From: Candidatus Latescibacterota bacterium
GTDB taxonomy: Bacteria; JAAXHH01
Length of the DNA stretch: 64,000 bases
Direction: 5' to 3'
Assembly (NCBI GenBank): GCA_022821085.1
Contig: JAJEEG010000006.1
Location: 753,330 to 817,329, forward strand
Shown in pieces: positions 1-64,000 of this stretch. The translations under genes and the position numbers were made by a program. A model generated the notes under the pieces. The model worked only from the letters and a program-made list of their open reading frames with translations. It searched no databases and had not been told where the DNA came from. Position 1 is the first letter of the stretch, and every line of letters begins with the position of its first letter.

Positions 1-605
1 GGTTCAGGGCAGAACTGGGTGCCCGGGGGGCGGACCTGGACCACTTCGCCTTCGGGGTCCACGGACTCGGTATCGCGACGGAGCCGGACTTCGTCCTCGG
101 CGATTCCGACGTGGAGTACGTGGACTGGGGATGCCGGTACCGGTCCTGCTATTCGGACACCGGGACCACCTTCGCCATGCGGCCGCTGTCGGACGACATG
201 CAGGTCCGGTTCGACGTATTGCGGGCGTCCATGGATGCCGGCCTGGCCGCCATTCGGCCCGGTGTTGCATCCTCTGCGGTACAGGCGGCCATGCAGGAGA
301 TCGTCGACGAAGCGGGACTTGCCATGTATCCCCATGGCCACGGGGTCGGCATGGAAGTGCGGGACTACCCCGTCCTGGCGCCGGACACCGGCCTGAGGAT
401 CTCGGACGACTGTGTCGACGTACCTTCGGACCGGCCCATTGAAGAAGACATGGTGCTCAACGTGGAAGCGCCGCTGAGCCTGGCCGGGGTCGGATCCCTG
501 CACCTGGAACAGTCCGTCGTCGTGACGTCGAGCGGATCCCGTCCCCTCACGGAGCAGCGAAGGGACGGGCCGGTGTTTCCCCAGGGCGCTTCGGGGCGGG
601 AGTAG
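1..605 (+). CDS. M24 family metallopeptidase (Xaa-Pro peptidase type), C-terminal part
   Basis: The reading frame is open from base 3 to the TAG at 603-605, so the N-terminus lies outside the window. About 200 residues of a pita-bread-fold M24 peptidase remain. The five metal ligands of the family can be placed: Asp in DWG near residue 40, Asp in SDTGTTF near residue 52, His in HGHGVG near residue 112, Glu in NVEAP and Glu in HLEQS. Proteins of this family cleave X-Pro bonds or act as creatinase-like hydrolases, and the fragment cannot separate the two. Two enolase-superfamily genes follow on the same strand, which suggests a small catabolic operon. The next gene is separated by about 100 bases holding a 20-base tandem repeat. 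Confidence 0.85.
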   Translation, partial: FRAELGARGADLDHFAFGVHGLGIATEPDFVLGDSDVEYVDWGCRYRSCYSDTGTTFAMRPLSDDMQVRFDVLRASMDAGLAAIRPGVASSAVQAAMQEIVDEAGLAMYPHGHGVGMEVRDYPVLAPDTGLRISDDCVDVPSDRPIEEDMVLNVEAPLSLAGVGSLHLEQSVVVTSSGSRPLTEQRRDGPVFPQGASGRE

Positions 606-617
606 GACGGAACAGTA

Positions 618-657
618 CCGTTGAAACGACTGGCTGACCGTTGAAACGGCTGGCTGA
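618..657. repeat. 20-bp tandem duplication after a stop codon
   Basis: Two adjacent 20-base copies begin at 618 and 638 and differ at one position. They lie 12 bases after the stop of the M24 peptidase gene. The unit carries in-frame TGA triplets. The same unit length recurs at 1757-1816 and 20011-20050. Confidence 0.85.
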
Positions 658-705
658 AGGATCGCGTGACCGGAAACCGGGAACGAAATTCTGCGTCGAT
701 ATCCA

Positions 706-1755
706 ATGCAAATTACCCGCATCACACTGCACCAGCCCGTGAGACTGCTACGCCTTGTGACCGACGAAGGGCTCGAAGGACACTGTACCGGGATCACTGC
801 CTCGAGCGCCGGCGTCGAACGCGTCGCGCCCACCCTGTTGGGTACGAATCCGCTGGATCGGGAACGGACCTGGTGGGTCCTGCGGGACCTGGACGAAGGA
901 CTGCCGTCAGCTTTACGCGCCGGGATCGACGTCGCCCTCTGGGACCTCTCCGCGAAGATCGCCGGTCGGCCGCTCTTCCGGCACCTGGGCGGATTCAGGG
1001 ACCGGGTTCCGGTCTGCCGGGTCGGCACCGCAGAAGGCACCACTGGCGCTGCGGGCGCCTCCACTGGCGCTGCGGGCGCCTCCGGCCCGGAGATCGTCAA
1101 GGAAGCGAAAGACGCACAGCGGGCCGGATTCAAGGCCTACCGATTCGGCGCGATGGCGGATGAACACACCCTCGTCCACCTGATGCGCGAGGTGCGGGTG
1201 GCCGCGGGGCCGGATTTCCCCCTGATATTCGACGGCAGGGCCCGGTGCGAGGTCGACGAGTCTATCAGGATCGGCAAGGCGCTCGACGAGGAGGACTATT
1301 TCTATTTCGACCGTCCCCGTCCCAGCAACGACCACACGGGCGGGAAGCAAGTGGCCGGCGAAATCGATACGCCTACGAGTGTGGAGGTCAGCAGCCCCAT
1401 CGAGGCGTCCCGGGTCATGACGGTCCAGTCCGCGGACCAGATCCGAACCAGCGTGCAAAGCGCCGGCGGGATCACGGACGTATTGAAGGCCGCCCGCTGC
1501 GCCGAGGCGTTCGGCGCGTACTGCCATCTGGACGGTGCCGGGATCTGCGACGGCTTCGCGCACGCGCATCTCGCGGGCGCGCTCAGAAACACACCATTTC
1601 TCGAGATGTCGGGTCAAGAAGTCGCGCCGCCATTCGTCCTGAACCCGGTACAGATCGAAGACGGCTTCGTCCATTTGCCCGATTCGCCGGGCCTCGGTAT
1701 GGAAATTGACCTGGAAACCGCCGGGGACATGACCTCGGAACTGATCGAAGCCTGA
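706..1755 (+). CDS. Enolase-superfamily (MR/MLE-like) enzyme with altered active site
   Basis: The 349-residue protein has the capping domain and TIM barrel order of the mandelate racemase/muconate-lactonizing group. These enzymes abstract a proton next to a carboxylate and stabilise the enolate with Mg. Candidate metal ligands are Asp176 (FDGR), Asp202 (YFDRP, where most relatives have Glu) and Glu227 (TSVEV). The KxK lysine pair expected near residue 146 is absent; the strand reads AYRFGA. The usual GGITE-type segment is present as AGGITD near residue 260. A 21-base in-frame duplication gives two TGAAGAS copies at about residues 113-126, probably a surface loop. Substrate cannot be inferred. 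The gene precedes a second, more canonical MR/MLE gene. Confidence 0.75.
   Translation: MQITRITLHQPVRLLRLVTDEGLEGHCTGITASSAGVERVAPTLLGTNPLDRERTWWVLRDLDEGLPSALRAGIDVALWDLSAKIAGRPLFRHLGGFRDRVPVCRVGTAEGTTGAAGASTGAAGASGPEIVKEAKDAQRAGFKAYRFGAMADEHTLVHLMREVRVAAGPDFPLIFDGRARCEVDESIRIGKALDEEDYFYFDRPRPSNDHTGGKQVAGEIDTPTSVEVSSPIEASRVMTVQSADQIRTSVQSAGGITDVLKAARCAEAFGAYCHLDGAGICDGFAHAHLAGALRNTPFLEMSGQEVAPPFVLNPVQIEDGFVHLPDSPGLGMEIDLETAGDMTSELIEA
1042..1083. repeat. 21-bp in-frame tandem repeat inside a CDS
   Basis: Two identical 21-base copies encode TGAAGAS twice in the enolase-superfamily protein at 706-1755. Exact identity suggests a recent slippage duplication. Confidence 0.9.
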
Positions 1756-1756
1756 A

Positions 1757-1816
1757 ACGGCGCGGCCGTCCGAACATCGGCGCGGCCGGTTGAAGGTCGG
1801 CGCGGCCGGTTGAACA
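1757..1816. repeat. Three 20-bp tandem units between two CDS
   Basis: Units start at 1757, 1777 and 1797. The last two are nearly identical and the first is diverged. The array starts two bases after the stop of the upstream gene and ends ten bases before the ATG of the next, so it fills the whole gap. Its last copy contributes bases just upstream of the ribosome binding region. Confidence 0.85.
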
Positions 1817-1826
1817 AGGAACCCTC

Positions 1827-3017
1827 ATGCAGATCCGGGACGTCAAGTGTTACGTGCTGAAGGATGAACCCGAAACTCGCCGGGAGAGCAGTGCGGACCG
1901 GGGCAGCATGGCGCCTGTGCCGCCGGGTATCTCCGGGCTGTTTACCCATGACCAGGGGTTCGGCGCCGGTGCGCCCGACGGTTACACTTTCACCGGGGAC
2001 GCCCCCGAACCGAAGTACCGACTGGTAGTCCGCCTCGTGACGGACGGAGATCTGGACGCCTATGCCGACTACGGCACGGGTTTCGATCCCCGGGAACTGG
2101 AGTGGCAGGGCCGCCAGTTCCTGGCCCGGTACGCCCACATGCTCATTGGCGTGGACGCCTTCGACCGGGAATACGTGTGGCAGCGGCTCTGGATGGCCCA
2201 GCGCTTCATGTACACGGGAAGAGGCTTGCTGGATACGGTCGACCGGATGTTGTGGGACCTTGCGAGCCGGAGCGCCCGCCTACCCATCTACAAACTGCTC
2301 GGTGCGTGCCGGGAAAGCGTGCCCGCCTACTGTAACGTCGGCGGCCGGACCATCGACGACCTGGTGGCAAACGCTGTGCAACGGGTGGACGAGGAAGGGT
2401 TCATCGGCTGCAAGGACCATTCCTACCGTGGGGTGAAGACCAACGGGGAAATGGCCGTGAAACTGCGGGACGCGCTCGGTGACGACATCATGCTTTTTCA
2501 CGATCCCGTCGAGTCGTACACCTACGAAGAAGCCGTAAAAGTCGGACGCATCATGGAGAAGTGCCGGTACCGGTGGATCGAGGAGCCACTGCAGGACTAC
2601 GACATCTTAGGGCTGAAAAAACTGTGCGCCACCCTCGACCTCCCGGTCCTGACCCTGGAATGGATCGGCGCTATCGGTGGTCAGCCGTACAACACGGCGC
2701 CGTACCTGGCCATGCAGGCCGCCGATATCGTAAGGCAGCGGGGCATCGGCATTACCGGGCAGATCAAGCAGGCCCAGTTGGCCGAGAGTTTCGGCGTGGA
2801 GGTACATGGAGGCGATCACCACGTCATCCTGGCCATCGGGAACGACCCCGTCTTCGAAGCGTACATGGGGTTACAACCACGTCCACCGGTAGAGGACCTC
2901 GACTGCCGGGGCACACTCGTCGTGGAAGACGGCGCCATGTCGATCGCCTGGAGCGACCGCCCCGCGCCCGAGCCGGACTGGGATGAGATGGCGAGGAACG
3001 CGGTCGCGGTGATCTGA
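1827..3017 (+). CDS. Mandelate racemase/muconate lactonizing enzyme family protein
   Basis: The 396-residue protein is a canonical-looking member of the MR/MLE group, typically acid-sugar dehydratases or racemases. Metal ligands are Asp226 (FHDPVE), Glu252 (RWIEEP) and Glu278 (TLEW). A GGDHH segment near residues 329-332 supplies histidines of the kind used as the general base in MR-type enzymes. The N-terminal capping domain is long, about 150 residues, and includes DPRELEWQG and the DRMLWDLASR barrel-entry segment. It lies downstream of a related but divergent enzyme and probably shares its transcript. Substrate is unknown; sugar acids are the usual substrates of relatives. Confidence 0.85.
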   Translation: MQIRDVKCYVLKDEPETRRESSADRGSMAPVPPGISGLFTHDQGFGAGAPDGYTFTGDAPEPKYRLVVRLVTDGDLDAYADYGTGFDPRELEWQGRQFLARYAHMLIGVDAFDREYVWQRLWMAQRFMYTGRGLLDTVDRMLWDLASRSARLPIYKLLGACRESVPAYCNVGGRTIDDLVANAVQRVDEEGFIGCKDHSYRGVKTNGEMAVKLRDALGDDIMLFHDPVESYTYEEAVKVGRIMEKCRYRWIEEPLQDYDILGLKKLCATLDLPVLTLEWIGAIGGQPYNTAPYLAMQAADIVRQRGIGITGQIKQAQLAESFGVEVHGGDHHVILAIGNDPVFEAYMGLQPRPPVEDLDCRGTLVVEDGAMSIAWSDRPAPEPDWDEMARNAVAVI

Positions 3018-3037
3018 CGTTGGTATCGGAAGAATGC

Positions 3038-3065
3038 TTGACAGCGAATCTCGCAGTCATAAGGA
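3038..3065 (+). promoter_or_regulatory. Possible promoter for the FitA-like antitoxin
   Basis: A perfect TTGACA at 3038-3043 is followed after 16 bases by TAAGGA, a poor -10 match. It sits 57 bases before the antitoxin start. Only the -35 element is convincing. Confidence 0.3.
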
Positions 3066-3099
3066 TTCAGTGGTCAACTGAACAGATATGGAGGCTGCG

Positions 3100-3357
3100 A
3101 TGAGTTCCACTGTCACTGGCCGCGGCATCGATCCGGCGGACAAAGCCTGGCTCAAACGAGAAGCGCGACGAGTCGGCGTGTCTATGGAAGGATTCATCCG
3201 TCATTTGATCCGCGAAAAGCGTGCAAAGGCTGAGTACCGCGCATCGCCTTTCGAGGCTTTCAAGCGGTATTTTGGACCCGAAAATGGGGTCGAGCTACCG
3301 GAGTCCGGGCACTATGCATACCGTAAGGTCGAGTTCGCAAGTGAGCGTGAGACGTGA
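3100..3357 (+). CDS. FitA-like ribbon-helix-helix antitoxin
   Basis: The 85-residue protein resembles FitA-type antitoxins, which bind DNA as ribbon-helix-helix dimers and neutralise a PIN-domain RNase through the C-terminus. The N-terminal half reads like a DNA-binding region (GVSMEGFIRHLIREKRA). The tail FGPENGVELPE matches the GVELP-type toxin-binding segment. The start at 3100 is preferred over an upstream ATG at 3088 because GGAGG at 3090-3094 lies five bases before it. The GTG of the downstream toxin remnant overlaps the stop by two bases, as in intact fitAB operons. The partner toxin is destroyed, so this is an orphan antitoxin. Confidence 0.7.
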   Translation: MSSTVTGRGIDPADKAWLKREARRVGVSMEGFIRHLIREKRAKAEYRASPFEAFKRYFGPENGVELPESGHYAYRKVEFASERET

Positions 3358-3579
3358 ACACTCCAGTTGCCTGGCTCCTCGATGCGAATGTCATTTCAGA
3401 AATGATGCGCCCGGATTATGGAAACAAAGTGGCGTCGGGGCGAAGTGCTTGAAAACCATCTGCCGGACGCTTTTCTCGCGGCAACGGCGGCCCGACACGG
3501 TCTCACCATTGTTACAAGAAATGCAAGTGAGATCCGCAATACCGGTGTTGAAGTCGTCAACCCCTGGACTGCTGGATGA
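3354..3579 (+). pseudogene. PIN-domain toxin (FitB/VapC type) remnant, internally deleted and frameshifted
   Basis: From GTG 3354 the frame reads an N-terminal PIN strand (WLLDANVISEMMRP), keeping the first catalytic Asp, and stops at 3450-3452. Another frame beginning at 3448 encodes the C-terminal end (LPDAFLAATAARHGLTIVT, then the NPW-type tail) and stops at 3577-3579. A whole toxin of this family has about 130-140 residues, so roughly 60-70 central residues are missing and the two ends are out of frame. The central acidic residues are lost and the product should be inactive. The intact antitoxin just upstream makes a disabled-toxin origin clear. Confidence 0.8.
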
Positions 3580-3660
3580 TGTTCGATTTCATCGGTGGAA
3601 ATTCGTGAAGGTGGGAAGTCGTCTGGATAGATCGCATCTAGTTGCAATCTGTGAGGGGTC

Positions 3661-3987
3661 ATGAACGAAGGACAGCTCGACCCGCAAATCTTGGACGAAA
3701 TCATCCGACGCGTTGTAGAGGTGGCGGAGCCGGAGAAAATAATCCTATTCGGGTCTGCCGCCCGCGGCGAGATGAACCGGCACAGCGATGTCGATCTGCT
3801 TGTTGTCAAAGAAGGTATGCACAGGCGGGACCTGGCCGGTCGAATATACGAAAACCTCTGGGGTGTAGGCGCCGCAGTAGACGTGGTGGTGGTGACGCCC
3901 GGCGATATGGAGCGATATGGAAACAGCCACGCGTTGGTCCTGAAGCCTGCATTGAAGGAAGGTCGGGTGGTGTATGAAGCGGCCTGA
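3661..3987 (+). CDS. MNT-type nucleotidyltransferase antitoxin (MntA-like)
   Basis: The 108-residue protein has the minimal nucleotidyltransferase signature: G31-S32 in FGSAARGE and the acidic pair D43 and D45 in HSDVDLLVV. In characterised MNT/HEPN pairs the MNT protein AMPylates the HEPN toxin and so inactivates it. A GAGGGG ribosome-binding sequence lies a few bases before ATG 3661. The stop overlaps the next gene by 14 bases, as expected for coupled toxin-antitoxin translation. Base composition is noticeably lower in GC than the neighbouring metabolic genes, consistent with mobile ancestry. Confidence 0.85.
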   Translation: MNEGQLDPQILDEIIRRVVEVAEPEKIILFGSAARGEMNRHSDVDLLVVKEGMHRRDLAGRIYENLWGVGAAVDVVVVTPGDMERYGNSHALVLKPALKEGRVVYEAA

Positions 3988-4369
3988 ACGATTGCCTTCA
4001 GACAACCCGCGCGAATGGTTGAATCGCGCTCAAAGCAATCTGGGCCTGGCCAAGAGCCTTGTTCCCCATATCTACCTGGAGGATTACTGCTTCAACGCCC
4101 AGCAGGCAGCGGAGAAGGCCATCAAGGCTGAGATGGTTCTGCGAGGTATCGAGTTTCCGTATATACATGACTTGACCCGCTTGATGTCGATGCTTGAAGC
4201 CAGCGGAGAGACCATTCCTGATCCAGTTCGTCGAGCCGCGGTACTCACGCGCTTTGCAGCACAGACACGATATCCCAGCGTGGAAGAACCAGTCACCAAG
4301 CAAGAGTACACCGAGGCCATCGCTATCGCAGAAGCCGTTCTCCACTGGGCGGAGGATCGCATCCAATGA
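3974..4369 (+). CDS. HEPN-domain toxin (HepT-like)
   Basis: The 131-residue, mostly helical protein matches the HEPN family that pairs with MNT nucleotidyltransferases. The typical N-terminal helix (NRAQSNLGLAKSL), the central FNAQQAAEKAIKA helix and the late RYPSVEEPVT segment are present. HEPN toxins usually act as RNases through an RxxxxH-type motif. A clear copy of that motif is not evident, so catalytic competence is uncertain. It overlaps the MNT gene by 14 bases, supporting a two-gene operon. Confidence 0.8.
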   Translation: MKRPERLPSDNPREWLNRAQSNLGLAKSLVPHIYLEDYCFNAQQAAEKAIKAEMVLRGIEFPYIHDLTRLMSMLEASGETIPDPVRRAAVLTRFAAQTRYPSVEEPVTKQEYTEAIAIAEAVLHWAEDRIQ

Positions 4370-4447
4370 TCTCACGTAAGTACAGGTGCCTCTTCGAAAT
4401 CAGTTCTAGCAAAAGACCAATCAACCACGTCAGAATGTGGAGCGAAT

Positions 4448-5434
4448 ATGTCTGAAACCATACGATGGGGCATTCTTGGAACCGGGAAGATCGCCCACAA
4501 ATTCGCCGAAGCGCTCGCGGTCGTTTCGGATGCCGAACTGTCGGCCGTCGGGTCCCGGGCTCAGGGGACGGCGGACGCTTTCGGCGACGAGTTCGCGGTG
4601 CCCCGTAGACACGCATCTTACCTGTCCCTGGCGGAAGATCCGGAGGTCGATGCGATCTACGTGTCGACGCCGCATCCCATGCACTGCCGGGACACGCTGC
4701 TCTGCCTGAACGAGGACAAGCCCGTGCTCTGCGAGAAACCCTTCGCCCTCAACGCATCGGAAGCAGAAGCCATGATCCGGTGCGCGCGGCAGCGGGGTCT
4801 TTTCCTCATGGAGGCCATGTGGACGCGGTTCCTGCCGGCTATCACGCAGGTACGTGAGTGGCTCGCAGATGGTGCCATAGGCGAAGTGCGCAATATGATG
4901 GCCGATTTCGGGTTCCGCGCGGATTTCAATCCGGAGGGCCGCCTGCTGAATCCCAAACTGGGCGGGGGTGCCCTCCTGGACATCGGTGTATACATTGTAT
5001 CTATGGCTTCCATGGTATACGGGAAACACCCGGGCCGGGTCGCGGCGCTGGCGGATATCGGCGCGACCGGGGTCGATGAGCAGACCACCATGGCCTTTCG
5101 CTACGACTCGGGCGCCATGGCCGCGCTGACCTGCGCGGTCCGGACCAACACGTCCGGCACCGTGACCATCCACGGGACGCAGGGAAATATACGCATCCCG
5201 TCAGCGTTCTATGACACCTATACCGCAACGCTGAACGCCGACGGCGAGGAACCGGTAACAGTGGAGCCGCCGCGCGTGGAGAATGGATTCAAGTACGAGA
5301 TCGAGGAGGCGGGGCGATGCCTCCGGGAAGGGTTGCTCGAGACGCCCGCACTCCCGCTGGACGAGACCCTGGCTATCATGAGGACGCTGGACGCCGTCAG
5401 GAACGATATCGGGTTGAAGTATCCCGTGGAATAA
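4448..5434 (+). CDS. Gfo/Idh/MocA family NAD(P)-dependent oxidoreductase
   Basis: The 328-residue protein begins with a Rossmann fold (WGILGTGKIAHKFAEAL). It has the family EKP motif in VLCEKPFALN near residue 98 and the GGGALLDIGVY segment near residue 178, where the catalytic Asp and Tyr/His usually lie. Enzymes of this family oxidise or reduce sugars, inositols, or trans-dihydrodiols. The compact C-terminal domain resembles the dimeric dihydrodiol dehydrogenase/D-xylose dehydrogenase branch. A GGAG sequence sits five bases before ATG 4448. An aldo/keto reductase gene follows after 91 bases, suggesting related carbohydrate chemistry. Confidence 0.88.
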   Translation: MSETIRWGILGTGKIAHKFAEALAVVSDAELSAVGSRAQGTADAFGDEFAVPRRHASYLSLAEDPEVDAIYVSTPHPMHCRDTLLCLNEDKPVLCEKPFALNASEAEAMIRCARQRGLFLMEAMWTRFLPAITQVREWLADGAIGEVRNMMADFGFRADFNPEGRLLNPKLGGGALLDIGVYIVSMASMVYGKHPGRVAALADIGATGVDEQTTMAFRYDSGAMAALTCAVRTNTSGTVTIHGTQGNIRIPSAFYDTYTATLNADGEEPVTVEPPRVENGFKYEIEEAGRCLREGLLETPALPLDETLAIMRTLDAVRNDIGLKYPVE

Positions 5435-5525
5435 TGGTGCCGGTGATTGTGCCGAAAATACCGAAAGCCCAGCCCACTTCGTATTTTAAAACAACACCGT
5501 ATTTAGCGAGTTTAAAGGAGCACCC

Positions 5526-6503
5526 ATGGAGTACGGCAAAATAGCCAACGTCGACAAACCCGTATCGCGCCTGGTTCAGGGCACGATCATGCTGAGTTCC
5601 GCCGAGGAGGAATACAGTTTCGACCTGCTGGACCGGGTGTACGACGCGGGAATCAACACCTTCGACAGCGCACACCTGTACGGCGGCGGCGAGTGCGAGC
5701 GCATGCTGGGCCGGTGGATCGACGACCGGGGCCTGCGGAGCGAAGTCGTCATCCTCACCAAATGCTGCCACATGAATGCGGACCGGGCCCGGGTGACCCC
5801 CTATGACATATCCTCGGACCTGCACGACTCTCTGGCTCGACTGAAAACGGACTACGTGGACCTCTACCTCCTGCATCGCGACGACGTAAGGGTTCCCGTC
5901 GCTCCGATCATGGATACGCTCAATCAATACATCAGCGCGGGCAACCTGGGCGTGATCGGAGGTTCCAACTGGACCCACGACCGGATCGAGAGGGCAAACC
6001 TGTACGCCGCCACCAGCGGCCAGCAACCCTTCACCGTCAGCAGCCCGAATTTCAGCCTGGCCGAACAGGCCGAACCGCCCTGGCGGGGCTGTATCAGCAT
6101 CAGCGGGAAGGACGGGGCCGCCGCGCGGTCGTGGTACCAGGAAAACCAGATGCCGCTGTTTACCTGGTCCAGCATCGCCAGCGGGTTCTTTTCCGGCCGG
6201 GTAAACCGCGACAATTTCGAAACCCTGGCCGAACAGGGCCTCTTCGACGAAAGTTCCGTCCGGGCCTACTGCACGGACGATAACTTCGAACGGTTGGACC
6301 GGGTCGAGGAACTGGCGGGCGAAAAGGACCTGTCCATACCCCAGGTCGCCCTGGCCTACGTGCTCAGCCAGCCGCTTAACATCTTCGCGCTGGTCGGCGC
6401 CCGAAACGGCGATGAAATCAAAGCCAACCTGCAAGCGCTTCAGACGAAGCCGACGGCCGAAGAGATGGCCTGGCTGAACCTGGAACGGTCGGAGCGGTCC
6501 TGA
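5526..6503 (+). CDS. Aldo/keto reductase
   Basis: The 325-residue TIM-barrel oxidoreductase has the full catalytic tetrad at the expected spacing: Asp47 and Tyr52 (FDSAHLYGGG), Lys79 (LTKC) and His117 (LLHRDD). These residues reduce carbonyls with NADPH. The C-terminal part (QVALAYVLSQPLNIFALVGA) forms the cofactor-binding end of the barrel. AAAGGAG lies seven bases before ATG 5526. The substrate is not evident. Placement next to a Gfo/Idh/MocA oxidoreductase and a solute-binding protein suggests use of an imported carbohydrate or glycoside. Confidence 0.9.
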   Translation: MEYGKIANVDKPVSRLVQGTIMLSSAEEEYSFDLLDRVYDAGINTFDSAHLYGGGECERMLGRWIDDRGLRSEVVILTKCCHMNADRARVTPYDISSDLHDSLARLKTDYVDLYLLHRDDVRVPVAPIMDTLNQYISAGNLGVIGGSNWTHDRIERANLYAATSGQQPFTVSSPNFSLAEQAEPPWRGCISISGKDGAAARSWYQENQMPLFTWSSIASGFFSGRVNRDNFETLAEQGLFDESSVRAYCTDDNFERLDRVEELAGEKDLSIPQVALAYVLSQPLNIFALVGARNGDEIKANLQALQTKPTAEEMAWLNLERSERS

Positions 6504-6603
6504 TCGCAACCTCGGCATGACCCTGTGCAACCGATCCGGTATGGTCCGTATTGTCTGATTCGACACGGAACGCTGCGTAAGACGGGACGCGAGGAATACT
6601 CCA

Positions 6604-8265
6604 ATGAGAACAGCAGCCTTATCGATCATGGTGCTGAGCCTGTCTTTGCTCGGGCTTGCGGCATACACGGGTATCCCGGACGCCCAGGTGCGCAACGCCG
6701 TCGGTAGAATCATGCCCGCCGACGCGGCGCCACCGGACCGGCAGGTCTTCCGTTTCCTGAACGACGAGCCGACCAACCTGGACATCGGCGTGGCCATCTA
6801 CGAGGTGGGCGGCATCGTCTTCCTCTTCGAACGACTCACCATGCTGGACCACAACAACCGCGTGATCCCCGGTGCGGCCACCCGTTGGACGGCCAACGAG
6901 GACCAGACGAAGTGGACCTTCCACATGCGGCCCGGCGCGCGGTGGAGCGACGGCCGGCCCGTGACGGCCCACGACTTCGAATACAGCTACAGGCGCATGC
7001 TGGATCCCGCGTCGGGCAGCGGCTACGCCTTCTTCTACTACAACATCAAGGGCGCCAGGGCCTTCAATACCGGGCAGACCGACGACCCGGACGCGGTCGG
7101 CGTGTATGCGGTGGACGACATGACCCTCGTGATCGAAACCGACGGCCCCTGCCCGTACCTGCCCATGATCGCCGCTTTCTTCACCTCGATCCCGGTCCCC
7201 CGCTGGCAGGTCGAGCGGTTCGGACCCCGCTGGGCGTCGGACGAGAACGTCGTCAGCAACTCGTCCTACAAGGTGGAAAACTGGCGGATCGGAGAGCGCC
7301 TCACGCTCACGCTGGATGCATTCTACAACGGTCCGATCAAGGGGTATTTCTCCGAAATCCACTCCATGTTCAGGAACCGGGTAAACACCGGACTGCTTTC
7401 CTACGAAAACGACGAACTGGACCTGGTACAGATCGACGTGCGCGACCTCAGCCGGATCGAAGCGGACCCGGTACTGGGCGCTCAGTTGCACAAGTACATG
7501 GATTTCAACGCGCTCTACCTGTTCTTCCGTACGCGCGAAGGCGTGTTCAGCGACCACCGGGTGCGCAAGGCCATCAGCCACGCCATCGACCGGGACGCGC
7601 TGTGCAACATCGTGCTACGGGGAACGGCCCTGCCGGCGTATACCATGCTGCCGCCGGGCTTTCCGGGTTACTCGGGCGACGCGCTGAAAGATGTCCAGCG
7701 ATACGATCCCGATCTGGCACGCAGTCTATTGGCCGAGGCCGGGTATCCCGGCGGCCGGGGATTTCCATCCGTGGACATCTGGCTGCGCAACGATCCGAAC
7801 CGCATCATGGCCGCCGAGGCGGTCTCAGGCATGTTGTCCAACAACCTGGGGCTGGAGGTGGGCGTGCGGAACATGGAGCCCCGTGTCTACAGCGAGGCCA
7901 TGGCCCAGTACCGGATCGACCTGAGCCTGATTCCCTTCCAATACGATTTCCCCGATCCCCACAACCTTCTCGGCATGGTCTGGCACTCCCAACCTGTAGG
8001 CGCGGGCAGGCATGACTGGATGAACGAGGAGTTCGACCGGCTGGTCGATGATGCGGCGCGGGAAACCAACGCGGAACGGCGGTTGGAGATGTACGCCGAG
8101 GCGGAACGGATCCTGGTCGAGGACGTGGGCGGCGTGTTCCTCTACCACGACTACTTCCTGCAGCTCCGCAAACCCTGGCTGGCGGGCTGGCAGATGGACT
8201 CCACGGGCCAGGAACCCTTCTTCATCGATAATTCCACGATTACGGATCTGTATATACGGCGGTAG
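6604..8265 (+). CDS. Family-5 extracellular solute-binding protein (OppA/DppA type)
   Basis: The 553-residue protein begins with a hydrophobic signal peptide without a lipobox cysteine, so it is probably free in the periplasm. The mature part has the SBP_bac_5 landmarks: KWTFHMRPGARWSDGRPVTA, the FFRTREGVFSDHRVRKAISH segment and the late PWLAGWQ segment. Such proteins deliver peptides, oligosaccharides or other solutes to an ABC importer. No permease or ATPase gene is adjacent. It is clearly related to the lipoprotein at 20068, sharing the WSDGRPVTAHDFE and FFRTR segments. Confidence 0.88.
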   Translation: MRTAALSIMVLSLSLLGLAAYTGIPDAQVRNAVGRIMPADAAPPDRQVFRFLNDEPTNLDIGVAIYEVGGIVFLFERLTMLDHNNRVIPGAATRWTANEDQTKWTFHMRPGARWSDGRPVTAHDFEYSYRRMLDPASGSGYAFFYYNIKGARAFNTGQTDDPDAVGVYAVDDMTLVIETDGPCPYLPMIAAFFTSIPVPRWQVERFGPRWASDENVVSNSSYKVENWRIGERLTLTLDAFYNGPIKGYFSEIHSMFRNRVNTGLLSYENDELDLVQIDVRDLSRIEADPVLGAQLHKYMDFNALYLFFRTREGVFSDHRVRKAISHAIDRDALCNIVLRGTALPAYTMLPPGFPGYSGDALKDVQRYDPDLARSLLAEAGYPGGRGFPSVDIWLRNDPNRIMAAEAVSGMLSNNLGLEVGVRNMEPRVYSEAMAQYRIDLSLIPFQYDFPDPHNLLGMVWHSQPVGAGRHDWMNEEFDRLVDDAARETNAERRLEMYAEAERILVEDVGGVFLYHDYFLQLRKPWLAGWQMDSTGQEPFFIDNSTITDLYIRR

Positions 8266-8479
8266 GGCGTTCTTTCTGGACGTAAGTTTCGTAAATCCCC
8301 AACCTTCCTCACAGTTTTCCAGCATTTCATCGATCGCACCCAGAGGATGTGACCGGGAATACCCTCCTCTGCGGGCCTTCCTGATAGTCTAACGCGCACT
8401 TCCCTACATGTCCCCACCCAACGCGTGGATAATCGGCTCCATCGTATCTCCCCGGGTGCCGTGCCTGTGTCGCTGCCTC

Positions 8480-8508
8480 TTGACTCGGCGATTCCGGAAC
8501 GATATATT
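8480..8508 (+). promoter_or_regulatory. Sigma70-like promoter of the higBA locus
   Basis: TTGACT (8480-8485) and TATATT (8503-8508) are separated by 17 bases, each one base from consensus. The predicted transcript starts near 8515, about 100 bases before higB. Confidence 0.65.
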
Positions 8509-8514
8509 CAATAT

Positions 8515-8552
8515 AAATTTGGGACCGTATTAATTACATTTAAATTGGGAAC
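8515..8552. promoter_or_regulatory. Candidate antitoxin operator: direct repeat
   Basis: AAATTTGGGAC at 8515-8525 recurs as AAATTGGGAAC at 8542-8552, 27 bases apart in an AT-rich stretch overlapping the likely transcription start. HigA proteins commonly repress their own promoter, so this is a plausible binding site, not a proven one. Confidence 0.35.
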
Positions 8553-8596
8553 ATTCTTGCAATGAACATAAGAATTGTCGCTAGAAGTAAAACTCA

Positions 8597-8613
8597 GAAG
8601 TTTCGGGAACTTC
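8597..8613 (+). promoter_or_regulatory. Hairpin covering the higB ribosome-binding site
   Basis: GAAGTT at 8597-8602 pairs with AACTTC at 8608-8613, leaving TCGGG in the loop. The stem ends on the base before ATG 8614, and the weak GGGA Shine-Dalgarno bases lie in the loop and stem edge. It could lower toxin translation. Confidence 0.35.
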
Positions 8614-8907
8614 ATGCGCATAATAGCAAAAAAGACACTTAGAGAGTTCTGGAACCGTCATCCTGATGCTGAGCGACCTTTACTCGCCTGGTACAGGGAA
8701 GTCAAAAAGGAGGACTGGGAAACACCTGCCAGGATCAAAGAAAAGTTTGGAAAAGCCAGTATTATAGGGGGCAATCGAGTAGTCTTCGATATCAAAGGCA
8801 ACAGCTATCGCTTAGTGGCAGAGGTCGATTACCCCCATCGTACATTACGAATAAGGTTTATCGGGACGCACGACCAATATGCCGGGATAGACGCGAAAAG
8901 GATATAG
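8614..8907 (+). CDS. higB: HigB-family mRNA interferase toxin
   Basis: The 97-residue basic protein starting MRIIAKKTLREFWNRHP matches the HigB toxin family, ribosome-dependent mRNA endonucleases. Typical segments are LLAWYREVKKEDW, GGNRVVFDIKGNSYRL and the terminal RIRFIGTHDQY, which carries the usual C-terminal catalytic His/Tyr region. ATG 8614 is chosen over a TTG at 8575 because family members begin at this Met-Arg-Ile. The antitoxin gene starts two bases after the stop. As in other hig loci the toxin precedes the antitoxin. AT-rich surroundings contrast with neighbouring genes. Confidence 0.85.
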   Translation: MRIIAKKTLREFWNRHPDAERPLLAWYREVKKEDWETPARIKEKFGKASIIGGNRVVFDIKGNSYRLVAEVDYPHRTLRIRFIGTHDQYAGIDAKRI

Positions 8908-8909
8908 AT

Positions 8910-10121
8910 ATGGCAAATATAAAACCCATCCGAACGGAGGCGGATTACGAACGAGCCCTGGCCCGTGTTGACGAACTCATGGGCAGCGAATACGGTAGCC
9001 CGGAAGGGGATGAACTGGACGTTCTGGTCACGCTCGTCGAGTCCTGGGAGGACGAGCACTACCCCATGAGGTATCCGGAACCTCACGAGGCGATCCGGTT
9101 CCGAATGGAGCAAGCGGGATTGCGCCCTCGCGACCTGATCCCAATCATTGGAAGCCGCTCGAAGGTTTCGGAGGTGCTGTCCGGCAAACGTGCCATCACC
9201 ATGACCATGGCCCGGGCGCTGCACGAGCATCTTGGGGTCCCGGCCGATGTGTTGCTCAGGAAACTGGGAACGGAGTCCTTCGAATCACCGGCGGATATCG
9301 ACCCAAGGCGTTACCCTGTCAGAAAGATGGCGAAACTGGGCTGGATCAAGGAATGCGCTGAGTCAGAATACAGCGCCGGGAAACAGTTCGCCGAAATGAT
9401 CCACAAAGCAGGCGATGACACGGCGCTGGCAACGTATCTGGTGAACGTTTCGCAGAGGGTGAACGCGAGAACGGACCCCTACGCGCTTCAGGCCTGGTGC
9501 TGGAGGGTCACGGCCCTCGCCAACGCCAGGACTATGCCTTCCGACTACGATCCGGGGACCGTCACCCTCGAGTTGCTACGGGAGGTCGCCCATCTGAGCA
9601 CATCGGAGAAGGGACCGTTGCTCGCCAGGGATTTCCTGAGCGACCGAGGCATTACGCTCGAAGTGGTACCGCATCTTCCCAGGACGTATCTTGACGGTGC
9701 GGCCCTTCGTCTTGGAGATGGTCGACCGGTGATCGGTCTTACGCTTCGTTACGACCGCCTCGACAATTTCTGGTTCGGTCTGCTGCACGAACTCGCCCAT
9801 ATCGGGCTTCATCTCGATCAAGGCAGAGGCGAGTATTTTATTGACGATTTTACGCTCCGGGGGAGCGGACTGGCCAGGGAAGAATCCTACGAACTGGAGG
9901 CTGACGGGTGGGCTGAGGAGGCTCTGATACCAAGTGAGATTTGGGAAATGAGCGTGGCGCGCAGGTCGCCGTCGGCTCTGGACGTACTAAATTTAGCCTC
10001 TGAGTTGCGGATCCATCCCGCAATCGTTGCGGGCCGGGTACGTTACGAGCGGAGGAATGCCCGGTTGCTCTCGCAATTCACTGGGAATGGGGCTGTGCGA
10101 AGGCAGTTTGATGGGGTTTGA
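8910..10121 (+). CDS. higA: HigA-type antitoxin fused to an ImmA/IrrE-like zinc metallopeptidase
   Basis: The 403-residue protein has two parts. Residues about 1-115 are a HigA-type HTH antitoxin (HEAIRFRMEQAGLRPRDLIP, then IIGSRSKVSEVLSGKRAITM). Residues about 230-340 contain an ImmA/IrrE (COG2856) peptidase with HELAH at 293-297, followed by an acidic third-ligand region in ELEADGWAEEAL. Ordinary HigA has only 90-140 residues. The linker is helical. In ImmA and IrrE the peptidase cleaves a repressor to trigger a response, so here it could control turnover of the antitoxin itself or of a partner. The gene lies two bases after higB. Confidence 0.8.
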   Translation: MANIKPIRTEADYERALARVDELMGSEYGSPEGDELDVLVTLVESWEDEHYPMRYPEPHEAIRFRMEQAGLRPRDLIPIIGSRSKVSEVLSGKRAITMTMARALHEHLGVPADVLLRKLGTESFESPADIDPRRYPVRKMAKLGWIKECAESEYSAGKQFAEMIHKAGDDTALATYLVNVSQRVNARTDPYALQAWCWRVTALANARTMPSDYDPGTVTLELLREVAHLSTSEKGPLLARDFLSDRGITLEVVPHLPRTYLDGAALRLGDGRPVIGLTLRYDRLDNFWFGLLHELAHIGLHLDQGRGEYFIDDFTLRGSGLAREESYELEADGWAEEALIPSEIWEMSVARRSPSALDVLNLASELRIHPAIVAGRVRYERRNARLLSQFTGNGAVRRQFDGV

Positions 10122-10192
10122 GGTGACCATGATCGGCGCTGGGAGGTTTCTGTCGTTATAGGCATTCACCAACAGGTTGATGTATGGTACGA

Positions 10193-11674
10193 TCATGCTT
10201 CTCCTTCCTCAGAACGGAGATGCCGTTCGATGTCCTCGTCGTCCAAATGTTGCTTCAGACTGCCGGGATCGTCCATGCCTTGCTGCAAATCACTTTGATT
10301 GGGGACCATTCGAAATTCAGTGTCAGACGAATCAACTGGAGGTCGGTCTGCTACTCTGATTCCGTAGACCTTCTCCAGATCCTCCCAGAACCGCGGATAA
10401 GTCTTCCCCACCACGTCCGGGTCGAGGATGTTCAGGTTCCCAAGGCGGGTACCCAGCACGGCGAAGCTCATGGCCATGCGGTGGTCGTGGTAGGTTTCGA
10501 TAGCGACCGTTTCCGAAGTGTCTCCGGCCCCGGCCCTGGCCCTTGACGGGATTTCTCCAACCTCGATGAAATCCGCACCGGTCTTCACGTCCACGCCGAT
10601 TTTCCTCAGTTCGGCCGCGGGACATTCGATCCGGTCGCATTCCTTGTGCTTCAGCGTGCCGATTCCCGTAATCCTGGTCGTACCGGGTATCAATGGCGCG
10701 ACGGCGATCAGGGTCAATGCCGCGTCCGGGATGTCTTCGCAGTCAATCCCGCCTTCCACCGGCGGTAAGCGGCCATCCTGCGGCCCTTCGATGACGGTCT
10801 TGTCGCCGTTCATTTGAACCCGTGCCCCAAGGCTTTCGCAAATGTAAAAAAAGCGGATATCCCCTTGCCGGGATTGGGCGCCGAGATTTTCGAAGACGAC
10901 CCTTCCACCGTGAATGAGCGCGAGGGCGGCGAAGTAGGAGGCGGCCGAAGCGTCCCCTTCCACCTTTCGGGCGCCCGAACGATACGGCTGCGGACGCACG
11001 ATGAACTTCCGGTAGTCCTCGTTTTCCACCTCGACGCCGAATTTGCGCATTTCATTGAGCGTAATGTCGACATAAGGTCTGCTGACGAGTTCTCCCTGCA
11101 CGTTGATCTCGAGACCGTCGGGTATCAGGGGGGCGATCTGCAGCAGGGCGGAGAGGAACTGGCTGGAGACATCCCCTTGCATCCGGACCGAATGGCCGAA
11201 CGATTCGGGACCTCGGATGGATACCGGGAGGCACCCGCCGTCTGAGGACATCGTACTTCCCCCCAGTTGCTCCACGGCTTCAAGCAGGGGAAGGTTCGGT
11301 CTTTCATTCAGGCTGCCGCGCGCAACCAGCCGAGTCTCCTCGTTTCGCAGGGCCGAGAGGGCGATCAGGAACCGGGCCGAAGTGCCGCTGAGTCCGAGGT
11401 TGAGGGCAACAGTTCCTTCTGTGAAGCCTCCGCCTCGTCCTTCCACGGCCATCCGCCGATAGTCTTCGCTCGTTTCGATGGCAATCCCGAGGTCGCCCAG
11501 ACATTCCACCATCTCTCGCGTATCGTCACAGTCACAGGGCGTGGCGATTTCGGTCGTTCCATCGGCGAGTGCGGCGAGCACCAGGTTCCGCAGCGTGATC
11601 GATTTGCTTCCTGGCAGTTCGATATTAAAATCAACGTTATTACTAATCGTATTAATATGCAAGGCTACACGCAT
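10193..11674 (-). CDS. aroA: 3-phosphoshikimate 1-carboxyvinyltransferase (EPSP synthase) with C-terminal tail
   Basis: The 493-residue protein joins shikimate-3-phosphate and PEP in aromatic amino acid synthesis. Core motifs are PGSKS at 21-25, NERPNLPLLEAVEQLG, QGDVSSQFLSALL, EDIPDAALTL, KHKECDRIE and the catalytic-Arg segment YHDHRMAMSF. The region usually written NAGTAxR reads LSGTSARF. After the normal end near VYGIRV there is a hydrophilic, acidic extension of about 45 residues not found in typical enzymes of about 430 residues. The ATG lies inside the end of the upstream PhyH gene with a 10-base overlap, so translation is probably coupled. It ends facing higA, 71 bases away. Confidence 0.92.
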   Translation of the reverse strand: MRVALHINTISNNVDFNIELPGSKSITLRNLVLAALADGTTEIATPCDCDDTREMVECLGDLGIAIETSEDYRRMAVEGRGGGFTEGTVALNLGLSGTSARFLIALSALRNEETRLVARGSLNERPNLPLLEAVEQLGGSTMSSDGGCLPVSIRGPESFGHSVRMQGDVSSQFLSALLQIAPLIPDGLEINVQGELVSRPYVDITLNEMRKFGVEVENEDYRKFIVRPQPYRSGARKVEGDASAASYFAALALIHGGRVVFENLGAQSRQGDIRFFYICESLGARVQMNGDKTVIEGPQDGRLPPVEGGIDCEDIPDAALTLIAVAPLIPGTTRITGIGTLKHKECDRIECPAAELRKIGVDVKTGADFIEVGEIPSRARAGAGDTSETVAIETYHDHRMAMSFAVLGTRLGNLNILDPDVVGKTYPRFWEDLEKVYGIRVADRPPVDSSDTEFRMVPNQSDLQQGMDDPGSLKQHLDDEDIERHLRSEEGEA

Positions 11675-12429
11675 CCCTCGTAAGCCCGGCCGGATACCAG
11701 GTCATATTTAGGCTTGTTGCCGCTTCCGATGTACTTCGACCGTGCGTCCATGTACGCAACGGTCAGGCCGATACGCCGGTCGTCGCTCGTATTGGCGTCG
11801 GTCCGGTGAAGCGCCAGGCTGTGGTGAAACGAACAGCTTCCGGCCTTGAGCGGGACGGCCACTTCCCGCTCGTACCCGACATGCGCGTCCTCGACGCGGA
11901 AGTCCTCGAGGTGCTTGTGCTCGATCACCCCGTTCTTGTGCGAACCGGATATAAACCGCATGCACCCGTTATCCTCGGTAGCGTCGTCCAGGGCGATCCA
12001 GCAGATGACGAGGTTGGGCGGATCGATGGTCGTCCAGTATGCCGAATCCTGGTGGGGCGGCTTGGCCGAACCCACCCGCGGCGGTTTGCAGAGGGTCTGG
12101 TCCACGTAGATTTTGAGATCCGGGCCAATCAGGCTTCGAACCACGCCGAGTATTTTCGGATGGCGGGCCAGTTCCATGAAGACCGGATCGTACTTCGTCA
12201 GATTCCAGACCTTGCGCACGTTATTGAATCGTACTGGATCGGCGTCCACTACACCCTGCGCTACCCGCGGTTCGATTTGCACGTACTCGGACGGAAAATC
12301 GACCACTTCGTTGCCGATGTCTTCCAGACGCTGGTGGAGCGATTTGACCTCCAGGGGCGTCAGGAGATCCTCGTAGGGAAGAAACCCCTGCTCGTTGAAC
12401 TGGTCGACCTGTGCCTGCGTCAGAGACAC
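11665..12429 (-). CDS. Phytanoyl-CoA dioxygenase (PhyH) family protein
   Basis: The 254-residue protein is an Fe(II)/2-oxoglutarate-dependent oxygenase of the PhyH family. The HxD iron ligands are in PPHQDSAYW, the distal His is in FHHSLALHRTDANTS, and the 2-oxoglutarate-binding Arg is in the DDRRIGL segment. The family hydroxylates diverse small substrates, not only phytanoyl-CoA. The gene is 12 bases downstream of an SGNH hydrolase and overlaps aroA, forming a minus-strand operon whose logic is unclear. It is one of three PhyH-type genes in the window. Confidence 0.88.
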   Translation of the reverse strand: MSLTQAQVDQFNEQGFLPYEDLLTPLEVKSLHQRLEDIGNEVVDFPSEYVQIEPRVAQGVVDADPVRFNNVRKVWNLTKYDPVFMELARHPKILGVVRSLIGPDLKIYVDQTLCKPPRVGSAKPPHQDSAYWTTIDPPNLVICWIALDDATEDNGCMRFISGSHKNGVIEHKHLEDFRVEDAHVGYEREVAVPLKAGSCSFHHSLALHRTDANTSDDRRIGLTVAYMDARSKYIGSGNKPKYDLVSGRAYEGCV

Positions 12430-12441
12430 CGCTTACCTCCT

Positions 12442-13038
12442 TCAGGATGCGTGGAACCACCACTCGGGCCACGCGAGTACGCGTTCTGCCAGTGCGGCGT
12501 AACCGCCTTCGCCTGGATGAATAAGATCGTTACGGACTGCTTCGTTACGCCAGACTCCGCCTGCGTGCAGATCATGGATCACCTCTAGATACGGGACGCC
12601 GGCTCTATCGGCGATCTCGCCGATGAGTTCCGAGATTTCCACCCTGCGGCTGTGTTCGTCTTCGTCGACACCGGGCGGCGGACCGATCATCAACGTGGGA
12701 AACTGCGAACTCGCGCGGGTCAGGATTTCTTCGGCATTGGCCTCGGTCTCGGCTCGTTCCACCCGCTTTTTCCCATCTATGATCCAGCAGTCGTTCGCCC
12801 CGAAACCGAACACCACCCGGCCGTCGTGCGGTATCAGGCGCCTGACTTCCACTTCCTGTTCCCAGCGCCGGAGCACGTCGACACTCGTATCGCCGCGGAT
12901 GCCGAGGTTGTAGCAGGTGATCGACACGTCTTCGCTTCTCGACGCGGCACACGCGCGTCCCGGCCATCCAAGATAGGCGGGATCGCCGGTTCCATTCACG
13001 TAGGAATCACCTATGAAGTATATGCGGACGTCTTCCAT
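12442..13038 (-). CDS. SGNH/GDSL-type hydrolase
   Basis: The 198-residue protein has the SGNH blocks in order: the nucleophile Ser in YFIGDSYVNGTG near residue 12, Gly in block II (NLGIRGDTS), Asn in FGFGANDC and the Asp-His pair in DLIHPGEGGY near residue 175. These enzymes are esterases or lipases with a flavodoxin-like fold. There is no signal peptide, so it is likely cytoplasmic. It is the first gene of a minus-strand operon with a PhyH dioxygenase and aroA. The substrate is unknown. Confidence 0.87.
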   Translation of the reverse strand: MEDVRIYFIGDSYVNGTGDPAYLGWPGRACAASRSEDVSITCYNLGIRGDTSVDVLRRWEQEVEVRRLIPHDGRVVFGFGANDCWIIDGKKRVERAETEANAEEILTRASSQFPTLMIGPPPGVDEDEHSRRVEISELIGEIADRAGVPYLEVIHDLHAGGVWRNEAVRNDLIHPGEGGYAALAERVLAWPEWWFHAS

Positions 13039-13200
13039 GTACTTTATCTATCCTCTCCGCCGATTCGTTTAGCCTGCGGGTCTGTCCATTGCCTCTGGCC
13101 TATCTTCCGGTCTATCATCCGGTCTGTCCATTTCCACCGGTCCGATCGCATGTTCGATTCCGCAACCTGAAATGGAAGCCGGAAACGCCTAAAGCATACG

Positions 13201-13250
13201 AATTTTCCGTGTAATTATCAATTGCCAATTGCGTCGTGACATGGAAAATT
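13201..13250. promoter_or_regulatory. 11-bp inverted repeat around a doubled CAATTG
   Basis: Arms at 13201-13211 (AATTTTCCGTG) and 13240-13250 (CATGGAAAATT) pair with one G-T wobble. The 28-base loop contains CAATTG twice, at 13219-13224 and 13226-13231. It could be a regulator site or a transcript hairpin. Confidence 0.4.
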
Positions 13251-13280
13251 GGTACAGGTTGGTACAGGGCGGAATGCCGT

Positions 13281-13334
13281 GGTATACACGGTATACACGG
13301 TATACACGGTTTATGCGGTAAACGCGATATACGT
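13281..13334. repeat. 9-bp tandem array (GGTATACAC)
   Basis: Three exact copies of GGTATACAC at 13281-13307 are followed by three decayed copies up to 13334. Each unit contains the palindrome GTATAC. The array ends 36 bases before the next start codon. Confidence 0.85.
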
Positions 13335-13370
13335 AGAATGGCCTACTGATCTATTGCGGGGTATGCAACC

Positions 13371-14378
13371 ATGCGCGCATACGACATTGACCATAACCAG
13401 CTTCGCCTGGCCGATCTGCCGGAACCGGGGGAACCCGGACCCGGCGACGCGCTGGTCAGGGTCCGGTCCGTATCGCTCAACTACCGGGACCTCATGGTCG
13501 CCAGGGGCCGATACGGAAAACCCTTTGAGGGCAGGTTCGTCGCCGGGTCCGACATGGCGGGCGACGTGTTGAAAACGGGAACGGGGGTCTCGGGCATCCG
13601 GCCGGGCGACCGGGTCGTGAACGCGCCATTCCTGCGCTGGCCCGCCGGAAGACTCACACCCGATGGGATGAAGACCCTGGTCGGCGCGGGCGGCGTGGAC
13701 GGCGTGCTGTGCGAGCAAGTGCTCTATCCCGCGGACTCCCTGGTCTCCATGCCGTCCCACTTCTCCTACCACGAAGGCGCGACGTTGCCTATCGCCGGAC
13801 TGACCGCCTGGGCTTCGGTCGTATCGCAGGGTCGATTACAGGCCGGGGAGAGGGTCCTGCTGCACGGAACGGGCGGAGTATCCGTGTTCGCCGCACAACT
13901 CTCGGAACTCACTGGGGCGCAGGCGTTATTGACCACATCCTCAGAAGAGAAAGCCCGCCGGATGAAGGATGAATTCGGCGTACTGGAGACCTTCGATTAC
14001 CGGGACGACGACTGGCCGGACCAGGTACGGTCCTTCACCGGCGGCTTCGGGGTCGACCTGGTCGTGGACGTGGCAGGCGGCCAGACCTTCGCGAAGTCCC
14101 TGAAAGCCTGCGCGCTACACGCCCGGATATCCCTCGTGGGCATCCTGGACGGCTTCGAAACCCGCCTCAATCCCTTCGATATCATCGGCCGGCAAATCCA
14201 GGTTCGCGGGATCTACACCTCCTCCGCCGAAGACCTGCGCGACCTGGTCAGGGCCTGCGAAGCGTCGGGACTCAGGCCCTGCATCGATCGGGTGTTTCCC
14301 TTCGATGAAGTGCCCGCGGCCTACGACTACCTCGAATCACAACGGCATATCGGCAAGATCGTGTGTGCGTTGCCGTGA
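13371..14378 (+). CDS. Zinc-independent medium-chain dehydrogenase (quinone oxidoreductase-like)
   Basis: The 335-residue protein has the MDR fold: an N-terminal GroES-like domain with SLNYRDLMVARGRYG, then a Rossmann domain with GERVLLHGTGGVSVFAAQ near residues 160-178. The catalytic-zinc and structural-zinc cysteine sets are absent, placing it with quinone oxidoreductase-like members. The enzyme probably reduces an enone or quinone with NADPH. It stands alone on the plus strand after the repeat-rich intergenic region and converges on the SelD fusion gene 58 bases downstream. Confidence 0.87.
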   Translation: MRAYDIDHNQLRLADLPEPGEPGPGDALVRVRSVSLNYRDLMVARGRYGKPFEGRFVAGSDMAGDVLKTGTGVSGIRPGDRVVNAPFLRWPAGRLTPDGMKTLVGAGGVDGVLCEQVLYPADSLVSMPSHFSYHEGATLPIAGLTAWASVVSQGRLQAGERVLLHGTGGVSVFAAQLSELTGAQALLTTSSEEKARRMKDEFGVLETFDYRDDDWPDQVRSFTGGFGVDLVVDVAGGQTFAKSLKACALHARISLVGILDGFETRLNPFDIIGRQIQVRGIYTSSAEDLRDLVRACEASGLRPCIDRVFPFDEVPAAYDYLESQRHIGKIVCALP

Positions 14379-14436
14379 CTGGTCAGGTCCGCGCGGCCAT
14401 ACTCAGCTATCACCTGCGTCGTCTTGCGCTGAGGGT

Positions 14437-16758
14437 TCAGCGGATCTTCAAGTGCCGTTTCCGGTCGGTCACCCGTCCGATGCAGGCCGCTTGCGCGTAA
14501 CCGGCTTCCCGCAGTTTCGCGACGATCTTGTCGATGCCGGAGACAGGCACGCCGGCCAGCAGTCCACCGGACGTCTGGGGGTCGAAGAGTATTGCGTCCC
14601 GCCCGTCCGATACGCCATGCTCCACCTCGTCCGCGGCGCCAGGACCCACTGTGTCCGCCGTGCCGGGTCCCGACTCCACCTGCCATCTCTTCTGTAAGTG
14701 TTCCCGGTTGGACGGCGCCAGGGTGCTTTCCACGCCGGCGGCCACGCAATCGGCCGCGCCGGCATAAAGCGGTATCCGGTCGATTTCGAGCTCCGCGCCG
14801 GCCCTGCTGGCCTCGAGCATCTCGACCAGGTGTCCCGCCAGGCCGAAGCCGGTCACGTCCGTGACGGCGGGTATGCCGGCCTCAGCGAGGATCCGTGCCG
14901 CCTCCGCGTTGGACCGGAGCATGCCCTCGAAGACCGCGTCGACCCAGCTACCCCTGGCCTTCAGGTGCATGTCGGCCGCCAGGATGACGCCCGTTCCCAG
15001 GGGCTTGGCGAGGACGAGCCCGTCCCCCGGCCGCAATCCTCCCTTCCTGAATACGGCGTCGCTGCCGGTCAGGCCGTTCATGGTTATGCTGACGGCCGTC
15101 TCCGAGCCTTCGCTCGTATGCCCGCCGAGGAGCGTGACCCCGAGACGCCGGGCTTCTTCCGCGATCCCGCCCATGAGCTGTCTCAGGTCGTTCGCCACGA
15201 GGGGTTTTTCCGCGTAGGGCAGCGTGACCGTAACGAGTGCGGAGTGGGGTTCGGCCCCCATGGCGTACAGATCGGACGCGGCGTGTACCAGGGCGATGCG
15301 GCCGAAGAGGTGCAGGTCGCCGGTGAAGGCCCGGAAGCCGTCCACAGTCTGTACCAGCGACCGGCCGGGAGGAATCTCCAGCAGCGCCGCGTCGTCGGCG
15401 TCGTGCAGTCCGATCCGGACGCCCTCCCGGCTGTATACCTCCAGTTCGTCGAGAACGCCGGTCAATACGGTAGAACCGACCTTGGCGCCGCACCCGGCGC
15501 AGCGCATGGACGACACTTCCGGACCTCCGCCAGTTTCTTTTCCGGTGTGGTGCGCGTCGCCGGTAGGGTGCGCATCGTGCGCGGGCGGCGCATCGCCGGC
15601 CGGGTCCATGGGCGGCAGCAGCGCCGGTTCGAACTTCCGCATCCAGCGCCGGTCGATCCAGTCCTTCAACCGCCACACCCAGGGGCCGTGGAAGGAGGCG
15701 AGACGCCGGCTTGCCACGGCGTTCCGCGTCCCGGTCATCAGCAGCGCGAGCGCGGAGGCCTGGGGCCTGTAGGGAACCGGGGACCGGTTTTCGAGCCAGG
15801 CATGAAGGTTGCGGGCAAGGACGGGTCCCTCGCGGACTGCGTATACCCCCGATTTGGGCAGGGTACGAGAGGGGAATTCGATACAGTCGCCCGCCGCGAA
15901 GACGTTGTCGTAATCCATGGCCTGCAGGGTGGGCCGGACGCGGATGAACCCGGCATCGCTGGTCGCCAGGTTTGCTTCCTTTAATAAACCGGGCGGCGCT
16001 CCGCCCGTTGCCCAGAGCAGGAAGTCGAAGGGCAGGGACGGATGATCTTCGAAATGGACCGATTTTTCATCCACGCCCACAACCCGCAGGCCGGTATGGC
16101 AGGCGATCCCCTTTTCTTCGAGGTATCGCCCGATGATCGCGGCGACCCGGGGACGGTGCCCGGTCAGCAAAGTCGTCCGCGCATCCACGAGGGAGATCTG
16201 AACGGGCGCGAATCGCTCTCTCCATCTCGAGTGCATGGCAAAGGCCAGTTCCACGCCAGCCGCGCCGCCTCCCGCGATGACGATCCGTAACGGCCGGCCG
16301 TCGCTCCGGTGGTTTGCGTCGAACTGGTGAACTCGCTTCAGCAGCAGGCCGAGCGGCCTCGTGGGCACGGCGAATTCCCGCACGCCCGGGGTGTCCATGC
16401 CCCGAGGAATGGAACCGACGTTGATCGAAAGGGCATCGTAGGCAAGGGGAGGCCGGCCGTCGTCGAAGAAAACCTGCTGGAGCGCCGGATCGAGACCGGA
16501 CACGCGTGCCCGGACGAACCGGATACCTGCCCAGGTACACAGCGGCCTTAATTCCATTTCCATCTCGTCGGGTCGGTACAGGCCGGCCAGGCAACCGGGC
16601 AGCATACCGGAATAGCAGACGGTGGATTCGTCCGAGATGAGCGTGACGCGGATGCCGCCCAGGGCCTTTTTCATGGCCAGCATGCGGATGACCTGTACGT
16701 GGGAATGGCCGCCGCCGACCAGCACGAGGTCTTTTTTTAGAGGGATGGTCTGGTTCAT
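14437..16758 (-). CDS. selD: Flavoprotein NAD(P)H oxidoreductase fused to selenide, water dikinase (SelD)
   Basis: The 773-residue protein has two enzymes. Residues about 1-380 are an FAD/NAD(P)-dependent disulfide-type or NDH-2-like oxidoreductase with dinucleotide motifs GGGHSH near 17 and GGGAAG near 163 and an AAGDCIEF FAD-binding end. A His/Asp/Gly-rich linker follows at about 388-413. Residues about 415-773 are SelD, which makes selenophosphate from selenide and ATP: the essential Cys423 and Lys426 in AGCGAK, DDAALLEIP, the SDLYAMG segment and GGHT. Cys, not selenocysteine, occupies the active site. Fusions of this type are known in other bacteria; the flavoprotein may supply reduced selenium. 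No other selenium gene is nearby. Confidence 0.9.
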   Translation of the reverse strand: MNQTIPLKKDLVLVGGGHSHVQVIRMLAMKKALGGIRVTLISDESTVCYSGMLPGCLAGLYRPDEMEMELRPLCTWAGIRFVRARVSGLDPALQQVFFDDGRPPLAYDALSINVGSIPRGMDTPGVREFAVPTRPLGLLLKRVHQFDANHRSDGRPLRIVIAGGGAAGVELAFAMHSRWRERFAPVQISLVDARTTLLTGHRPRVAAIIGRYLEEKGIACHTGLRVVGVDEKSVHFEDHPSLPFDFLLWATGGAPPGLLKEANLATSDAGFIRVRPTLQAMDYDNVFAAGDCIEFPSRTLPKSGVYAVREGPVLARNLHAWLENRSPVPYRPQASALALLMTGTRNAVASRRLASFHGPWVWRLKDWIDRRWMRKFEPALLPPMDPAGDAPPAHDAHPTGDAHHTGKETGGGPEVSSMRCAGCGAKVGSTVLTGVLDELEVYSREGVRIGLHDADDAALLEIPPGRSLVQTVDGFRAFTGDLHLFGRIALVHAASDLYAMGAEPHSALVTVTLPYAEKPLVANDLRQLMGGIAEEARRLGVTLLGGHTSEGSETAVSITMNGLTGSDAVFRKGGLRPGDGLVLAKPLGTGVILAADMHLKARGSWVDAVFEGMLRSNAEAARILAEAGIPAVTDVTGFGLAGHLVEMLEASRAGAELEIDRIPLYAGAADCVAAGVESTLAPSNREHLQKRWQVESGPGTADTVGPGAADEVEHGVSDGRDAILFDPQTSGGLLAGVPVSGIDKIVAKLREAGYAQAACIGRVTDRKRHLKIR

Positions 16759-17090
16759 AGTCGTTTCTACTTTGTATCGACACCGAATTCGCGGTCACCC
16801 GGCATCGGTCACCTGGCATCGGACGCCTGGCATCGGACGTCTGCGAGATCCGGGGAATCCAGCGACCACGAGGGAATGGAATATACATGGCGAGGCCGTG
16901 CGGCCAAAGTCCATTATGACTGCGGAATGCCTCCGGCGGATGATCGAATATGCCGGTTTTGCGGAGTCGGTAAAGCGACCTGACCGAGCTTGACACACGC
17001 AGTAGATTATCGTGACGAAGATGGCTTATCCTGACACGATGAAACGTGTCTAAAACTTCCGGGGAATCACAACGACAAAAAGGAGTATCC
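16759..17090. other. 332-bp divergent intergenic region
   Basis: It lies between the start of the SelD fusion (minus) and an unknown protein (plus). It contains a degenerate 14-base tandem array at 16792-16847 and an isolated TTGACA at 16991-16996 without a matching -10. No gene was recognised. Confidence 0.55.
16792..16847. repeat. Four degenerate 14-bp tandem units
   Basis: Units begin at 16792, 16806, 16820 and 16834, each starting CGG(T/A)C and, in the first three, ending GGCAT. The array lies upstream of the SelD fusion start. Confidence 0.75.
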
Positions 17091-17615
17091 ATGGCGTTCA
17101 ATATCAGGAAACGCGGCAAGCTGACCTACTACTACCACGGCGAAAGCCCGGTGCTGTCGGCCCTGGTTACGGAGGAACAGCCGGACGGCGACCTGAAGAT
17201 CTATTTCGCCGGTCTCACGGGCGGCTACTCGGCCAAGGGCGTGCTGGAGCGCGAGGAACTGATTTCGATGGAGCCGGACAAGGAGATCCCGCTCGTATTC
17301 CAGAGCTGGGAGAAATGGCTGATTGACGCCGGCCTGTGCAAATCGCTCAAAGAAGTGGATTTCATCGAAGTACATGCCTTCGGATGCCAGCCGAAATCGC
17401 CCAATCCCCTCGTGGACCCGTTGGGTTACGCCGCCGAACAGGATCGGCTGAAGGAAGCGTACGCCCGGGCGTACAGCAGCTTCTTCAGGGACTATCTGCC
17501 GGACAACGGGGTGCCGTGCCGCTTTACCGTCCATCTCGTCGACGTCCCCGATAAGGCCGCGTCTTACGAGTTCTACTCAACCGCCCTTTGGCAGCGGTCG
17601 CTCCAGACCGGATAG
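17091..17615 (+). CDS. Hypothetical protein
   Basis: The 174-residue protein is not recognised. It has no signal peptide or membrane segment. An early Tyr-rich strand (KLTYYYHGE) and alternating beta and helical segments suggest a compact cytoplasmic domain; the C-terminal half has a long helix (AEQDRLKEAYARAYSSFF). AAGGAG at 17080-17085 precedes ATG 17091 by six bases, which favours this start over an upstream ATG at 17046. It is followed by a separate promoter-like site, so it may not belong to the sulfatase block downstream. Confidence 0.6.
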   Translation: MAFNIRKRGKLTYYYHGESPVLSALVTEEQPDGDLKIYFAGLTGGYSAKGVLEREELISMEPDKEIPLVFQSWEKWLIDAGLCKSLKEVDFIEVHAFGCQPKSPNPLVDPLGYAAEQDRLKEAYARAYSSFFRDYLPDNGVPCRFTVHLVDVPDKAASYEFYSTALWQRSLQTG

Positions 17616-17661
17616 TCCGAAAGACGCATGGGGATCCGGCCCGCCGGGACCGATTACCGGC

Positions 17662-17690
17662 TTGACACCCCGTAGAATCAGGACCATATT
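17662..17690 (+). promoter_or_regulatory. Promoter-like site for the RraA-sulfatase block
   Basis: TTGACA at 17662-17667 and CATATT at 17685-17690 are 17 bases apart. It lies about 100 bases before the RraA-family gene, in the only sizeable gap upstream of the block. A GACCGATC/GGTCTG-rich stretch of short repeats at 17717-17748 follows and might be an operator. Confidence 0.5.
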
Positions 17691-17791
17691 CACCGGGTTC
17701 ATTCCACCTGATTGACGGACCGATCAGTCTGACCGATCGGACGGTCTGATTTCCCACCACTTCTCCGCACGCAGCCCGGAAGGAGCGATGC

Positions 17792-18541
17792 ATGTCCGAG
17801 CGGTCCGCGCAAGATGCGTTGGAGGCGCTGAAACAGTTCGATACGCCCTCGATTACAAACGTCGTGGCGACCTACCCGACCCACCCCCTCTGCCTGGGCC
17901 TATACAATCCATGGTCGGAGAACTGGTACACCGATCAGACGATCAAGTGCATCTATCCCGAACTCGGGCGCACCGTGGGCTATGCCGTTACCTGCGTATT
18001 CGGTTTGCCCGAGCCGGGCTTCAAGAACCTCTCTTTCATTGACATCATAGACGCGCTGGACGAATCTCCCCGACCGACGATACTCGTGATCCAGCAGAAA
18101 TTCCCGCCCGAGATCGCCGGCAAGGTGGGGCTGGCCGGCGGCAACATGGCTTCGGCCAGCAAGGCGGTGGGATGCGTCGGAATGTTATCCAACGGGCCTT
18201 CCCGGGATGTCGACGAGATCCGGCCCATGGCATTCCAGTACCTGTTGAGCGGCGTGACCCCGGGCCACGGGGACATGGCGGTACATGCCGTAAACGTGCC
18301 TGTGTCCGTAGGCGGGATGGACGTTGCGCCGGGTGAGATCATCCACATGGACGAGAACGGCGCCTGCAAGTTCCCGGCGAGCAAGCTGGATGCGGTCCTT
18401 GAAAACGCCACGGCCCTGGCGGCCGAGGAGGAAGTACGGATCACCGCGTTCCAGAATGCCCGGTCGGCCGACGAAGTCAAGGCCATCCTGGGCGGCCATA
18501 GCTACGGCAAACAGGACAACGGCAAGAAAGAAGAAGAATAA
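17792..18541 (+). CDS. RraA-family protein (HMG/CHA aldolase-like)
   Basis: The 249-residue protein resembles the RraA/dimethylmenaquinone methyltransferase-like family. Many catabolic members are class II pyruvate aldolases or oxaloacetate decarboxylases. Family features are the N-terminal LKQFDTPSITNVV, the central GGNMASASKAVGCVGML segment (the usual GG/active-site loop) and GDMAVHAVNVPVSVGGMDVAPGE cut by the expected Gly-rich turn. The canonical G-x3-R-D near the metal site appears only as NGPSRDVDE. AAGGAG lies seven bases before ATG 17792. Its stop shares one base with the sulfatase start, so the two are translationally coupled. Confidence 0.8.
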   Translation: MSERSAQDALEALKQFDTPSITNVVATYPTHPLCLGLYNPWSENWYTDQTIKCIYPELGRTVGYAVTCVFGLPEPGFKNLSFIDIIDALDESPRPTILVIQQKFPPEIAGKVGLAGGNMASASKAVGCVGMLSNGPSRDVDEIRPMAFQYLLSGVTPGHGDMAVHAVNVPVSVGGMDVAPGEIIHMDENGACKFPASKLDAVLENATALAAEEEVRITAFQNARSADEVKAILGGHSYGKQDNGKKEEE

Positions 18542-20022
18542 TGAAATGCGTATTCATCGTGCTTGATACCGTCCGCCGGGACTACCTTTCGACCTACGGC
18601 AACGACTGGGTGCATACGCCCGCCCTGGACCGACTGGCGGAACGGGGCGTCGTTTTCGACAACCACTGGGTGGGTTCGCTGCCGTGCATGCCGGCGCGGC
18701 GGGAGTTTATGACCGGGCGGTACAACTTCATTTACCGCGGATGGGGCCCTATCGAACCCTACGACGATACGCTGCCGGGCGAGTTGCGGAAGAACGACGT
18801 CTTCACCCACCTGCTGACCGATCATTACCACTACTTCGAACTCGGGGGAGAGAACTACCACACGGCGTTCAACACCTGGGACTTCTTCCGCGGCCAGGAG
18901 AACGACTGGTGGGCGTCCCACGTGGACCGCATGGCGCTGCCCGGCCACCTGGGCCAACTCAGCCAGCAGAATTACGGCAACCGGAAACTGCAGCAGCGCG
19001 AAGAGGACTTCTCCGGTCCGAAGACCGCGCAGGCGGCCATCGAGTGGCTGAAGACGAACCGGGCGTCCGACGACTGGTTCCTGCAGGTCGAAATCTTCGA
19101 TCCCCACGAGCCCTTTTATTGCACAGACAAATACCGGGACATGTACGGCGACGATTACGACGGACCGTTCTACGACTGGCCGAGCTACGACGAGGTCCAC
19201 GAATCCCCGGAAGCTGTCGAACACATCCGGAAGTGCTATGCAGGGCTGCTCACGATGACGGACCACTGGGTGGGCAGGATATTCGACACGCTCGACGACC
19301 TGGGGCTGTGGGACGACACGCTGGTCGTGTTCACCACGGATCACGGGACCATGCTGGCCGAGCATGACTTCTGGATGAAGAACATCATGCCCCTGTACAA
19401 CGAGATCGTCCGGATACCGCTGATCGCGAGCCTGCCCGACAATGAGCGGGCAGGTACGCGCACCGGAGCGCTCACGCAGACCATCGACCTGATGCCGACC
19501 TTTCTCGACTACTTCGATGTTGCGCCGCCGCCTCACGTCCAGGGACGGTCTCTGCGGGAGGTGCTGGACGGCGGCGGAGTCCGGGCGGATGGTATTTTCG
19601 GTTATTTCGGGATGGCCATGAACTTAACGGACGGGAGGTACGTGTACATGCGCAACCCGGTCAATGAGGACGCGGGACCGCTGTATGCGTACACGGCCAT
19701 GCCCACGGGCGGTTTGAACCGCTGGTATCCCAGGGAGGTGTACGACCGGGTCGAAACGGGCCGGTACTTCGGCCACACCTACAACCTGCCGTTGTACAAG
19801 ATCCCCACCGACGGCAAGGTCCCGCGTCACCACCCCGACGAGGCGTCCTACGCGGGGCGGAACCAGCTCTTCGACGTAGTGGCGGATCCCGCACAGCAGC
19901 ACCCCGTAGAAGATCCGGCGCTGGAAGCCCGGTTCACAGAACGGATCGCCCGGCATCTGCAGGCATGCGAGGCCATGCCGGAACAGTTCACCCGTCTGGG
20001 TATCGATCCACCCGCAGCTTAG
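18541..20022 (+). CDS. Sulfatase (Cys-type, CMPAR motif)
   Basis: The 493-residue protein is a formylglycine-dependent sulfatase. The metal-site start VFIVLDTVRRDY is followed by the modification site at Cys49 (C-M-P-A-R, then TG at 58-59), where most sulfatases have C-x-P-S-R. The second metal cluster is in FTTDHGTMLAEHDFW near residue 260-275. No signal peptide is present, so it is predicted cytoplasmic. The ATG overlaps the RraA stop by one base. The adjacent radical SAM maturase at 27258 could convert Cys49 to formylglycine. The substrate is unknown. Confidence 0.88.
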   Translation: MKCVFIVLDTVRRDYLSTYGNDWVHTPALDRLAERGVVFDNHWVGSLPCMPARREFMTGRYNFIYRGWGPIEPYDDTLPGELRKNDVFTHLLTDHYHYFELGGENYHTAFNTWDFFRGQENDWWASHVDRMALPGHLGQLSQQNYGNRKLQQREEDFSGPKTAQAAIEWLKTNRASDDWFLQVEIFDPHEPFYCTDKYRDMYGDDYDGPFYDWPSYDEVHESPEAVEHIRKCYAGLLTMTDHWVGRIFDTLDDLGLWDDTLVVFTTDHGTMLAEHDFWMKNIMPLYNEIVRIPLIASLPDNERAGTRTGALTQTIDLMPTFLDYFDVAPPPHVQGRSLREVLDGGGVRADGIFGYFGMAMNLTDGRYVYMRNPVNEDAGPLYAYTAMPTGGLNRWYPREVYDRVETGRYFGHTYNLPLYKIPTDGKVPRHHPDEASYAGRNQLFDVVADPAQQHPVEDPALEARFTERIARHLQACEAMPEQFTRLGIDPPAA

Positions 20023-20050
20023 GCCCGCAGCCCGCAGCTTAGGCCCGCAA
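20011..20050. repeat. 20-bp tandem duplication spanning a stop codon
   Basis: Copies at 20011-20030 and 20031-20050 differ at one base. The first contains the TAG that ends the sulfatase gene, so the last codons plus stop are repeated downstream. Confidence 0.9.
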
Positions 20051-20067
20051 CCTGGGATGGAATGATC

Positions 20068-21870
20068 ATGAAAAAGACTCGAATCCTGCGACGTTTCCCG
20101 GCGACGCTCCTGCTCGCCTTCGCGCTGTGGTCAGTGAACTGCGGCGACCAGCCGGCGCCGGACGATGCCGGCGAAAACACGCCCGCGCCGGATCTGTTCT
20201 TCGGCCAGACCGCGGAAATGAAGGAGGCGGCCCACGCCGCGCTGATGGAGCGCCTGCCCGATGATGCCGCGCCCCTCGAGTACCAGGTGTTCCGGTACAT
20301 GGCCGCGGAACCCAAGAGCATGGACCAGGGCGTCTCTATCTACGTGGCGGGCGGAAGCGAATTCCACTTCGAGCGGCTCGTCATGTTCGGAGTGAACGGG
20401 GAGCTTCTCCCTGGCGCGGCGCAATCGTGGGAACCTTCCGAGGACGGCAAGACCTGGACCTTCCACCTGCGCCGGGACGGCCGGTGGAGCGACGGCCGGC
20501 CTGTCACGGCCCACGATTTCGAATTCACCTTCAAGCGGTTTCTCCATCCCAACGCGGGCAACGTCTACGCCTTTCTCTATTACGATATCAAGGGCGCCAA
20601 AGCCTACAACCAGCGGGAAACGGACGACGTCGAAACTGTGGGCGTCCGGGCCCTGGACGACTACACCCTGGTCATCGAGACGGAGCAATCCTGCGCCTTT
20701 CTGCCCCATATCACCGCCTACCTCACGTCCGCGCCCGTCCCGCCCTGGCAGGTCGAGAAATACGGGGACCAGTGGGCCCTTGCCGGCACCTGCCTGACCA
20801 ACGGACCCTTCCAGCTCGAGACGTGGAAAACGGGCCAGTACATGACGTTCGGCCTGAATCCCCATTACACCGGGTCCCATCCGGGGCATCTCCGCCAGAT
20901 CGTCCGCATTTTCAACGCCATGGTCGGCTCGGCCAGCGCGGCGAACGACATGGGCCTGCTGCCCTACGAGAACGACGAGATCGACGTGATCGACGTCAGC
21001 CCCATGGTCTACGGCGGCCTGCGCGACGACCCGGAGTGGAACGAACGGGCGTGGTCCTACGATCAGTTCACGACGATCTACCTGTTCTTCCGGACGCGCC
21101 AGCCTCCCTTCGACAACCTCAAGGTCCGCCAGGCTTTCGCCCACGCCATCGACCAGGAGTCGCTGAACGAGACGATTCTCCAGGATATGATGATTCCCGC
21201 CTACACCATGCTGCCGCTCCATTTCCCGGGCTACGTCGGCGACAAGTACCGGGACCACCAGCGGTTCGACCCGGACCGCGCCCGTCAGCTGCTCGCCGAG
21301 GCCGGCTATCCGGGTGGCAGGGGTTTCCCGCGGATGGATCTCTGGCTCGCCGACGCGACACCCGCTTCCGCCATCAGCCAGGCGGCCCAGGCGATCCAGG
21401 AGATGCTGAAGGAGAACCTGAACGTCCAGATCGATATCCGGAACACGGAAGGCGCGGCGTATCGTTCGGCCATGTACGACTGGGAGTTCCCCATGAGCAT
21501 CATTGGGTTCAATTACGACTTCCCCGATCCCCACAGCATGCTGGGCATCATCTGGCGTTCCCAGCCCAGGGGCTACACGCGCCACGACTGGCTGAACCCG
21601 GAATTCGACCGCCTGATCGACGCGGCCGCCGGAGAGCTGAACCCCGAGGCGCGCATGGCCATGTACGACGAAGCCGAGGGGATTCTCGCCTCCGAGGCCG
21701 CGGCCGTCTTCCTGTGGCACGTCAATGCCTATCAGTTGCGCAAGCCCTGGCTGAAGGGGTTCCGTGAAGACCGGTGGGGCAACTTCCCCAATTACCGGAA
21801 CGCGAACACCTACTACGACCTTTATATCGGCCAGGAGGCCGTGGACAGCGGCCGGCGCATCGACTACTGA
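20068..21870 (+). CDS. Family-5 solute-binding lipoprotein
   Basis: The 600-residue protein has a basic N-terminus, a hydrophobic core and a lipobox-like WSVNC with Cys near residue 25, so it is probably a lipoprotein. The mature part is SBP_bac_5 (TWTFHLRRDGRWSDGRP, FFRTRQPPFDNLKVRQAF, PWLKGF). ATG 20068 is preferred over 20062 because GGGATGG ends seven bases before it. A spacer of about 40 residues rich in Pro, Asp and Glu follows the lipobox. It is embedded in the sulfatase block and is the likely uptake receptor; the ABC permeases are not in the window. Confidence 0.87.
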   Translation: MKKTRILRRFPATLLLAFALWSVNCGDQPAPDDAGENTPAPDLFFGQTAEMKEAAHAALMERLPDDAAPLEYQVFRYMAAEPKSMDQGVSIYVAGGSEFHFERLVMFGVNGELLPGAAQSWEPSEDGKTWTFHLRRDGRWSDGRPVTAHDFEFTFKRFLHPNAGNVYAFLYYDIKGAKAYNQRETDDVETVGVRALDDYTLVIETEQSCAFLPHITAYLTSAPVPPWQVEKYGDQWALAGTCLTNGPFQLETWKTGQYMTFGLNPHYTGSHPGHLRQIVRIFNAMVGSASAANDMGLLPYENDEIDVIDVSPMVYGGLRDDPEWNERAWSYDQFTTIYLFFRTRQPPFDNLKVRQAFAHAIDQESLNETILQDMMIPAYTMLPLHFPGYVGDKYRDHQRFDPDRARQLLAEAGYPGGRGFPRMDLWLADATPASAISQAAQAIQEMLKENLNVQIDIRNTEGAAYRSAMYDWEFPMSIIGFNYDFPDPHSMLGIIWRSQPRGYTRHDWLNPEFDRLIDAAAGELNPEARMAMYDEAEGILASEAAAVFLWHVNAYQLRKPWLKGFREDRWGNFPNYRNANTYYDLYIGQEAVDSGRRIDY

Positions 21871-21916
21871 GAACTCAGTGCAATTTCGCGCTTTGACCGA
21901 AGGATCGATTACTGAT

Positions 21917-22741
21917 ATGGAAAATGGACACCAGTACACCGAGATGACCGACGCGCAGCGGGAACATCTCGACCAATACGGCTACTTGATCATTGAAGAC
22001 GCCCTGCCTCCAGCGGTCGTCGGGGAGTTGAACGGGGCCATCGACGAAGTGTACGCCCGGGCCCGGCAGGAGGGCACGCTGGGGAAAGGCGGCGATCTGA
22101 ACATGCGGAACTGCATCGTGGCCCACGATGCCTTTTTGCAGTTGCTCGACTGGCCGGCGACCATTCCCCTGGCCTGGGGCGCGCTCAGCTGGAACATCCA
22201 GATGATCACCTCCCACCTGATCGTGCTGCCATCGGGACCGGAACCCACCGAGGACACCAAGCGCGGGCACGGCATGCACCGGGACGGCGGCCGGTCCTTC
22301 GTCGAAATGCAGGAACCCCATCCGCGCATCCTGCTGAAGATCGCCTACGTGCTCAGCGACCAGACGGATCCTTCCTCCGGGGCCACTTCGCTGGTGCCCG
22401 GCAGCAACCGGATCACGGGGGAGCCACCCAGGGATCCGGTCACGGGATGGCCGTATGGCGCCATCCAGATGAATCTGCCCGCGGGCAGCGCATTCTTGTT
22501 CGAGCAGCGCACTTTTCACAGCATCGGGCACAACTGGTGCGGCCACGACCGAAGGACCATCTTCATGGGATACGCGTATCGGTGGGTAAAGCCCATGGAC
22601 TACATTCAGATGCCGAAGTCCCTCGTGGACCGGTGCACGCCCCTCCAGAAGCAGCTGGTCGGCGAGGTCGGTGACGCCCTCAGTTACTATCTGCCCGAAG
22701 ACGAGGATGTACCCCTGAAAGCCTATCTCGGCGGAAAATGA
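21917..22741 (+). CDS. Phytanoyl-CoA dioxygenase (PhyH) family protein
   Basis: The 274-residue protein has the 2-oxoglutarate dioxygenase ligands: HxD in GMHRDGGRS, the distal His in QRTFHSIGHNW and an Arg in HDRRTIFMGY. The N-terminus (REHLDQYGYLIIEDALPP) is typical of PhyH proteins. ATG 21917 lies 46 bases after the lipoprotein stop. The next sulfatase starts nine bases after its stop, so it is part of the same transcript. A hydroxylase among sulfatases could open an alkyl sulfate, ether or methyl-sugar substrate; this is inference. Confidence 0.87.
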   Translation: MENGHQYTEMTDAQREHLDQYGYLIIEDALPPAVVGELNGAIDEVYARARQEGTLGKGGDLNMRNCIVAHDAFLQLLDWPATIPLAWGALSWNIQMITSHLIVLPSGPEPTEDTKRGHGMHRDGGRSFVEMQEPHPRILLKIAYVLSDQTDPSSGATSLVPGSNRITGEPPRDPVTGWPYGAIQMNLPAGSAFLFEQRTFHSIGHNWCGHDRRTIFMGYAYRWVKPMDYIQMPKSLVDRCTPLQKQLVGEVGDALSYYLPEDEDVPLKAYLGGK

Positions 22742-22750
22742 GTTCAGCGC

Positions 22751-24100
22751 ATGTCCAACGTCCTCCTGCTCATCTCCGACGAGCATAACCCCTTCTATTC
22801 CTCCGTCTACGGCCATCCCTTCGTCCAGACGCCGGCCATGGACCGGCTCGCGGAGAACGGGGTTGTCTACGATTGCGCCTACTGCCCGTCGCCCCTGTGC
22901 ACGCCCAGCCGGTCCGCCTTCATGTCGGGGCGCAGGGTGCACGAGATCCAGGCTTATTCCAACTGCACCCTCGGCGTCGAACCGGACATACCCTCCTACG
23001 GGGGTGTCTTGTCCGAACAGGGCGTATATTCCGTTCACGTGGGCAAAACGCACGTCTTCGCGCCGAGCGGCGAACTGGGTTTCAGCGAGGTGCGCCTCGG
23101 CGGCAGGGAGCGGGGCGCCGGCGACCCGGAAATCGGCCGCCGGCCCTTCCGGATTCGGCGGGCCGCCGCGGAACGGGCCGCACAGTTCGGCGTAAAGGAA
23201 TCGCATCTCAGGCTCGACCTGGAACGTGTCGACGCCGCCGTGGATTGGCTCACGCATACCGCGCCTGGGCTGGATCGTCCCTGGACCCTCACGCTAAACA
23301 TCATCCATCCCCATTTTCCGCACTACACCTCGCAGGAATTGTGGGATCTCTATCCCCAGGGCGGCGATCTGCCGGAATACGGGGCCGATGAGGCGACGGC
23401 GAACCACCCCCGGGCCCGTGAAGTGCGCGAACACTTCCAGACGGACCGGTTCACCGAGGCCCAGGTACGGGGCCAGCGCCGCGGGTACCTGGCCTGCGTG
23501 ACTTTCGTGGACCGGCAATTGGCGCGCCTGGTCGAAGCGCTGAAAGCGGCGGGCCTGTACGAAGATACCAATGTGATCTACACGTCGGACCACGGGGAGA
23601 TGCTCGGGAAGTTCGGCATGTGGTGGAAATGCTCCCTCTACGAAGACGCGAGCCGGATCCCCTGCATCGCGGCGGGACCCGATTATTCCACCGGGTCGCG
23701 GGTGACGACGCCCGTGGACCTCCACGACGTCCAGGCGAGCCTTTTCGCGTCGACGGGCGCCGAAAGGCCTTCGGACTGGGCGGGTACTGCGCTGCAGCGC
23801 CTGTCCGAGGCCGATGATCAGCGTGTCGTGTTCTCGGAATACCACGGACACGGGGCGCGGCACAGCGCTTTCATGATCCGGAAAGGAAAATGGAAATACA
23901 TCCATCACGTCGTAGCGCCCCATCAGTTGTTCGACCTGGACCGGGACCCCGACGAGCTTCAGAACGTGTATCAGGCACACCCCGCGGTAGCCGCCGACCT
24001 GGAAAAGGAACTCCGATCGATCTGCGATCCCGAGGCGGAGGACGACCGGGCGGACCGGTTCATCGAGGCGCAACTCGAATCCATGGCGTCCGGCGACTGA
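22751..24100 (+). CDS. Sulfatase (Cys-type, CTPSR motif)
   Basis: The 449-residue protein has the classical sulfatase signature at Cys50 (C-T-P-S-R, then SGR) after the N-terminal metal-binding LLLISDEHNP. The second metal cluster is YTSDHGEMLGKFGMWWK near residue 278-294, with the C-terminal KWKYIHH strand. There is no signal peptide. The final codons and stop form the first unit of a 36-base tandem repeat array. It is closest in style to choline-sulfatase/arylsulfatase-like enzymes from bacteria that degrade sulfated organics, but no substrate can be named. Confidence 0.9.
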   Translation: MSNVLLLISDEHNPFYSSVYGHPFVQTPAMDRLAENGVVYDCAYCPSPLCTPSRSAFMSGRRVHEIQAYSNCTLGVEPDIPSYGGVLSEQGVYSVHVGKTHVFAPSGELGFSEVRLGGRERGAGDPEIGRRPFRIRRAAAERAAQFGVKESHLRLDLERVDAAVDWLTHTAPGLDRPWTLTLNIIHPHFPHYTSQELWDLYPQGGDLPEYGADEATANHPRAREVREHFQTDRFTEAQVRGQRRGYLACVTFVDRQLARLVEALKAAGLYEDTNVIYTSDHGEMLGKFGMWWKCSLYEDASRIPCIAAGPDYSTGSRVTTPVDLHDVQASLFASTGAERPSDWAGTALQRLSEADDQRVVFSEYHGHGARHSAFMIRKGKWKYIHHVVAPHQLFDLDRDPDELQNVYQAHPAVAADLEKELRSICDPEAEDDRADRFIEAQLESMASGD

Positions 24101-24190
24101 AGGGCGTCCGCCGAGTCCATGGCGTCCGGCGACTGAAGGGCGTCCGCCGAATCCATGGCGTCCGCCGATAGAAGGGCGTCCGCCGACTGA
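24076..24190. repeat. 36-bp tandem repeat array starting at a gene's 3' end
   Basis: Units at 24076, 24112 and 24148 are nearly identical and a partial fourth follows to about 24190. The first unit contains the last codons and TGA of the sulfatase. Because 36 is a multiple of three, each unit repeats the ESMASGD-stop pattern in the same frame. Confidence 0.9.
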
Positions 24191-24218
24191 ATGACGACCG
24201 ACCACCCACCGGTGACTG

Positions 24219-25619
24219 ATGAATGATAAGCGATTGCTGGGCATCACCGTCCTGGCGGACTTCATCCTGAACGAAGGGGTGGAAGCCGTACTGGATAACC
24301 TGGTGGACCGGGCGGGCGCCACGGCTGTTGCGGTGAATCCCACGGTGACCGCGCCGTCCAATGAAGGCGTCGGTTCCTTCCAGCCGCCCAGCGACGCCGG
24401 CAGCAGTCCCCGCCTCTTCGATCGGCCGCTGTGGGGCCGGCGTTCGCTCTGGGTGCGGAGCGCACCGAGTTACAGGCCGTGTCTGTCGTACTATGCCGAT
24501 ACCCCGTACAAGCCCCGCGAACCCAATGAACTGACGGAAGCCCACGGTGACCTGATCGAACGGTTCATCGACGCGGCGCTGGACCGAGGGCTCGAGGTCT
24601 ACCTGCAACTGAGTGGCTCGACGCCGCCGGGACTGATGGACGAGGACCGGCCGCGAAGGCCGGATGGGGAGCTCCCGGACCGCATGGCGGACACAGGCTG
24701 CCTTGCCAGCGAGGCGATCCGGGCTTACATCGCCGCCTACGTGCGGGACCTGCTCGAACAGTATCCGCGCGTAACCGGCTTTCGACCGGACTGGCCCGAG
24801 TACCCCTGTTACAAGCTGGACGAGGCCTTCCAGGATTTCAATCCCCAGGTGGCGCGCTGGGCCTCGGACAACCAGTTTGACTACGCGGCCATCCACCGGG
24901 ACGTGCGGGCAGCCTTCGACTACCTGCACGGACGGCTCGAAAACCGGGACCTGCTCGACTTCAGCGGACCCGGCCGGGGCGCGGCGACGCTGGCCGCTGT
25001 TTTCCGGTCCTTTCCGGGCCTCATGGAATGGCTGCGCCTGAAATCCGCCCTGTCAGGCGACCTGCTGCGGCACTGGAGAACGGTCATCACGACGCACGGC
25101 GGATCCGAGAAGAAACTCTCGGCCAACGCCTTCATGACGCCCCTCACCCTGTGGACCGGCTTCGATTTCCGCGGGGCGCCGGAGATCTGCGACGCGGTGT
25201 CCCCCAAGCTGTATACCATGCATTGGTCGGTCATGGTGGAATTCTGGGGACGGGTATTGCTGGAGCACAATCCCGGCCTGGACGAAGGGCTCCTGGTACG
25301 GTCCCTCGCCCATCTCTTCGACCTCGGAGACGAAATCACGGCCACGCGGATCGACGATTACGGGTATCCCGGTCCCGACGAGCCCCATCCGGTCCCGGAC
25401 GACGCGCAGCGGCGGCGCATCGAGCAGGTCTGCACGGAGGTGAACGGGCGCGCGCTCGTTACGCCGCTCATGCACGGCTACGGCCCCCTGCATGATTTCG
25501 CCCGGCGTTTCCGGGTCGTTGCGGAAAGTCCGGCCGACGGCGTGTGGATCAACCGGTACGGGTACTTGAGCGACGACAAACTGGACGCGGTGGGCCGCAT
25601 CTGGCGCCACGCCCGTTGA
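24219..25619 (+). CDS. Hypothetical protein, possible TIM-barrel hydrolase
   Basis: The 466-residue protein is not assigned to a family. Its pattern resembles a TIM-barrel glycoside hydrolase-like protein: SYYADTPYKPRE early, an extended helix then the strand GLEVYLQLSGSTPPG, GFRPDWPEYPCYKLDE with paired acids, and SPKLYTMHWSVMVEFWGR. Several Trp, Asp and Glu residues at strand ends would suit carbohydrate binding. There is no signal peptide. It lies between two sulfatases, nine bases before the second, so it probably acts on the same compound. This is a target for structure prediction. Confidence 0.6.
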   Translation: MNDKRLLGITVLADFILNEGVEAVLDNLVDRAGATAVAVNPTVTAPSNEGVGSFQPPSDAGSSPRLFDRPLWGRRSLWVRSAPSYRPCLSYYADTPYKPREPNELTEAHGDLIERFIDAALDRGLEVYLQLSGSTPPGLMDEDRPRRPDGELPDRMADTGCLASEAIRAYIAAYVRDLLEQYPRVTGFRPDWPEYPCYKLDEAFQDFNPQVARWASDNQFDYAAIHRDVRAAFDYLHGRLENRDLLDFSGPGRGAATLAAVFRSFPGLMEWLRLKSALSGDLLRHWRTVITTHGGSEKKLSANAFMTPLTLWTGFDFRGAPEICDAVSPKLYTMHWSVMVEFWGRVLLEHNPGLDEGLLVRSLAHLFDLGDEITATRIDDYGYPGPDEPHPVPDDAQRRRIEQVCTEVNGRALVTPLMHGYGPLHDFARRFRVVAESPADGVWINRYGYLSDDKLDAVGRIWRHAR

Positions 25620-25628
25620 GGAAACCCG

Positions 25629-27155
25629 ATGACCCGTCCCAACATACTCTTCATCATGACGGACCAGCAGCGCTTCGATACCATCGCCGCGCTGGGCAAT
25701 GAGCATATATACACCCCCAACATGGACCGCCTCGTGCGCCGCGGCGTGTCGTTTACCCGGGGCTACTCGACCTGTCCCGTCTGTGTGGCAGCGCGGACGA
25801 CCATCCGCACGGGATGCGATCCACCCACGACCCGCGTGTTCAGCAACGGCCGGTCCGCGCCCGCACCCGGCCAGGCCGATACGCTCGAAGGCCGGTGCGG
25901 GGACTATCTCGCCCGCACCCTCTCGGCAGCGGGCTACCGGACCTTCGGCGTGGGGAAGTTCCACACCTTCCCGTGGAACGAGGACGTGGGTTATGAGTCC
26001 CAGCTCCACAGCGAGGAACTCTACGGCAGTCAGGAGCAGCGGCGCGGAGACGCCTACGCGGGCTGGATCGCCCGCGAGCACCCGGAATTTGACTATATCG
26101 AGGCGCTCATGGGGGAGCGGACCGAAATGTACTACATGCCCCAGGTCAGCCCGCTGCCCGCCCATCTGACCGTGGAGTCCTGGGCCGCGGACCGCGCGAT
26201 CGAAGCGCTGCACGCAACCGACGGCCGGCCCTATTTCGGTTTCGTTTCCTTCATCGGGCCCCATCCACCCTTCGCGCCGCCGGTGCCCTTCAACCGGATC
26301 TACGACCCCGACCGCATGCCGGGCCCGGTCCGTGGCGATCTTTCGGTGGACCACCTGGACGAGCAGATTCCCTTCATGAACCGGATCATCTGGGCGGATG
26401 AAATCAACGACGCGCTTACCCGCGTCCTCAAGGCTCGCTACTTTGGGGAGATCACCTACATCGACGACTGCCTGGGACGGCTTCTGAATGCCGTCGAGGC
26501 CCGGGAGGACGCCGGCAACACCCTCATCTGCTTTTTCTCGGACCACGGCGACCACCTCGGGGACCATACCGCGTGGCAGAAGGAGAGTTTCTTCGACGTC
26601 TCCGCCCGCGTGCCCTTCCTGGTAAGCTGGCCCGACCGCCTGCCCCGGGACGTTCGTCGAGACGATCTCGTCTGCCTGACCGATCTGTTCGCCATCGCCA
26701 CGCACGCCGCAGGACGGACCCAGGTGCGCGACGGGATGGACGTGCTCGGCGTGCTGGACGGAAGCGCCGCGCCCAGGGAAACACTCTTCGGGTATTACGG
26801 CGAGCCGGGGACGGACCGGTTCAAAATCATGGTACGTAGCGGCGATTGGAAGTATATTTACATGGCGAACGGCGCCAGGGAGCAGTTGTTCAACACGGCC
26901 GAGGACCCGGCCGAGGTGGTGAACCGGGCCGTGTCCGACCGGGATGTCGCCGACGATCTGTACCGGCGCGGCCTGCAGGCCTGCGGGCATCCGGGCGCCG
27001 CCGACGCCCTGGATGGCGACCGCCTGCGGTCCTTTCCCTACACGAAGTGGAAGGCCTCGCGCATCTACCAGTTCGACCGGTCGCGCGGCGTGCGAGGTTT
27101 TCCCGGTCATCCGCGCGATGCGCTGGATCCGTGGATCCGGCGCGGCCGGCGATAG
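25629..27155 (+). CDS. Sulfatase (Cys-type, CVAAR motif)
   Basis: The 508-residue protein has the metal-binding start NILFIMTDQQRFDT and a formylglycine site at Cys52 (C-V-A-A-R, then TG at 61-62), matching the C-x-A-x-R variant. The second metal cluster is FFSDHGDHLGDHTAWQKE near residue 300-317, followed by KIMVRSGDWKYIYM. There is no signal peptide. It starts nine bases after the unknown TIM-barrel-like gene and is followed by the maturase gene after 102 bases. All three sulfatases of this block are Cys-type and look cytoplasmic. Confidence 0.9.
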   Translation: MTRPNILFIMTDQQRFDTIAALGNEHIYTPNMDRLVRRGVSFTRGYSTCPVCVAARTTIRTGCDPPTTRVFSNGRSAPAPGQADTLEGRCGDYLARTLSAAGYRTFGVGKFHTFPWNEDVGYESQLHSEELYGSQEQRRGDAYAGWIAREHPEFDYIEALMGERTEMYYMPQVSPLPAHLTVESWAADRAIEALHATDGRPYFGFVSFIGPHPPFAPPVPFNRIYDPDRMPGPVRGDLSVDHLDEQIPFMNRIIWADEINDALTRVLKARYFGEITYIDDCLGRLLNAVEAREDAGNTLICFFSDHGDHLGDHTAWQKESFFDVSARVPFLVSWPDRLPRDVRRDDLVCLTDLFAIATHAAGRTQVRDGMDVLGVLDGSAAPRETLFGYYGEPGTDRFKIMVRSGDWKYIYMANGAREQLFNTAEDPAEVVNRAVSDRDVADDLYRRGLQACGHPGAADALDGDRLRSFPYTKWKASRIYQFDRSRGVRGFPGHPRDALDPWIRRGRR

Positions 27156-27257
27156 CCCCATCTACCCTGACGATCCGCGCTCGATAGCCCCGTATATCCG
27201 GGAAAACGTCATGCCGCAGGTTCGTTGCTGCAGGAACGAAAAGGCCCAGGAAACAAC

Positions 27258-28604
27258 GTGAACCCACTCGACGCAACCACCGCGGTCCCGGCATCGTCCA
27301 TGCCCTCGGCCGGAGGAGATCCGGTCCCAGTCCCGGCGTTTCACGTGATGATGAAACCCCGGGGCGCCATCTGCAATCTCGACTGCAAGTACTGCTACTT
27401 CCTTGCCAAGGAGGACCTGTATCCCGGCAGCGGGTTCCGCATGTCCGACGACCTGCTCGAGGAATACACCAGGCAGTACATCGAAGCCCAGCAGGTGCCG
27501 GAAGTCACCTTCGCCTGGCAGGGCGGCGAACCCACCCTCATGGGGCTGGAGTTCTTCCGGAAGGCCGTCGAGTACCAGAAGAAGCACCAGAAACCCGACA
27601 CGCGCATCTACAACTCCCTGCAGACCAACGGCACGCTCCTCGACGCGGACTGGTGCCGTTTCTTCCACGAAAACGACTTTCTGATCGGCCTGAGCCTCGA
27701 CGGACCCCGGGCGCTGCACGACGCCTACCGGGTCGACAAGGGCGGCAAACCGACCTTCGACACGGTGATGGGCGCGGCGGAGATGATGCAGGCAAGCGAG
27801 GTGGAGTTCAACATCCTGACCACGGTGCACGCGGCGAATGGGGAGCATCCCCTCGAGGTCTACCGCTTCCTGCGGGACGTGGTGAAGACGCGGTTTCTGC
27901 AGTTCATCCCCATCGTGGAGCTGGACAACGACACCGGGTACCAGGAAGGCAACGAGGTGACGGACCGGTCGGTGACGGGGAAACAGTACGGCCGGTTCCT
28001 GGTCCGGATTTTCGACGAATGGGTGCGGCGGGACGTGGGGAAAATGTACGTGCAGATCTTCGACGTGTCGCTCGCGGCCTGGTCCGGCCAGAGTCCTGGA
28101 CTGTGCATTTTCATGGAGACCTGCGGCGACGCCCTGGCCCTGGAGCACAACGGGGACCTCTACGCCTGCGACCACTACGTCGAGCCGGACTACTTGCTGG
28201 GCAATATCACCGAGATTCCCATGATGGAGATGGTCCTTTCCGAACAGCAGCGGGCCTTCGGGCAGGCCAAGCTGGACACGCTGCCGCAATACTGCCTGTC
28301 ATGCGACGTGCGGTTCATCTGCAACGGGGGATGTCCGAAGAACCGCATCATCACGACGCCCGACGGCGAACCGGGCCTGAACTACCTGTGCGAAGGGTAC
28401 AAGGCCTTCTTCCACCACATCGACGGCCCTATGCGGTTCATGGCCAACGAACTGCGCCACAGGCGGGCCCCCGCCAACGTGATGACGTACATCCGCCGGC
28501 AGGAAGCCGAGCTCAGGCGGCAGCGCGCGTTCAAATCGGCGGGCAGAAACGACCCCTGTCCGTGCGGAAGCGGCCTGAAGTACAAGCGGTGCCACGGCAG
28601 ATAG
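27258..28604 (+). CDS. Anaerobic-type sulfatase maturase (radical SAM/SPASM) with C-terminal SEC-C motif
   Basis: The 448-residue protein converts the sulfatase Cys to formylglycine in the cytoplasm. The radical SAM cluster is Cys39, Cys43 and Cys46 (CNLDCKYCYF). SPASM-type cysteines follow in CGDALALEHNGDLYACDHY and in the CLSCDVRFICNGGCPKN region. The last 20 residues are a SEC-C zinc motif (DPCPCGSGLKYKRCH). GTG 27258 is chosen because AGGA lies seven bases upstream and the length then fits; a TTG at 27225 is also open. Position at the end of a three-sulfatase block strongly supports the role. Confidence 0.9.
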   Translation: MNPLDATTAVPASSMPSAGGDPVPVPAFHVMMKPRGAICNLDCKYCYFLAKEDLYPGSGFRMSDDLLEEYTRQYIEAQQVPEVTFAWQGGEPTLMGLEFFRKAVEYQKKHQKPDTRIYNSLQTNGTLLDADWCRFFHENDFLIGLSLDGPRALHDAYRVDKGGKPTFDTVMGAAEMMQASEVEFNILTTVHAANGEHPLEVYRFLRDVVKTRFLQFIPIVELDNDTGYQEGNEVTDRSVTGKQYGRFLVRIFDEWVRRDVGKMYVQIFDVSLAAWSGQSPGLCIFMETCGDALALEHNGDLYACDHYVEPDYLLGNITEIPMMEMVLSEQQRAFGQAKLDTLPQYCLSCDVRFICNGGCPKNRIITTPDGEPGLNYLCEGYKAFFHHIDGPMRFMANELRHRRAPANVMTYIRRQEAELRRQRAFKSAGRNDPCPCGSGLKYKRCHGR

Positions 28605-28605
28605 G

Positions 28606-28670
28606 CCGGCGACCGGCCCGCGGCGCACCAGACCGGCGACCGGCCCGCGGCGCACCGCACCGGCGTGTCG
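28606..28670. repeat. 27-bp tandem repeat after a stop codon
   Basis: Units at 28606-28632 and 28633-28659 are almost identical and a short partial third follows. The array begins two bases after the maturase stop and nearly fills the gap to the convergent GPP34 gene. Confidence 0.85.
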
Positions 28671-28693
28671 CGCTCCACAACGGCGATCGACCT

Positions 28694-29347
28694 TTACATA
28701 TAATAGCCGCGTTCCACCGCGAGGGTGAGGGACAGTTCGATGTCCGAGATCGCCCTGGACATGGCCTGGCCGATGAGGTCCAGCTTGCGCACCTGATCGA
28801 TGCGATCGGCGGCCTGGGCGAGTTCTCGCGCAGACAGGATCTCTTTGAAGAGGTTGCACGCGTGGGCGAGGTTGATGATCACCACGTCGCGCGGGCTGGG
28901 GATCTTATCGCTGAACAGCACTTCCATGATGCGTAGCTTGACTTCACGCTCGGCCGTTCCATCGATGATCGGATAGCGCCGCGACCGGAATACCCACAGG
29001 AACTGGCCTTCCTCCCTTTTCAGAATTCCCCGTTCGACGAGCCGGTCGATGGCCGTCTCCCGGATGTCTTCGGCGCGGTCGACGACGTGCTCGATCCAGT
29101 ATCGGGCCCCGTGCGTTTCGGTTGACGCCGCGATATCCGCCAGCACGGGGTCGAGGAGATCGTCTCCCAGGGGTTTCGATTCCACAAGGACCAGCTTGTC
29201 GACATCGGTATCAATGCGGTTTTCGAGGGCGAGGTCCATCAACACGCCGCCGGCAAGACCGTATCGCATCAGACGGTCGGGCACGCCCACGAATTTCCCG
29301 TCGTCGTCGAGCATGAGCAGCAGGATCTCTTCCGCGAATCTTAACAT
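28694..29347 (-). CDS. GPP34 (Golgi phosphoprotein 3-like) family protein
   Basis: The 217-residue all-helical protein matches the bacterial GPP34 family: LRFAEEILLLMLDDDGKFV at the start, YGLAGGVLMDLALENRI, and VDRLVERGIL followed by RYPIIDG. Eukaryotic relatives bind phosphatidylinositol-4-phosphate at the Golgi; the bacterial role is unsettled. The second of two adjacent ATGs (29347) is preferred because GGAG lies five bases upstream. The gene stands alone, convergent with the sulfatase maturase, and is preceded by an AT-rich 187-base gap. Confidence 0.8.
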   Translation of the reverse strand: MLRFAEEILLLMLDDDGKFVGVPDRLMRYGLAGGVLMDLALENRIDTDVDKLVLVESKPLGDDLLDPVLADIAASTETHGARYWIEHVVDRAEDIRETAIDRLVERGILKREEGQFLWVFRSRRYPIIDGTAEREVKLRIMEVLFSDKIPSPRDVVIINLAHACNLFKEILSARELAQAADRIDQVRKLDLIGQAMSRAISDIELSLTLAVERGYYM

Positions 29348-29534
29348 CATCTCTCCCCGGTCGTTGTTCGGATTTCGTGTGTGCCGCTGGCGTCCCCGTC
29401 ATCCGGGGGAATTCGTACGAATCAATAATCAAAAACCAGCCACGGTATAATTTACAATATAGAACATAAATACGTGTCCGATTTCGTGTCCGGTGTCAAG
29501 AGAATAAAGCGATTCCTGAACCCGCGGGCTCGCT

Positions 29535-31907
29535 TCAGAAATGCCGCGCAAGTTCTACGCCCCAGTAAGGCGGTTCGTTGACGAAACCGGTCAGGTTGTT
29601 GAAATCGATGCCGCCGGTAAGCGATACGTCATCGAAGATGTTTCGGCCGACCAGGGAGATCTCCGTCCCGGCGTTCCCCACCAGATAGGAGAGGCGCACG
29701 CCGCATTCCAGCAGCCGGTCGTCCTGGAATTCCACGGATTCGTAGAGAAAGAAGCGTACCGCGCTGCGGTAGGCCAGGTCGGCGGAGGCAACGAGGAAGG
29801 ACCCGCCCGGCAGGGCCACCGGATAGCGCAGGGCGGCATCCGCGATCCATCGCGGTGCCTGGGGCAGGCCGTTGCCGTCGATCAGTACCGTACCGGCTTC
29901 CGGCCCCGGTGGATCCAGCACGGTGCACGGCGCGCCGCAGGGCTGCACCGCGAGACCCTTGTCGTCGATACGGGTATGATTGTAACTCAGGCCGCCCGAG
30001 AACTGCATCCCACCCGGCGGCGCGAGGGCCACCTCCGCCTCGAATCCCCGCCCCAGCGTCCTGTCTGCGTTGACCAGCCGGTTGAAGTTGGTCTCGCCGC
30101 CCACGGCGGTGAGTTGCTGGTTCCGCAGCCGGTAGTGGAACGCGGACAGGTCGAAACGGAGCCGCCCGTCCCACAGGCGCATTTTGGCCCCGCCTTCGAT
30201 GGAGTGTATCGTTTCCGTCCCGGCGATGGACACCTCGTCGCCGAAGAGCAGGCGGCCCTGGATGCTCGGTGCGCGGAACCCCCGGGCGGCGCGCAGGTAG
30301 GTCTGGACACGGGGCGACGCGGCATATCGCATGCTCAGGTCGCCGCTCCACGCATTGTCGGTCGGATTGCGCCGGATGGGTCCGATCGCGCCGGCGCCGG
30401 TGACCGCGGGCGCTTCGTCCCGCCACGCCGAGTAGTCCTTCGCGTCGTGGGAGAATCGGAGCCCCCCGGCGATCTCCAGCGCGTCTCCCAGATGCAGCGT
30501 GGATGCGAGGAACGCGGCCCACGCCTCGGCCTCCTGGTGCTGCCGGGTGAATCCGTCGGAAGTCCCGCCGGAGAGCGTATCGTAGTTGTAGTCCTCGATG
30601 TCCACCGATTCATTCAGGTAGTACAGGCCGACCTGGTAGTCCAGGGGCCGGTGTTCCTGGCTCACCAGGCGTACTTCCTGGCTGATCTGGCGCAGGAATG
30701 GGATACCCCCCGATGTTTCGGAGGGGAAGGGAATGACCCCCGGTCCGCTGGGTGGGCTGAATACGGCGCCGAAGCCGCCGTCGACATCACCGCGGGCGAG
30801 GCTTTCGAGCCGTTCCATGCCGGTCAGGGACACGAGTTGGTGCCGGCCCATCCTGTAACGCAGTTCCACTGACATGCCGTGGGCGCGCAGTTCCTGGCTG
30901 TTGCGGCCGTCGATTGCGATACGGTCCCGGGAGAATCCTCCTACCAGGCCGCCGCGTCCGGGTTTGATGGCGTTGGCGCGGAACGCCCGCGCGGAGCCGT
31001 CCAGGTCGCGGGCATGGAGCTTGACCAGCGACTCGAATTCCGGCGAGGGCTTCCAGCTCAACTGGAGGCGGCCGGCCAGTTCCCGGAATCCGGCAATGGC
31101 CTCATTCGGACCGTCGTATTCGTTTTCCACCCAATCGTCCCGTCGCTGCAGCAGCACCGAGAGCCGCGCCGAAAGGCCGTTGGATCCGAGCGGTCCCGAT
31201 ATCGCGCCCTCGAAAACGGCGTTGTTGTAGCGTCCGTAACCCAGGCGGCCGAACCCTTCTAGCGCTTCGGTCGGCCGCGCCGACTCCAGCTTGATGATGC
31301 CCGCCGGCGTGTTCCGGCCGAACAGGGTACCCTGGGGGCCGCGCAATACCTCGATCCGGTCCAGGTCGAAGGCGGGATAGCCCTTCAGCATGACGTTTTC
31401 CAGCACGATGCCGTCATACACCACGGAAACGGGTTGCGAGGCGTTCAGGTCGAAGTCCGTGTTGCCGAGGCCCCGGATGTAGATACGCGGAAAAACCCGG
31501 CCGTATGAGGACTCCATCTGCAGGCTGGGCACCCGGTTCGAAAGGAATCGAATGTCCATGCCGGAAGCGCGAAGTGCCGTGGACTTCGCTTCCTGAATCG
31601 TGGAAAGGGACAGCGGGACCTCGAAGGCGGGCTGCGCCCGTTTTCGCGCCGTGACCACGACTTCCTCCATCACGATGGCGGGCTCGTCGGTCGGGCTCGT
31701 GCTTTCCGGGCTTGCCTGTTCGAATTGCCCGGGAGATTCGGACGGGTCCTGTTCTGCGGGCGCCGGTCGGTTATCCTGCGCTGTGGTCAAGCCGGCGGTG
31801 AAGACGAGGACCAGGCACAGGAACGTACGCAGTACGATGGAAACGCACGAATCCACTGCACGCAGCCTGATAGCGATGAGGGAAGGATACAAAGTGACGG
31901 TTTTCAT
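29535..31907 (-). CDS. TonB-dependent outer-membrane receptor
   Basis: The 790-residue protein has an N-terminal signal peptide (cleavage probably after the LTTA segment near residue 43). A linker rich in Pro, Ser and Glu follows, then a TonB-box-like EEVVVTARKR near residue 80-90. The plug domain includes VFPRIYIRGLG and IEVLRGPQGTLFGRNTPAG. A 22-strand barrel follows and ends in ELARHF with a terminal Phe. These receptors import siderophores, vitamins or glycans with TonB energy. Nothing in the flanks names the ligand. A divergent beta-barrel gene lies 303 bases upstream. Confidence 0.92.
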   Translation of the reverse strand: MKTVTLYPSLIAIRLRAVDSCVSIVLRTFLCLVLVFTAGLTTAQDNRPAPAEQDPSESPGQFEQASPESTSPTDEPAIVMEEVVVTARKRAQPAFEVPLSLSTIQEAKSTALRASGMDIRFLSNRVPSLQMESSYGRVFPRIYIRGLGNTDFDLNASQPVSVVYDGIVLENVMLKGYPAFDLDRIEVLRGPQGTLFGRNTPAGIIKLESARPTEALEGFGRLGYGRYNNAVFEGAISGPLGSNGLSARLSVLLQRRDDWVENEYDGPNEAIAGFRELAGRLQLSWKPSPEFESLVKLHARDLDGSARAFRANAIKPGRGGLVGGFSRDRIAIDGRNSQELRAHGMSVELRYRMGRHQLVSLTGMERLESLARGDVDGGFGAVFSPPSGPGVIPFPSETSGGIPFLRQISQEVRLVSQEHRPLDYQVGLYYLNESVDIEDYNYDTLSGGTSDGFTRQHQEAEAWAAFLASTLHLGDALEIAGGLRFSHDAKDYSAWRDEAPAVTGAGAIGPIRRNPTDNAWSGDLSMRYAASPRVQTYLRAARGFRAPSIQGRLLFGDEVSIAGTETIHSIEGGAKMRLWDGRLRFDLSAFHYRLRNQQLTAVGGETNFNRLVNADRTLGRGFEAEVALAPPGGMQFSGGLSYNHTRIDDKGLAVQPCGAPCTVLDPPGPEAGTVLIDGNGLPQAPRWIADAALRYPVALPGGSFLVASADLAYRSAVRFFLYESVEFQDDRLLECGVRLSYLVGNAGTEISLVGRNIFDDVSLTGGIDFNNLTGFVNEPPYWGVELARHF

Positions 31908-32210
31908 CAGTATTCGCTCCCGGGAGGACGATCTTACAATAAGGATACAACGTTGCCGGGTACGGATCGGCCGATGTCAGGTACGAATGCCCGGATACCA
32001 GGCGAAATCATCCGGCACGCGCAGCGAAACGGATTGAAAATCTGGATGGATCGATACGTCCTGTCAAGCCCAACGTCACTGAATGGAGAGAGGTTATGCC
32101 GCACAACCCGATGGCCGGGAAACCCCCGTCGAAACTGCTTGTTGCCGGAAGGGGACACCGGTATTTTCCGGCACAACATACTCACCCCCTGAACAGGAGA
32201 ACGGATAAAC
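31908..32210. other. 303-bp divergent intergenic region
   Basis: It separates the TonB receptor (minus) from a beta-barrel protein (plus). It holds a strong inverted repeat at 32141-32175, listed separately. GAGAGAGG before an ATG at 32096 opens a frame that runs out of phase into the next gene and is not considered real. No cobalamin-type riboswitch elements were recognised. Confidence 0.55.
32141..32175 (+). promoter_or_regulatory. Leader hairpin upstream of the beta-barrel gene
   Basis: TGCCGGAA at 32143-32150 pairs with TTCCGGCA at 32166-32173 around a 15-base loop. The stem extends to GTT/AAC with one bulged base. It lies 35 bases before ATG 32211. Confidence 0.4.
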
Positions 32211-33161
32211 ATGAAGATAGCCCGCGCCATACCTTCCCTTTGCATATGCATGGTGGCGTTCCTTTCCTTCCCGCCCGAATCGACCGCACAGGACCAGGAA
32301 AACGAAAGCCGCAAGGGCTTCTATTTCGGCCTGCAGGCCGGGGTCTCCGTGCCGGGGGACTACGCGTCCACGCGAACGAATACGAGCAGCATTCCCACGA
32401 ACTGCGACCAGTGGCTACCCGGCGAGACGCTGAACGACGGGACCAGCGTTCCCCTTCCGCTGTCCGAATGCTCGACCCGCACGTTTCCGGCAAGCCCCAA
32501 CCTGTTCGATCTGGGATCGGGGGTCCTGGCGGGCGTCCAGGCCGGTTACGCCCTGAAGGCTCTGCGCGTCGAGGTCGAGTTATTTAGACGAGGTCAGAGC
32601 GGAGCGCTCCTGCCGCTGGTCATCCCGGGTGACGCGAAACAGGCGGAGTTCGTGGAACGCAGCGAAAAGATCAGCGATTTCCGGTCGGATCACCTTTTTG
32701 CCAATCTCTATTACGACTTCAGCGGTATGTTGTCCCCTGGCGCGACACCATACCTGGGCGTGGGTATCGGCATGGCCAGGCAGCAGTTCTTCTATTCGGC
32801 CGTGTCCGTCCGTACGAACGACCGGGAAAGAATGCGGCAGTTGGGGCGCAACAGCCACGCGGCCGGCCTGGCATCGCTCGCCGATGAATCGTTGTCGGAC
32901 AGGATATTCGCCTATCAGTTTCTTGCCGGCGTGGATTACGCGCCGGGCAGTCGTTTGTCCGCCGGACTGAAACTGCGGTATGGAAGGACGGGTGAGTTTC
33001 TGGACGGCGAGAACCCGTGGAGGTTGCTGCGGGGCCATGAGTCCACCGTGGGGCCGACGCCGGCAACGGGATACGATATGCCCGTTCACTACCAGATTAC
33101 GGGAGATGCATCCTATTTCTGGGGTGTATCGCTGGGGTTGCGGTATCATATCGGAGGGTAG
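32211..33161 (+). CDS. Outer-membrane beta-barrel protein
   Basis: The 316-residue protein has a signal peptide ending near residue 27 (STAQ) and then alternating amphipathic strands such as GFYFGLQAGVSVPGDY, GVLAGVQAGYALKALRVEVELF, LFANLYYDF, ATPYLGVGIGM and the final YFWGVSLGLRYHIGG. This is the pattern of small OmpA/opacity-type eight-strand barrels with long loops. The function is structural or adhesive and not specified by sequence. AACAGGAG lies upstream of ATG 32211. It is transcribed away from the TonB receptor. Confidence 0.82.
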   Translation: MKIARAIPSLCICMVAFLSFPPESTAQDQENESRKGFYFGLQAGVSVPGDYASTRTNTSSIPTNCDQWLPGETLNDGTSVPLPLSECSTRTFPASPNLFDLGSGVLAGVQAGYALKALRVEVELFRRGQSGALLPLVIPGDAKQAEFVERSEKISDFRSDHLFANLYYDFSGMLSPGATPYLGVGIGMARQQFFYSAVSVRTNDRERMRQLGRNSHAAGLASLADESLSDRIFAYQFLAGVDYAPGSRLSAGLKLRYGRTGEFLDGENPWRLLRGHESTVGPTPATGYDMPVHYQITGDASYFWGVSLGLRYHIGG

Positions 33162-33255
33162 GAGCGAGCGGACGCTGTAAACCAACGCTATGTCCGGAAG
33201 GATCGGGCAAGTGTGTCGATGGCAGGCGTCAGCTTCGGTGAACTTGCCTGACCCG

Positions 33256-33296
33256 AAAAAAAAACGGGCGCAGGAACAAATTGCTCCGGCGCCCGT
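33256..33296 (-). terminator. Rho-independent terminator of the cold-shock gene
   Basis: On the minus strand ACGGGCGC pairs with GCGCCCGT and the stem continues inward through GGAGCAA/TTGTTCC. A run of nine T follows (A-run 33256-33264 on the plus strand). It lies 27 bases after the cold-shock stop codon. Confidence 0.85.
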
Positions 33297-33322
33297 GTCG
33301 TTTCGTCCGGGATTTATGCCGC

Positions 33323-33523
33323 TTACTGCTTTACGACGTTTGCGGCCTGGAATCCCTTGGGACCTTCCGTGATATCGAACTCAACCGCATCACCTTCCGA
33401 AAGGGACTTGAAACCCTCTCCCTGGATCGCGGAGTAGTGTACGAAGACGTCATCGCCACCATCGTGTTCGATAAAACCGTAGCCCTTGTGGTCGTTGAAC
33501 CACTTTACTTTACCGACTGCCAA
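33323..33523 (-). CDS. Cold-shock domain protein (CspA family)
   Basis: The 66-residue OB-fold protein has the RNA-binding motifs RNP1 (KGYGFIEH) and RNP2 (VFVHYSAI) and the usual start GKVKWFN. It acts as an RNA chaperone. The start codon is TTG at 33521-33523, with AGGTGGTGA a few bases upstream; no in-frame ATG fits. A promoter about 165 bases upstream gives a long leader, as in cold-induced csp genes. A strong terminator follows, so it is monocistronic. Confidence 0.95.
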
Positions 33524-33687
33524 TATTGCTCACCACCTTTCAGGCATGTATAGATACATCTACAACGAAGTCCCTGTTCGACTTGCAACCCGCATATAGA
33601 AAAACGGCAGGACCGTTAGTTCTGATCCGTGCCGCATCGTCTTTTTTATAATACGATCATGCAGGAGACAGAGACAAATCCTGATAA

Positions 33688-33717
33688 ACAATAAACCATT
33701 GCTTCTGGAAATGTCAA
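33688..33717 (-). promoter_or_regulatory. Promoter of the cold-shock gene
   Basis: On the minus strand TTGACA (33717-33712) is followed after 18 bases by TATTGT (33693-33688). Transcription should begin near 33681, giving an AT-rich leader of about 155 bases. Confidence 0.55.
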
Positions 33718-33781
33718 CACTTTTTTATTGTCACACAGTATTGTAGCGCCAGTTCAATCACCCTCCGGCTCGCACAACCGC

Positions 33782-35494
33782 TCAGCCATCCCCCTGCCTT
33801 GCCCGGGCCTCCATCAGCAGCCAGGCATCGGGGTCGACCAGGACTTCCGCGGGCGCGCCGTCCAGTCTGAAGCGAAATTCGTGCGATCGGTCACGAAGCT
33901 CGACCAGCCTGCGTTCCTGCCGGTCTCCCGCCACGAAGGCGAGGGTTACGGGCAGCCTGTAAGGCTCCTGAGGCTGGGTCTGGCTCAGGCGCACGGCTAC
34001 TTCCCCGTTCCGGTCGTCCCAGGACCAGGTCACCTCGACCACGGGATGGCCCGCCCGGTAGATCCACTGGTCGAAGAACCACCCGAGGTCTTCTCCGAGC
34101 CGGGTTGCCATGACGGACCGGAAATCCCGGGTCAGCACGGTCTGGTCACGGAATCTGGCGTAGAAATCCCGTATGCCCGCGAAGAAAGCCTCGTCACCCA
34201 TCAGGCCCCTGAGCATGTGGAGCACCAGCCCGCCCTTGCTGTAGTTGTAGGCGTTCAGCAGGTCGAACAGGTCGGTTATGCCCGGATTGAAGACAGGCGC
34301 CGGCGCACGGCGGTTCGCGTCGATAACCCGGGACCGGCTTCGTGCCAGCATTTCGTGGAACCGCTCGTCGCCGTCTGCTTCTTCGAAAAACAGCGCGCCG
34401 AAGTAGGTGGCGAACCCTTCGCTGAGCCACAGGTGGTGCCAGTCGGATTCGGTCACCGAGTCGCCGAACCACTGGTGGGCGATCTCGTGGGCGACCACGG
34501 CTTCGTTGCGCCTGGTGCCCGTTATGCTATGTTCCGAGAAGAAGATGGCGCTGGCGTTCTCCATGCCGCCGAACCGGGTGGAAGACTGTACCAGCGCGAG
34601 TTTGGCATAGGGATAGGGTCCGATCAGGTCGGTGTAGAAGGCCAGCATCTCCGTGGAACGGGCAAAATCCGCCGTTCCCGCGTCACGGTCGCCGGGAAAC
34701 AGGTAGTACGAAACGGGGATCTCCCGCCAGGATCCCGGCCGGACAATGGAAAAACGGGCCGCTCCGATGACCATGCAGTACGTCGGTATGGGCGCGTCGG
34801 TTTTCCAGTGCGTTCGCTTGCGTTCCGGCGGGACGGCGGTCGTCTCCAGCATCCTTCCGTTGGCCACGACGTCGTAGGCCGCCGGCGCGGTGACGATGAA
34901 CTCGGCCGTGGCCTTGTCATAGGGGTGGTCCACCCCGGGGAACCAGTGCCGCGCCCGGTTCGGCCAGTTGTCCGCGAAGACCGACCGGTCGCCGAACTTG
35001 TTCGGCTGAATGAACAGCCCGTCCACGGGCTCTCCGCCATACGAGACGACCACCGCAACCGTGTCGCCCGCCGCGTAGCTGTCTTCAAAGGTTATGCTCA
35101 GCCGGTTGTCACTGTGGTCAAAAGCCGCGCTTTTTCCTCCGACAGTTACCCGGTCCACGGTGAGCGCGCCCAGGTCGAGGGGCAGGACGTCCCGGCCGGC
35201 GGCCAGCATCTCCGCCAGGATCGTGGTCTCTCCCTGGATGGCCCTGCCTGTTTCGCCGATCTCCAGTTGGATCCGGTAATGGAGGATATCCACGTCATCC
35301 ATGCGGGGGTATCCGTCGTTGGCCGCGGCCGCGCCGGTGACCAGGCCCAGGCCGAGGCCCAGGCCAAGGCCCAGGACAAGCAGCACAGCCTTCGGAGCGT
35401 GACCGAATGCGAGCAGCCCCGTCGAGACGGTCCACTTGCTGATCCTCTTCTTCTCGTTGTGTTCCTCCTTGACACGTTCCGCGGTCCGTCTCAT
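33782..35494 (-). CDS. M1-family zinc aminopeptidase
   Basis: The 570-residue protein has the M1 hallmarks: the exopeptidase motif GGMENA, and the zinc site HEIAHQWFG with His336, Glu337 and His340 and distal Glu359 in WLSEGFATY. It removes N-terminal residues from peptides. The N-terminus has a basic, charged stretch and then a hydrophobic segment containing a Gly-Leu repeat (VLGLGLGLGLGLV) and AAA, so export to the periplasm is likely. ATG 35494 is chosen because CGGAGA lies upstream; a GTG at 35515 is also in frame. The C-terminal ERAP1-like domain is absent, as in short bacterial members. A divergent PhyH gene starts 44 bases away. Confidence 0.9.
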   Translation of the reverse strand: MRRTAERVKEEHNEKKRISKWTVSTGLLAFGHAPKAVLLVLGLGLGLGLGLVTGAAAANDGYPRMDDVDILHYRIQLEIGETGRAIQGETTILAEMLAAGRDVLPLDLGALTVDRVTVGGKSAAFDHSDNRLSITFEDSYAAGDTVAVVVSYGGEPVDGLFIQPNKFGDRSVFADNWPNRARHWFPGVDHPYDKATAEFIVTAPAAYDVVANGRMLETTAVPPERKRTHWKTDAPIPTYCMVIGAARFSIVRPGSWREIPVSYYLFPGDRDAGTADFARSTEMLAFYTDLIGPYPYAKLALVQSSTRFGGMENASAIFFSEHSITGTRRNEAVVAHEIAHQWFGDSVTESDWHHLWLSEGFATYFGALFFEEADGDERFHEMLARSRSRVIDANRRAPAPVFNPGITDLFDLLNAYNYSKGGLVLHMLRGLMGDEAFFAGIRDFYARFRDQTVLTRDFRSVMATRLGEDLGWFFDQWIYRAGHPVVEVTWSWDDRNGEVAVRLSQTQPQEPYRLPVTLAFVAGDRQERRLVELRDRSHEFRFRLDGAPAEVLVDPDAWLLMEARARQGDG

Positions 35495-35499
35495 ATATT
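35469..35499 (+). promoter_or_regulatory. Promoter of the PhyH gene, inside the M1 start region
   Basis: TTGACA at 35469-35474 and TATATT at 35494-35499 are 19 bases apart (CATATA at 17). It overlaps the first codons of the divergent aminopeptidase gene. The predicted start leaves a leader of about 35 bases. Confidence 0.5.
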
Positions 35500-35538
35500 C
35501 TCCGCACGAACCCACCCGAACCGACAGGATGGATGGTC

Positions 35539-36318
35539 ATGGTCCGTCTGACCGCCGACGACATCCGGTTTTTCGTCCGCGAAGGCTATCTGGTCAAGCG
35601 CGGCGTCCTCGATCCCGGTCTTATGGCCCGGGGCAGGGATCGCATGTGGCGCAACCTGCCGCCGCCCCTCGAACGCGGGAGGCCGGAAACCTGGATCGGC
35701 CCTTTCCCGGAGCCGGTAGACGACAGTTCTTCCCATCGTCATCAGTACATGTGGAAGTACCGTAAACCGGGCGGAGAGGACTGGATGGTCCGCCTCCTCG
35801 CCACCGATCCTTCCGTGATGGGCATGGCGGAGCAGTTGCTCGGTGAGGGCAGGCTGGTCGAACCGGACCGGATCCGCGGTATTTACTGCGTCCTTCCCGA
35901 AGGCGACGCGCCGCCCCGTCCCATAGGTTGCCACGTGGACGCCCATCCCTTTCACCTCGGCGTCGTGGGGTACATCGACGACGTGGATCCCGGCGGCGGC
36001 GGATTCACCGTTTGGCCGGGCAGCCACCGGATTTTCTACCAGGATTTCACCCGGCGCTACGTCTTCGATCGAACGCCCGAGTACCTGGCCCACAAGGAAG
36101 AGGTGGACCGCTCGCCACCCATGGACTGCCACGGCAAGGCCGGCGACATCGTGTTCTGGCACCACCGCATGGGCCACTCCGTCGGCCACAACCGGTCCGG
36201 CCGGATCCGCCAGGCGGTCCTTTACGACTACAAGCGGGCGGACCTGGACGAGAACGCGCCTCCCGGCGACGACATGTGGGTAGACTGGCCCGGCGTCCGT
36301 GCTGTTTTGGCACCATGA
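35539..36318 (+). CDS. Phytanoyl-CoA dioxygenase (PhyH) family protein with duplicated 3' end
   Basis: The 259-residue protein has PhyH ligands: HxD in GCHVDAHPF and the distal His in HHRMGHSVGHN, with Arg in SGRIRQAVLY for 2-oxoglutarate. ATG 35539 is favoured over 35533 because AGGA lies eight bases before it. The last 15 codons are repeated directly downstream at 36317-36364, out of frame by one base, and the copies differ almost only at synonymous positions. The stop used now is created at the junction. The gene converges on MTA phosphorylase. Substrate unknown. Confidence 0.87.
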   Translation: MVRLTADDIRFFVREGYLVKRGVLDPGLMARGRDRMWRNLPPPLERGRPETWIGPFPEPVDDSSSHRHQYMWKYRKPGGEDWMVRLLATDPSVMGMAEQLLGEGRLVEPDRIRGIYCVLPEGDAPPRPIGCHVDAHPFHLGVVGYIDDVDPGGGGFTVWPGSHRIFYQDFTRRYVFDRTPEYLAHKEEVDRSPPMDCHGKAGDIVFWHHRMGHSVGHNRSGRIRQAVLYDYKRADLDENAPPGDDMWVDWPGVRAVLAP

Positions 36319-36362
36319 CATGTGGGTGGACTGGCCCGGCGTCCGTGCGGTGCTGGCGTCCT
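36271..36362. repeat. 46-bp tandem duplication of a gene's 3' end
   Basis: Copy 1 (36271-36316) is the coding end of the PhyH gene; copy 2 (36317-36362) follows directly. Both read DMWVDWPGVRAVLA when each is read in its own frame, with five synonymous codon differences and a Pro/Ser change before the stop. Confidence 0.92.
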
Positions 36363-36380
36363 GATACATCCAGGTACAAA

Positions 36381-37244
36381 TTACTCGAAATAACGGCCCA
36401 CGATCGGCCTCAGCTTCTCCAACGTGCCGACGGGCACCGAGTCGCGGTCGGAAACGATGGCATTGGCCAGCGCGTTGTGGCAGCGGCACGTGCTGTCCAG
36501 CGGAATGGCCGGTACGACGTGGCGGATGACCTGGCGCGCCTGGTCCACGTTCGCGTGCAGGTTCTCGATGATCATGTCGACGGTCACGGAATCGTGTTCC
36601 TCGTGCCAACAGTCGTAGTCGGTCGAACACGCGATGGCGGCGTAGCAGATCTCCGCCTCCCGGGCGAGCTTGGCTTCCGGGGCCGCCGTCATCCCGATGA
36701 CCGAAAACCCCCAGCTCCGGTAGACGTTCGACTCCGCTTTGGTCGAGAACTGCGGACCTTCCATGCAGAGATAGGTCCCGCCGTCGTGCACGGTCAGCCC
36801 CGTCGATTCGGCGCCGCCGACAAGCAGCTGGCGCAGCGGCCCGCAGAACGGCTCGCCGAGACCTGCGTGCACCACGAGGCCGCCGCCGAAAAAGCTCGTC
36901 GTGCGGTGCCGGGTATGGTCGTACAACTGGTCGGGTATGACGAAGTCCCGCGGCCGGATGTTTTCCTGGAGACTGCCTACGGCGCTTACCGAGAGGATCC
37001 ACCGGACGCCCAGTGTCTTCAGCGCGAAGATGTTCGCCCGCACGTTGATTTCGGACGGCCCGATGCGGTGTCCCCTTCCGTGGCGGGCCAGGAACGCCAC
37101 GCGCCGGCCTTCGAGCGTGCCGATCATGATGGCGTCGCTCGGATCTCCGAACGGAGTGGCCGGACGAACCTCCTCGACGTCCGTCAGGCCCTCCATCCCG
37201 TAGAACCCCGTGCCGCCGATGACCGCGATCTGTGCTTCAGGCAT
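36381..37244 (-). CDS. mtnP: S-methyl-5'-thioadenosine phosphorylase
   Basis: The 287-residue protein belongs to the PNP/MTAP phosphorylase family, which cleaves methylthioadenosine to adenine and methylthioribose-1-phosphate in methionine salvage. Family landmarks are IGGTGFYGMEG at the start, FLARHGRGHRIGPSEIN for phosphate binding, LSVSAVGSLQE, and YLCMEGPQFSTKAES for the sugar site. The C-terminal Asp region is ACSTDYDCW, which carries the purine-site Asp pair typical of MTA-specific members. The gene stands alone between the PhyH gene and the nuo operon. An AT-rich 228-base gap separates it from nuoA. Confidence 0.93.
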   Translation of the reverse strand: MPEAQIAVIGGTGFYGMEGLTDVEEVRPATPFGDPSDAIMIGTLEGRRVAFLARHGRGHRIGPSEINVRANIFALKTLGVRWILSVSAVGSLQENIRPRDFVIPDQLYDHTRHRTTSFFGGGLVVHAGLGEPFCGPLRQLLVGGAESTGLTVHDGGTYLCMEGPQFSTKAESNVYRSWGFSVIGMTAAPEAKLAREAEICYAAIACSTDYDCWHEEHDSVTVDMIIENLHANVDQARQVIRHVVPAIPLDSTCRCHNALANAIVSDRDSVPVGTLEKLRPIVGRYFE

Positions 37245-37367
37245 AACACTACGCTCCGGTTGGTTTGAGAGGAGTGTTTTCAGTCCCTGGAATGCGCATG
37301 AAATCGAACCGAAATAGACATATAACGAGCCTGCCTTTTTATATCAATAAATAAAAACGATTAGTCC

Positions 37368-37396
37368 TTGACAACGCCCCCCGCCGGTTTATCTTG
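37368..37396 (+). promoter_or_regulatory. Promoter-like site for the nuo operon
   Basis: TTGACA at 37368-37373 is followed after 16-17 bases by TATCTT/ATCTTG. It is the only good -35 in the gap before nuoA. The predicted leader is about 70 bases. Confidence 0.45.
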
Positions 37397-37472
37397 ATCG
37401 GCGAGTTCAGGGATAGATGTGCCTGGAAGCAGTCTCCGTCGACCGATCTATCTGTTTTCCCGAATCGACTAC

Positions 37473-37823
37473 ATGTCATACCTGCCCCTTATCCTGCTCG
37501 TAATCCTCGTTCTGATCGTCGCGGCCGTAATCGTTACCCTTTCCTCTTACATCGGCAGAAAAAAGACCAGCGCATCCAAGCTCGCCTCTTATGAATGCGG
37601 CGTTCCGATCAAGGATTCCGCGCGGAAGAACTTTTCCGTCAAGTTCTACCTGATCGCCATTCTTTTCATCCTTTTCGACGTGGAGATCATTTACCTCTAC
37701 CCATGGGCCGTCGTTTATGGCGATCTTCAGTTATATGGCGCCGCGGCCATGGGGGTGTTCTTCCTCCTGCTCGTCATCGGATTCCTTTACGAATGGAAAC
37801 GGGGTGCCCTGGAATGGGATTAG
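37473..37823 (+). CDS. nuoA: NADH-quinone oxidoreductase subunit A
   Basis: The 116-residue membrane subunit has three transmembrane helices and the conserved loop [20 protein letters not shown] between the first and second. This loop contacts the quinone channel in complex I. The [11 protein letters not shown] segment of the second helix is typical. ATG 37473 is preferred to an upstream ATG at 37419 because it begins directly at the first membrane helix. The nuoB start overlaps its end by 10 bases. Confidence 0.96.
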
Positions 37824-38284
37824 AAGACCAGCTGCAGGAAAACGTCATGACCACCAAGGTCGACGCGGTGGTGGGCTGGGCCCGGAAGAACTCGCTCTGG
37901 CCGATGCCCTTCGGCACCGCGTGCTGCGCCATCGAGCTCATGGCGACCCTGGCGTCTCGCTTCGACCTGGCCCGATTCGGGGCCGAAGCCATCCGTTTTT
38001 CACCACGTCAGTCCGACCTGCTGATCGTTTCGGGAAGGGTGTCCATCAAGATGATGCCCGTGCTGAAGAAAATCTACGACCAGATGCCGGAGCCCAAGTG
38101 GGTCATTTCCATGGGGGCCTGCGCCTCCTCCGGCGGCGTATTCAATACCTACACGCTGGTGCAGGGCGTGGACCAGTACATCCCGGTGGACGTGTATATC
38201 CCGGGTTGTCCGCCCAGACCCGAAAACGTGATCCAGGCGTTGATGAAGATCCAGGAGAAAGTAGCCCAGGCTAAAGCAAACTGA
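37814..38284 (+). CDS. nuoB: NADH-quinone oxidoreductase subunit B
   Basis: The 156-residue subunit binds the terminal Fe-S cluster N2 that reduces quinone. The ligands are visible as adjacent cysteines in GTACCAIE, one in GACASSGG and one in PGCPPRPE. Length matches short bacterial NuoB proteins. It overlaps nuoA by 10 bases and shares one base with the pyrE start, so the three are translationally linked. Confidence 0.96.
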
Positions 38285-38925
38285 TGAACAGAAAAACCAT
38301 CGCAGAGCTTCTGCTCGACATCAGAGCCGTCACCATCAACGTCGAAGCGCCCTACCATTACAGTTCCGGTATCATCTCCCCGATATATTGCGATAACAGG
38401 CTGATCATATCCTGCCTGGAAGAGCGCAAGGTGATCATCGATACGTTTCTCGAGATCATCGACTCCCTCGACACTGCCCCGGACGTCATCGCGGGCACGG
38501 CGACGGCTGCCATTCCCTTCGCCGCCTGGGTCTCCAGCCGGCTGGACCTGCCCATGGTCTACGCGCGGTCGGGCCAGAAGGGATACGGCAAGGAACACCG
38601 GGTCGAGGGCACCCTGGAAGCCGGCCAGAAAGTGCTGTTCACCGAGGACCTGGTCACCACGGGAGGAGGCGTCCTGAAGGCTGTCGAAGACGTCATCAAG
38701 TTCGACGTGGACGTTATCGGAGTGGTCACCATCTTCGAATACGGCCTGCCCGCCGCCACCGAGGGATTCGGGAAAGCCGGCCTGGTGAAATGGAGCATGG
38801 CGGACTTCGTGACCGTACTGGATGTAATGAGCGAACGGGGCGAGCTTTCGGACGACGACCGGGAGATCGCCCTGGACTGGCAGTCGGACCCGCGCGGCTG
38901 GGGCGGCAAGATGGGGTTCGAATAG
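38284..38925 (+). CDS. pyrE: Orotate phosphoribosyltransferase inside the nuo operon
   Basis: The 213-residue protein is a type I phosphoribosyltransferase that makes OMP from orotate and PRPP. The PRPP-binding loop is VLFTEDLVTTGGG near residue 120, the flexible catalytic loop is ARSGQKGYGKEHRVEG near residue 95, and the N-terminal SSGIISPIY matches the orotate site (SG-x-SP-Y). It overlaps nuoB by one base, and nuoC starts on the base after its stop. This placement between two core complex I subunits is unusual. The C-terminal 30 residues are acidic. Confidence 0.93.
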   Translation: MNRKTIAELLLDIRAVTINVEAPYHYSSGIISPIYCDNRLIISCLEERKVIIDTFLEIIDSLDTAPDVIAGTATAAIPFAAWVSSRLDLPMVYARSGQKGYGKEHRVEGTLEAGQKVLFTEDLVTTGGGVLKAVEDVIKFDVDVIGVVTIFEYGLPAATEGFGKAGLVKWSMADFVTVLDVMSERGELSDDDREIALDWQSDPRGWGGKMGFE

Positions 38926-39483
38926 ATGGGGAAAGCAGTGGATAACCAGGAGGAACGCCAGACCGAAGGCGTTGGCCGGCCTGGCCGGCCTGAACCTGAC
39001 CCGGGCATTGTCACTACGCGCATCCGGGCCCGGTTCGGCGACACGTCGGTCAGTACCGGCAACGCGGTGGGTTGCGAAAGCGTCATCGCGGAGCGGGATG
39101 CGCTTCTTCCTTTCATGACCTTCCTTAGAGACGATCCGGAACTGGCCTTCGACTATCTCGTCGACGTGACCGCCGTGGACCGCCTGCGGCTGGACGAGGA
39201 AGTCCGGTTCGCCGTGGTGTACCAGCTTTATTCCCACAAGCACAACCGCCGTTTCAGCGTCAGTGTGCCCGTTCCGGAAGCGGACCCCCGGATCGGTTCG
39301 GTGGTGTCCGTCTGGCCGGGCGCCAACTGGCTGGAGCGGGAAGTGTACGACATGTACGGGATCGTCTTCGAAGGCCATCCCGACCTGCGCCGGATCCTGA
39401 TGCCCGACGACTTCGGTTCCTATCCCCTGAGAAAGGACTATCCTCTGCACGGCAAGGGGGAACGGGACAACTTCGTATTCTAG
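38926..39483 (+). CDS. nuoC: NADH-quinone oxidoreductase subunit C
   Basis: The 185-residue hydrophilic 30-kDa-type subunit has the signature ANWLEREVYDMYGI, followed by EGHPDLRRILMPDDFG and PLRKDYPLHG. An N-terminal extension of about 35 residues rich in Gly, Arg and Pro precedes the usual domain. It starts directly after the pyrE stop. C and D are separate genes here. A run of ten T lies in the 77-base gap before nuoD. Confidence 0.95.
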   Translation: MGKAVDNQEERQTEGVGRPGRPEPDPGIVTTRIRARFGDTSVSTGNAVGCESVIAERDALLPFMTFLRDDPELAFDYLVDVTAVDRLRLDEEVRFAVVYQLYSHKHNRRFSVSVPVPEADPRIGSVVSVWPGANWLEREVYDMYGIVFEGHPDLRRILMPDDFGSYPLRKDYPLHGKGERDNFVF

Positions 39484-39560
39484 CGTTTTTTTTTTGCAGG
39501 TAATTCCGGACCGCCCATCCCAAACGGATTGGACGGACCGTACCACCGGAAGCACGCACC

Positions 39561-40823
39561 GTGAATACCACGCCGATCGACAAGCTCGCCGAGACGGACC
39601 TCGAGGAAATCCGCAACGAACGGGTGACCTTCGAGCGTACGCCCGACATGCCGTCCGAGCACATGATCCTCAATTTCGGTCCCCAGCACCCGGCGACCCA
39701 CGGGACGCTGCACATGGTGCTGGAATTGGATGGCGAGAAGGTCGCGGGCGCCACACCGCATCTCGGCTACCTGCACACCGGTTTCGAAAAACTGGGCGAA
39801 TACCGCAGCTACAACCAGTTCGTCACACTGACCGACCGGATGAACTACCTGTCGCCCCTGTGCAACAACATCGGCTATACCCACGCGGTCGAAAAGCTGA
39901 TGGACATCGAAATCACGCCGCGGTGCCGGGATATCCGGGTCGCCCTGGCCGAACTCTCCCGCCTCGCCGACCACCTGCTGTGCATCGGCACGGCCGCCCT
40001 CGATATCGGTGCATTCACCGCCTTCCTGTACGGGTTCCGGGCGCGGGAGGTGCTGTACGATCTGTTCGAGGCGGTGTGCGGCACGCGGCTGACCACCAGC
40101 TACACGCGCGTGGGCGGGCTTCTGCGCGACGTGCCGGAGAACTTCGCGGACATGGCCCGGGAATCCGTGGAGGAGACCCTGCGGGCCACCTCGGAAATCG
40201 ATCGGCTCCTGACGCACAACCGCATCTGGCGCGACCGGACCGAGGGTGTGGGCGTCCTATCGGCGGAAGATGCCGTGGCCTGGGGCGCCACGGGCCCGGT
40301 GCTCAGGGCTTCGGGGGTAGATTGGGATATCCGGAAGAACGAGCCGTACCTCGGGTACGAAGCCTACGATTTCGATATCCCCATCGGCCGAAACGGGGAC
40401 GTGTACGACCGCTATCTCGTGCGGATGGAGGAGATCAGGCAGAGCGCGAAGATCGTTCTCCAGGCCGTGGAGGACCTGCCTTCGGGGCCCGTAAACGCCG
40501 ACGAGGAACACGCGGTGCTGCCCGAGAAATCGGAAGTGTACGAATCCATGGAGTCGCTGATCTATCATTTCAAGATGACCATGGAAGGACACGGGCCGAC
40601 ACCGCCGGTGGGCGAGGTGTACGCCGCCACCGAGGCGCCGAACGGAGAACTCGGGTTTTTCATCGTCAGCGACGGCAGCCGGGAACCTTACCGGATCCGC
40701 GTGCGTCCGCCGTCCTTCGTGAACTTTTCCATGTTCCCCATGTTGATCAGGGGGCATATGCTATCGGACGTGGTGGCGATCCTGGGCAGCCTGAACGTCA
40801 TCGCCGGAGAACTGGACCGCTAG
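39561..40823 (+). CDS. nuoD: NADH-quinone oxidoreductase subunit D
   Basis: The 420-residue 49-kDa-type subunit lines the quinone pocket. NFGPQHPATHGTLHMVLELD carries the quinone-contact histidines. PHLGYLHTGFEKL, TSYTRVGGLLRDVP and the C-terminal RVRPPSFVNF segment, near the expected final Asp region, are all present. The length is slightly above typical because of an N-terminal extension. The nuoE start lies one base after its stop. Confidence 0.96.
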   Translation: MNTTPIDKLAETDLEEIRNERVTFERTPDMPSEHMILNFGPQHPATHGTLHMVLELDGEKVAGATPHLGYLHTGFEKLGEYRSYNQFVTLTDRMNYLSPLCNNIGYTHAVEKLMDIEITPRCRDIRVALAELSRLADHLLCIGTAALDIGAFTAFLYGFRAREVLYDLFEAVCGTRLTTSYTRVGGLLRDVPENFADMARESVEETLRATSEIDRLLTHNRIWRDRTEGVGVLSAEDAVAWGATGPVLRASGVDWDIRKNEPYLGYEAYDFDIPIGRNGDVYDRYLVRMEEIRQSAKIVLQAVEDLPSGPVNADEEHAVLPEKSEVYESMESLIYHFKMTMEGHGPTPPVGEVYAATEAPNGELGFFIVSDGSREPYRIRVRPPSFVNFSMFPMLIRGHMLSDVVAILGSLNVIAGELDR

Positions 40824-40824
40824 A

Positions 40825-41316
40825 TTGGCGACACCCCTCGAATTCACGGAGGCGGCGCGGGAGCGCGCGGCGAAGATCCTGGACCGCTATCCTGCGGAAT
40901 ACAGGAAATCGGCCGTCGTGCCGCTCCTTCATCTCGCGCAGGAAGAATGGGGGCACGTCTCGCCGGAGGCCATGGCCTGCGTGGCCAGGCTGATCGGCTG
41001 CTCGCCCGTCAAGGTCGCGGAGATCGCGACGTTCTATCCCATGTTCAACAGGGAACCCGTGGGCGAGCACGTGCTGGCGGTATGCCATACGCTGCCCTGC
41101 GCGTTGACCGGCTGCGGAAGCGTTTTCGATCACCTCTCGGAAAAACTCGGCATCGGGCTGGGCGAGACCACGGCGGACGGACGGTTCACGCTGAGGAAAT
41201 CGGAATGTCTCGCGGCCTGCGACCGGGGCCCCGTGCTCCTGGTCAACCGGCGCCTGCACACCCACGTTTCCCCGGAGAAGGTCGACGAAATCCTCACGGA
41301 ACTCGAAAAAGGTTAA
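40825..41316 (+). CDS. nuoE: NADH-quinone oxidoreductase subunit E
   Basis: The 163-residue thioredoxin-like subunit binds the N1a [2Fe-2S] cluster. The four cysteines are CHTLPC (C-x4-C) and CLAAC (C-x3-C). The helical N-terminus (LHLAQEEWGHVSPEAM) is typical. The start codon is TTG at 40825, one base after the nuoD stop, implying translation by coupling. It forms the NADH dehydrogenase module with NuoF and NuoG. Confidence 0.95.
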   Translation: MATPLEFTEAARERAAKILDRYPAEYRKSAVVPLLHLAQEEWGHVSPEAMACVARLIGCSPVKVAEIATFYPMFNREPVGEHVLAVCHTLPCALTGCGSVFDHLSEKLGIGLGETTADGRFTLRKSECLAACDRGPVLLVNRRLHTHVSPEKVDEILTELEKG

Positions 41317-41320
41317 GGCA

Positions 41321-42697
41321 ATGGCCGCCCCGCTCGAAATCCTGACGGCGCCCCTACCGGCGGAAACCGATCCCGGCGACATCGACGCCTACATGGCCGG
41401 CGGCGGTTACGGCGCGGTACGGAAGGCGCTCAAATCCATGAGCCAGACCGAGCTGATCGAGGAGATAAACGCCTCGGGGATCAAGGGGCGCGGCGGGGCC
41501 GGGTTCTCCACGGGCATGAAGTGGAACCTGTGCGCGGACCGTTTTCCCCGGTACCTGTGCGCCAACGCGGATGAAAGCGAACCCGGCAGCTTCAAGGACC
41601 GGCACCTGCTGGAAGCGAAACCCCATCAGATCATCGAAGGCATGATCATCACCAGTTACGCCCTGGGGATCAACCTGGGCTACATCTATATCCGGGGCGA
41701 GTTCTTCCAGATCATCGACCAGATGGAAGCCGCCCTCGAGGACGCCCGGAAGCACGGTTTTCTCGGCGCCGATATCCTGGGTACGGGCTACGACCTCGAG
41801 CTGTACGTCCATCCGGGCGCGGGGGCCTACATCTGCGGAGAAGAGACGGGCCTGATCGAATCCCTCGAGGGAAACCGTCCCTACCCCCGCTTGAAACCGC
41901 CGTTTTTCCCCGCCGCCATCGGGCTCTGGGGCCAGCCCACGATCGTCAACAACGTGGAGACCATGGCCCAGATCGCCACCATCGTCGACATGGGCGCGGA
42001 AGCCTACAAGCAGATCGGTTCGGAAGACGATACCACCGGTCCGCGGCTGTTCGGCCTGTGCGGCCACGTGAAGAAACCCGGCATCTACGAATACGATTCC
42101 GACGTTACGCTGCGGGAGCTGATCTACGACGCGGCCGGCGGTATCCGGGACGACAACCGGCTGAAGGGCGTCATTCCCGGCGGCATCTCGGCGCCGATCC
42201 TGACGCCGGAAGAGATCGACACGCCCATGGGCTTCGGCGCCCTGGGCAAGCTGGGGTCCATGGGCGGTACCGGCGGGATCATCGTGATGGACGAGACCAC
42301 CAGCATGGTGGACGCCCTGCTCAACGCGTCCTCCTTCGCCGCCCACGAGTCCTGCGGCCAGTGCACGCCCTGCCGCGAAGGGGTGCCCTGGATGAACGAC
42401 ATCCTGCGGCGGATCCGCAACGGCCAGGGCAGGGACGAAGACCTGGACCTGCTGCTCGACATCTGCAAGCAGATTCACGGCCACACCGTCTGCGTCTTCG
42501 GCCAGGCGCCGGGGGTCTGGCCCGTCCGCACCATTCTCGTCAAGTACTGGCCCGAGTTCAGGGCCTGCATCGAACGGAAGGAACTGGTCGTCCCGCCCCT
42601 GGAGGAATCCTACCTGCGGCCCGATCAGTATGAACACATTCCCCCCGTACCCGGCAATTTCCGGCTGAAGACCGAAGAAGCCGACGCCGCCGGATGA
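41321..42697 (+). CDS. nuoF: NADH-quinone oxidoreductase subunit F
   Basis: The 458-residue subunit binds NADH, FMN and the N3 [4Fe-4S] cluster. GRGGAGFSTGMKW binds NADH/FMN, ADESEPGSFKDR and GAGAYICGEETGLIESLEG are family blocks, and SCGQCTPCREG plus a later Cys near HTVCVFG ligate the cluster. It starts four bases after nuoE and ends seven bases before nuoG. Confidence 0.96.
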   Translation: MAAPLEILTAPLPAETDPGDIDAYMAGGGYGAVRKALKSMSQTELIEEINASGIKGRGGAGFSTGMKWNLCADRFPRYLCANADESEPGSFKDRHLLEAKPHQIIEGMIITSYALGINLGYIYIRGEFFQIIDQMEAALEDARKHGFLGADILGTGYDLELYVHPGAGAYICGEETGLIESLEGNRPYPRLKPPFFPAAIGLWGQPTIVNNVETMAQIATIVDMGAEAYKQIGSEDDTTGPRLFGLCGHVKKPGIYEYDSDVTLRELIYDAAGGIRDDNRLKGVIPGGISAPILTPEEIDTPMGFGALGKLGSMGGTGGIIVMDETTSMVDALLNASSFAAHESCGQCTPCREGVPWMNDILRRIRNGQGRDEDLDLLLDICKQIHGHTVCVFGQAPGVWPVRTILVKYWPEFRACIERKELVVPPLEESYLRPDQYEHIPPVPGNFRLKTEEADAAG

Positions 42698-42704
42698 GCG
42701 AATC

Positions 42705-44315
42705 ATGGCAACCATTACCATAGACGAACAACAATACACCGTGGAAGAAGGCCGCAACCTGATCGACGCGGCGGCGGACCTGGGCATCGACATCCCCCAT
42801 TTCTGCTATCACCCGGGCCTGGCGCCGGACGGCAACTGCCGGATGTGCCTGACCGAGATGGAGATCCGGCCCGGGCAGTTCGGCATCGTCACCTCGTGCA
42901 CGATACGGATCAAGGACGGGATGAACTTCCGGTTCAATTCCCCGGCGGTGCTGGACAACCGCAAGGGGATCATGGAGTTCCTGCTCATCAACCACCCCCT
43001 GGACTGTCCCTGGTGCGACCAGGCCGGGGAGTGCAAGCTGCAGGACCATTCCTTCGACCACGGCCGGGGCCACAGCCGGTTCGTCGAGACCAAGCGCGTC
43101 CCGCCGAAGAAGGACCTCGGGCCGCATATCACGCTGTATACGACGCGCTGCATCCTGTGCCAGCGCTGCACCCGCTTCTGCGACGAGATCACCGGAACGT
43201 CGGAACTCGGTGTCGTCCAGATGGGCAGCAAGTCCGAGATCGCGACCTTCGAAGGCGTACCCCTGGACAACAGGATGTCGGCGAACGTGGCCGACATCTG
43301 TCCCGTGGGCGCCCTGGTCACCAAGGACTTCCTCTACAAGCCCCGCATCTGGCATTACGACAAGGTGGATACCCTCTGTCCGGGATGCGCCACGGGGTGC
43401 AACACCACGCTGGAAGTCCTGCACCAGAAGATCTACCGCACCAAACCCCGGCACAACGAGGCGGTCAACGGATACTGGATGTGCGACGAGGGCCGGTTCT
43501 GCTACCATGGCTGGCAGGACGCGGACCGGCTGCAGGCGCCGCTGAAGCGGGTGGACGGCGAGTTGCGCCAGGTCACGTGGCCCGATGCCATGGACGCGGC
43601 CGTAAGCGGCATCCAGGCCGTCCTGGCAGGCGAAGGAGATTCCGCCATGGGGGTGGTCGGATCGTCCATGGCGACCAACGAGGAGAACTACCTGCTGCGC
43701 AGACTGGGTGCGGAGGCCTTCGGATCGCCTCGGACCGGACTCGACCGCAAGCCGGATGGAGAAGCGTGGACGTCGAAAAGCGGATTCCACATCGACGCGG
43801 ACAAGACGCCGAATACCCGGGGCGCCCGCGACATGCTCGGCGCCGGCTCGCCGGAGGATATCCTGCGGGGAATCGGTGACGGAACTATACGGGGACTCTA
43901 CGTGCTGGGTGGCGACATCGGCCGGACCCTTTCGTCCGAGGAGACCGACGCCTTCAGCAAGCTCGAATTCCTGGTGGTGCACGACGTGCATCGTTCCGAT
44001 CTCGCCGAACTGGCCGACGTGGTCTTCCCCGGGGCGATTCCCTTCGAGAAGAACGGCACCATGACCAATGCGCAGGGCCGCGTGCAGCGGCTGAGCCCCG
44101 CCTTCCCACCGCCCAGCGGCGCGCGGGAGGACGGCGCGATTCTCCGGTACGTGGGACAGCGCATGGGCGTCGACCTGGGCGGGACGGACCCCGCCGGCGT
44201 CCTGGAAGAGATCGCCGGAAACGTGGATGGATACGCGGGACTCACCTATGACCTGATCGGCGATCAGGGCGCCATGACGGGCGGCGAAGGGCCGTCCGAG
44301 GCCGCGGGAGGTTAG
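42705..44315 (+). CDS. nuoG: NADH-quinone oxidoreductase subunit G, short form with N7-type cysteines
   Basis: The 536-residue subunit carries the electron-transfer Fe-S chain. The [2Fe-2S] ligands lie in HFCYHPGL, CRMC and SCTIR. The His/Cys set is in CPWCDQAGEC with upstream His. A further [4Fe-4S] set is in CILCQRCTRFC with CPVGAL. CPGCATGC followed by MCDEGR gives the four cysteines of the extra N7 cluster. Typical proteins have 690-900 residues, so the molybdopterin-like C-terminal domain is much reduced (about residues 270-536). The start of nuoH is four bases beyond the stop, with no sign of frameshift. Confidence 0.93.
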   Translation: MATITIDEQQYTVEEGRNLIDAAADLGIDIPHFCYHPGLAPDGNCRMCLTEMEIRPGQFGIVTSCTIRIKDGMNFRFNSPAVLDNRKGIMEFLLINHPLDCPWCDQAGECKLQDHSFDHGRGHSRFVETKRVPPKKDLGPHITLYTTRCILCQRCTRFCDEITGTSELGVVQMGSKSEIATFEGVPLDNRMSANVADICPVGALVTKDFLYKPRIWHYDKVDTLCPGCATGCNTTLEVLHQKIYRTKPRHNEAVNGYWMCDEGRFCYHGWQDADRLQAPLKRVDGELRQVTWPDAMDAAVSGIQAVLAGEGDSAMGVVGSSMATNEENYLLRRLGAEAFGSPRTGLDRKPDGEAWTSKSGFHIDADKTPNTRGARDMLGAGSPEDILRGIGDGTIRGLYVLGGDIGRTLSSEETDAFSKLEFLVVHDVHRSDLAELADVVFPGAIPFEKNGTMTNAQGRVQRLSPAFPPPSGAREDGAILRYVGQRMGVDLGGTDPAGVLEEIAGNVDGYAGLTYDLIGDQGAMTGGEGPSEAAGG

Positions 44316-44319
44316 TGGA

Positions 44320-45378
44320 TTGGTCGTGGATCCCATGATCCTGGAAGGCGCCATCGCCCTGGTCAAAATCGGCATCCTGCTGGGGGTGGTGTTCACTACC
44401 GTTGCCTACCTCACCTTCATGGAACGCCGGGTAAGCGCCCTGATCCAGGACCGCCTCGGTCCCAACCGCGTCGGTCCCATGGGCCTGCTGCAGCCGCTTG
44501 CCGACGGCATCAAGTTCATGTGGAAGGAAGAGTTCATCCCGGCAAGCGCCGACAGAAAGCTCTTCGCCATTGCGCCGGCCCTGATCCTCGTGCCGGCCCT
44601 GCTGATCTTCGCCGTGATCCCCGTGGGCGGCGAAGTGACCATCCCCGCCTTCACCTTATTCGGACTGCAGATCCAGGAGACGACGACCACGCTGCAGATC
44701 ATCGATCTGAACGTCGGCATCCTGTACATCCTGGGCATGACCTCCATCGCGGTGTACGGAATCGCCCTGGGCGGATGGAGCGCCAACAACAAGTTCACCC
44801 TGCTGGGCGGGATCCGGTCGTCGGCGCAGATGATCAGCTACGAGCTGTCGCTGGGCCTGTCCATCGTCGGCATCCTCATGCTCACGGGGTCGCTCCAGAT
44901 GAGCAAGATCGTCGCCGCCCAGGATACCTTCTTCGAATGGTTCATCTTCCGCCAGCCGCTGGCCTTCGTGATCTTCGTCATCGCGGCCTTCGCCGAAAAC
45001 AACCGCCTGCCCTTCGACCTGGTGGAGTGCGAGCAGGAACTCGTCGGCGGCTATCACACGGAATACAGCAGCATGCGTTTTTCCATGTTCATGATTTCGG
45101 AATACGCCAGCATGGTCGCGGCCTCCGCCCTGATGGCGACCCTCTTCTTCGGCGGATGGCACATGCCCTTCGAGGACCAGGTCGGCCCGGGACTGGTCAC
45201 CCTGTACCAGGTGGCCGGGTTCCTGCTCAAGACGGGTTTCTTCCTCTTCGTGTATATCTGGGTGAGGTGGTCGCTGCCCCGTTTCCGGTACGACCAGCTG
45301 ATGGCGATCGGTTGGAAGGTGCTGCTGCCGCTGGCCCTGTTGAACGTCGTAATCACCGGAATCTGGATGCTGGTCTGA
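44320..45378 (+). CDS. nuoH: NADH-quinone oxidoreductase subunit H
   Basis: The 352-residue membrane subunit has eight or nine transmembrane helices and links the quinone site to the proton pumps. Conserved loops are MERRVSALIQDRLGPNRVGP, QPLADGIKFMWKEEFIP and AENNRLPFDLVECEQELVGG. The start is TTG at 44320 with GGGAGG about eight bases upstream; the next in-frame ATG is six codons later. It follows nuoG by four bases and precedes nuoI by 16. Confidence 0.96.
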   Translation: MVVDPMILEGAIALVKIGILLGVVFTTVAYLTFMERRVSALIQDRLGPNRVGPMGLLQPLADGIKFMWKEEFIPASADRKLFAIAPALILVPALLIFAVIPVGGEVTIPAFTLFGLQIQETTTTLQIIDLNVGILYILGMTSIAVYGIALGGWSANNKFTLLGGIRSSAQMISYELSLGLSIVGILMLTGSLQMSKIVAAQDTFFEWFIFRQPLAFVIFVIAAFAENNRLPFDLVECEQELVGGYHTEYSSMRFSMFMISEYASMVAASALMATLFFGGWHMPFEDQVGPGLVTLYQVAGFLLKTGFFLFVYIWVRWSLPRFRYDQLMAIGWKVLLPLALLNVVITGIWMLV

Positions 45379-45394
45379 TACGGGAGTGTGATCC

Positions 45395-45955
45395 ATGGCA
45401 ATCATCGTTGAAGCGCGCAAGATGACCCTGGCGGAGCGACTGTACCTTCCCGCGGTGATCAAGGGCATGCTCCTGACCCTCGCGCACCTCTTCAGGAAGA
45501 AGGTCACCATGCAGTACCCGGAGGTGCAGAAGGTCCTGCCGCCCGGATACCGCGGCGCCCACCGGCTCAACAAGGACGAGCAGGACCGGATCAAGTGCGT
45601 GGCCTGCGAGATGTGCGCCGTGGCCTGTCCCGCCGACTGCATCACCATCGAAGGCATGGAAACGGAATGGAACGACCGGGAGAAGATCCCCCGTACGTTC
45701 CAGATCGACATGCTCCGGTGCATTTTCTGCGGCATGTGCGTGGAGGCCTGTCCCGAAGACGCCATCGACATGACGGACGACATCGAACTCGTGGCCACGT
45801 CGCGGGAAGAGATGATCTGGGACCGGGAACGCCTGCTGAAGAACTACGATGAAACCAAAGACCAGGAGGGCACGCTGGGCCAGGTCCTTCGAAAGAGCCG
45901 GGAGGCCTTCACGCGTCCCCGGGGAGATCAACTTCCCGACCCGGGTGGTCATTAG
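45395..45955 (+). CDS. nuoI: NADH-quinone oxidoreductase subunit I
   Basis: The 186-residue ferredoxin-like subunit binds clusters N6a and N6b through CVACEMCAVACP and CIFCGMCVEACP. GAHRLNKDEQDRIKC precedes the first set, as usual. The C-terminal tail of about 45 residues is hydrophilic. nuoJ starts on the base after its stop. Confidence 0.96.
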   Translation: MAIIVEARKMTLAERLYLPAVIKGMLLTLAHLFRKKVTMQYPEVQKVLPPGYRGAHRLNKDEQDRIKCVACEMCAVACPADCITIEGMETEWNDREKIPRTFQIDMLRCIFCGMCVEACPEDAIDMTDDIELVATSREEMIWDRERLLKNYDETKDQEGTLGQVLRKSREAFTRPRGDQLPDPGGH

Positions 45956-46471
45956 ATGGAACTCTATTTCTTCCTGTTTTTCGCCATCGTAGCCGTCGCG
46001 AGCAGCGTGGCCATGATCCTGCAGCGCAACCCGATCTACTGCGTGCTGCTGCTCATCATGGTCATGATATCCATCGCCGGCCTGTACCTGATGCTGGACG
46101 CCCAGTTTGTCGCGATCATCCAGATCGTCGTGTACGCCGGCGCCATCATGGTCCTCTTCCTCTTCGTCATCATGCTGCTGAACCTGAGCCGCGAGGAAGG
46201 CGGGGTGTTCCGGATCCAGAAACCGCTGGCCGTCCTCCTGGCCGCACTGCTGTTCCTGCCCGTGGCGGCCATGGTCATGTCCTATGCGGGCGGCGGAACG
46301 ACCCCTCCGGCGGATGGCGGCGGAGCCGGATTCGGCGAAGTGGAACAGATCGGGACGTTGTTGTTCACGAAATACCTGCTGCCCGTGGAGATCGCGGCCG
46401 TGCTCCTGCTGATCGCTATCGTGGGCGCCGTGGTACTGACGCGCAAGGGCACCGTTTCCGTTGGCGAATGA
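45956..46471 (+). CDS. nuoJ: NADH-quinone oxidoreductase subunit J
   Basis: The 171-residue membrane subunit has five predicted helices and the typical core AQFVAIIQIVVYAGAIMVLF, whose pi-bulge helix takes part in coupling. A Gly/Pro-rich periplasmic loop (GGGTTPPADGGGAG) precedes the last helix. It abuts nuoI and is followed by nuoK after 30 bases. Confidence 0.95.
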   Translation: MELYFFLFFAIVAVASSVAMILQRNPIYCVLLLIMVMISIAGLYLMLDAQFVAIIQIVVYAGAIMVLFLFVIMLLNLSREEGGVFRIQKPLAVLLAALLFLPVAAMVMSYAGGGTTPPADGGGAGFGEVEQIGTLLFTKYLLPVEIAAVLLLIAIVGAVVLTRKGTVSVGE

Positions 46472-46501
46472 GGGGCTGACCTTGCCGGAGTCGACGAACC
46501 C

Positions 46502-46804
46502 ATGATTCCCGTCACCTATTACCTGGTCCTGAGTGCCGTGCTCTTCCTGGTCGGCGCGACCGGCGTGCTGATAAGGCGGAACGCCATCATCGTGCTGATG
46601 GGCATCGAGTTGATGCTCAACGGGGCCAATCTCTCTTTCGTGGCCTTCGCCCGGCAGTTCGGCATGGTAGACGGCCACATCTACGTGTTCCTGGTGATTA
46701 CCGTGGCGGCCGCCGAGGTGGCGATCGGCCTGGCCCTGGTGATCCTGCTGTTCCGAAACCGCGGAACGGTCAACATCGACGAGGTCCGGTCCCTGCGCTG
46801 GTAG
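46502..46804 (+). CDS. nuoK: NADH-quinone oxidoreductase subunit K
   Basis: The 100-residue membrane subunit has three helices, with the conserved Glu residues of the proton channel in [15 protein letters not shown] and in [14 protein letters not shown]. Length is normal for the family. It lies between nuoJ and nuoL. Confidence 0.96.
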
Positions 46805-46835
46805 CGGCTTAGGCCGGCCAGCACAGGACCCTTTA

Positions 46836-48770
<1,935 letters not shown>

Positions 48771-48809
48771 CCTGGAGCCGCAACCCCGAAGGAACTGAAG
48801 GTACTGTAC

Positions 48810-50315
48810 ATGACGGAACTGCCTTTCCTGTCGCTCATCATCTGGCTGCCTGTCCTGGGCGCCGTCCTGCTCCTCTTCGTCAAAGGGGACACGGCCGCCC
48901 GGTGGGTGGGATTCGGCGTTTCGGCCCTGGTGCTCGTCCTCTTCGCGGTCTGCTTCGGCGCCTTCGAGACGCACCTGGGCGATCCGCAGTTCGTGGAGCG
49001 CATGCCCTGGATCGAATCCCTGGGCGTGTCCTATCACGTCGGGGCGGACGGGATCAGCATCCTCCTCGCCGGGATCACCGCGCTCATGTGGCCCCTGGCC
49101 CTGCTCGGCACCTGGACGATCGTGAGCGAGCGGGTCCGGGCCTACCAGGTTTTCATGCTGCTGATGGAAACCACCCTGATGGGCGTGTTCTTCTCCCTGG
49201 ACCTGTTCCTGTTCTTCCTCTTCTGGGAAGGCATGCTGATCCCCATGTATTTCCTGATCGGCATCTGGGGTTATGAAAACAGCGCCCGTGCGGCCCTGAA
49301 GTTCTTCCTGTTCGCCGTGTTCGGCAGCCTGCTCATGCTGGCCGCGGTCATCACGCTGGCCTTTCTCTATCACCAGGCCCACGACGTCCTCACCTTCGAG
49401 ATGGCGGCGCTTTACCAGCTGTCCATTCCACCGGAGGTCCAGTTCTGGCTCGCCCTCGCCTTCATCGCCGCCTTCGCGGTGAAGGTGCCCATGGTGCCCT
49501 TTCACACGTGGCTGCCCGATGCCATCGTCCTCGCCGTGGTGCTCGTCAAGATGGCGGCCTACGGGTTCATTCGCCTGACCCTGCCGCTGTTCCCCGATGC
49601 CCTGGCCGAGCTTGCGCCCCTGATGTGCGCCGTGGCGGCGGCCGGGATCGTCTACGGCGCGCTGATCGCCCTTGCGCAATCGGATATCCGGCGGATGATC
49701 GCCTATTCGACGATCAGTCACGCGGGGTTCGTCGTGCTCGGCGTATTCGCGCTGAACCAGCACGGCATTCAGGGCGCGGTCGTCCACATCGTCAGCCTGG
49801 CGCTGTCCACGGGCGGACTGTTCCTGGCCGCCATGATGCTCGTCCAGCGCCGGAATACCTGGGACATGGAAGCGTACGGCGGGCTGTGGCACACGATTCC
49901 GGTATTCTCCGCTTTTCTGCTCGTATTCACCCTGGCCTCCGTGGGCCTGCCGGGCCTGAGCAGTTTCGTCGGGGAATTCCTCATACTGGTCGGCGTGTTT
50001 CAGCAGCACATCCCGATCGCGGCCGTCGCGGCCACGGGCATCATCCTGGCGGCCGTCTACATGCTCAGGATGTACCGAAAGGTGGTCTTCGGCCCACTGA
50101 CGCGGGAGGAGAACAAGGGGATCCGGGACCTGTCGTTCCGGGAGACGGCCGTGCTCGCGTGCATGACCCTCTTCATCATCTGGATCGGCGTGTATCCGAA
50201 TCCGTTTCTGCGGACCATGGAGGCTTCGGTGCAGAAGCTGCTGGTCCAGACCCACCGTCTCGCCGAGACGCCGCCGGCCGGAATGACCCCTGAAACCATC
50301 CAGGATATGCGATGA
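48810..50315 (+). CDS. nuoM: NADH-quinone oxidoreductase subunit M
   Basis: The 501-residue antiporter-like membrane subunit carries FLFFLFWEGMLIPMYFLIG, KVPMVPFHTWLPDA, and the YSTISHAGFVVLG helix with the channel Lys and His residues nearby. The usual PVSALLA-type segment after LPDAIV is shortened: the sequence goes from the TWLPDA motif to IVLAVVLVKMAAYG. The nuoN start overlaps its stop by four bases. Confidence 0.94.
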   Translation: MTELPFLSLIIWLPVLGAVLLLFVKGDTAARWVGFGVSALVLVLFAVCFGAFETHLGDPQFVERMPWIESLGVSYHVGADGISILLAGITALMWPLALLGTWTIVSERVRAYQVFMLLMETTLMGVFFSLDLFLFFLFWEGMLIPMYFLIGIWGYENSARAALKFFLFAVFGSLLMLAAVITLAFLYHQAHDVLTFEMAALYQLSIPPEVQFWLALAFIAAFAVKVPMVPFHTWLPDAIVLAVVLVKMAAYGFIRLTLPLFPDALAELAPLMCAVAAAGIVYGALIALAQSDIRRMIAYSTISHAGFVVLGVFALNQHGIQGAVVHIVSLALSTGGLFLAAMMLVQRRNTWDMEAYGGLWHTIPVFSAFLLVFTLASVGLPGLSSFVGEFLILVGVFQQHIPIAAVAATGIILAAVYMLRMYRKVVFGPLTREENKGIRDLSFRETAVLACMTLFIIWIGVYPNPFLRTMEASVQKLLVQTHRLAETPPAGMTPETIQDMR

Positions 50316-51778
50316 ATACGGCCCTGCCCGTCATAAACCTATACGCCGTGATGCCGCAGATCGTGCTCGTGTCCGCCGCGACCGTGGTCCTGATCGTCGG
50401 CCTGTTCGAACGGTTCCGCAAGGGGATCCCCTACCTTTCCCTGTTGCTTCTCGCGGTATCCGGCGTGGTTGCCGTGAACCAGCTGGGCCTTGGACCCGTC
50501 CCCTTCTCCGACGTATCGTCCATGATGGTGATGGACGACTTCGGCCTGGTGGCCACCCTGGTGTTCATCGCCGGGGCCGTGTTGACCGTACTGATCTCCA
50601 TCTCTTACGCCGAAGCCCGGTCCATCGACCGCGGGGAGTACTACGCGCTGCTCATCTACGCCGTGTCCGGCATGAGCATGATGGCGGCGAGCACCGACCT
50701 CTTCACCTTTTTCCTGGGCCTCGAAGTCCTCTCCATCTCGCTTTACGTGCTGATCGGCTTCGAACAGCGGGACGCCGGCTCGAACGAGGGTGCGCTGAAG
50801 TACTTCCTGCTGGGTGCTTTCGCCAGCGGTTTCATTCTCTACGGCATGGCCCTGCTGTACGGCGCGAGCGGCAGCACGGAGTACGAAGCCATCGCGCGCA
50901 CGCTGGGCGGTGAGCGCAGCGACGCCGTGAATCTCCTGCTGCTCGGCGGATTGGGCCTGCTCCTGGTCGGGATTGGTTTCAAGATCTCCATGGTCCCGTT
51001 CCACGCCTGGACGCCGGACGTGTACCAGGGCGCGCCGACGCCCGTCGCGGCCTTCCTGTCCACCGGTTCCAAGGCGGCCGCCTTCGTGGTATTGATCCGG
51101 CTGCTCGGTTCGGTTTTTCCCGGGCTTCAGATGGAATGGATCCCGCTGATCTCGGTGCTGGCGGTCCTCACGATCGCCGTCGGCAACGTTGTCGCACTGG
51201 TTCAGACGAACCTGAAAAGACTGCTGGCCTACTCGAGCATCGCCCACGCCGGCTACATGCTGCTGCCGCTCATGGCGGACAGCCAGGACGGCAGCGCGAG
51301 CATCGTCTTCTACCTGATCGTGTACACGGCGATGAACCTGGGCGCCTTCGGGGTGCTGGCCGTGCTCTCCGCCCGTGGGGCGCCCTGTGCGACCCTGGAA
51401 GACCTGGCCGGCCTGGGCAGCCGACGTCCCCTGCTCGCCGCGGTCATGGCCGTGGTCATGTTTTCCCTGGCCGGCATTCCGCCCACGGCCGGGTTCATGG
51501 CCAAATTCTACCTCTTCAGCGCGCTGGTACACGGAGGATACGTGGAACTGGCCGTGATCGGCCTGCTTTTCAGCGGCGTGTCGCTATACTACTACCTGCG
51601 CGTCGTGGTATGGATGTACATGCGGCCCGCGGCTGAAACGCCGGCCGAAGCGGCCGGCCGCCTGTCCTACACCGGTATGACCGCGCTTTGCCTCTCCGCC
51701 CTGGCCATCCTGGCCGTGGGCGTTTTCCCCTCCGAATTGCTGCAACTGGCCGAACGTGCGGTCATGACGTTGCCGTAA
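50312..51778 (+). CDS. nuoN: NADH-quinone oxidoreductase subunit N
   Basis: The 488-residue antiporter-like subunit has the blocks FLGLEVLSISLYVLIGF, KISMVPFHAWTPDVYQGAP and LLAYSSIAHAGYMLLPL. It completes the 14-subunit nuo set. No clear terminator follows. A new promoter-like site lies 50 bases downstream before the prenyl synthase gene. Confidence 0.95.
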   Translation: MNTALPVINLYAVMPQIVLVSAATVVLIVGLFERFRKGIPYLSLLLLAVSGVVAVNQLGLGPVPFSDVSSMMVMDDFGLVATLVFIAGAVLTVLISISYAEARSIDRGEYYALLIYAVSGMSMMAASTDLFTFFLGLEVLSISLYVLIGFEQRDAGSNEGALKYFLLGAFASGFILYGMALLYGASGSTEYEAIARTLGGERSDAVNLLLLGGLGLLLVGIGFKISMVPFHAWTPDVYQGAPTPVAAFLSTGSKAAAFVVLIRLLGSVFPGLQMEWIPLISVLAVLTIAVGNVVALVQTNLKRLLAYSSIAHAGYMLLPLMADSQDGSASIVFYLIVYTAMNLGAFGVLAVLSARGAPCATLEDLAGLGSRRPLLAAVMAVVMFSLAGIPPTAGFMAKFYLFSALVHGGYVELAVIGLLFSGVSLYYYLRVVVWMYMRPAAETPAEAAGRLSYTGMTALCLSALAILAVGVFPSELLQLAERAVMTLP

Positions 51779-51828
51779 TCCAGGCCGTTTCGCCGCTTTC
51801 GCCCAAGGGCCGGCATCGGCGAATTGGG

Positions 51829-51859
51829 TTGACTTCCCGACGGTTTCACGTCATATATT
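51829..51859 (+). promoter_or_regulatory. Promoter-like site before the prenyl synthase
   Basis: TTGACT at 51829-51834 and TATATT at 51854-51859 are 19 bases apart, with CATATA at 17. The layout copies that at 35469-35499. The leader to the proposed start would be about 40 bases. Confidence 0.5.
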
Positions 51860-51904
51860 CAGGTATTTCAGCGGGCGCCACCGCCAGCCAACCGGAGGGC
51901 ATAC

Positions 51905-52876
51905 ATAGACTTCCGAACCATCAGCGCGCCGGTCCAGGGCCATCTCGACCAGTTCGAGCAGAAGATCAGCGAGATTTCCCAGTCCGATGTGGAGGTCATC
52001 AATCAGATCTGGGCCCACCTGGTTCGAACCAAGGGCAAACGGCTGAGACCCGCGCTGGTATTCCTTTCGGCCTCGGCATACGGAACTCCGTGCCGGGACA
52101 CCATGCTGGCGGCGTTCATCATCGAGCTCTGCCACACCGCGACGCTGATTCACGACGACGTGGTGGACCGCGCGACCACGCGTCGCGGTCTGCCCACGCT
52201 GAATTCCAAATGGGACAACCACGTCTCGGTGCTGATGGGCGACAACGTGATCGCCAGGGTGTTGACGCTGATCGCGAAACTCGACTGTTCCCGGATCACG
52301 GCGAAGATCGCGGCCTGCGTGGAACGGCTGACCGAGGGCGAGTTGCACCAGGCCATCCGCCGATTCAACATCCGGACGACCGAGGCGGAGTACTATCGCA
52401 TTATCAGCAACAAGACGTCCTCGCTCATCGCGTGCGGTTGCGATTCCGGCGCATACCTTTCAAGCCGTTCGGCCGAGACGGCCTGCCGGTTCGGCGATTT
52501 CGGCGAGAAACTCGGCATGGCTTTCCAGATCACCGATGACATCCTGAATTTCACGGGAGACGAAGACGTCATCGGTAAACCGAGGGGAAACGACTTCCGG
52601 GAAGGGACGGTTACCCTGCCGCTGATCCACGCCCTCCGGAACGCTTCCGCCGACGGCAACAGGCGCGTCGAGCAGTTGATGAAGGAGGAATGGAGCGACC
52701 GGGTCTGCGACGAGATCGTCGAGTTCGTCCACGTCCACGACGGCATCCGCTTCGCGAAGGACAAAGCGCTGGCCTACGCGGAGGAAGCCAAGAGGATCCT
52801 CCGCGACGAACCGGAGACCCGGGCGAAGGACGCGCTCTTGCACATGGTCGACTACGCCATAGAACGGGATCGATGA
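51905..52876 (+). CDS. Polyprenyl diphosphate synthase, apparent ATA start
   Basis: This trans-isoprenyl diphosphate synthase elongates isoprenoid chains for quinones or lipid carriers. GKRLRPALVF, the first Asp-rich motif LIHDDVVD and the second FQITDDILNF (Asn replaces the final Asp of DDxxD) are present, with GKPRGNDFREGTVTLP. The N-terminal family region is in frame upstream of the first usual start (GTG 51989): ISAPVQGHLDQFEQKISEI. No ATG, GTG or TTG lies in that stretch. GGAGGG at 51894-51899 is six bases before ATA 51905, which gives 323 residues, the normal family length. A sequencing error or true ATA initiation would explain it. Confidence 0.85.
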   Translation: MDFRTISAPVQGHLDQFEQKISEISQSDVEVINQIWAHLVRTKGKRLRPALVFLSASAYGTPCRDTMLAAFIIELCHTATLIHDDVVDRATTRRGLPTLNSKWDNHVSVLMGDNVIARVLTLIAKLDCSRITAKIAACVERLTEGELHQAIRRFNIRTTEAEYYRIISNKTSSLIACGCDSGAYLSSRSAETACRFGDFGEKLGMAFQITDDILNFTGDEDVIGKPRGNDFREGTVTLPLIHALRNASADGNRRVEQLMKEEWSDRVCDEIVEFVHVHDGIRFAKDKALAYAEEAKRILRDEPETRAKDALLHMVDYAIERDR

Positions 52877-52883
52877 TGCAGGT

Positions 52884-53759
52884 ATGGACACGATATCCGT
52901 AATCGTCATTACCTATAACGAAGAACCGCATATCGATACCTGTCTGCAGAGCGTTTCCTGGGTGGACGAAATCGTGGTGGTGGACTGCGGAAGCACCGAT
53001 CGTACGGTCGAGATCTGCAGCGGCCACGACAAAGTCCGGTTGTATCACGAAGGCCGGCACGGCAGCGGACAGCAGAAGCAGCAGGCGCTGGACCGGGCGG
53101 TTTCCGAATGGGTGTTGAACCTGGACGCGGACGAGCGGCTGAGCGAGCCGCTTCAGTCGGAGATCCGGAGCCTGCTCGAAGCTTCCGCGCCCTGCGACGG
53201 TTACCATGTGCCGCGGGAGAACTACTTCCTCTCCCGCCACATCCGCCATGCGGCCGGCTGGGGAGACGACCGGCCGCTCCGGCTGTTCCGCCGGAGCAAG
53301 ACGAAGGTCACACGGACCCAGGTCCACGAGACCTTTGTCGTCGACGGGTCCACCGGCCGCCTCGATGCGCCGCTGGTACACGATGCTTATACCAGTCTGT
53401 ACCAGTATATCGAGAAGCTGAACGAGTACACGTCGATCGAGGTGAGGAACCGGCTGAAAGCGCGGCCGGACCGGAAGATAACCTGGGTGCACATCGCCCT
53501 CGCACCCTTGGGCGCGTTCTGGAAGTTGTACGTGATGAAAAGAGGCTATCTGGATGGGATGCAAGGACTTCTGCTTTGCCTGCTCTCATCGGTTTCGGTC
53601 ATGTCCGGGTACGCGAAGACCTGGGAATACGGGATGTACAGGAAGCGGGGCGGCCGGATGTTCCCGCCCATACGAACCGAAGAGGTAAGGACCCGGCAGC
53701 CGGGCTACAACCGGCTGATCCGGGGTGGCGACGACGAATTCAACTGGAAGGACGACTGA
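52884..53759 (+). CDS. Family 2 glycosyltransferase (WaaE/KdtX-like)
   Basis: The 291-residue GT-A enzyme starts with SVIVITYNEEPHIDTCLQSV. It has VVVDCGSTDRT and the metal-binding NLDADERL near residue 75-82. The QKQQALDRA segment and HAAGWGDDRPLRLFRR are typical of the WaaE branch that adds a sugar to the lipopolysaccharide inner core. A short hydrophobic C-terminal segment suggests membrane association. Two further WaaE-like genes occur at 61935 and 62746. A radical SAM gene follows after six bases. Confidence 0.88.
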   Translation: MDTISVIVITYNEEPHIDTCLQSVSWVDEIVVVDCGSTDRTVEICSGHDKVRLYHEGRHGSGQQKQQALDRAVSEWVLNLDADERLSEPLQSEIRSLLEASAPCDGYHVPRENYFLSRHIRHAAGWGDDRPLRLFRRSKTKVTRTQVHETFVVDGSTGRLDAPLVHDAYTSLYQYIEKLNEYTSIEVRNRLKARPDRKITWVHIALAPLGAFWKLYVMKRGYLDGMQGLLLCLLSSVSVMSGYAKTWEYGMYRKRGGRMFPPIRTEEVRTRQPGYNRLIRGGDDEFNWKDD

Positions 53760-53765
53760 CAACCG

Positions 53766-54752
53766 ATGGGCCTTAAAGACTCCCTTTACAAGACGGCGTC
53801 CCGGTACGAACCGCTTCAGCGGATCCTGCGCGATTCCATTGTAGCGCGGAAGCTGCGGTTTCCGGAAGTGATCAGTATCGAGGGGTCGAGTTTCTGCAAC
53901 GCCGACTGCATCATGTGCCCGCGGGAACTGCTGAGCCGCAAGAAGGGCAATATGTCCATGGACCTGTACCGCAAGATCATCGACGAGTGCGCCGAAAACG
54001 CCCGGTACATCCGGCTCATACAACCCTTCATGTTCGGGGAGTCCTTCATCAACAAGAAGCTCGTCGACATGATCGCGTATACGAAGCAAAAGCTGCCCCG
54101 CGTGCCGGTCAGCGTGAGCACCAACGGTTCACTGATCACACCGCAAAAGGCGCAGGAACTCATCGATTGCGGGCTGGACAAGATCAATATCGATATCGAC
54201 GGGGCGACGGCGGAGACCTTCGAGGCGGTGCGCGTCGGGCTCGACTACGAACAGGTGGTGGAGAACGCGCGGTACCTGATGGAACTGAAGCGGTCCGTCC
54301 GCAGCAAGACGCCGGAAATCACGGTGACCATCATCAACATGGCCGAGACCCAGCACGAGATCGATGCGTTCAGGGAACTCTGGAAACCTATCGCCGACCA
54401 CGTGGTGGTGCAGAGCTACACCACCTGGACGGGCAGCGTGGAAGACAAGAACGTGGGCGAGCAGGCCGAGGCATCGGCCGTCGGCGGTTTCACCTTCCCC
54501 TGCAAGCATCCCTGGGAGGAGTTCGTCATCGCGAACGACGGCCGGGTCTCCATCTGTTGTCTCGATTTCGACTTCAAGGTAGAGGTGGGCGACGTCTCGA
54601 AGCAGTCGATCAGGGAAGTCTGGAACGGCGCGCCGATCCAGGAAATTCGCCAGAAGATGATCGAGAACCGGTACGACGAACTCGAGATCTGCGGCCAGTG
54701 CAACAACTACATCTTTCAGACGGAATGCGCCTGGCACCAGGTGTGGAAGTGA
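53766..54752 (+). CDS. Radical SAM/SPASM protein
   Basis: The 328-residue protein has the radical SAM cluster in FCNADCIMCPRE (C-x3-C-x2-C) near residue 45 and a SPASM-like C-terminus with cysteines in FPCKHPWEE, VSICCLDFD and CGQCNNY. IRLIQPFMFGESFI follows the cluster. Relatives modify peptides, sugars or lipids. Placement between glycosyltransferases suggests a role in glycan or lipid-linked sugar modification, without direct proof. It overlaps nothing and is spaced six bases from the upstream gene. Confidence 0.85.
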   Translation: MGLKDSLYKTASRYEPLQRILRDSIVARKLRFPEVISIEGSSFCNADCIMCPRELLSRKKGNMSMDLYRKIIDECAENARYIRLIQPFMFGESFINKKLVDMIAYTKQKLPRVPVSVSTNGSLITPQKAQELIDCGLDKINIDIDGATAETFEAVRVGLDYEQVVENARYLMELKRSVRSKTPEITVTIINMAETQHEIDAFRELWKPIADHVVVQSYTTWTGSVEDKNVGEQAEASAVGGFTFPCKHPWEEFVIANDGRVSICCLDFDFKVEVGDVSKQSIREVWNGAPIQEIRQKMIENRYDELEICGQCNNYIFQTECAWHQVWK

Positions 54753-54782
54753 TGCCGGAGTACCCGCCCGGCTATCTTTAGT

Positions 54783-54826
54783 CGTTCCCGAACCGTTCCC
54801 GATCCGATCTCGATTCCGATTCCGAA
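54783..54826. repeat. Degenerate 11-bp tandem repeat
   Basis: Four 11-base units rich in CG(T/A)TCCCGAT begin at 54783, 54794, 54805 and 54816. They occupy the gap between the radical SAM gene and the next glycosyltransferase. Confidence 0.65.
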
Positions 54827-54848
54827 CGCCATCATTCAGAGGACGGCC

Positions 54849-55994
54849 ATGGCCGGCATGGCGCCCGCGCGCATCCTGCAGGTATGCTCCTCCCTGGCCT
54901 GGGGCGGCACGGAGATGCACGTTCCGATCCTGGCGGGAAAACTCCGGGACCGCGGTCACGACGTGCGCCTGGTGCTTCATCCAAAAGGATCGATTGCCGG
55001 CGAGGCCCGCGAACGGGGTTTCACGGTCGAAACCGTCCCGATCGGCGGTTACGTGAACCCCCTTTCTACCGGCGCGCTGCGGCGCTGCATCCGACGCTTC
55101 CGCCCCGGCGTCCTCCATCTCCACCTTTCCCGCGACCTCTGGCAGATCGTGCCCGCCGCGCGGCTGGCGGGATTCGAGGGTCCGCTCCTGCTCACCAAGC
55201 ACGTCGGTTCCTACGTGACGAAGAAGGATCTGCTGCACCGCTGGCTGTACCGGCGTGTTTCCCGGGTCATCACGGTATCGGAGACGTTGAACAGGAACGT
55301 GCGGGAGACCTGTCCCGTCCCGCCGGATCGCGTGGTGACGGTGCATCCGGCCCTGGACCTGGAACGGTTCGATCCGGCCCGCTACGACCGGGAAGACACG
55401 AGACGATCGCTCGGAATCGCCTCCGAAGCCCGGATGGTGGGGACCGTGGGCCGCGTATCTCCGGGAAAGGGCTACGAGGAGTTCCTGCAGGCCGCCCGGA
55501 TGCTTCGGGACCGCCATCCGGAGATGTCCCTGCGGTTCGTCGTGGTGGGCGAGGCGAGCTTCGGAGAGGAAGCGTACCACGATGGAATCGTACGACAGGC
55601 CCGGGATCTCGGCCTCGGTGAAACCGTGCTGTTCACGGGCTTCAGGCGCGATATTCCCGCCTTGCTGAACGCCATGGACGTTTTTATATTCCCCTCCAGA
55701 GCAGAGGGATTCGGCGCGACGGTCATCGAGGCGATGGCCATGGGCGTGGCCTGCGTATCGACCCGGTCGGACGGCACGCTGGACACCGTGGAGGAAGGCG
55801 AAACGGGCCTGGTCTTTCAGGGTGGCGACGCGGATGGGCTCGCACGGTCGGTGGAATCGCTGCTGAAGGACGAGCGTCTGCGCACGCGTATCGCGGAAAC
55901 CGGCCGCGTACGGGCCAGGGAACGCTTCAATCTCGATGCCATGACCGACCGGGTGGAAGCGCTCTACGCCGCCTCCATGGCCCGTCCCGCCTGA
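54849..55994 (+). CDS. Family 4 glycosyltransferase
   Basis: The 381-residue GT-B enzyme has an N-terminal acceptor domain (ILQVCSSLAWGGTEMHVP) and a C-terminal nucleotide-sugar domain with GTVGRVSPGKGYEEFL, FTGFRRDIPALLNAMDVF and the E-x7-E motif in SRAEGFGATVIEAMAMG. These are GT4 hallmarks. It probably adds a sugar to a lipid-linked glycan or lipopolysaccharide core. AGAGGA lies upstream of ATG 54849. The MsbA-like gene starts 18 bases after its stop. Confidence 0.9.
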   Translation: MAGMAPARILQVCSSLAWGGTEMHVPILAGKLRDRGHDVRLVLHPKGSIAGEARERGFTVETVPIGGYVNPLSTGALRRCIRRFRPGVLHLHLSRDLWQIVPAARLAGFEGPLLLTKHVGSYVTKKDLLHRWLYRRVSRVITVSETLNRNVRETCPVPPDRVVTVHPALDLERFDPARYDREDTRRSLGIASEARMVGTVGRVSPGKGYEEFLQAARMLRDRHPEMSLRFVVVGEASFGEEAYHDGIVRQARDLGLGETVLFTGFRRDIPALLNAMDVFIFPSRAEGFGATVIEAMAMGVACVSTRSDGTLDTVEEGETGLVFQGGDADGLARSVESLLKDERLRTRIAETGRVRARERFNLDAMTDRVEALYAASMARPA

Positions 55995-56012
55995 CCCCCG
56001 AATCGACCCCCC

Positions 56013-57956
56013 ATGAATCTGTATCTCCGAGTACTTTCATACGTAAAACCCTACTGGTACTTTATGGCCGGCGCCATGGTATGCATGGCCTGTTTCGCGC
56101 TGACCAGCAGCGCCACGGTCTGGGTGGCCCTGCCCTTTCTGCAGACCCTCTTCGGCCAGGAAACCGTGCGGACGGCTCAGACGGTTCAGGAAGGGCAAGG
56201 CGGGCAGCCCGGGCAGCCCGGGCAGCCCGGGCAGCTCGGACAGGGCGGGCAGCTCGACATGGCCCGGGATTCGGCGAACCGGCTGGAACAGCGCACCGGG
56301 ATGACGGGCCTGCGCGAGACGTTGAAGGAACGCACCAACGACCTGATCAGGCGGCCGACCAAGCAGGCCACCCTCGAGCGCCTCTGCCTGATCATCCTGT
56401 TCATCCTCCTGCTCAAGAACATCAGCAGTTACATGCAGGCCTACCTGATGGCCTACGCCGAGAACGGGGTCATCAAAGACCTCAGGAACCACCTGTATAT
56501 CCATCTGCACCGTCTTTCCCTTTCCTATTTCCACCGGGAACGCACGGGGGAACTCATCTCCCGCGTATCCTACGACGTCATGAAGATCAACGGGACCATC
56601 TCGGCCGCCTTCGGCACGCTGGTCAAGGAGCCCATGCTGATCGTGGTCTTCCTCGCGATCCTCCTGATCCTCAGCTGGCAGTTGACGCTGGTCTCCCTGG
56701 TCCTGCTTCCCTTAAGCGTCCTCGTCATTACCACGGTGGGCAGGCGGCTTCGCCGGAGCAGCACGGCCTCCCAGGAAGCCATGGCCGACCTGACCTCGAC
56801 GCTCCAGGAGACCGTGGCCGGCGTGCGGGTGGTCAAGGCCTTCAACATGGAGTCCTTCGAAATCGGCAAGTTCAAGCGGCAGACGCAACACTACTTCCGC
56901 ACGCTGCTCCGCCTGACCCACATGCACAATCTGGCCAGCCCCATCACGGAGATCCTGGGCGGCGCCGTCGGCCTGGCGATCCTCTGGTACGGCGGTCGGC
57001 AGGTGCTGGAAGGCGGCCTGCTGGCGCCCGAGGATTTCCTGACCTTCTTCCTGGCCCTCTTTTCCATGATGAAACCGGTCAAGGAACTCGGCCAGGTGCA
57101 CAACCGGATACAGGAAGGGATCGCGGCGGCCGACCGCGTGTTTTCCGTGCTGGACACAGCCCCGGAGATCACGGACGCTCCCGGTGCGGTCCCGCTGCTC
57201 GACCTGCGGCGGGAGATCCGGCTCGATCGCGTTACTTTCCGGTACGATGAGGTCTCCGATCCCGCCCTGGAAGAGATCGACCTGGTGGTCCGGTCGGGCG
57301 AGACCGTGGCGCTCGTGGGACCCAGCGGCGGCGGCAAGTCCACCCTGGTGGATCTCGTCGCGCGGTTCTACGATCCGTCCGGGGGCCGCATCGAAATCGA
57401 CGGGAAAGACCTGCGTTCGGTCACCGTGGCCTCCCTCCGGGACAAGATGGGCATCGTTACCCAGGACGTCATCCTGTTCAACGATACGGTCCGCAACAAC
57501 ATCGCCTATGGCGTGGCGGAAACGCCCCGGGACCGGATCCGGTCCGCCGCGGTCGCCGCGAATGCGGACGACTTCATCGCGCAGTTGCCCGACGGATACG
57601 ATACGTTTCTCGGGGAGCGGGGCGTGCGGCTTTCCGGGGGACAGCGCCAGCGCATCGCCATCGCCCGGGCCATCCTGAAGGATCCCCAGATCCTCATATT
57701 CGACGAGGCCACGTCCAGCCTGGACACCGAGTCCGAGCAGCTGGTCCAGGAGGCCATCGACCGGCTGATGAAGGGCAGGACGGCCCTGGTCATCGCCCAC
57801 CGCCTGTCGACGGTGCAGAAGGCGGACCGGGTGGTCGTGGTCGACCGCGGCCGGATCGTCCAGGCCGGCGACCACGGGTCGCTGATCCAGGAAGACGGCC
57901 TGTACCGGAAGCTCTACAACCTGCAGTTCCGGGACCAGGAACCGGTCGCGGAATAA
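56013..57956 (+). CDS. MsbA-type lipid exporter (ABC permease-ATPase fusion) with Gln-Gly-Pro repeat
   Basis: The 647-residue half transporter has a six-helix membrane domain (about 1-370) and an ATPase domain with Walker A GPSGGGKST near 436, signature LSGGQRQR near 540, Walker B ILIFDEATSSLD near 560 and H-loop IAHRLST near 594. MsbA-type proteins flip lipid A-core or related lipids. Residues about 57-82 between helices 1 and 2 carry a low-complexity Gly-Gln-Pro stretch encoded by a 9-base repeat. This loop faces the periplasm in MsbA. Position among core glycosyltransferases supports lipid A-core or lipid-linked glycan export. Confidence 0.9.
   Translation: MNLYLRVLSYVKPYWYFMAGAMVCMACFALTSSATVWVALPFLQTLFGQETVRTAQTVQEGQGGQPGQPGQPGQLGQGGQLDMARDSANRLEQRTGMTGLRETLKERTNDLIRRPTKQATLERLCLIILFILLLKNISSYMQAYLMAYAENGVIKDLRNHLYIHLHRLSLSYFHRERTGELISRVSYDVMKINGTISAAFGTLVKEPMLIVVFLAILLILSWQLTLVSLVLLPLSVLVITTVGRRLRRSSTASQEAMADLTSTLQETVAGVRVVKAFNMESFEIGKFKRQTQHYFRTLLRLTHMHNLASPITEILGGAVGLAILWYGGRQVLEGGLLAPEDFLTFFLALFSMMKPVKELGQVHNRIQEGIAAADRVFSVLDTAPEITDAPGAVPLLDLRREIRLDRVTFRYDEVSDPALEEIDLVVRSGETVALVGPSGGGKSTLVDLVARFYDPSGGRIEIDGKDLRSVTVASLRDKMGIVTQDVILFNDTVRNNIAYGVAETPRDRIRSAAVAANADDFIAQLPDGYDTFLGERGVRLSGGQRQRIAIARAILKDPQILIFDEATSSLDTESEQLVQEAIDRLMKGRTALVIAHRLSTVQKADRVVVVDRGRIVQAGDHGSLIQEDGLYRKLYNLQFRDQEPVAE
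56202..56237. repeat. 9-bp tandem array coding for GQP repeats
   Basis: Four units of GGGCAGCCC (the last GGGCAGCTC) encode GQPGQPGQPGQL in the MsbA-like protein. Confidence 0.9.
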
Positions 57957-57966
57957 CGGACGGCCG

Positions 57967-59112
57967 ATGATTTGGTATCCAATCGAGAAGCGGCTCAAGA
58001 CCCGGGTGCTTAAATGGCTGGCCAGCCATCCCCTGGGCCGCCGCCGCGGACCGCCCGGCGCGGTCGATACAGATCGCATCAGCCGGATCCTGGTCATCCG
58101 GCAACACGACCAGTTCGGCGATTTCCTGCTGACCACACCCGCGATCCGCGCGCTGCGGGCGCGGTTCCCCGCCGCGCACCTCACCCTGGTGGTCCGCGCC
58201 TACCTGCACCCCGTCGCCCGAAACAATCCGGACGTGGACGAGGTCCTGCTGTTCCACGAATCCGGTTTCCGCTGGCGGCCCCGGGACATCCGGTCCTTCG
58301 TCAATCTCATGCGCGACCCCGTCGATCTCGCGGTTGTGTTCAACACGGTTTCCCACTCCCTTTCCAGCGACCTCATCGCCTGGCTTTCGGGCGCCCCCGT
58401 GGTCATGGGACCCGCAACCCCAACCTTCGACCACCTCGATCACAATCCATTCTACACGATCAACGTGCCCGTGCGTCCCGAACCCAGGCACCAGATCCAG
58501 CGGAACCTGGACGTGGTGCGGTACGTGGGCGCCGATACGGACGACCTGTCCTACCGTTACGCCATGACCGCGGAGGAACACGCGGCCGGCCGGGCGGTGA
58601 TCGATGGCCTGGCCGGGGATCCCGGGAAGCCCGGAGGCCCCGTGGTCGCCGTCCACTTCGGCACCGGGGACGCCAGGAAACGATACCCCGTGGAGCAGCT
58701 GGCCCGCATCTGTGATGAAATGGCCGCCCGGCGCTCCGCCCGGATCCTGGTCATCCCCGCGCCGGGAGAAGAGGAACTGCTGCGTGCGTTGCGCGAAGCG
58801 GCATCTGCTCCGCTGCACGGCGCACCGCCCCTGTCACTGCGGGAGGTCGCGGGCGTGATCCATGCCGCGGACCTGCTCGTATGCAACGACACCGGGGTCC
58901 TCCACCTCGCCGCCGCCGTGGAGACGCCCACCCTGTCCTTCCACGCCACCAGCGATCCGGCCTACTGGAAGCCGCCCGGCAGAAGGCACCGCGCCTTCTA
59001 CGCGGCCAGTCAGCGGATCGCGGACATCCCGCCGGACCGCGTGTGGCACGAAATCACCGCCATGCTCGATGATTCCGGCAGCGGCGAAACAGGCGAGATC
59101 ATCCGGGTCTGA
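57967..59112 (+). CDS. Family 9 glycosyltransferase (heptosyltransferase-like)
   Basis: The 381-residue protein has the GT9 pattern: RILVIRQHDQFGDFLLTTPAIRAL cut to the diagnostic QHDQFGDFLLTTP start, LTLVVRAYLHPVA, GDARKRYPVEQLA in the C-terminal domain and CNDTGVLHLAAAV near residue 310 for the nucleotide-sugar site. GT9 enzymes transfer heptose or similar sugars to the lipopolysaccharide inner core. It starts 10 bases after the MsbA-like gene. Confidence 0.88.
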   Translation: MIWYPIEKRLKTRVLKWLASHPLGRRRGPPGAVDTDRISRILVIRQHDQFGDFLLTTPAIRALRARFPAAHLTLVVRAYLHPVARNNPDVDEVLLFHESGFRWRPRDIRSFVNLMRDPVDLAVVFNTVSHSLSSDLIAWLSGAPVVMGPATPTFDHLDHNPFYTINVPVRPEPRHQIQRNLDVVRYVGADTDDLSYRYAMTAEEHAAGRAVIDGLAGDPGKPGGPVVAVHFGTGDARKRYPVEQLARICDEMAARRSARILVIPAPGEEELLRALREAASAPLHGAPPLSLREVAGVIHAADLLVCNDTGVLHLAAAVETPTLSFHATSDPAYWKPPGRRHRAFYAASQRIADIPPDRVWHEITAMLDDSGSGETGEIIRV

Positions 59113-59138
59113 ACCCGGTCTGAGGCGGCCTAATTCAC

Positions 59139-59167
59139 TTGACACGACCCCTGCCCGCCCATACCAT
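59139..59167 (+). promoter_or_regulatory. Promoter of the methyltransferase-symporter segment
   Basis: TTGACA at 59139-59144 and TACCAT at 59162-59167 are exactly 17 bases apart. Transcription would start near 59174, so ORF starts before that position are excluded. Confidence 0.5.
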
Positions 59168-59213
59168 GTTGCCCGCTCAGGCGAACGCCTCCATGGCACG
59201 GGAACGGGTGAAC

Positions 59214-59714
59214 ATGGCGACCAAACTCGATCTGGGCTGCGGACCTTTCGGGAAGCTGGAAGGGTCGGTCGGCCTGGACATCAACGATGCGGCGCACGTG
59301 GACGTCGTGCACAGCCTGGACGACTACCCCTATCCCTTCGACGACGCACAGTTCGATCATGTCGAGATGTCTCATATCCTGGAGCATATCCTCCAGCCGG
59401 CCCGGGCCATGGACGAAGTGTACCGCATCGCGCGGCCCGGGGCTTCGATCCGCATCGTCACGCCCCACTACTCGTCGCAGTTATCCTATGGCGACCTGAC
59501 GCACTATCATCACTTCGGCTACGTGACGATCACCCAGATGTGTCGGGACGGGCGGTTTCGAATGGACGAATGCAGGCTGATCTTCAGCGACGTCTACCGT
59601 GTGCTGGGCATCAGCCTGCTCGCCAACTGGTTTCCCCGCCGTTGGGAGAAATACCTGGCGTTCATCTTCCCCGGCATGTACGTGGAGGCGAAGCTGACCG
59701 TCGTCAAGCCTTGA
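59214..59714 (+). CDS. Class I SAM-dependent methyltransferase (Methyltransf_11-like)
   Basis: The 166-residue protein opens with the SAM motif KLDLGCGPFGKLEG, then acidic SVGLDINDAAHVD, and HVEMSHILEHI in motif II position with RIARPGASIRIVTPHY. These are class I methyltransferase features. ATG 59214 is chosen because a promoter-like site ends just upstream of an earlier ATG and the SAM motif begins within a few residues; ATG 59193 is an alternative. Substrate could be a sugar or lipid of the surrounding glycan cluster. Confidence 0.8.
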   Translation: MATKLDLGCGPFGKLEGSVGLDINDAAHVDVVHSLDDYPYPFDDAQFDHVEMSHILEHILQPARAMDEVYRIARPGASIRIVTPHYSSQLSYGDLTHYHHFGYVTITQMCRDGRFRMDECRLIFSDVYRVLGISLLANWFPRRWEKYLAFIFPGMYVEAKLTVVKP

Positions 59715-59742
59715 ACGGAAAGGGATGAACCGGAGGACCGAA

Positions 59743-60054
59743 ATGTCTGATTCGACGGATACAGCCGGCAGCAAGGCCGCCGCGGCGCTTCGCCGCTACT
59801 GGCGGGCCAACATACGGATCATGGCCGTGCTGCTCGGGCTGTGGGCCGTGGCCGGACTGGGGGCCGGCATCCTGTTCGCGGACACGCTCAACGCGTACCG
59901 TATATCCGGCACAGGCTTTCCCCTGGGATTCTGGTTCGCCCACCAGGGCAGCATCATCGTGTTCGTGCTGCTCATACTGGCCTATTGCCTGTACATGAAC
60001 CGCCTGGACAACCGGCACCGCCGGGAACTCGAAACCATCAGACAGGAAGGGTAG
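59743..60054 (+). CDS. Small symporter subunit (DUF4212 family)
   Basis: The 103-residue protein has two transmembrane helices, after a basic RRYWRANIR start and around FPLGFWFAHQGSIIVFVLL. This fits the DUF4212 proteins found directly before VC_2705-type sodium:solute symporters. ATG 59743 is preferred over 59725 because GGAGGA lies six bases upstream. The symporter starts eight bases after its stop. Confidence 0.85.
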   Translation: MSDSTDTAGSKAAAALRRYWRANIRIMAVLLGLWAVAGLGAGILFADTLNAYRISGTGFPLGFWFAHQGSIIVFVLLILAYCLYMNRLDNRHRRELETIRQEG

Positions 60055-60062
60055 CGCGGCCG

Positions 60063-61916
60063 ATGTCGGTACAGGCTTGGACCTATTTGTTCGTAGCGCT
60101 CTCTTTCGGTCTCTACCTCTTTATCGCGTGGCGGACCCGGGTCCGGGACACCCGGGGCTTCTATGTCGCCGGACGCGGCGTGCCCGCCGCGGCCAACGGC
60201 ATGGCCACGGCCGCCGACTGGATGAGCGCGGCGTCCTTCATTTCCATGGCCGGGTTGATTTCCACGATGGGATACGCCGGCGGCGTCTATCTCATGGGCT
60301 GGACGGGCGGATACGTGCTGCTGGCGCTGCTGCTCGCGCCGTACCTGCGGAAATTCGGCCACTATACCGTGCCGGACTTCGTGGGAGATCGTTTCGCGTC
60401 GGACCTCGCGCGCGTCGTGGCCGTCTCGTGCGCCATATTCATCAGCTTTACCTACGTGGCGGGGCAGATGCGCGGCGTGGGCGTCGTCTTCAGCCGGTTC
60501 CTCGAAGTGGACATCCATATCGGCGTCATCATCGGGATGGCCATCGTTTTCATCTACGCCACGCTCGGGGGGATGAAGGGCATCACGTGGACCCAGGTCG
60601 CCCAGTACTGGGTGCTCATCACCGCCTTTCTCATCCCCGCCATCGCCATCAGCATCAAGCTCACGGGCAGCCCCCTGCCGCAGGCCGGACTCGGTACCAC
60701 GCTGGAGCCGTCCATCGCGGGCCAGTCGGGCGTATACCTGCTGGAGAAGCTCAACCAGATACAGACCGACCTGGGGTTCAGCAGCTACACGGCCACCTTC
60801 GTGGGGGGGTGGGACAAGGTCAACGTGTTCTGCGTGGCCCTCGCGCTCATGGTGGGCACGGCGGGCCTGCCCCACGTACTCGTCCGGTTCTACACCGTCA
60901 AATCGGTCCGGGCGGCACGCTGGAGCGCTTTCTGGGCGCTGCTTTTCATCTCCCTGCTCTACCTTACGGCCCCCGCGACCGCGGCCTTCGCGCGGTATTA
61001 CATGATCGACAGCCTGAACGGGAAGACCGCGCAGGAGCTGCCTTCGTGGTTCGAGAACTGGGAGAAGACCGGCCTCATCCAGTGGATGGACGACGGAGAC
61101 GGGGTCATGCGTTATTCGGCCGGTGACGACAACGAGATCTTCCGCGGCGGTTCCCTGTCGGCCGCCGAACTGGCCGATGTGAAGGTCGACCACCAGGCCT
61201 GGCTCGATTCGGACGGCGCCGACGGCGTGGATGGACGCGCGGCGCTCAGGGCCCGGGAACTCTCAGGTCCGGACCGCGACATCATCGTGCTGGCGACGCC
61301 GGAAATGGCCGAACTGGCCAGCTGGATCATCGCGCTCGTCGCGGCCGGCGGCCTGGCAGCGGCCCTGTCTACGGCCAGCGGGCTGCTGCTCGTCATTTCA
61401 TCCAGCGTTTCCCACGATCTGTATTACCGCGTGCTGCGCCCCAACGCGAGTGAGAGTCAACGGCTTTCCGTGGGCCGGAGCGTGATCGGCGTTGCCGTGG
61501 TCGTGGCCGGGATATTCGGCATCTACCCGCCGGGCTTCGTCAGCCAGGTGGTGGCATTCGCCTTCGGCCTCGCCGCCGCGAGCTTCTTTCCCGCCATCGT
61601 CCTGGGCATCTTCAGCAAGCGCGTCGGAACGGTACCCGCCGTGTGCGGCATCCTGGCCGGCATCGGCTTTACGGCATTCTACATCATTGCGTGCGTGTTC
61701 TTCGACATGGAAACCTGGACCTTCGGAATCTTCGCCAACGGTATCAGTCCCCAGGGGATCGGATCGATCGGCATGCTGATCAACTTCGCCGTGACCCTGG
61801 CGCTCACGCCGCTTTTCCCCAGGCCCGGCAAGGAAATCGAGGCCATGGTCGACTCGGTCAGGGAACCGGAAGACGCGGGACCCGCGGTGAGGATCGAGTC
61901 GGCCCCGGAACATTAA
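60063..61916 (+). CDS. Sodium:solute symporter (VC_2705/ActP-like)
   Basis: The 617-residue protein has about 13 transmembrane helices of the SSS family, with GFYVAGRGVPAAANGMATAADWMSAASFISMAG cut across the first helices and the Na-site region near LLVISSSVSHDLYY. Relatives carry acetate or other monocarboxylates. A soluble loop of about 100 residues, rich in Asp, Gly and Glu, lies between helices 7 and 8 (about 330-430). The paired DUF4212 gene upstream marks the VC_2705 type. The pair sits inside a glycan cluster and may not be functionally linked to it. Confidence 0.9.
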   Translation: MSVQAWTYLFVALSFGLYLFIAWRTRVRDTRGFYVAGRGVPAAANGMATAADWMSAASFISMAGLISTMGYAGGVYLMGWTGGYVLLALLLAPYLRKFGHYTVPDFVGDRFASDLARVVAVSCAIFISFTYVAGQMRGVGVVFSRFLEVDIHIGVIIGMAIVFIYATLGGMKGITWTQVAQYWVLITAFLIPAIAISIKLTGSPLPQAGLGTTLEPSIAGQSGVYLLEKLNQIQTDLGFSSYTATFVGGWDKVNVFCVALALMVGTAGLPHVLVRFYTVKSVRAARWSAFWALLFISLLYLTAPATAAFARYYMIDSLNGKTAQELPSWFENWEKTGLIQWMDDGDGVMRYSAGDDNEIFRGGSLSAAELADVKVDHQAWLDSDGADGVDGRAALRARELSGPDRDIIVLATPEMAELASWIIALVAAGGLAAALSTASGLLLVISSSVSHDLYYRVLRPNASESQRLSVGRSVIGVAVVVAGIFGIYPPGFVSQVVAFAFGLAAASFFPAIVLGIFSKRVGTVPAVCGILAGIGFTAFYIIACVFFDMETWTFGIFANGISPQGIGSIGMLINFAVTLALTPLFPRPGKEIEAMVDSVREPEDAGPAVRIESAPEH

Positions 61917-61934
61917 TCCGCGGGAACCGGCGCC

Positions 61935-62720
61935 ATGTCCCTCTCCGTCATCATCATTGCACGGAACGAAGCCCCGCAGATCGAAACCTGCCTGCAGAGC
62001 GCGCGGTTCGCCGACGAGATCGTGCTCGTGGATTCCGGGAGCGCCGACGACACCGTCGCCATTGCACGGGAATACGCCGACCGCGTCATCGAAACGGAGT
62101 GGCTGGGCTACGGACCGACCAAGCAACTGGCCCTGGAGCACGCCACGGGCGACTGGGTGCTGTGGCTGGATGCCGACGAGCGCGTTCCACCGGACCTGCG
62201 GGATGAGATTCTTGCCGTCGTGGACAGGGGAGACCGCGCCGGTTACCGGATCGCCCGGAAGACGCTTTTCCTGGGACACTGGATCCGTCATTGCGGATGG
62301 TACCCCGACTACGTGCTGCGCCTCTTCCGGCGCGGGGCCGACCCCCGGTTCACGGACGACGAGGTCCACGAGGCGTTGCACATCCGGGGACCGGTCGGCG
62401 ATCTGAAGCACCCCATGATCCATGATACCGACCCTACCCTCCATCACTACCTGGCCAAGTTCAACAGCTTTACCAGCCTCGGCGCCCGCCAGCTCTACCG
62501 GTCAGGCAGGCGTTTCCGTTTGACAGATCTGGTTTTCCGTCCGATTTTTACCCTGTTCAAAATGTACGTATTGCACAGAGGTTTCCTGGACGGTCTGCCG
62601 GGCTTCATCCTGTGCGGCCTTTCCGCCTGTTACGTTTTCACCAAGTACGCCAAGCTCTGGCACCTTCATCTCCGGGGCTCCGCCGACGCCGAATCGGGCG
62701 CGGGGGGCCGATCCTCCTGA
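61935..62720 (+). CDS. Family 2 glycosyltransferase (WaaE/KdtX-like)
   Basis: The 261-residue GT-A enzyme has SVIIIARNEAPQIETCLQS, VLVDSGSADDTVAIA and the metal site WLDADERVP near residue 78. HWIRHCGWYPDYVLRLFRR and the C-terminal amphipathic FFILCG-type segment match the WaaE branch. It is similar in layout to the genes at 52884 and 62746. The next gene follows after 25 bases. Confidence 0.88.
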   Translation: MSLSVIIIARNEAPQIETCLQSARFADEIVLVDSGSADDTVAIAREYADRVIETEWLGYGPTKQLALEHATGDWVLWLDADERVPPDLRDEILAVVDRGDRAGYRIARKTLFLGHWIRHCGWYPDYVLRLFRRGADPRFTDDEVHEALHIRGPVGDLKHPMIHDTDPTLHHYLAKFNSFTSLGARQLYRSGRRFRLTDLVFRPIFTLFKMYVLHRGFLDGLPGFILCGLSACYVFTKYAKLWHLHLRGSADAESGAGGRSS

Positions 62721-62745
62721 AACCGCGCATCCACCGGCGTCTCCC

Positions 62746-63534
62746 ATGCAATCGCTGTCCGTCGTCGTGATCACTTTTAATGAGGAGCGCAAGCTCCGGC
62801 GCTGCCTGGAACCGGTTTCCTGGGCCGATGAGATCATTGTGGTGGACAGCGGCAGCACAGACGGCACGGCGGACATCGCGGCGTCCTGCGGGGGGCGCGT
62901 TTTTCAGCGGCCGTGGTCCGGTTTTGCCGACCAGCGGAACTTCGGCATGGAGCAGGCCCGCGGGGACTGGATCCTCTTCCTCGACGCGGATGAATACGTC
63001 ACGGAAGGCCTCGAGGCGCGGATCCGCGAACTGCTTCGGTCCGGCGGAGATTGCGACGCGTACAAGATCCACCGCCAGGAGCACTTTCTCCGGTTTCCCA
63101 TCCGGCACGGGACGCTCAACCCGAGTTATCAGCCCCGTCTCCTCAAGAACGGCAAGGGGTACTGGACCGGAGGCGCGCACGCCCACATCGAGGTAGGCGG
63201 CAATGGCGAACTGGGCCTGATTCACGAAGACCTCTTCCACGATTCCCACAACACGCTCTCCGATTTCATCACCCGGATCGACCGGTATACCACGGTGGAC
63301 GCGGGGGAGCGGATCCAGGCGGGACAGCGCGTGGGACGGCTTCGCCTGGTGTTTTCTCCCCTCGGCATGGCCTGGAAGTGCTACATCGTCAAAAGGGGAT
63401 ACCGGGACGGTTTTCCCGGTCTCGTCTTCAGCCTGTGCATGGGGATCTATTCGTTCCTGAGGCTGGTGAAGGTCTGGCACGGCGAGACCGGGGCGGAAGA
63501 GCGCACGGAAGGACTGGCGCGGCCCTCCGCGTGA
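62746..63534 (+). CDS. Family 2 glycosyltransferase (WaaE/KdtX-like)
   Basis: The 262-residue GT-A enzyme has SVVVITFNEERKLRRCLEPV, VVDSGSTDGTADIA and the metal site FLDADEYV near residue 80. FADQRNFGMEQARGDW and the C-terminal hydrophobic YIVKRGYRDGFPGLVFS segment are WaaE-like. Three such paralogs in 11 kb suggest sequential sugar additions to a core or lipid-linked glycan. Confidence 0.88.
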   Translation: MQSLSVVVITFNEERKLRRCLEPVSWADEIIVVDSGSTDGTADIAASCGGRVFQRPWSGFADQRNFGMEQARGDWILFLDADEYVTEGLEARIRELLRSGGDCDAYKIHRQEHFLRFPIRHGTLNPSYQPRLLKNGKGYWTGGAHAHIEVGGNGELGLIHEDLFHDSHNTLSDFITRIDRYTTVDAGERIQAGQRVGRLRLVFSPLGMAWKCYIVKRGYRDGFPGLVFSLCMGIYSFLRLVKVWHGETGAEERTEGLARPSA

Positions 63535-63554
63535 CGGCCGGTTCGGACGGAACC

Positions 63555-64000
63555 ATGGCACAGCGCGAACGATGCAGTATCGTGATCCCGACGTGGAACG
63601 CCGGCTATCTGGTCGAACGGTGCCTGCGTTCACTGAAAGTCCACGGGGAAGCGGACCGGGCGGAGATCGTGGTCGTGGACGACGGAAGCACGGCCGACAC
63701 GGCCGAAAGGACGTGGACGACCTGTCCGGACGCGGTCCTGGTCAGGCACGACGGGAACAGGGGGTTCGCCGCGGCCTGCAACACGGGGGTGTCACGGGCT
63801 TCTCACGAGGTTGTGGTCCTGCTCAATAACGACGTCGTCGCCACCGGCCCCTTCCTGGATCCCCTCCTTTCCCATTTCCGCGACGAGCGGGTGTTCGCCG
63901 TCAATTCCCGGGTTTACCAGGCCGGGGACGGGCGTCCCGGCGGCGGTCTCGTGCGGGGCGCCATGCACTGCGGACTGCTGCGGCTGAGGTGGGCGGAACG
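63555..64000 (+). CDS. Family 2 glycosyltransferase, 3' end outside window
   Basis: From ATG 63555 the frame is open to the window edge, about 148 residues. It begins RCSIVIPTWNAGYLVERCL and carries VVVDDGSTADT and RGFAAACNTGV with VVLLNNDVV, the GT2 rhamnosyltransferase-like pattern in which NND replaces the DxD metal motif. It starts 20 bases after the preceding glycosyltransferase gene and continues the cluster. Confidence 0.85.
   Translation, partial: MAQRERCSIVIPTWNAGYLVERCLRSLKVHGEADRAEIVVVDDGSTADTAERTWTTCPDAVLVRHDGNRGFAAACNTGVSRASHEVVVLLNNDVVATGPFLDPLLSHFRDERVFAVNSRVYQAGDGRPGGGLVRGAMHCGLLRLRWAE

Follow-up and report, generated by a model that had tools for sequence, protein, structure and literature searches.

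What does a protein do that matches no known family and whose gene lies between two sulfatase genes? The question is raised by P0001, a 466-residue open reading frame (ORF) in a stretch of 64,000 nucleotides (the window) from a Candidatus Latescibacterota bacterium. An earlier note, made from the DNA letters alone, had placed this ORF nine bases before one sulfatase gene and downstream of another. The arrangement holds: a 118-bp spacer separates sulfatase A from P0001, and 9 bp separate P0001 from sulfatase B. The features discussed below are collected in Table 1.

Table 1. Features at and around P0001. Positions refer to the window, except in the last row, which refers to the Oceaniovalibus locus L073.
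Feature	Position	Strand	Remarks
RraA-like protein	17792..18541	+	PF03737
Sulfatase C	18541..20022	+	PF00884 from residue 4; CMPAR motif at 49
Solute-binding protein SBP_bac_5	20062..21870	+	Domain match; lipoprotein-like leader at N-terminus (by eye)
PhyH-family dioxygenase	21764..22741	+	Domain match
Sulfatase A	22751..24100	+	PF00884 from residue 2, E 1.8e-32; CTPSR motif at 50
18/36-bp tandem repeat	24076..24186	.	Fills most of the sulfatase A-P0001 spacer; begins inside the last sulfatase codons
P0001, 466 aa	24219..25619	+	ATG start; predicted (beta/alpha)8 barrel; no annotated family
DWPEYPCY, codons 191-198	24789..24812	+	At and after the end of predicted strand 4; invariant in 42/42; candidate acids Asp191, Glu194
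KLYTMH, codons 330-335	25206..25223	+	End of predicted strand 6; Lys330, Tyr332, Thr333, Met334, His335 invariant
Codons 419-426	25473..25496	+	End of predicted strand 7; His419, Tyr421, Gly422, Pro423, Asp426 invariant
NRYGYL, codons 445-450	25551..25568	+	End of predicted strand 8; Asn445, Arg446, Tyr449, Leu450 invariant
Sulfatase B	25629..27155	+	PF00884 from residue 4, E 4.5e-40; CVAAR motif at 52
Anaerobic sulfatase maturase, radical SAM	27225..28604	+	TIGR03942, 490.1 bits (cut-off 349.45)
Compact gene run, Oceaniovalibus	1787-16677		Two TTT transporters, two sulfatases, two MR/MLE enzymes and a galactarate/altronate dehydratase-like enzyme around the P0001 homologue

P0001 belongs to an unnamed bacterial family

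P0001 had been described as a protein that cannot be placed in a family, and the library searches bear this out. Neither the HMM search against Pfam that the earlier note had suggested nor a search against NCBIfam returned any family at E values up to 1, and phmmer found no PDB chain sequence at E values up to 10. We then used an alignment of 42 members, P0001 and 41 relatives. No Pfam family was common to even two of them; eight mutually unrelated Pfam families touched the alignment, each through one member (E 0.028–0.28), and the PDB sequences gave two chance matches only (E 1.5 and 1.8). We found no literature match to the letters of the P0001 motifs and no name for the family in the titles and abstract openings of the literature on GHL10, PgaB, Latescibacteria sulfatases and sponges, and TTT. 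The term 'sulfatase' does not occur in PMC12993501, on sponge-associated Latescibacterota.

P0001 is a real gene, since it is carried by all 12 genomes of the genus examined (its own included) and by 59 loci across several phyla. The other 11 copies in the genus are 86–94% identical to it, one being cut by a contig end, and a 73% identical copy (locus L022) occurs in one of the two other genera of the same family. Of the remaining three genomes of the phylum, one has no match, and two match distantly over only some 110 residues. The 59 loci, at 37–93% identity, were obtained by a scan of genome contigs with the congener alignment. Their labels are Latescibacterota, Gemmatimonadetes, Planctomycetota, Chloroflexi, Actinomycetota, Spirochaetes, Kiritimatiellia, Lentisphaera, Oceaniovalibus and, for some, bacteria only. 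Because it relied on two peptide patterns taken from close orthologues, the scan is biased to relatives that keep DWPEYPC or DEAFQDF. None of the matches in the 59 loci contains a stop, and the plasmid collection yielded no relatives. P0001 represents an unnamed bacterial family that is found in several phyla and is absent from the Pfam and NCBIfam libraries searched.

The predicted fold is a complete (beta/alpha)8 barrel

For structure prediction with AlphaFold2 we supplied the 42 sequences. The resulting model of P0001 (pLDDT 93.6, pTM 0.92) is a complete (beta/alpha)8 barrel with eight strands in order (residues 6–10, 36–39, 126–132, 187–191, 299–305, 326–330, 417–419 and 441–445) and a few extra strands. 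Judging from this model, P0001 almost certainly adopts a barrel fold, as the earlier note had supposed.

The fold search used VIA-align, a re-ranking of the first 1000 chains from Foldseek. The nearest structure was PgaB (4p7l; Z 27.0, 321 aligned residues, 3.1 Å), with PgaB matches spanning Z 24.6–27.0 and BpsB (6au1) at 25.9. Cwp19 (5oq2) reached Z 23.9 (range of the Cwp19 matches 23.3–23.9) and was followed by beta-galactosidases and GH164 at about 22, and then by further carbohydrate enzymes. All of the best 50 VIA-align matches are carbohydrate-active enzymes; among the best 50 Foldseek matches, dihydroorotate dehydrogenase appears from rank 41 on. Two outcomes had been set beforehand as speaking against the earlier note, a confident hit to a non-carbohydrate family and a barrel-free fold; neither occurred. 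A common barrel alone is no proof of function. The fold, together with the genomic context of distant relatives, makes a carbohydrate enzyme likely.

Invariant residues gather at one end of the barrel

The active site of a barrel enzyme is formed where its strands end C-terminally. In the P0001 model, the C-terminal ends of strands 4, 6, 7 and 8 are occupied by the motifs DWPEYPCY, K-x-YTMH, H-x-YGP and NR-x-x-YL, respectively, each of which is invariant in 42 of 42 sequences. The list of invariant residues includes, among others, Thr10, Asp59, Arg65, Arg69, Gln130, Asp143, Asp191-Trp-Pro-Glu194-Tyr-Pro-Cys-Tyr198, Lys330, Tyr332-Thr-Met-His335, His390, His419, Tyr421-Gly-Pro423, Asp426, Arg430, Asn445-Arg446, Tyr449-Leu450 and Lys454. 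Their positions in the model make Asp191 and Glu194, after strand 4, the likely candidate acids. The earlier note had spoken of paired acids at strand ends; this stands for Asp191 and Glu194 and fails for strand 7, which ends in an invariant His. The catalytic pair of any known family is absent from P0001.

The sulfatase neighbourhood is conserved in the genus

Eight genes follow one another on the same strand: RraA-like protein, sulfatase C, SBP_bac_5, PhyH, sulfatase A, P0001, sulfatase B and the anaerobic sulfatase maturase. We infer that they are co-transcribed. The identical order was found in the five congener loci whose flanks reach about 10 kb in both directions (L017, L018, L019, L021 and L062), with sulfatase B split into two overlapping ORFs in L019, and the part of the run covered by the short congener contigs L020 and L048 agrees. 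At L022, in the other genus, sulfatase A, P0001 and sulfatase B are adjacent and the maturase lies 6.3 kb off. The genome of the window counts 30 PF00884 matches in 3.75 Mb, two of which are probably one gene because they lie side by side in frames of equal length.

Several further features were observed in the window. At residue 52 of sulfatase B, CVAAR replaces the usual C-x-P-x-R activation motif. The array after sulfatase A consists of units of about 18 bp and is kept in L017, L018, L021 and L062, where the spacer contains mini-ORFs made of ATG, four codons and a stop, each stop overlapping or touching the next ATG (e.g. TGAATG). Among the loci printed, this spacer is shortest in L048 (24 bp) and longest in L018 and the window (118 bp). 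Short tandem arrays occur at four further places in the window (617–657, 1758–1816, 20011–20049 and 28606–28665), each at an ORF end or no more than about a dozen bases from one, and such arrays may be a habit of this genome. On the minus strand, 14437–16758 encodes a pyridine nucleotide-disulphide oxidoreductase fused to an AIR synthase-like domain pair, which we take to be SelD-type.

Some distant relatives lie near importers and sulfatases

In Oceaniovalibus (L073), one strand carries TctC, a short ORF, TctA, a sulfatase, an MR/MLE enzyme, a galactarate/altronate dehydratase-like enzyme, a second MR/MLE enzyme, the P0001 homologue a few bases after it, and again TctC, a short ORF, TctA and a sulfatase. 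The short ORFs are assigned as TctB by position only, and the two sulfatase domains begin at residues 5 and 8. In a Kiritimatiellia locus (L070), 8 bp separate the match from a preceding sulfatase ORF and 38 bp from a TctC ORF that follows, and in Lentisphaera marina (L072) TctC/TctB, TctA and a sulfatase lie downstream of the homologue. A TTT specific for alginate oligosaccharides has been published (PMC13390454, excerpt). The three relatives linked to both tripartite carboxylate transporters (TTT) and sulfatases suggest small imported acidic sugars. Taken together, the contexts speak for acidic sugars that are imported and used inside the cell, and do so most clearly at these three loci.

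Elsewhere the neighbours vary. A partial homologue in Spirochaetales (L075) is preceded by a sulfatase, and a GH29 fucosidase overlaps its start. An RGL11_C protein lies 365 bp downstream at L027 (30.9 bits, cut-off 27), and ORFs 73–83% identical to it occur near L029, L031 and L032. MR/MLE enzymes and SDRs recur within 10 kb at several Chloroflexota loci; other loci have methyltransferases, an EamA transporter, aminotransferases, an AP_endonuc_2 protein, a histidine kinase, or nothing recognised nearby. The 28 reference proteins used had no match among the neighbours of a number of Planctomycetota loci (e.g. L042, L043, L050, L061 and L067).

To count sulfatases we used 45 dereplicated non-congener loci, i.e. 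the 59 minus 7 of the own genus and 7 near-duplicates (L026, L044, L051, L052, L053, L060 and L074), with short-flank loci kept. A sulfatase ORF lies within 3 kb in 12 of these; the remaining 33 are without one, some contigs ending sooner. Sulfatases are about 2.5 times as dense within 3 kb (14 in 234 kb) as at 3–10 kb (9 in 377 kb), a modest enrichment with a one-sided binomial p of 0.024 that ignores shared ancestry. On a quick family tree with 34 labelled rows out of 42, the sulfatase-nearby state needs 8 changes, and the association therefore recurs; L073 is labelled as having no sulfatase in this tree, its two being 3.6 and 3.8 kb away. The sulfatase link recurs but is not universal, and the two-sided flank is kept in congeners, not family-wide.

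P0001 might also be a glycoside hydrolase unrelated to sulfate, its sulfatase neighbours being due to chance or specific to the genus in a sulfatase-rich genome. The 30 PF00884 matches of the genome would fit this, as would the 33 loci without a nearby sulfatase and the MR/MLE enzymes, SDRs, methyltransferases and AP_endonuc_2 protein found as neighbours elsewhere; many loci of the family come from sulfatase-rich phyla. We regard it as improbable, because both sulfatases are directly adjacent and conserved in congeners, the sulfatase-nearby state changes repeatedly on the tree, and sulfatases are denser close to the homologues than further away.

P0001 is probably cytosolic

Between the preceding in-frame stop and the ATG of P0001 there is no other start codon in frame, and the first barrel strand of the model begins at residue 6; thus a signal peptide would not fit in front of it. 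In sulfatases A, B and C, the PF00884 domain likewise begins within the first residues (Table 1). Two Lentisphaera sulfatases have signal-like N-termini, so not all sulfatase partners are cytosolic. N-terminal hydropathy does not separate a leader from strand 1, since the value of the lipoprotein-like solute-binding protein (1.59) falls inside the range of the P0001 family (up to 1.77). The starts of the relatives were taken by hand as the nearest start codon and some loci offer earlier ones, so some relatives may be secreted. As for P0001 itself, the model points to a protein that is probably cytosolic and would act there on acidic or sulfated sugars taken up by the cell.

A cytosolic glycosidase-like enzyme is the best explanation

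The best explanation as a whole, to which we assign a probability of about 50%, is that P0001 is a cytosolic glycoside-hydrolase-like (beta/alpha)8 enzyme acting on an imported sulfated or acidic saccharide. A place in carbohydrate catabolism is, taken by itself, highly probable, and hydrolysis of a glycoside is slightly favoured. According to this explanation, the solute-binding protein would help to import a sulfated, probably acidic, small saccharide or glycoside, and the sulfatases, activated by the neighbouring radical-SAM maturase, would strip the sulfate. P0001 would then cut the glycosidic bond at the barrel mouth, where an acid after strand 4 (Glu194 or Asp191) could protonate the leaving group and an anionic substrate could be held by Lys330, His335, His419 and Arg446. 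The released sugar acid would pass to aldolase- or dehydratase-type enzymes.

More tentatively, and with some doubt, the P0001 family can be read as a new class of cytosolic glycosidase that has a one-strand acid pair (Asp191/Glu194) and a basic pocket and cuts acidic sulfated di- or oligosaccharides imported by TTT or ABC transporters. If true, this would mean an intracellular route for sulfated uronate-type sugars common to Latescibacterota, Planctomycetota, Chloroflexota, Lentisphaerota and Roseobacteraceae. In the sea, sulfated polysaccharides make up a large pool of carbon, and names are still missing for many of the genes that degrade them. The P0001 family combines a confident barrel, the lack of a Pfam or NCBIfam entry, relatives in named Lentisphaera and Oceaniovalibus strains and a compact gene run, and is a testable entry to the fate of sulfated sugars after import.

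Class I aldolases and N-acetylneuraminate lyase carry their Schiff-base lysine at the end of strand 6. Lys330 ends strand 6 in the P0001 model and is invariant in all 42 sequences, and would be in the right place for such a lysine. P0001 could then be a TIM-barrel aldolase, lyase, epimerase or isomerase that acts on a sugar acid with Lys330 as catalytic residue and hydrolyses no glycoside. The Oceaniovalibus run resembles a sugar-acid pathway, into which a non-hydrolytic step would fit equally, and P0001 has no known glycosidase pair. We nevertheless consider such an enzyme unlikely: aldolases and isomerases do not appear among the best 50 VIA-align matches, dihydroorotate dehydrogenase enters only late in the Foldseek ranking, and comparisons with one AP_endonuc_2 barrel and three MR/MLE enzymes yielded nothing. 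Moreover, strand 6 of Cwp19 carries a conserved Gln in a comparable position (PMC5765458, excerpt), so the role of a polar residue at this point may be to bind the substrate.

The earlier note had suggested that P0001 cleaves the polysaccharide backbone in a sulfated-glycan degradation pathway, and although the nearest fold, PgaB, cleaves a polymer (excerpt of PMC5933820) and sulfatases lie on both sides, this is very unlikely, and a secreted endo-glycanase is ruled out as the main reading, given the first strand at residue 6 with no earlier in-frame start, the flanking sulfatase domains that start at residues 2 and 4, the lack of a known depolymerase among the nine scanned neighbours, and the occurrence of some relatives with small-molecule importers in import-and-catabolise runs.

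P0001 differs from the known barrel families

Clan GH-A enzymes (e.g. GH42 and GH164) have a Glu after strand 4 and a nucleophile Glu on or after strand 7. This pair is absent from P0001, because its strand 7 ends at the invariant His419; its Glu194 follows the last residue of strand 4 by three positions. GH18 chitinases are characterised by the motif DxxDxDxE (DGxDxDWEYP), which the strand-4 sequence GFRPDWPEYP (residues 187–196) of P0001 resembles, and chitinase folds occur among the Foldseek matches listed (E 3e-4 to 1e-3). However, GFRPDWPEYP departs from DxxDxDxE, with one extra residue between the acids and Arg189 in place of an Asp, and none of the 42 family members matched Glyco_hydro_18. 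By analogy, a GH18-type reading of the motif would make Glu194 the acid, not Asp191.

GH153 (Pfam GHL13, PF14883) is the C-terminal domain of PgaB, a hydrolase of deacetylated poly-beta-1,6-N-acetylglucosamine, and shares the (beta/alpha)8 fold with P0001. PgaB has a single probable catalytic Asp, D474 (PMC5933820, excerpt), comparable to the acid proposed after strand 4 of P0001. PF14883, however, matched none of the 42 family members at E values up to 1 and none of the 15 genomes of the phylum (own included). Comparison of the 42-member alignment with a PgaB profile did not reach significance (E 0.0088, prob 4.6), which leaves the top structural match without sequence support; a single-sequence comparison with PgaB (E 0.0025) was aligned off the strand-4 motif and is too weak to count. 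Strand 4 is followed by DWPE (PDWPE) in P0001 and by HDD in PgaB (Asp466 and Asp467 in E. coli). Six PgaB sequences keep Asp466 in 5, Asp467 in 6 and, on strand 7, Glu607 in 6 cases, a position named in the excerpt of PMC5765458 and taken by His419 in P0001. The PgaB deacetylase domain is missing from P0001. Given the lack of a PF14883 match and the non-significant profile comparison, membership in GH153/GHL13 was rejected.

GHL10 (PF02638; Cwp19 and E. coli DigH) forms the second structural group. In Cwp19, Asp196 and the adjacent Tyr197 come shortly after strand 4, Gln295 and Tyr297 lie at strand 6, and strand 7 carries a Gly where a Glu would be expected (PMC5765458, excerpt). P0001 resembles this description in the absence of a strand-7 Glu and, less surely, in an Asp after strand 4 and x-x-Tyr after strand 6. 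The Lys330-x-Tyr332 of all 42 members was compared with Gln295/Tyr297 by strand number only; P0001 has Lys before the strand-6 Tyr where GHL10 has Gln, and DW where DigH has DD. Counted from the preceding Gly, the Asp lies at +4 in P0001, at +5/+6 in E. coli PgaB and at +4/+5 in DigH. A weak single-sequence alignment (E 0.01) places Asp191 on the first of the two Asp of DigH, not clearly the catalytic one, and from such alignments we are unsure of the exact counterpart of Asp191 in PgaB or DigH. Cwp19 is a cell-wall protein, unlike P0001 as read here. PF02638 matched none of the 42 members at E values up to 1, and P0001 was rejected as a GHL10 member.

The closest relatives by profile comparison belong to a family of about 390 residues from the same phylum (P0002/P0003). 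They are 29–32% identical to P0001 over about 110 residues and 58–63% identical among themselves, and their alignment to the 42 members covers 272 columns (prob 96.3, E 1.6e-9). The three unannotated loci are L014:805-1995, L015:826-1983 and L016:1255-2511; in L014 and L015 the gene adjoins an ORF that by eye resembles an oligogalacturonate-lyase-type propeller. The best Pfam match of this family is GHL10, below the cut-off, in two of three members (E 0.01 and 0.067), and it matches the GHL10-like proteins of the phylum only weakly (E 0.015, prob 3.0). The 42-member alignment matched these five GHL10-like proteins, four of which exceed the PF02638 cut-off, around strands 3–4 (prob 84.7, E 6.7e-6); a single one of them gave E 0.029, too weak to count. 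Control barrels gave E 0.12 (GH29) and 0.31 (AP_endonuc_2), both single sequences and therefore weaker controls, and 0.17 (three MR/MLE enzymes). On these profile comparisons, the most fitting place for P0001 is among the GHL10-like barrels, as a distant member that is not itself a GHL10.
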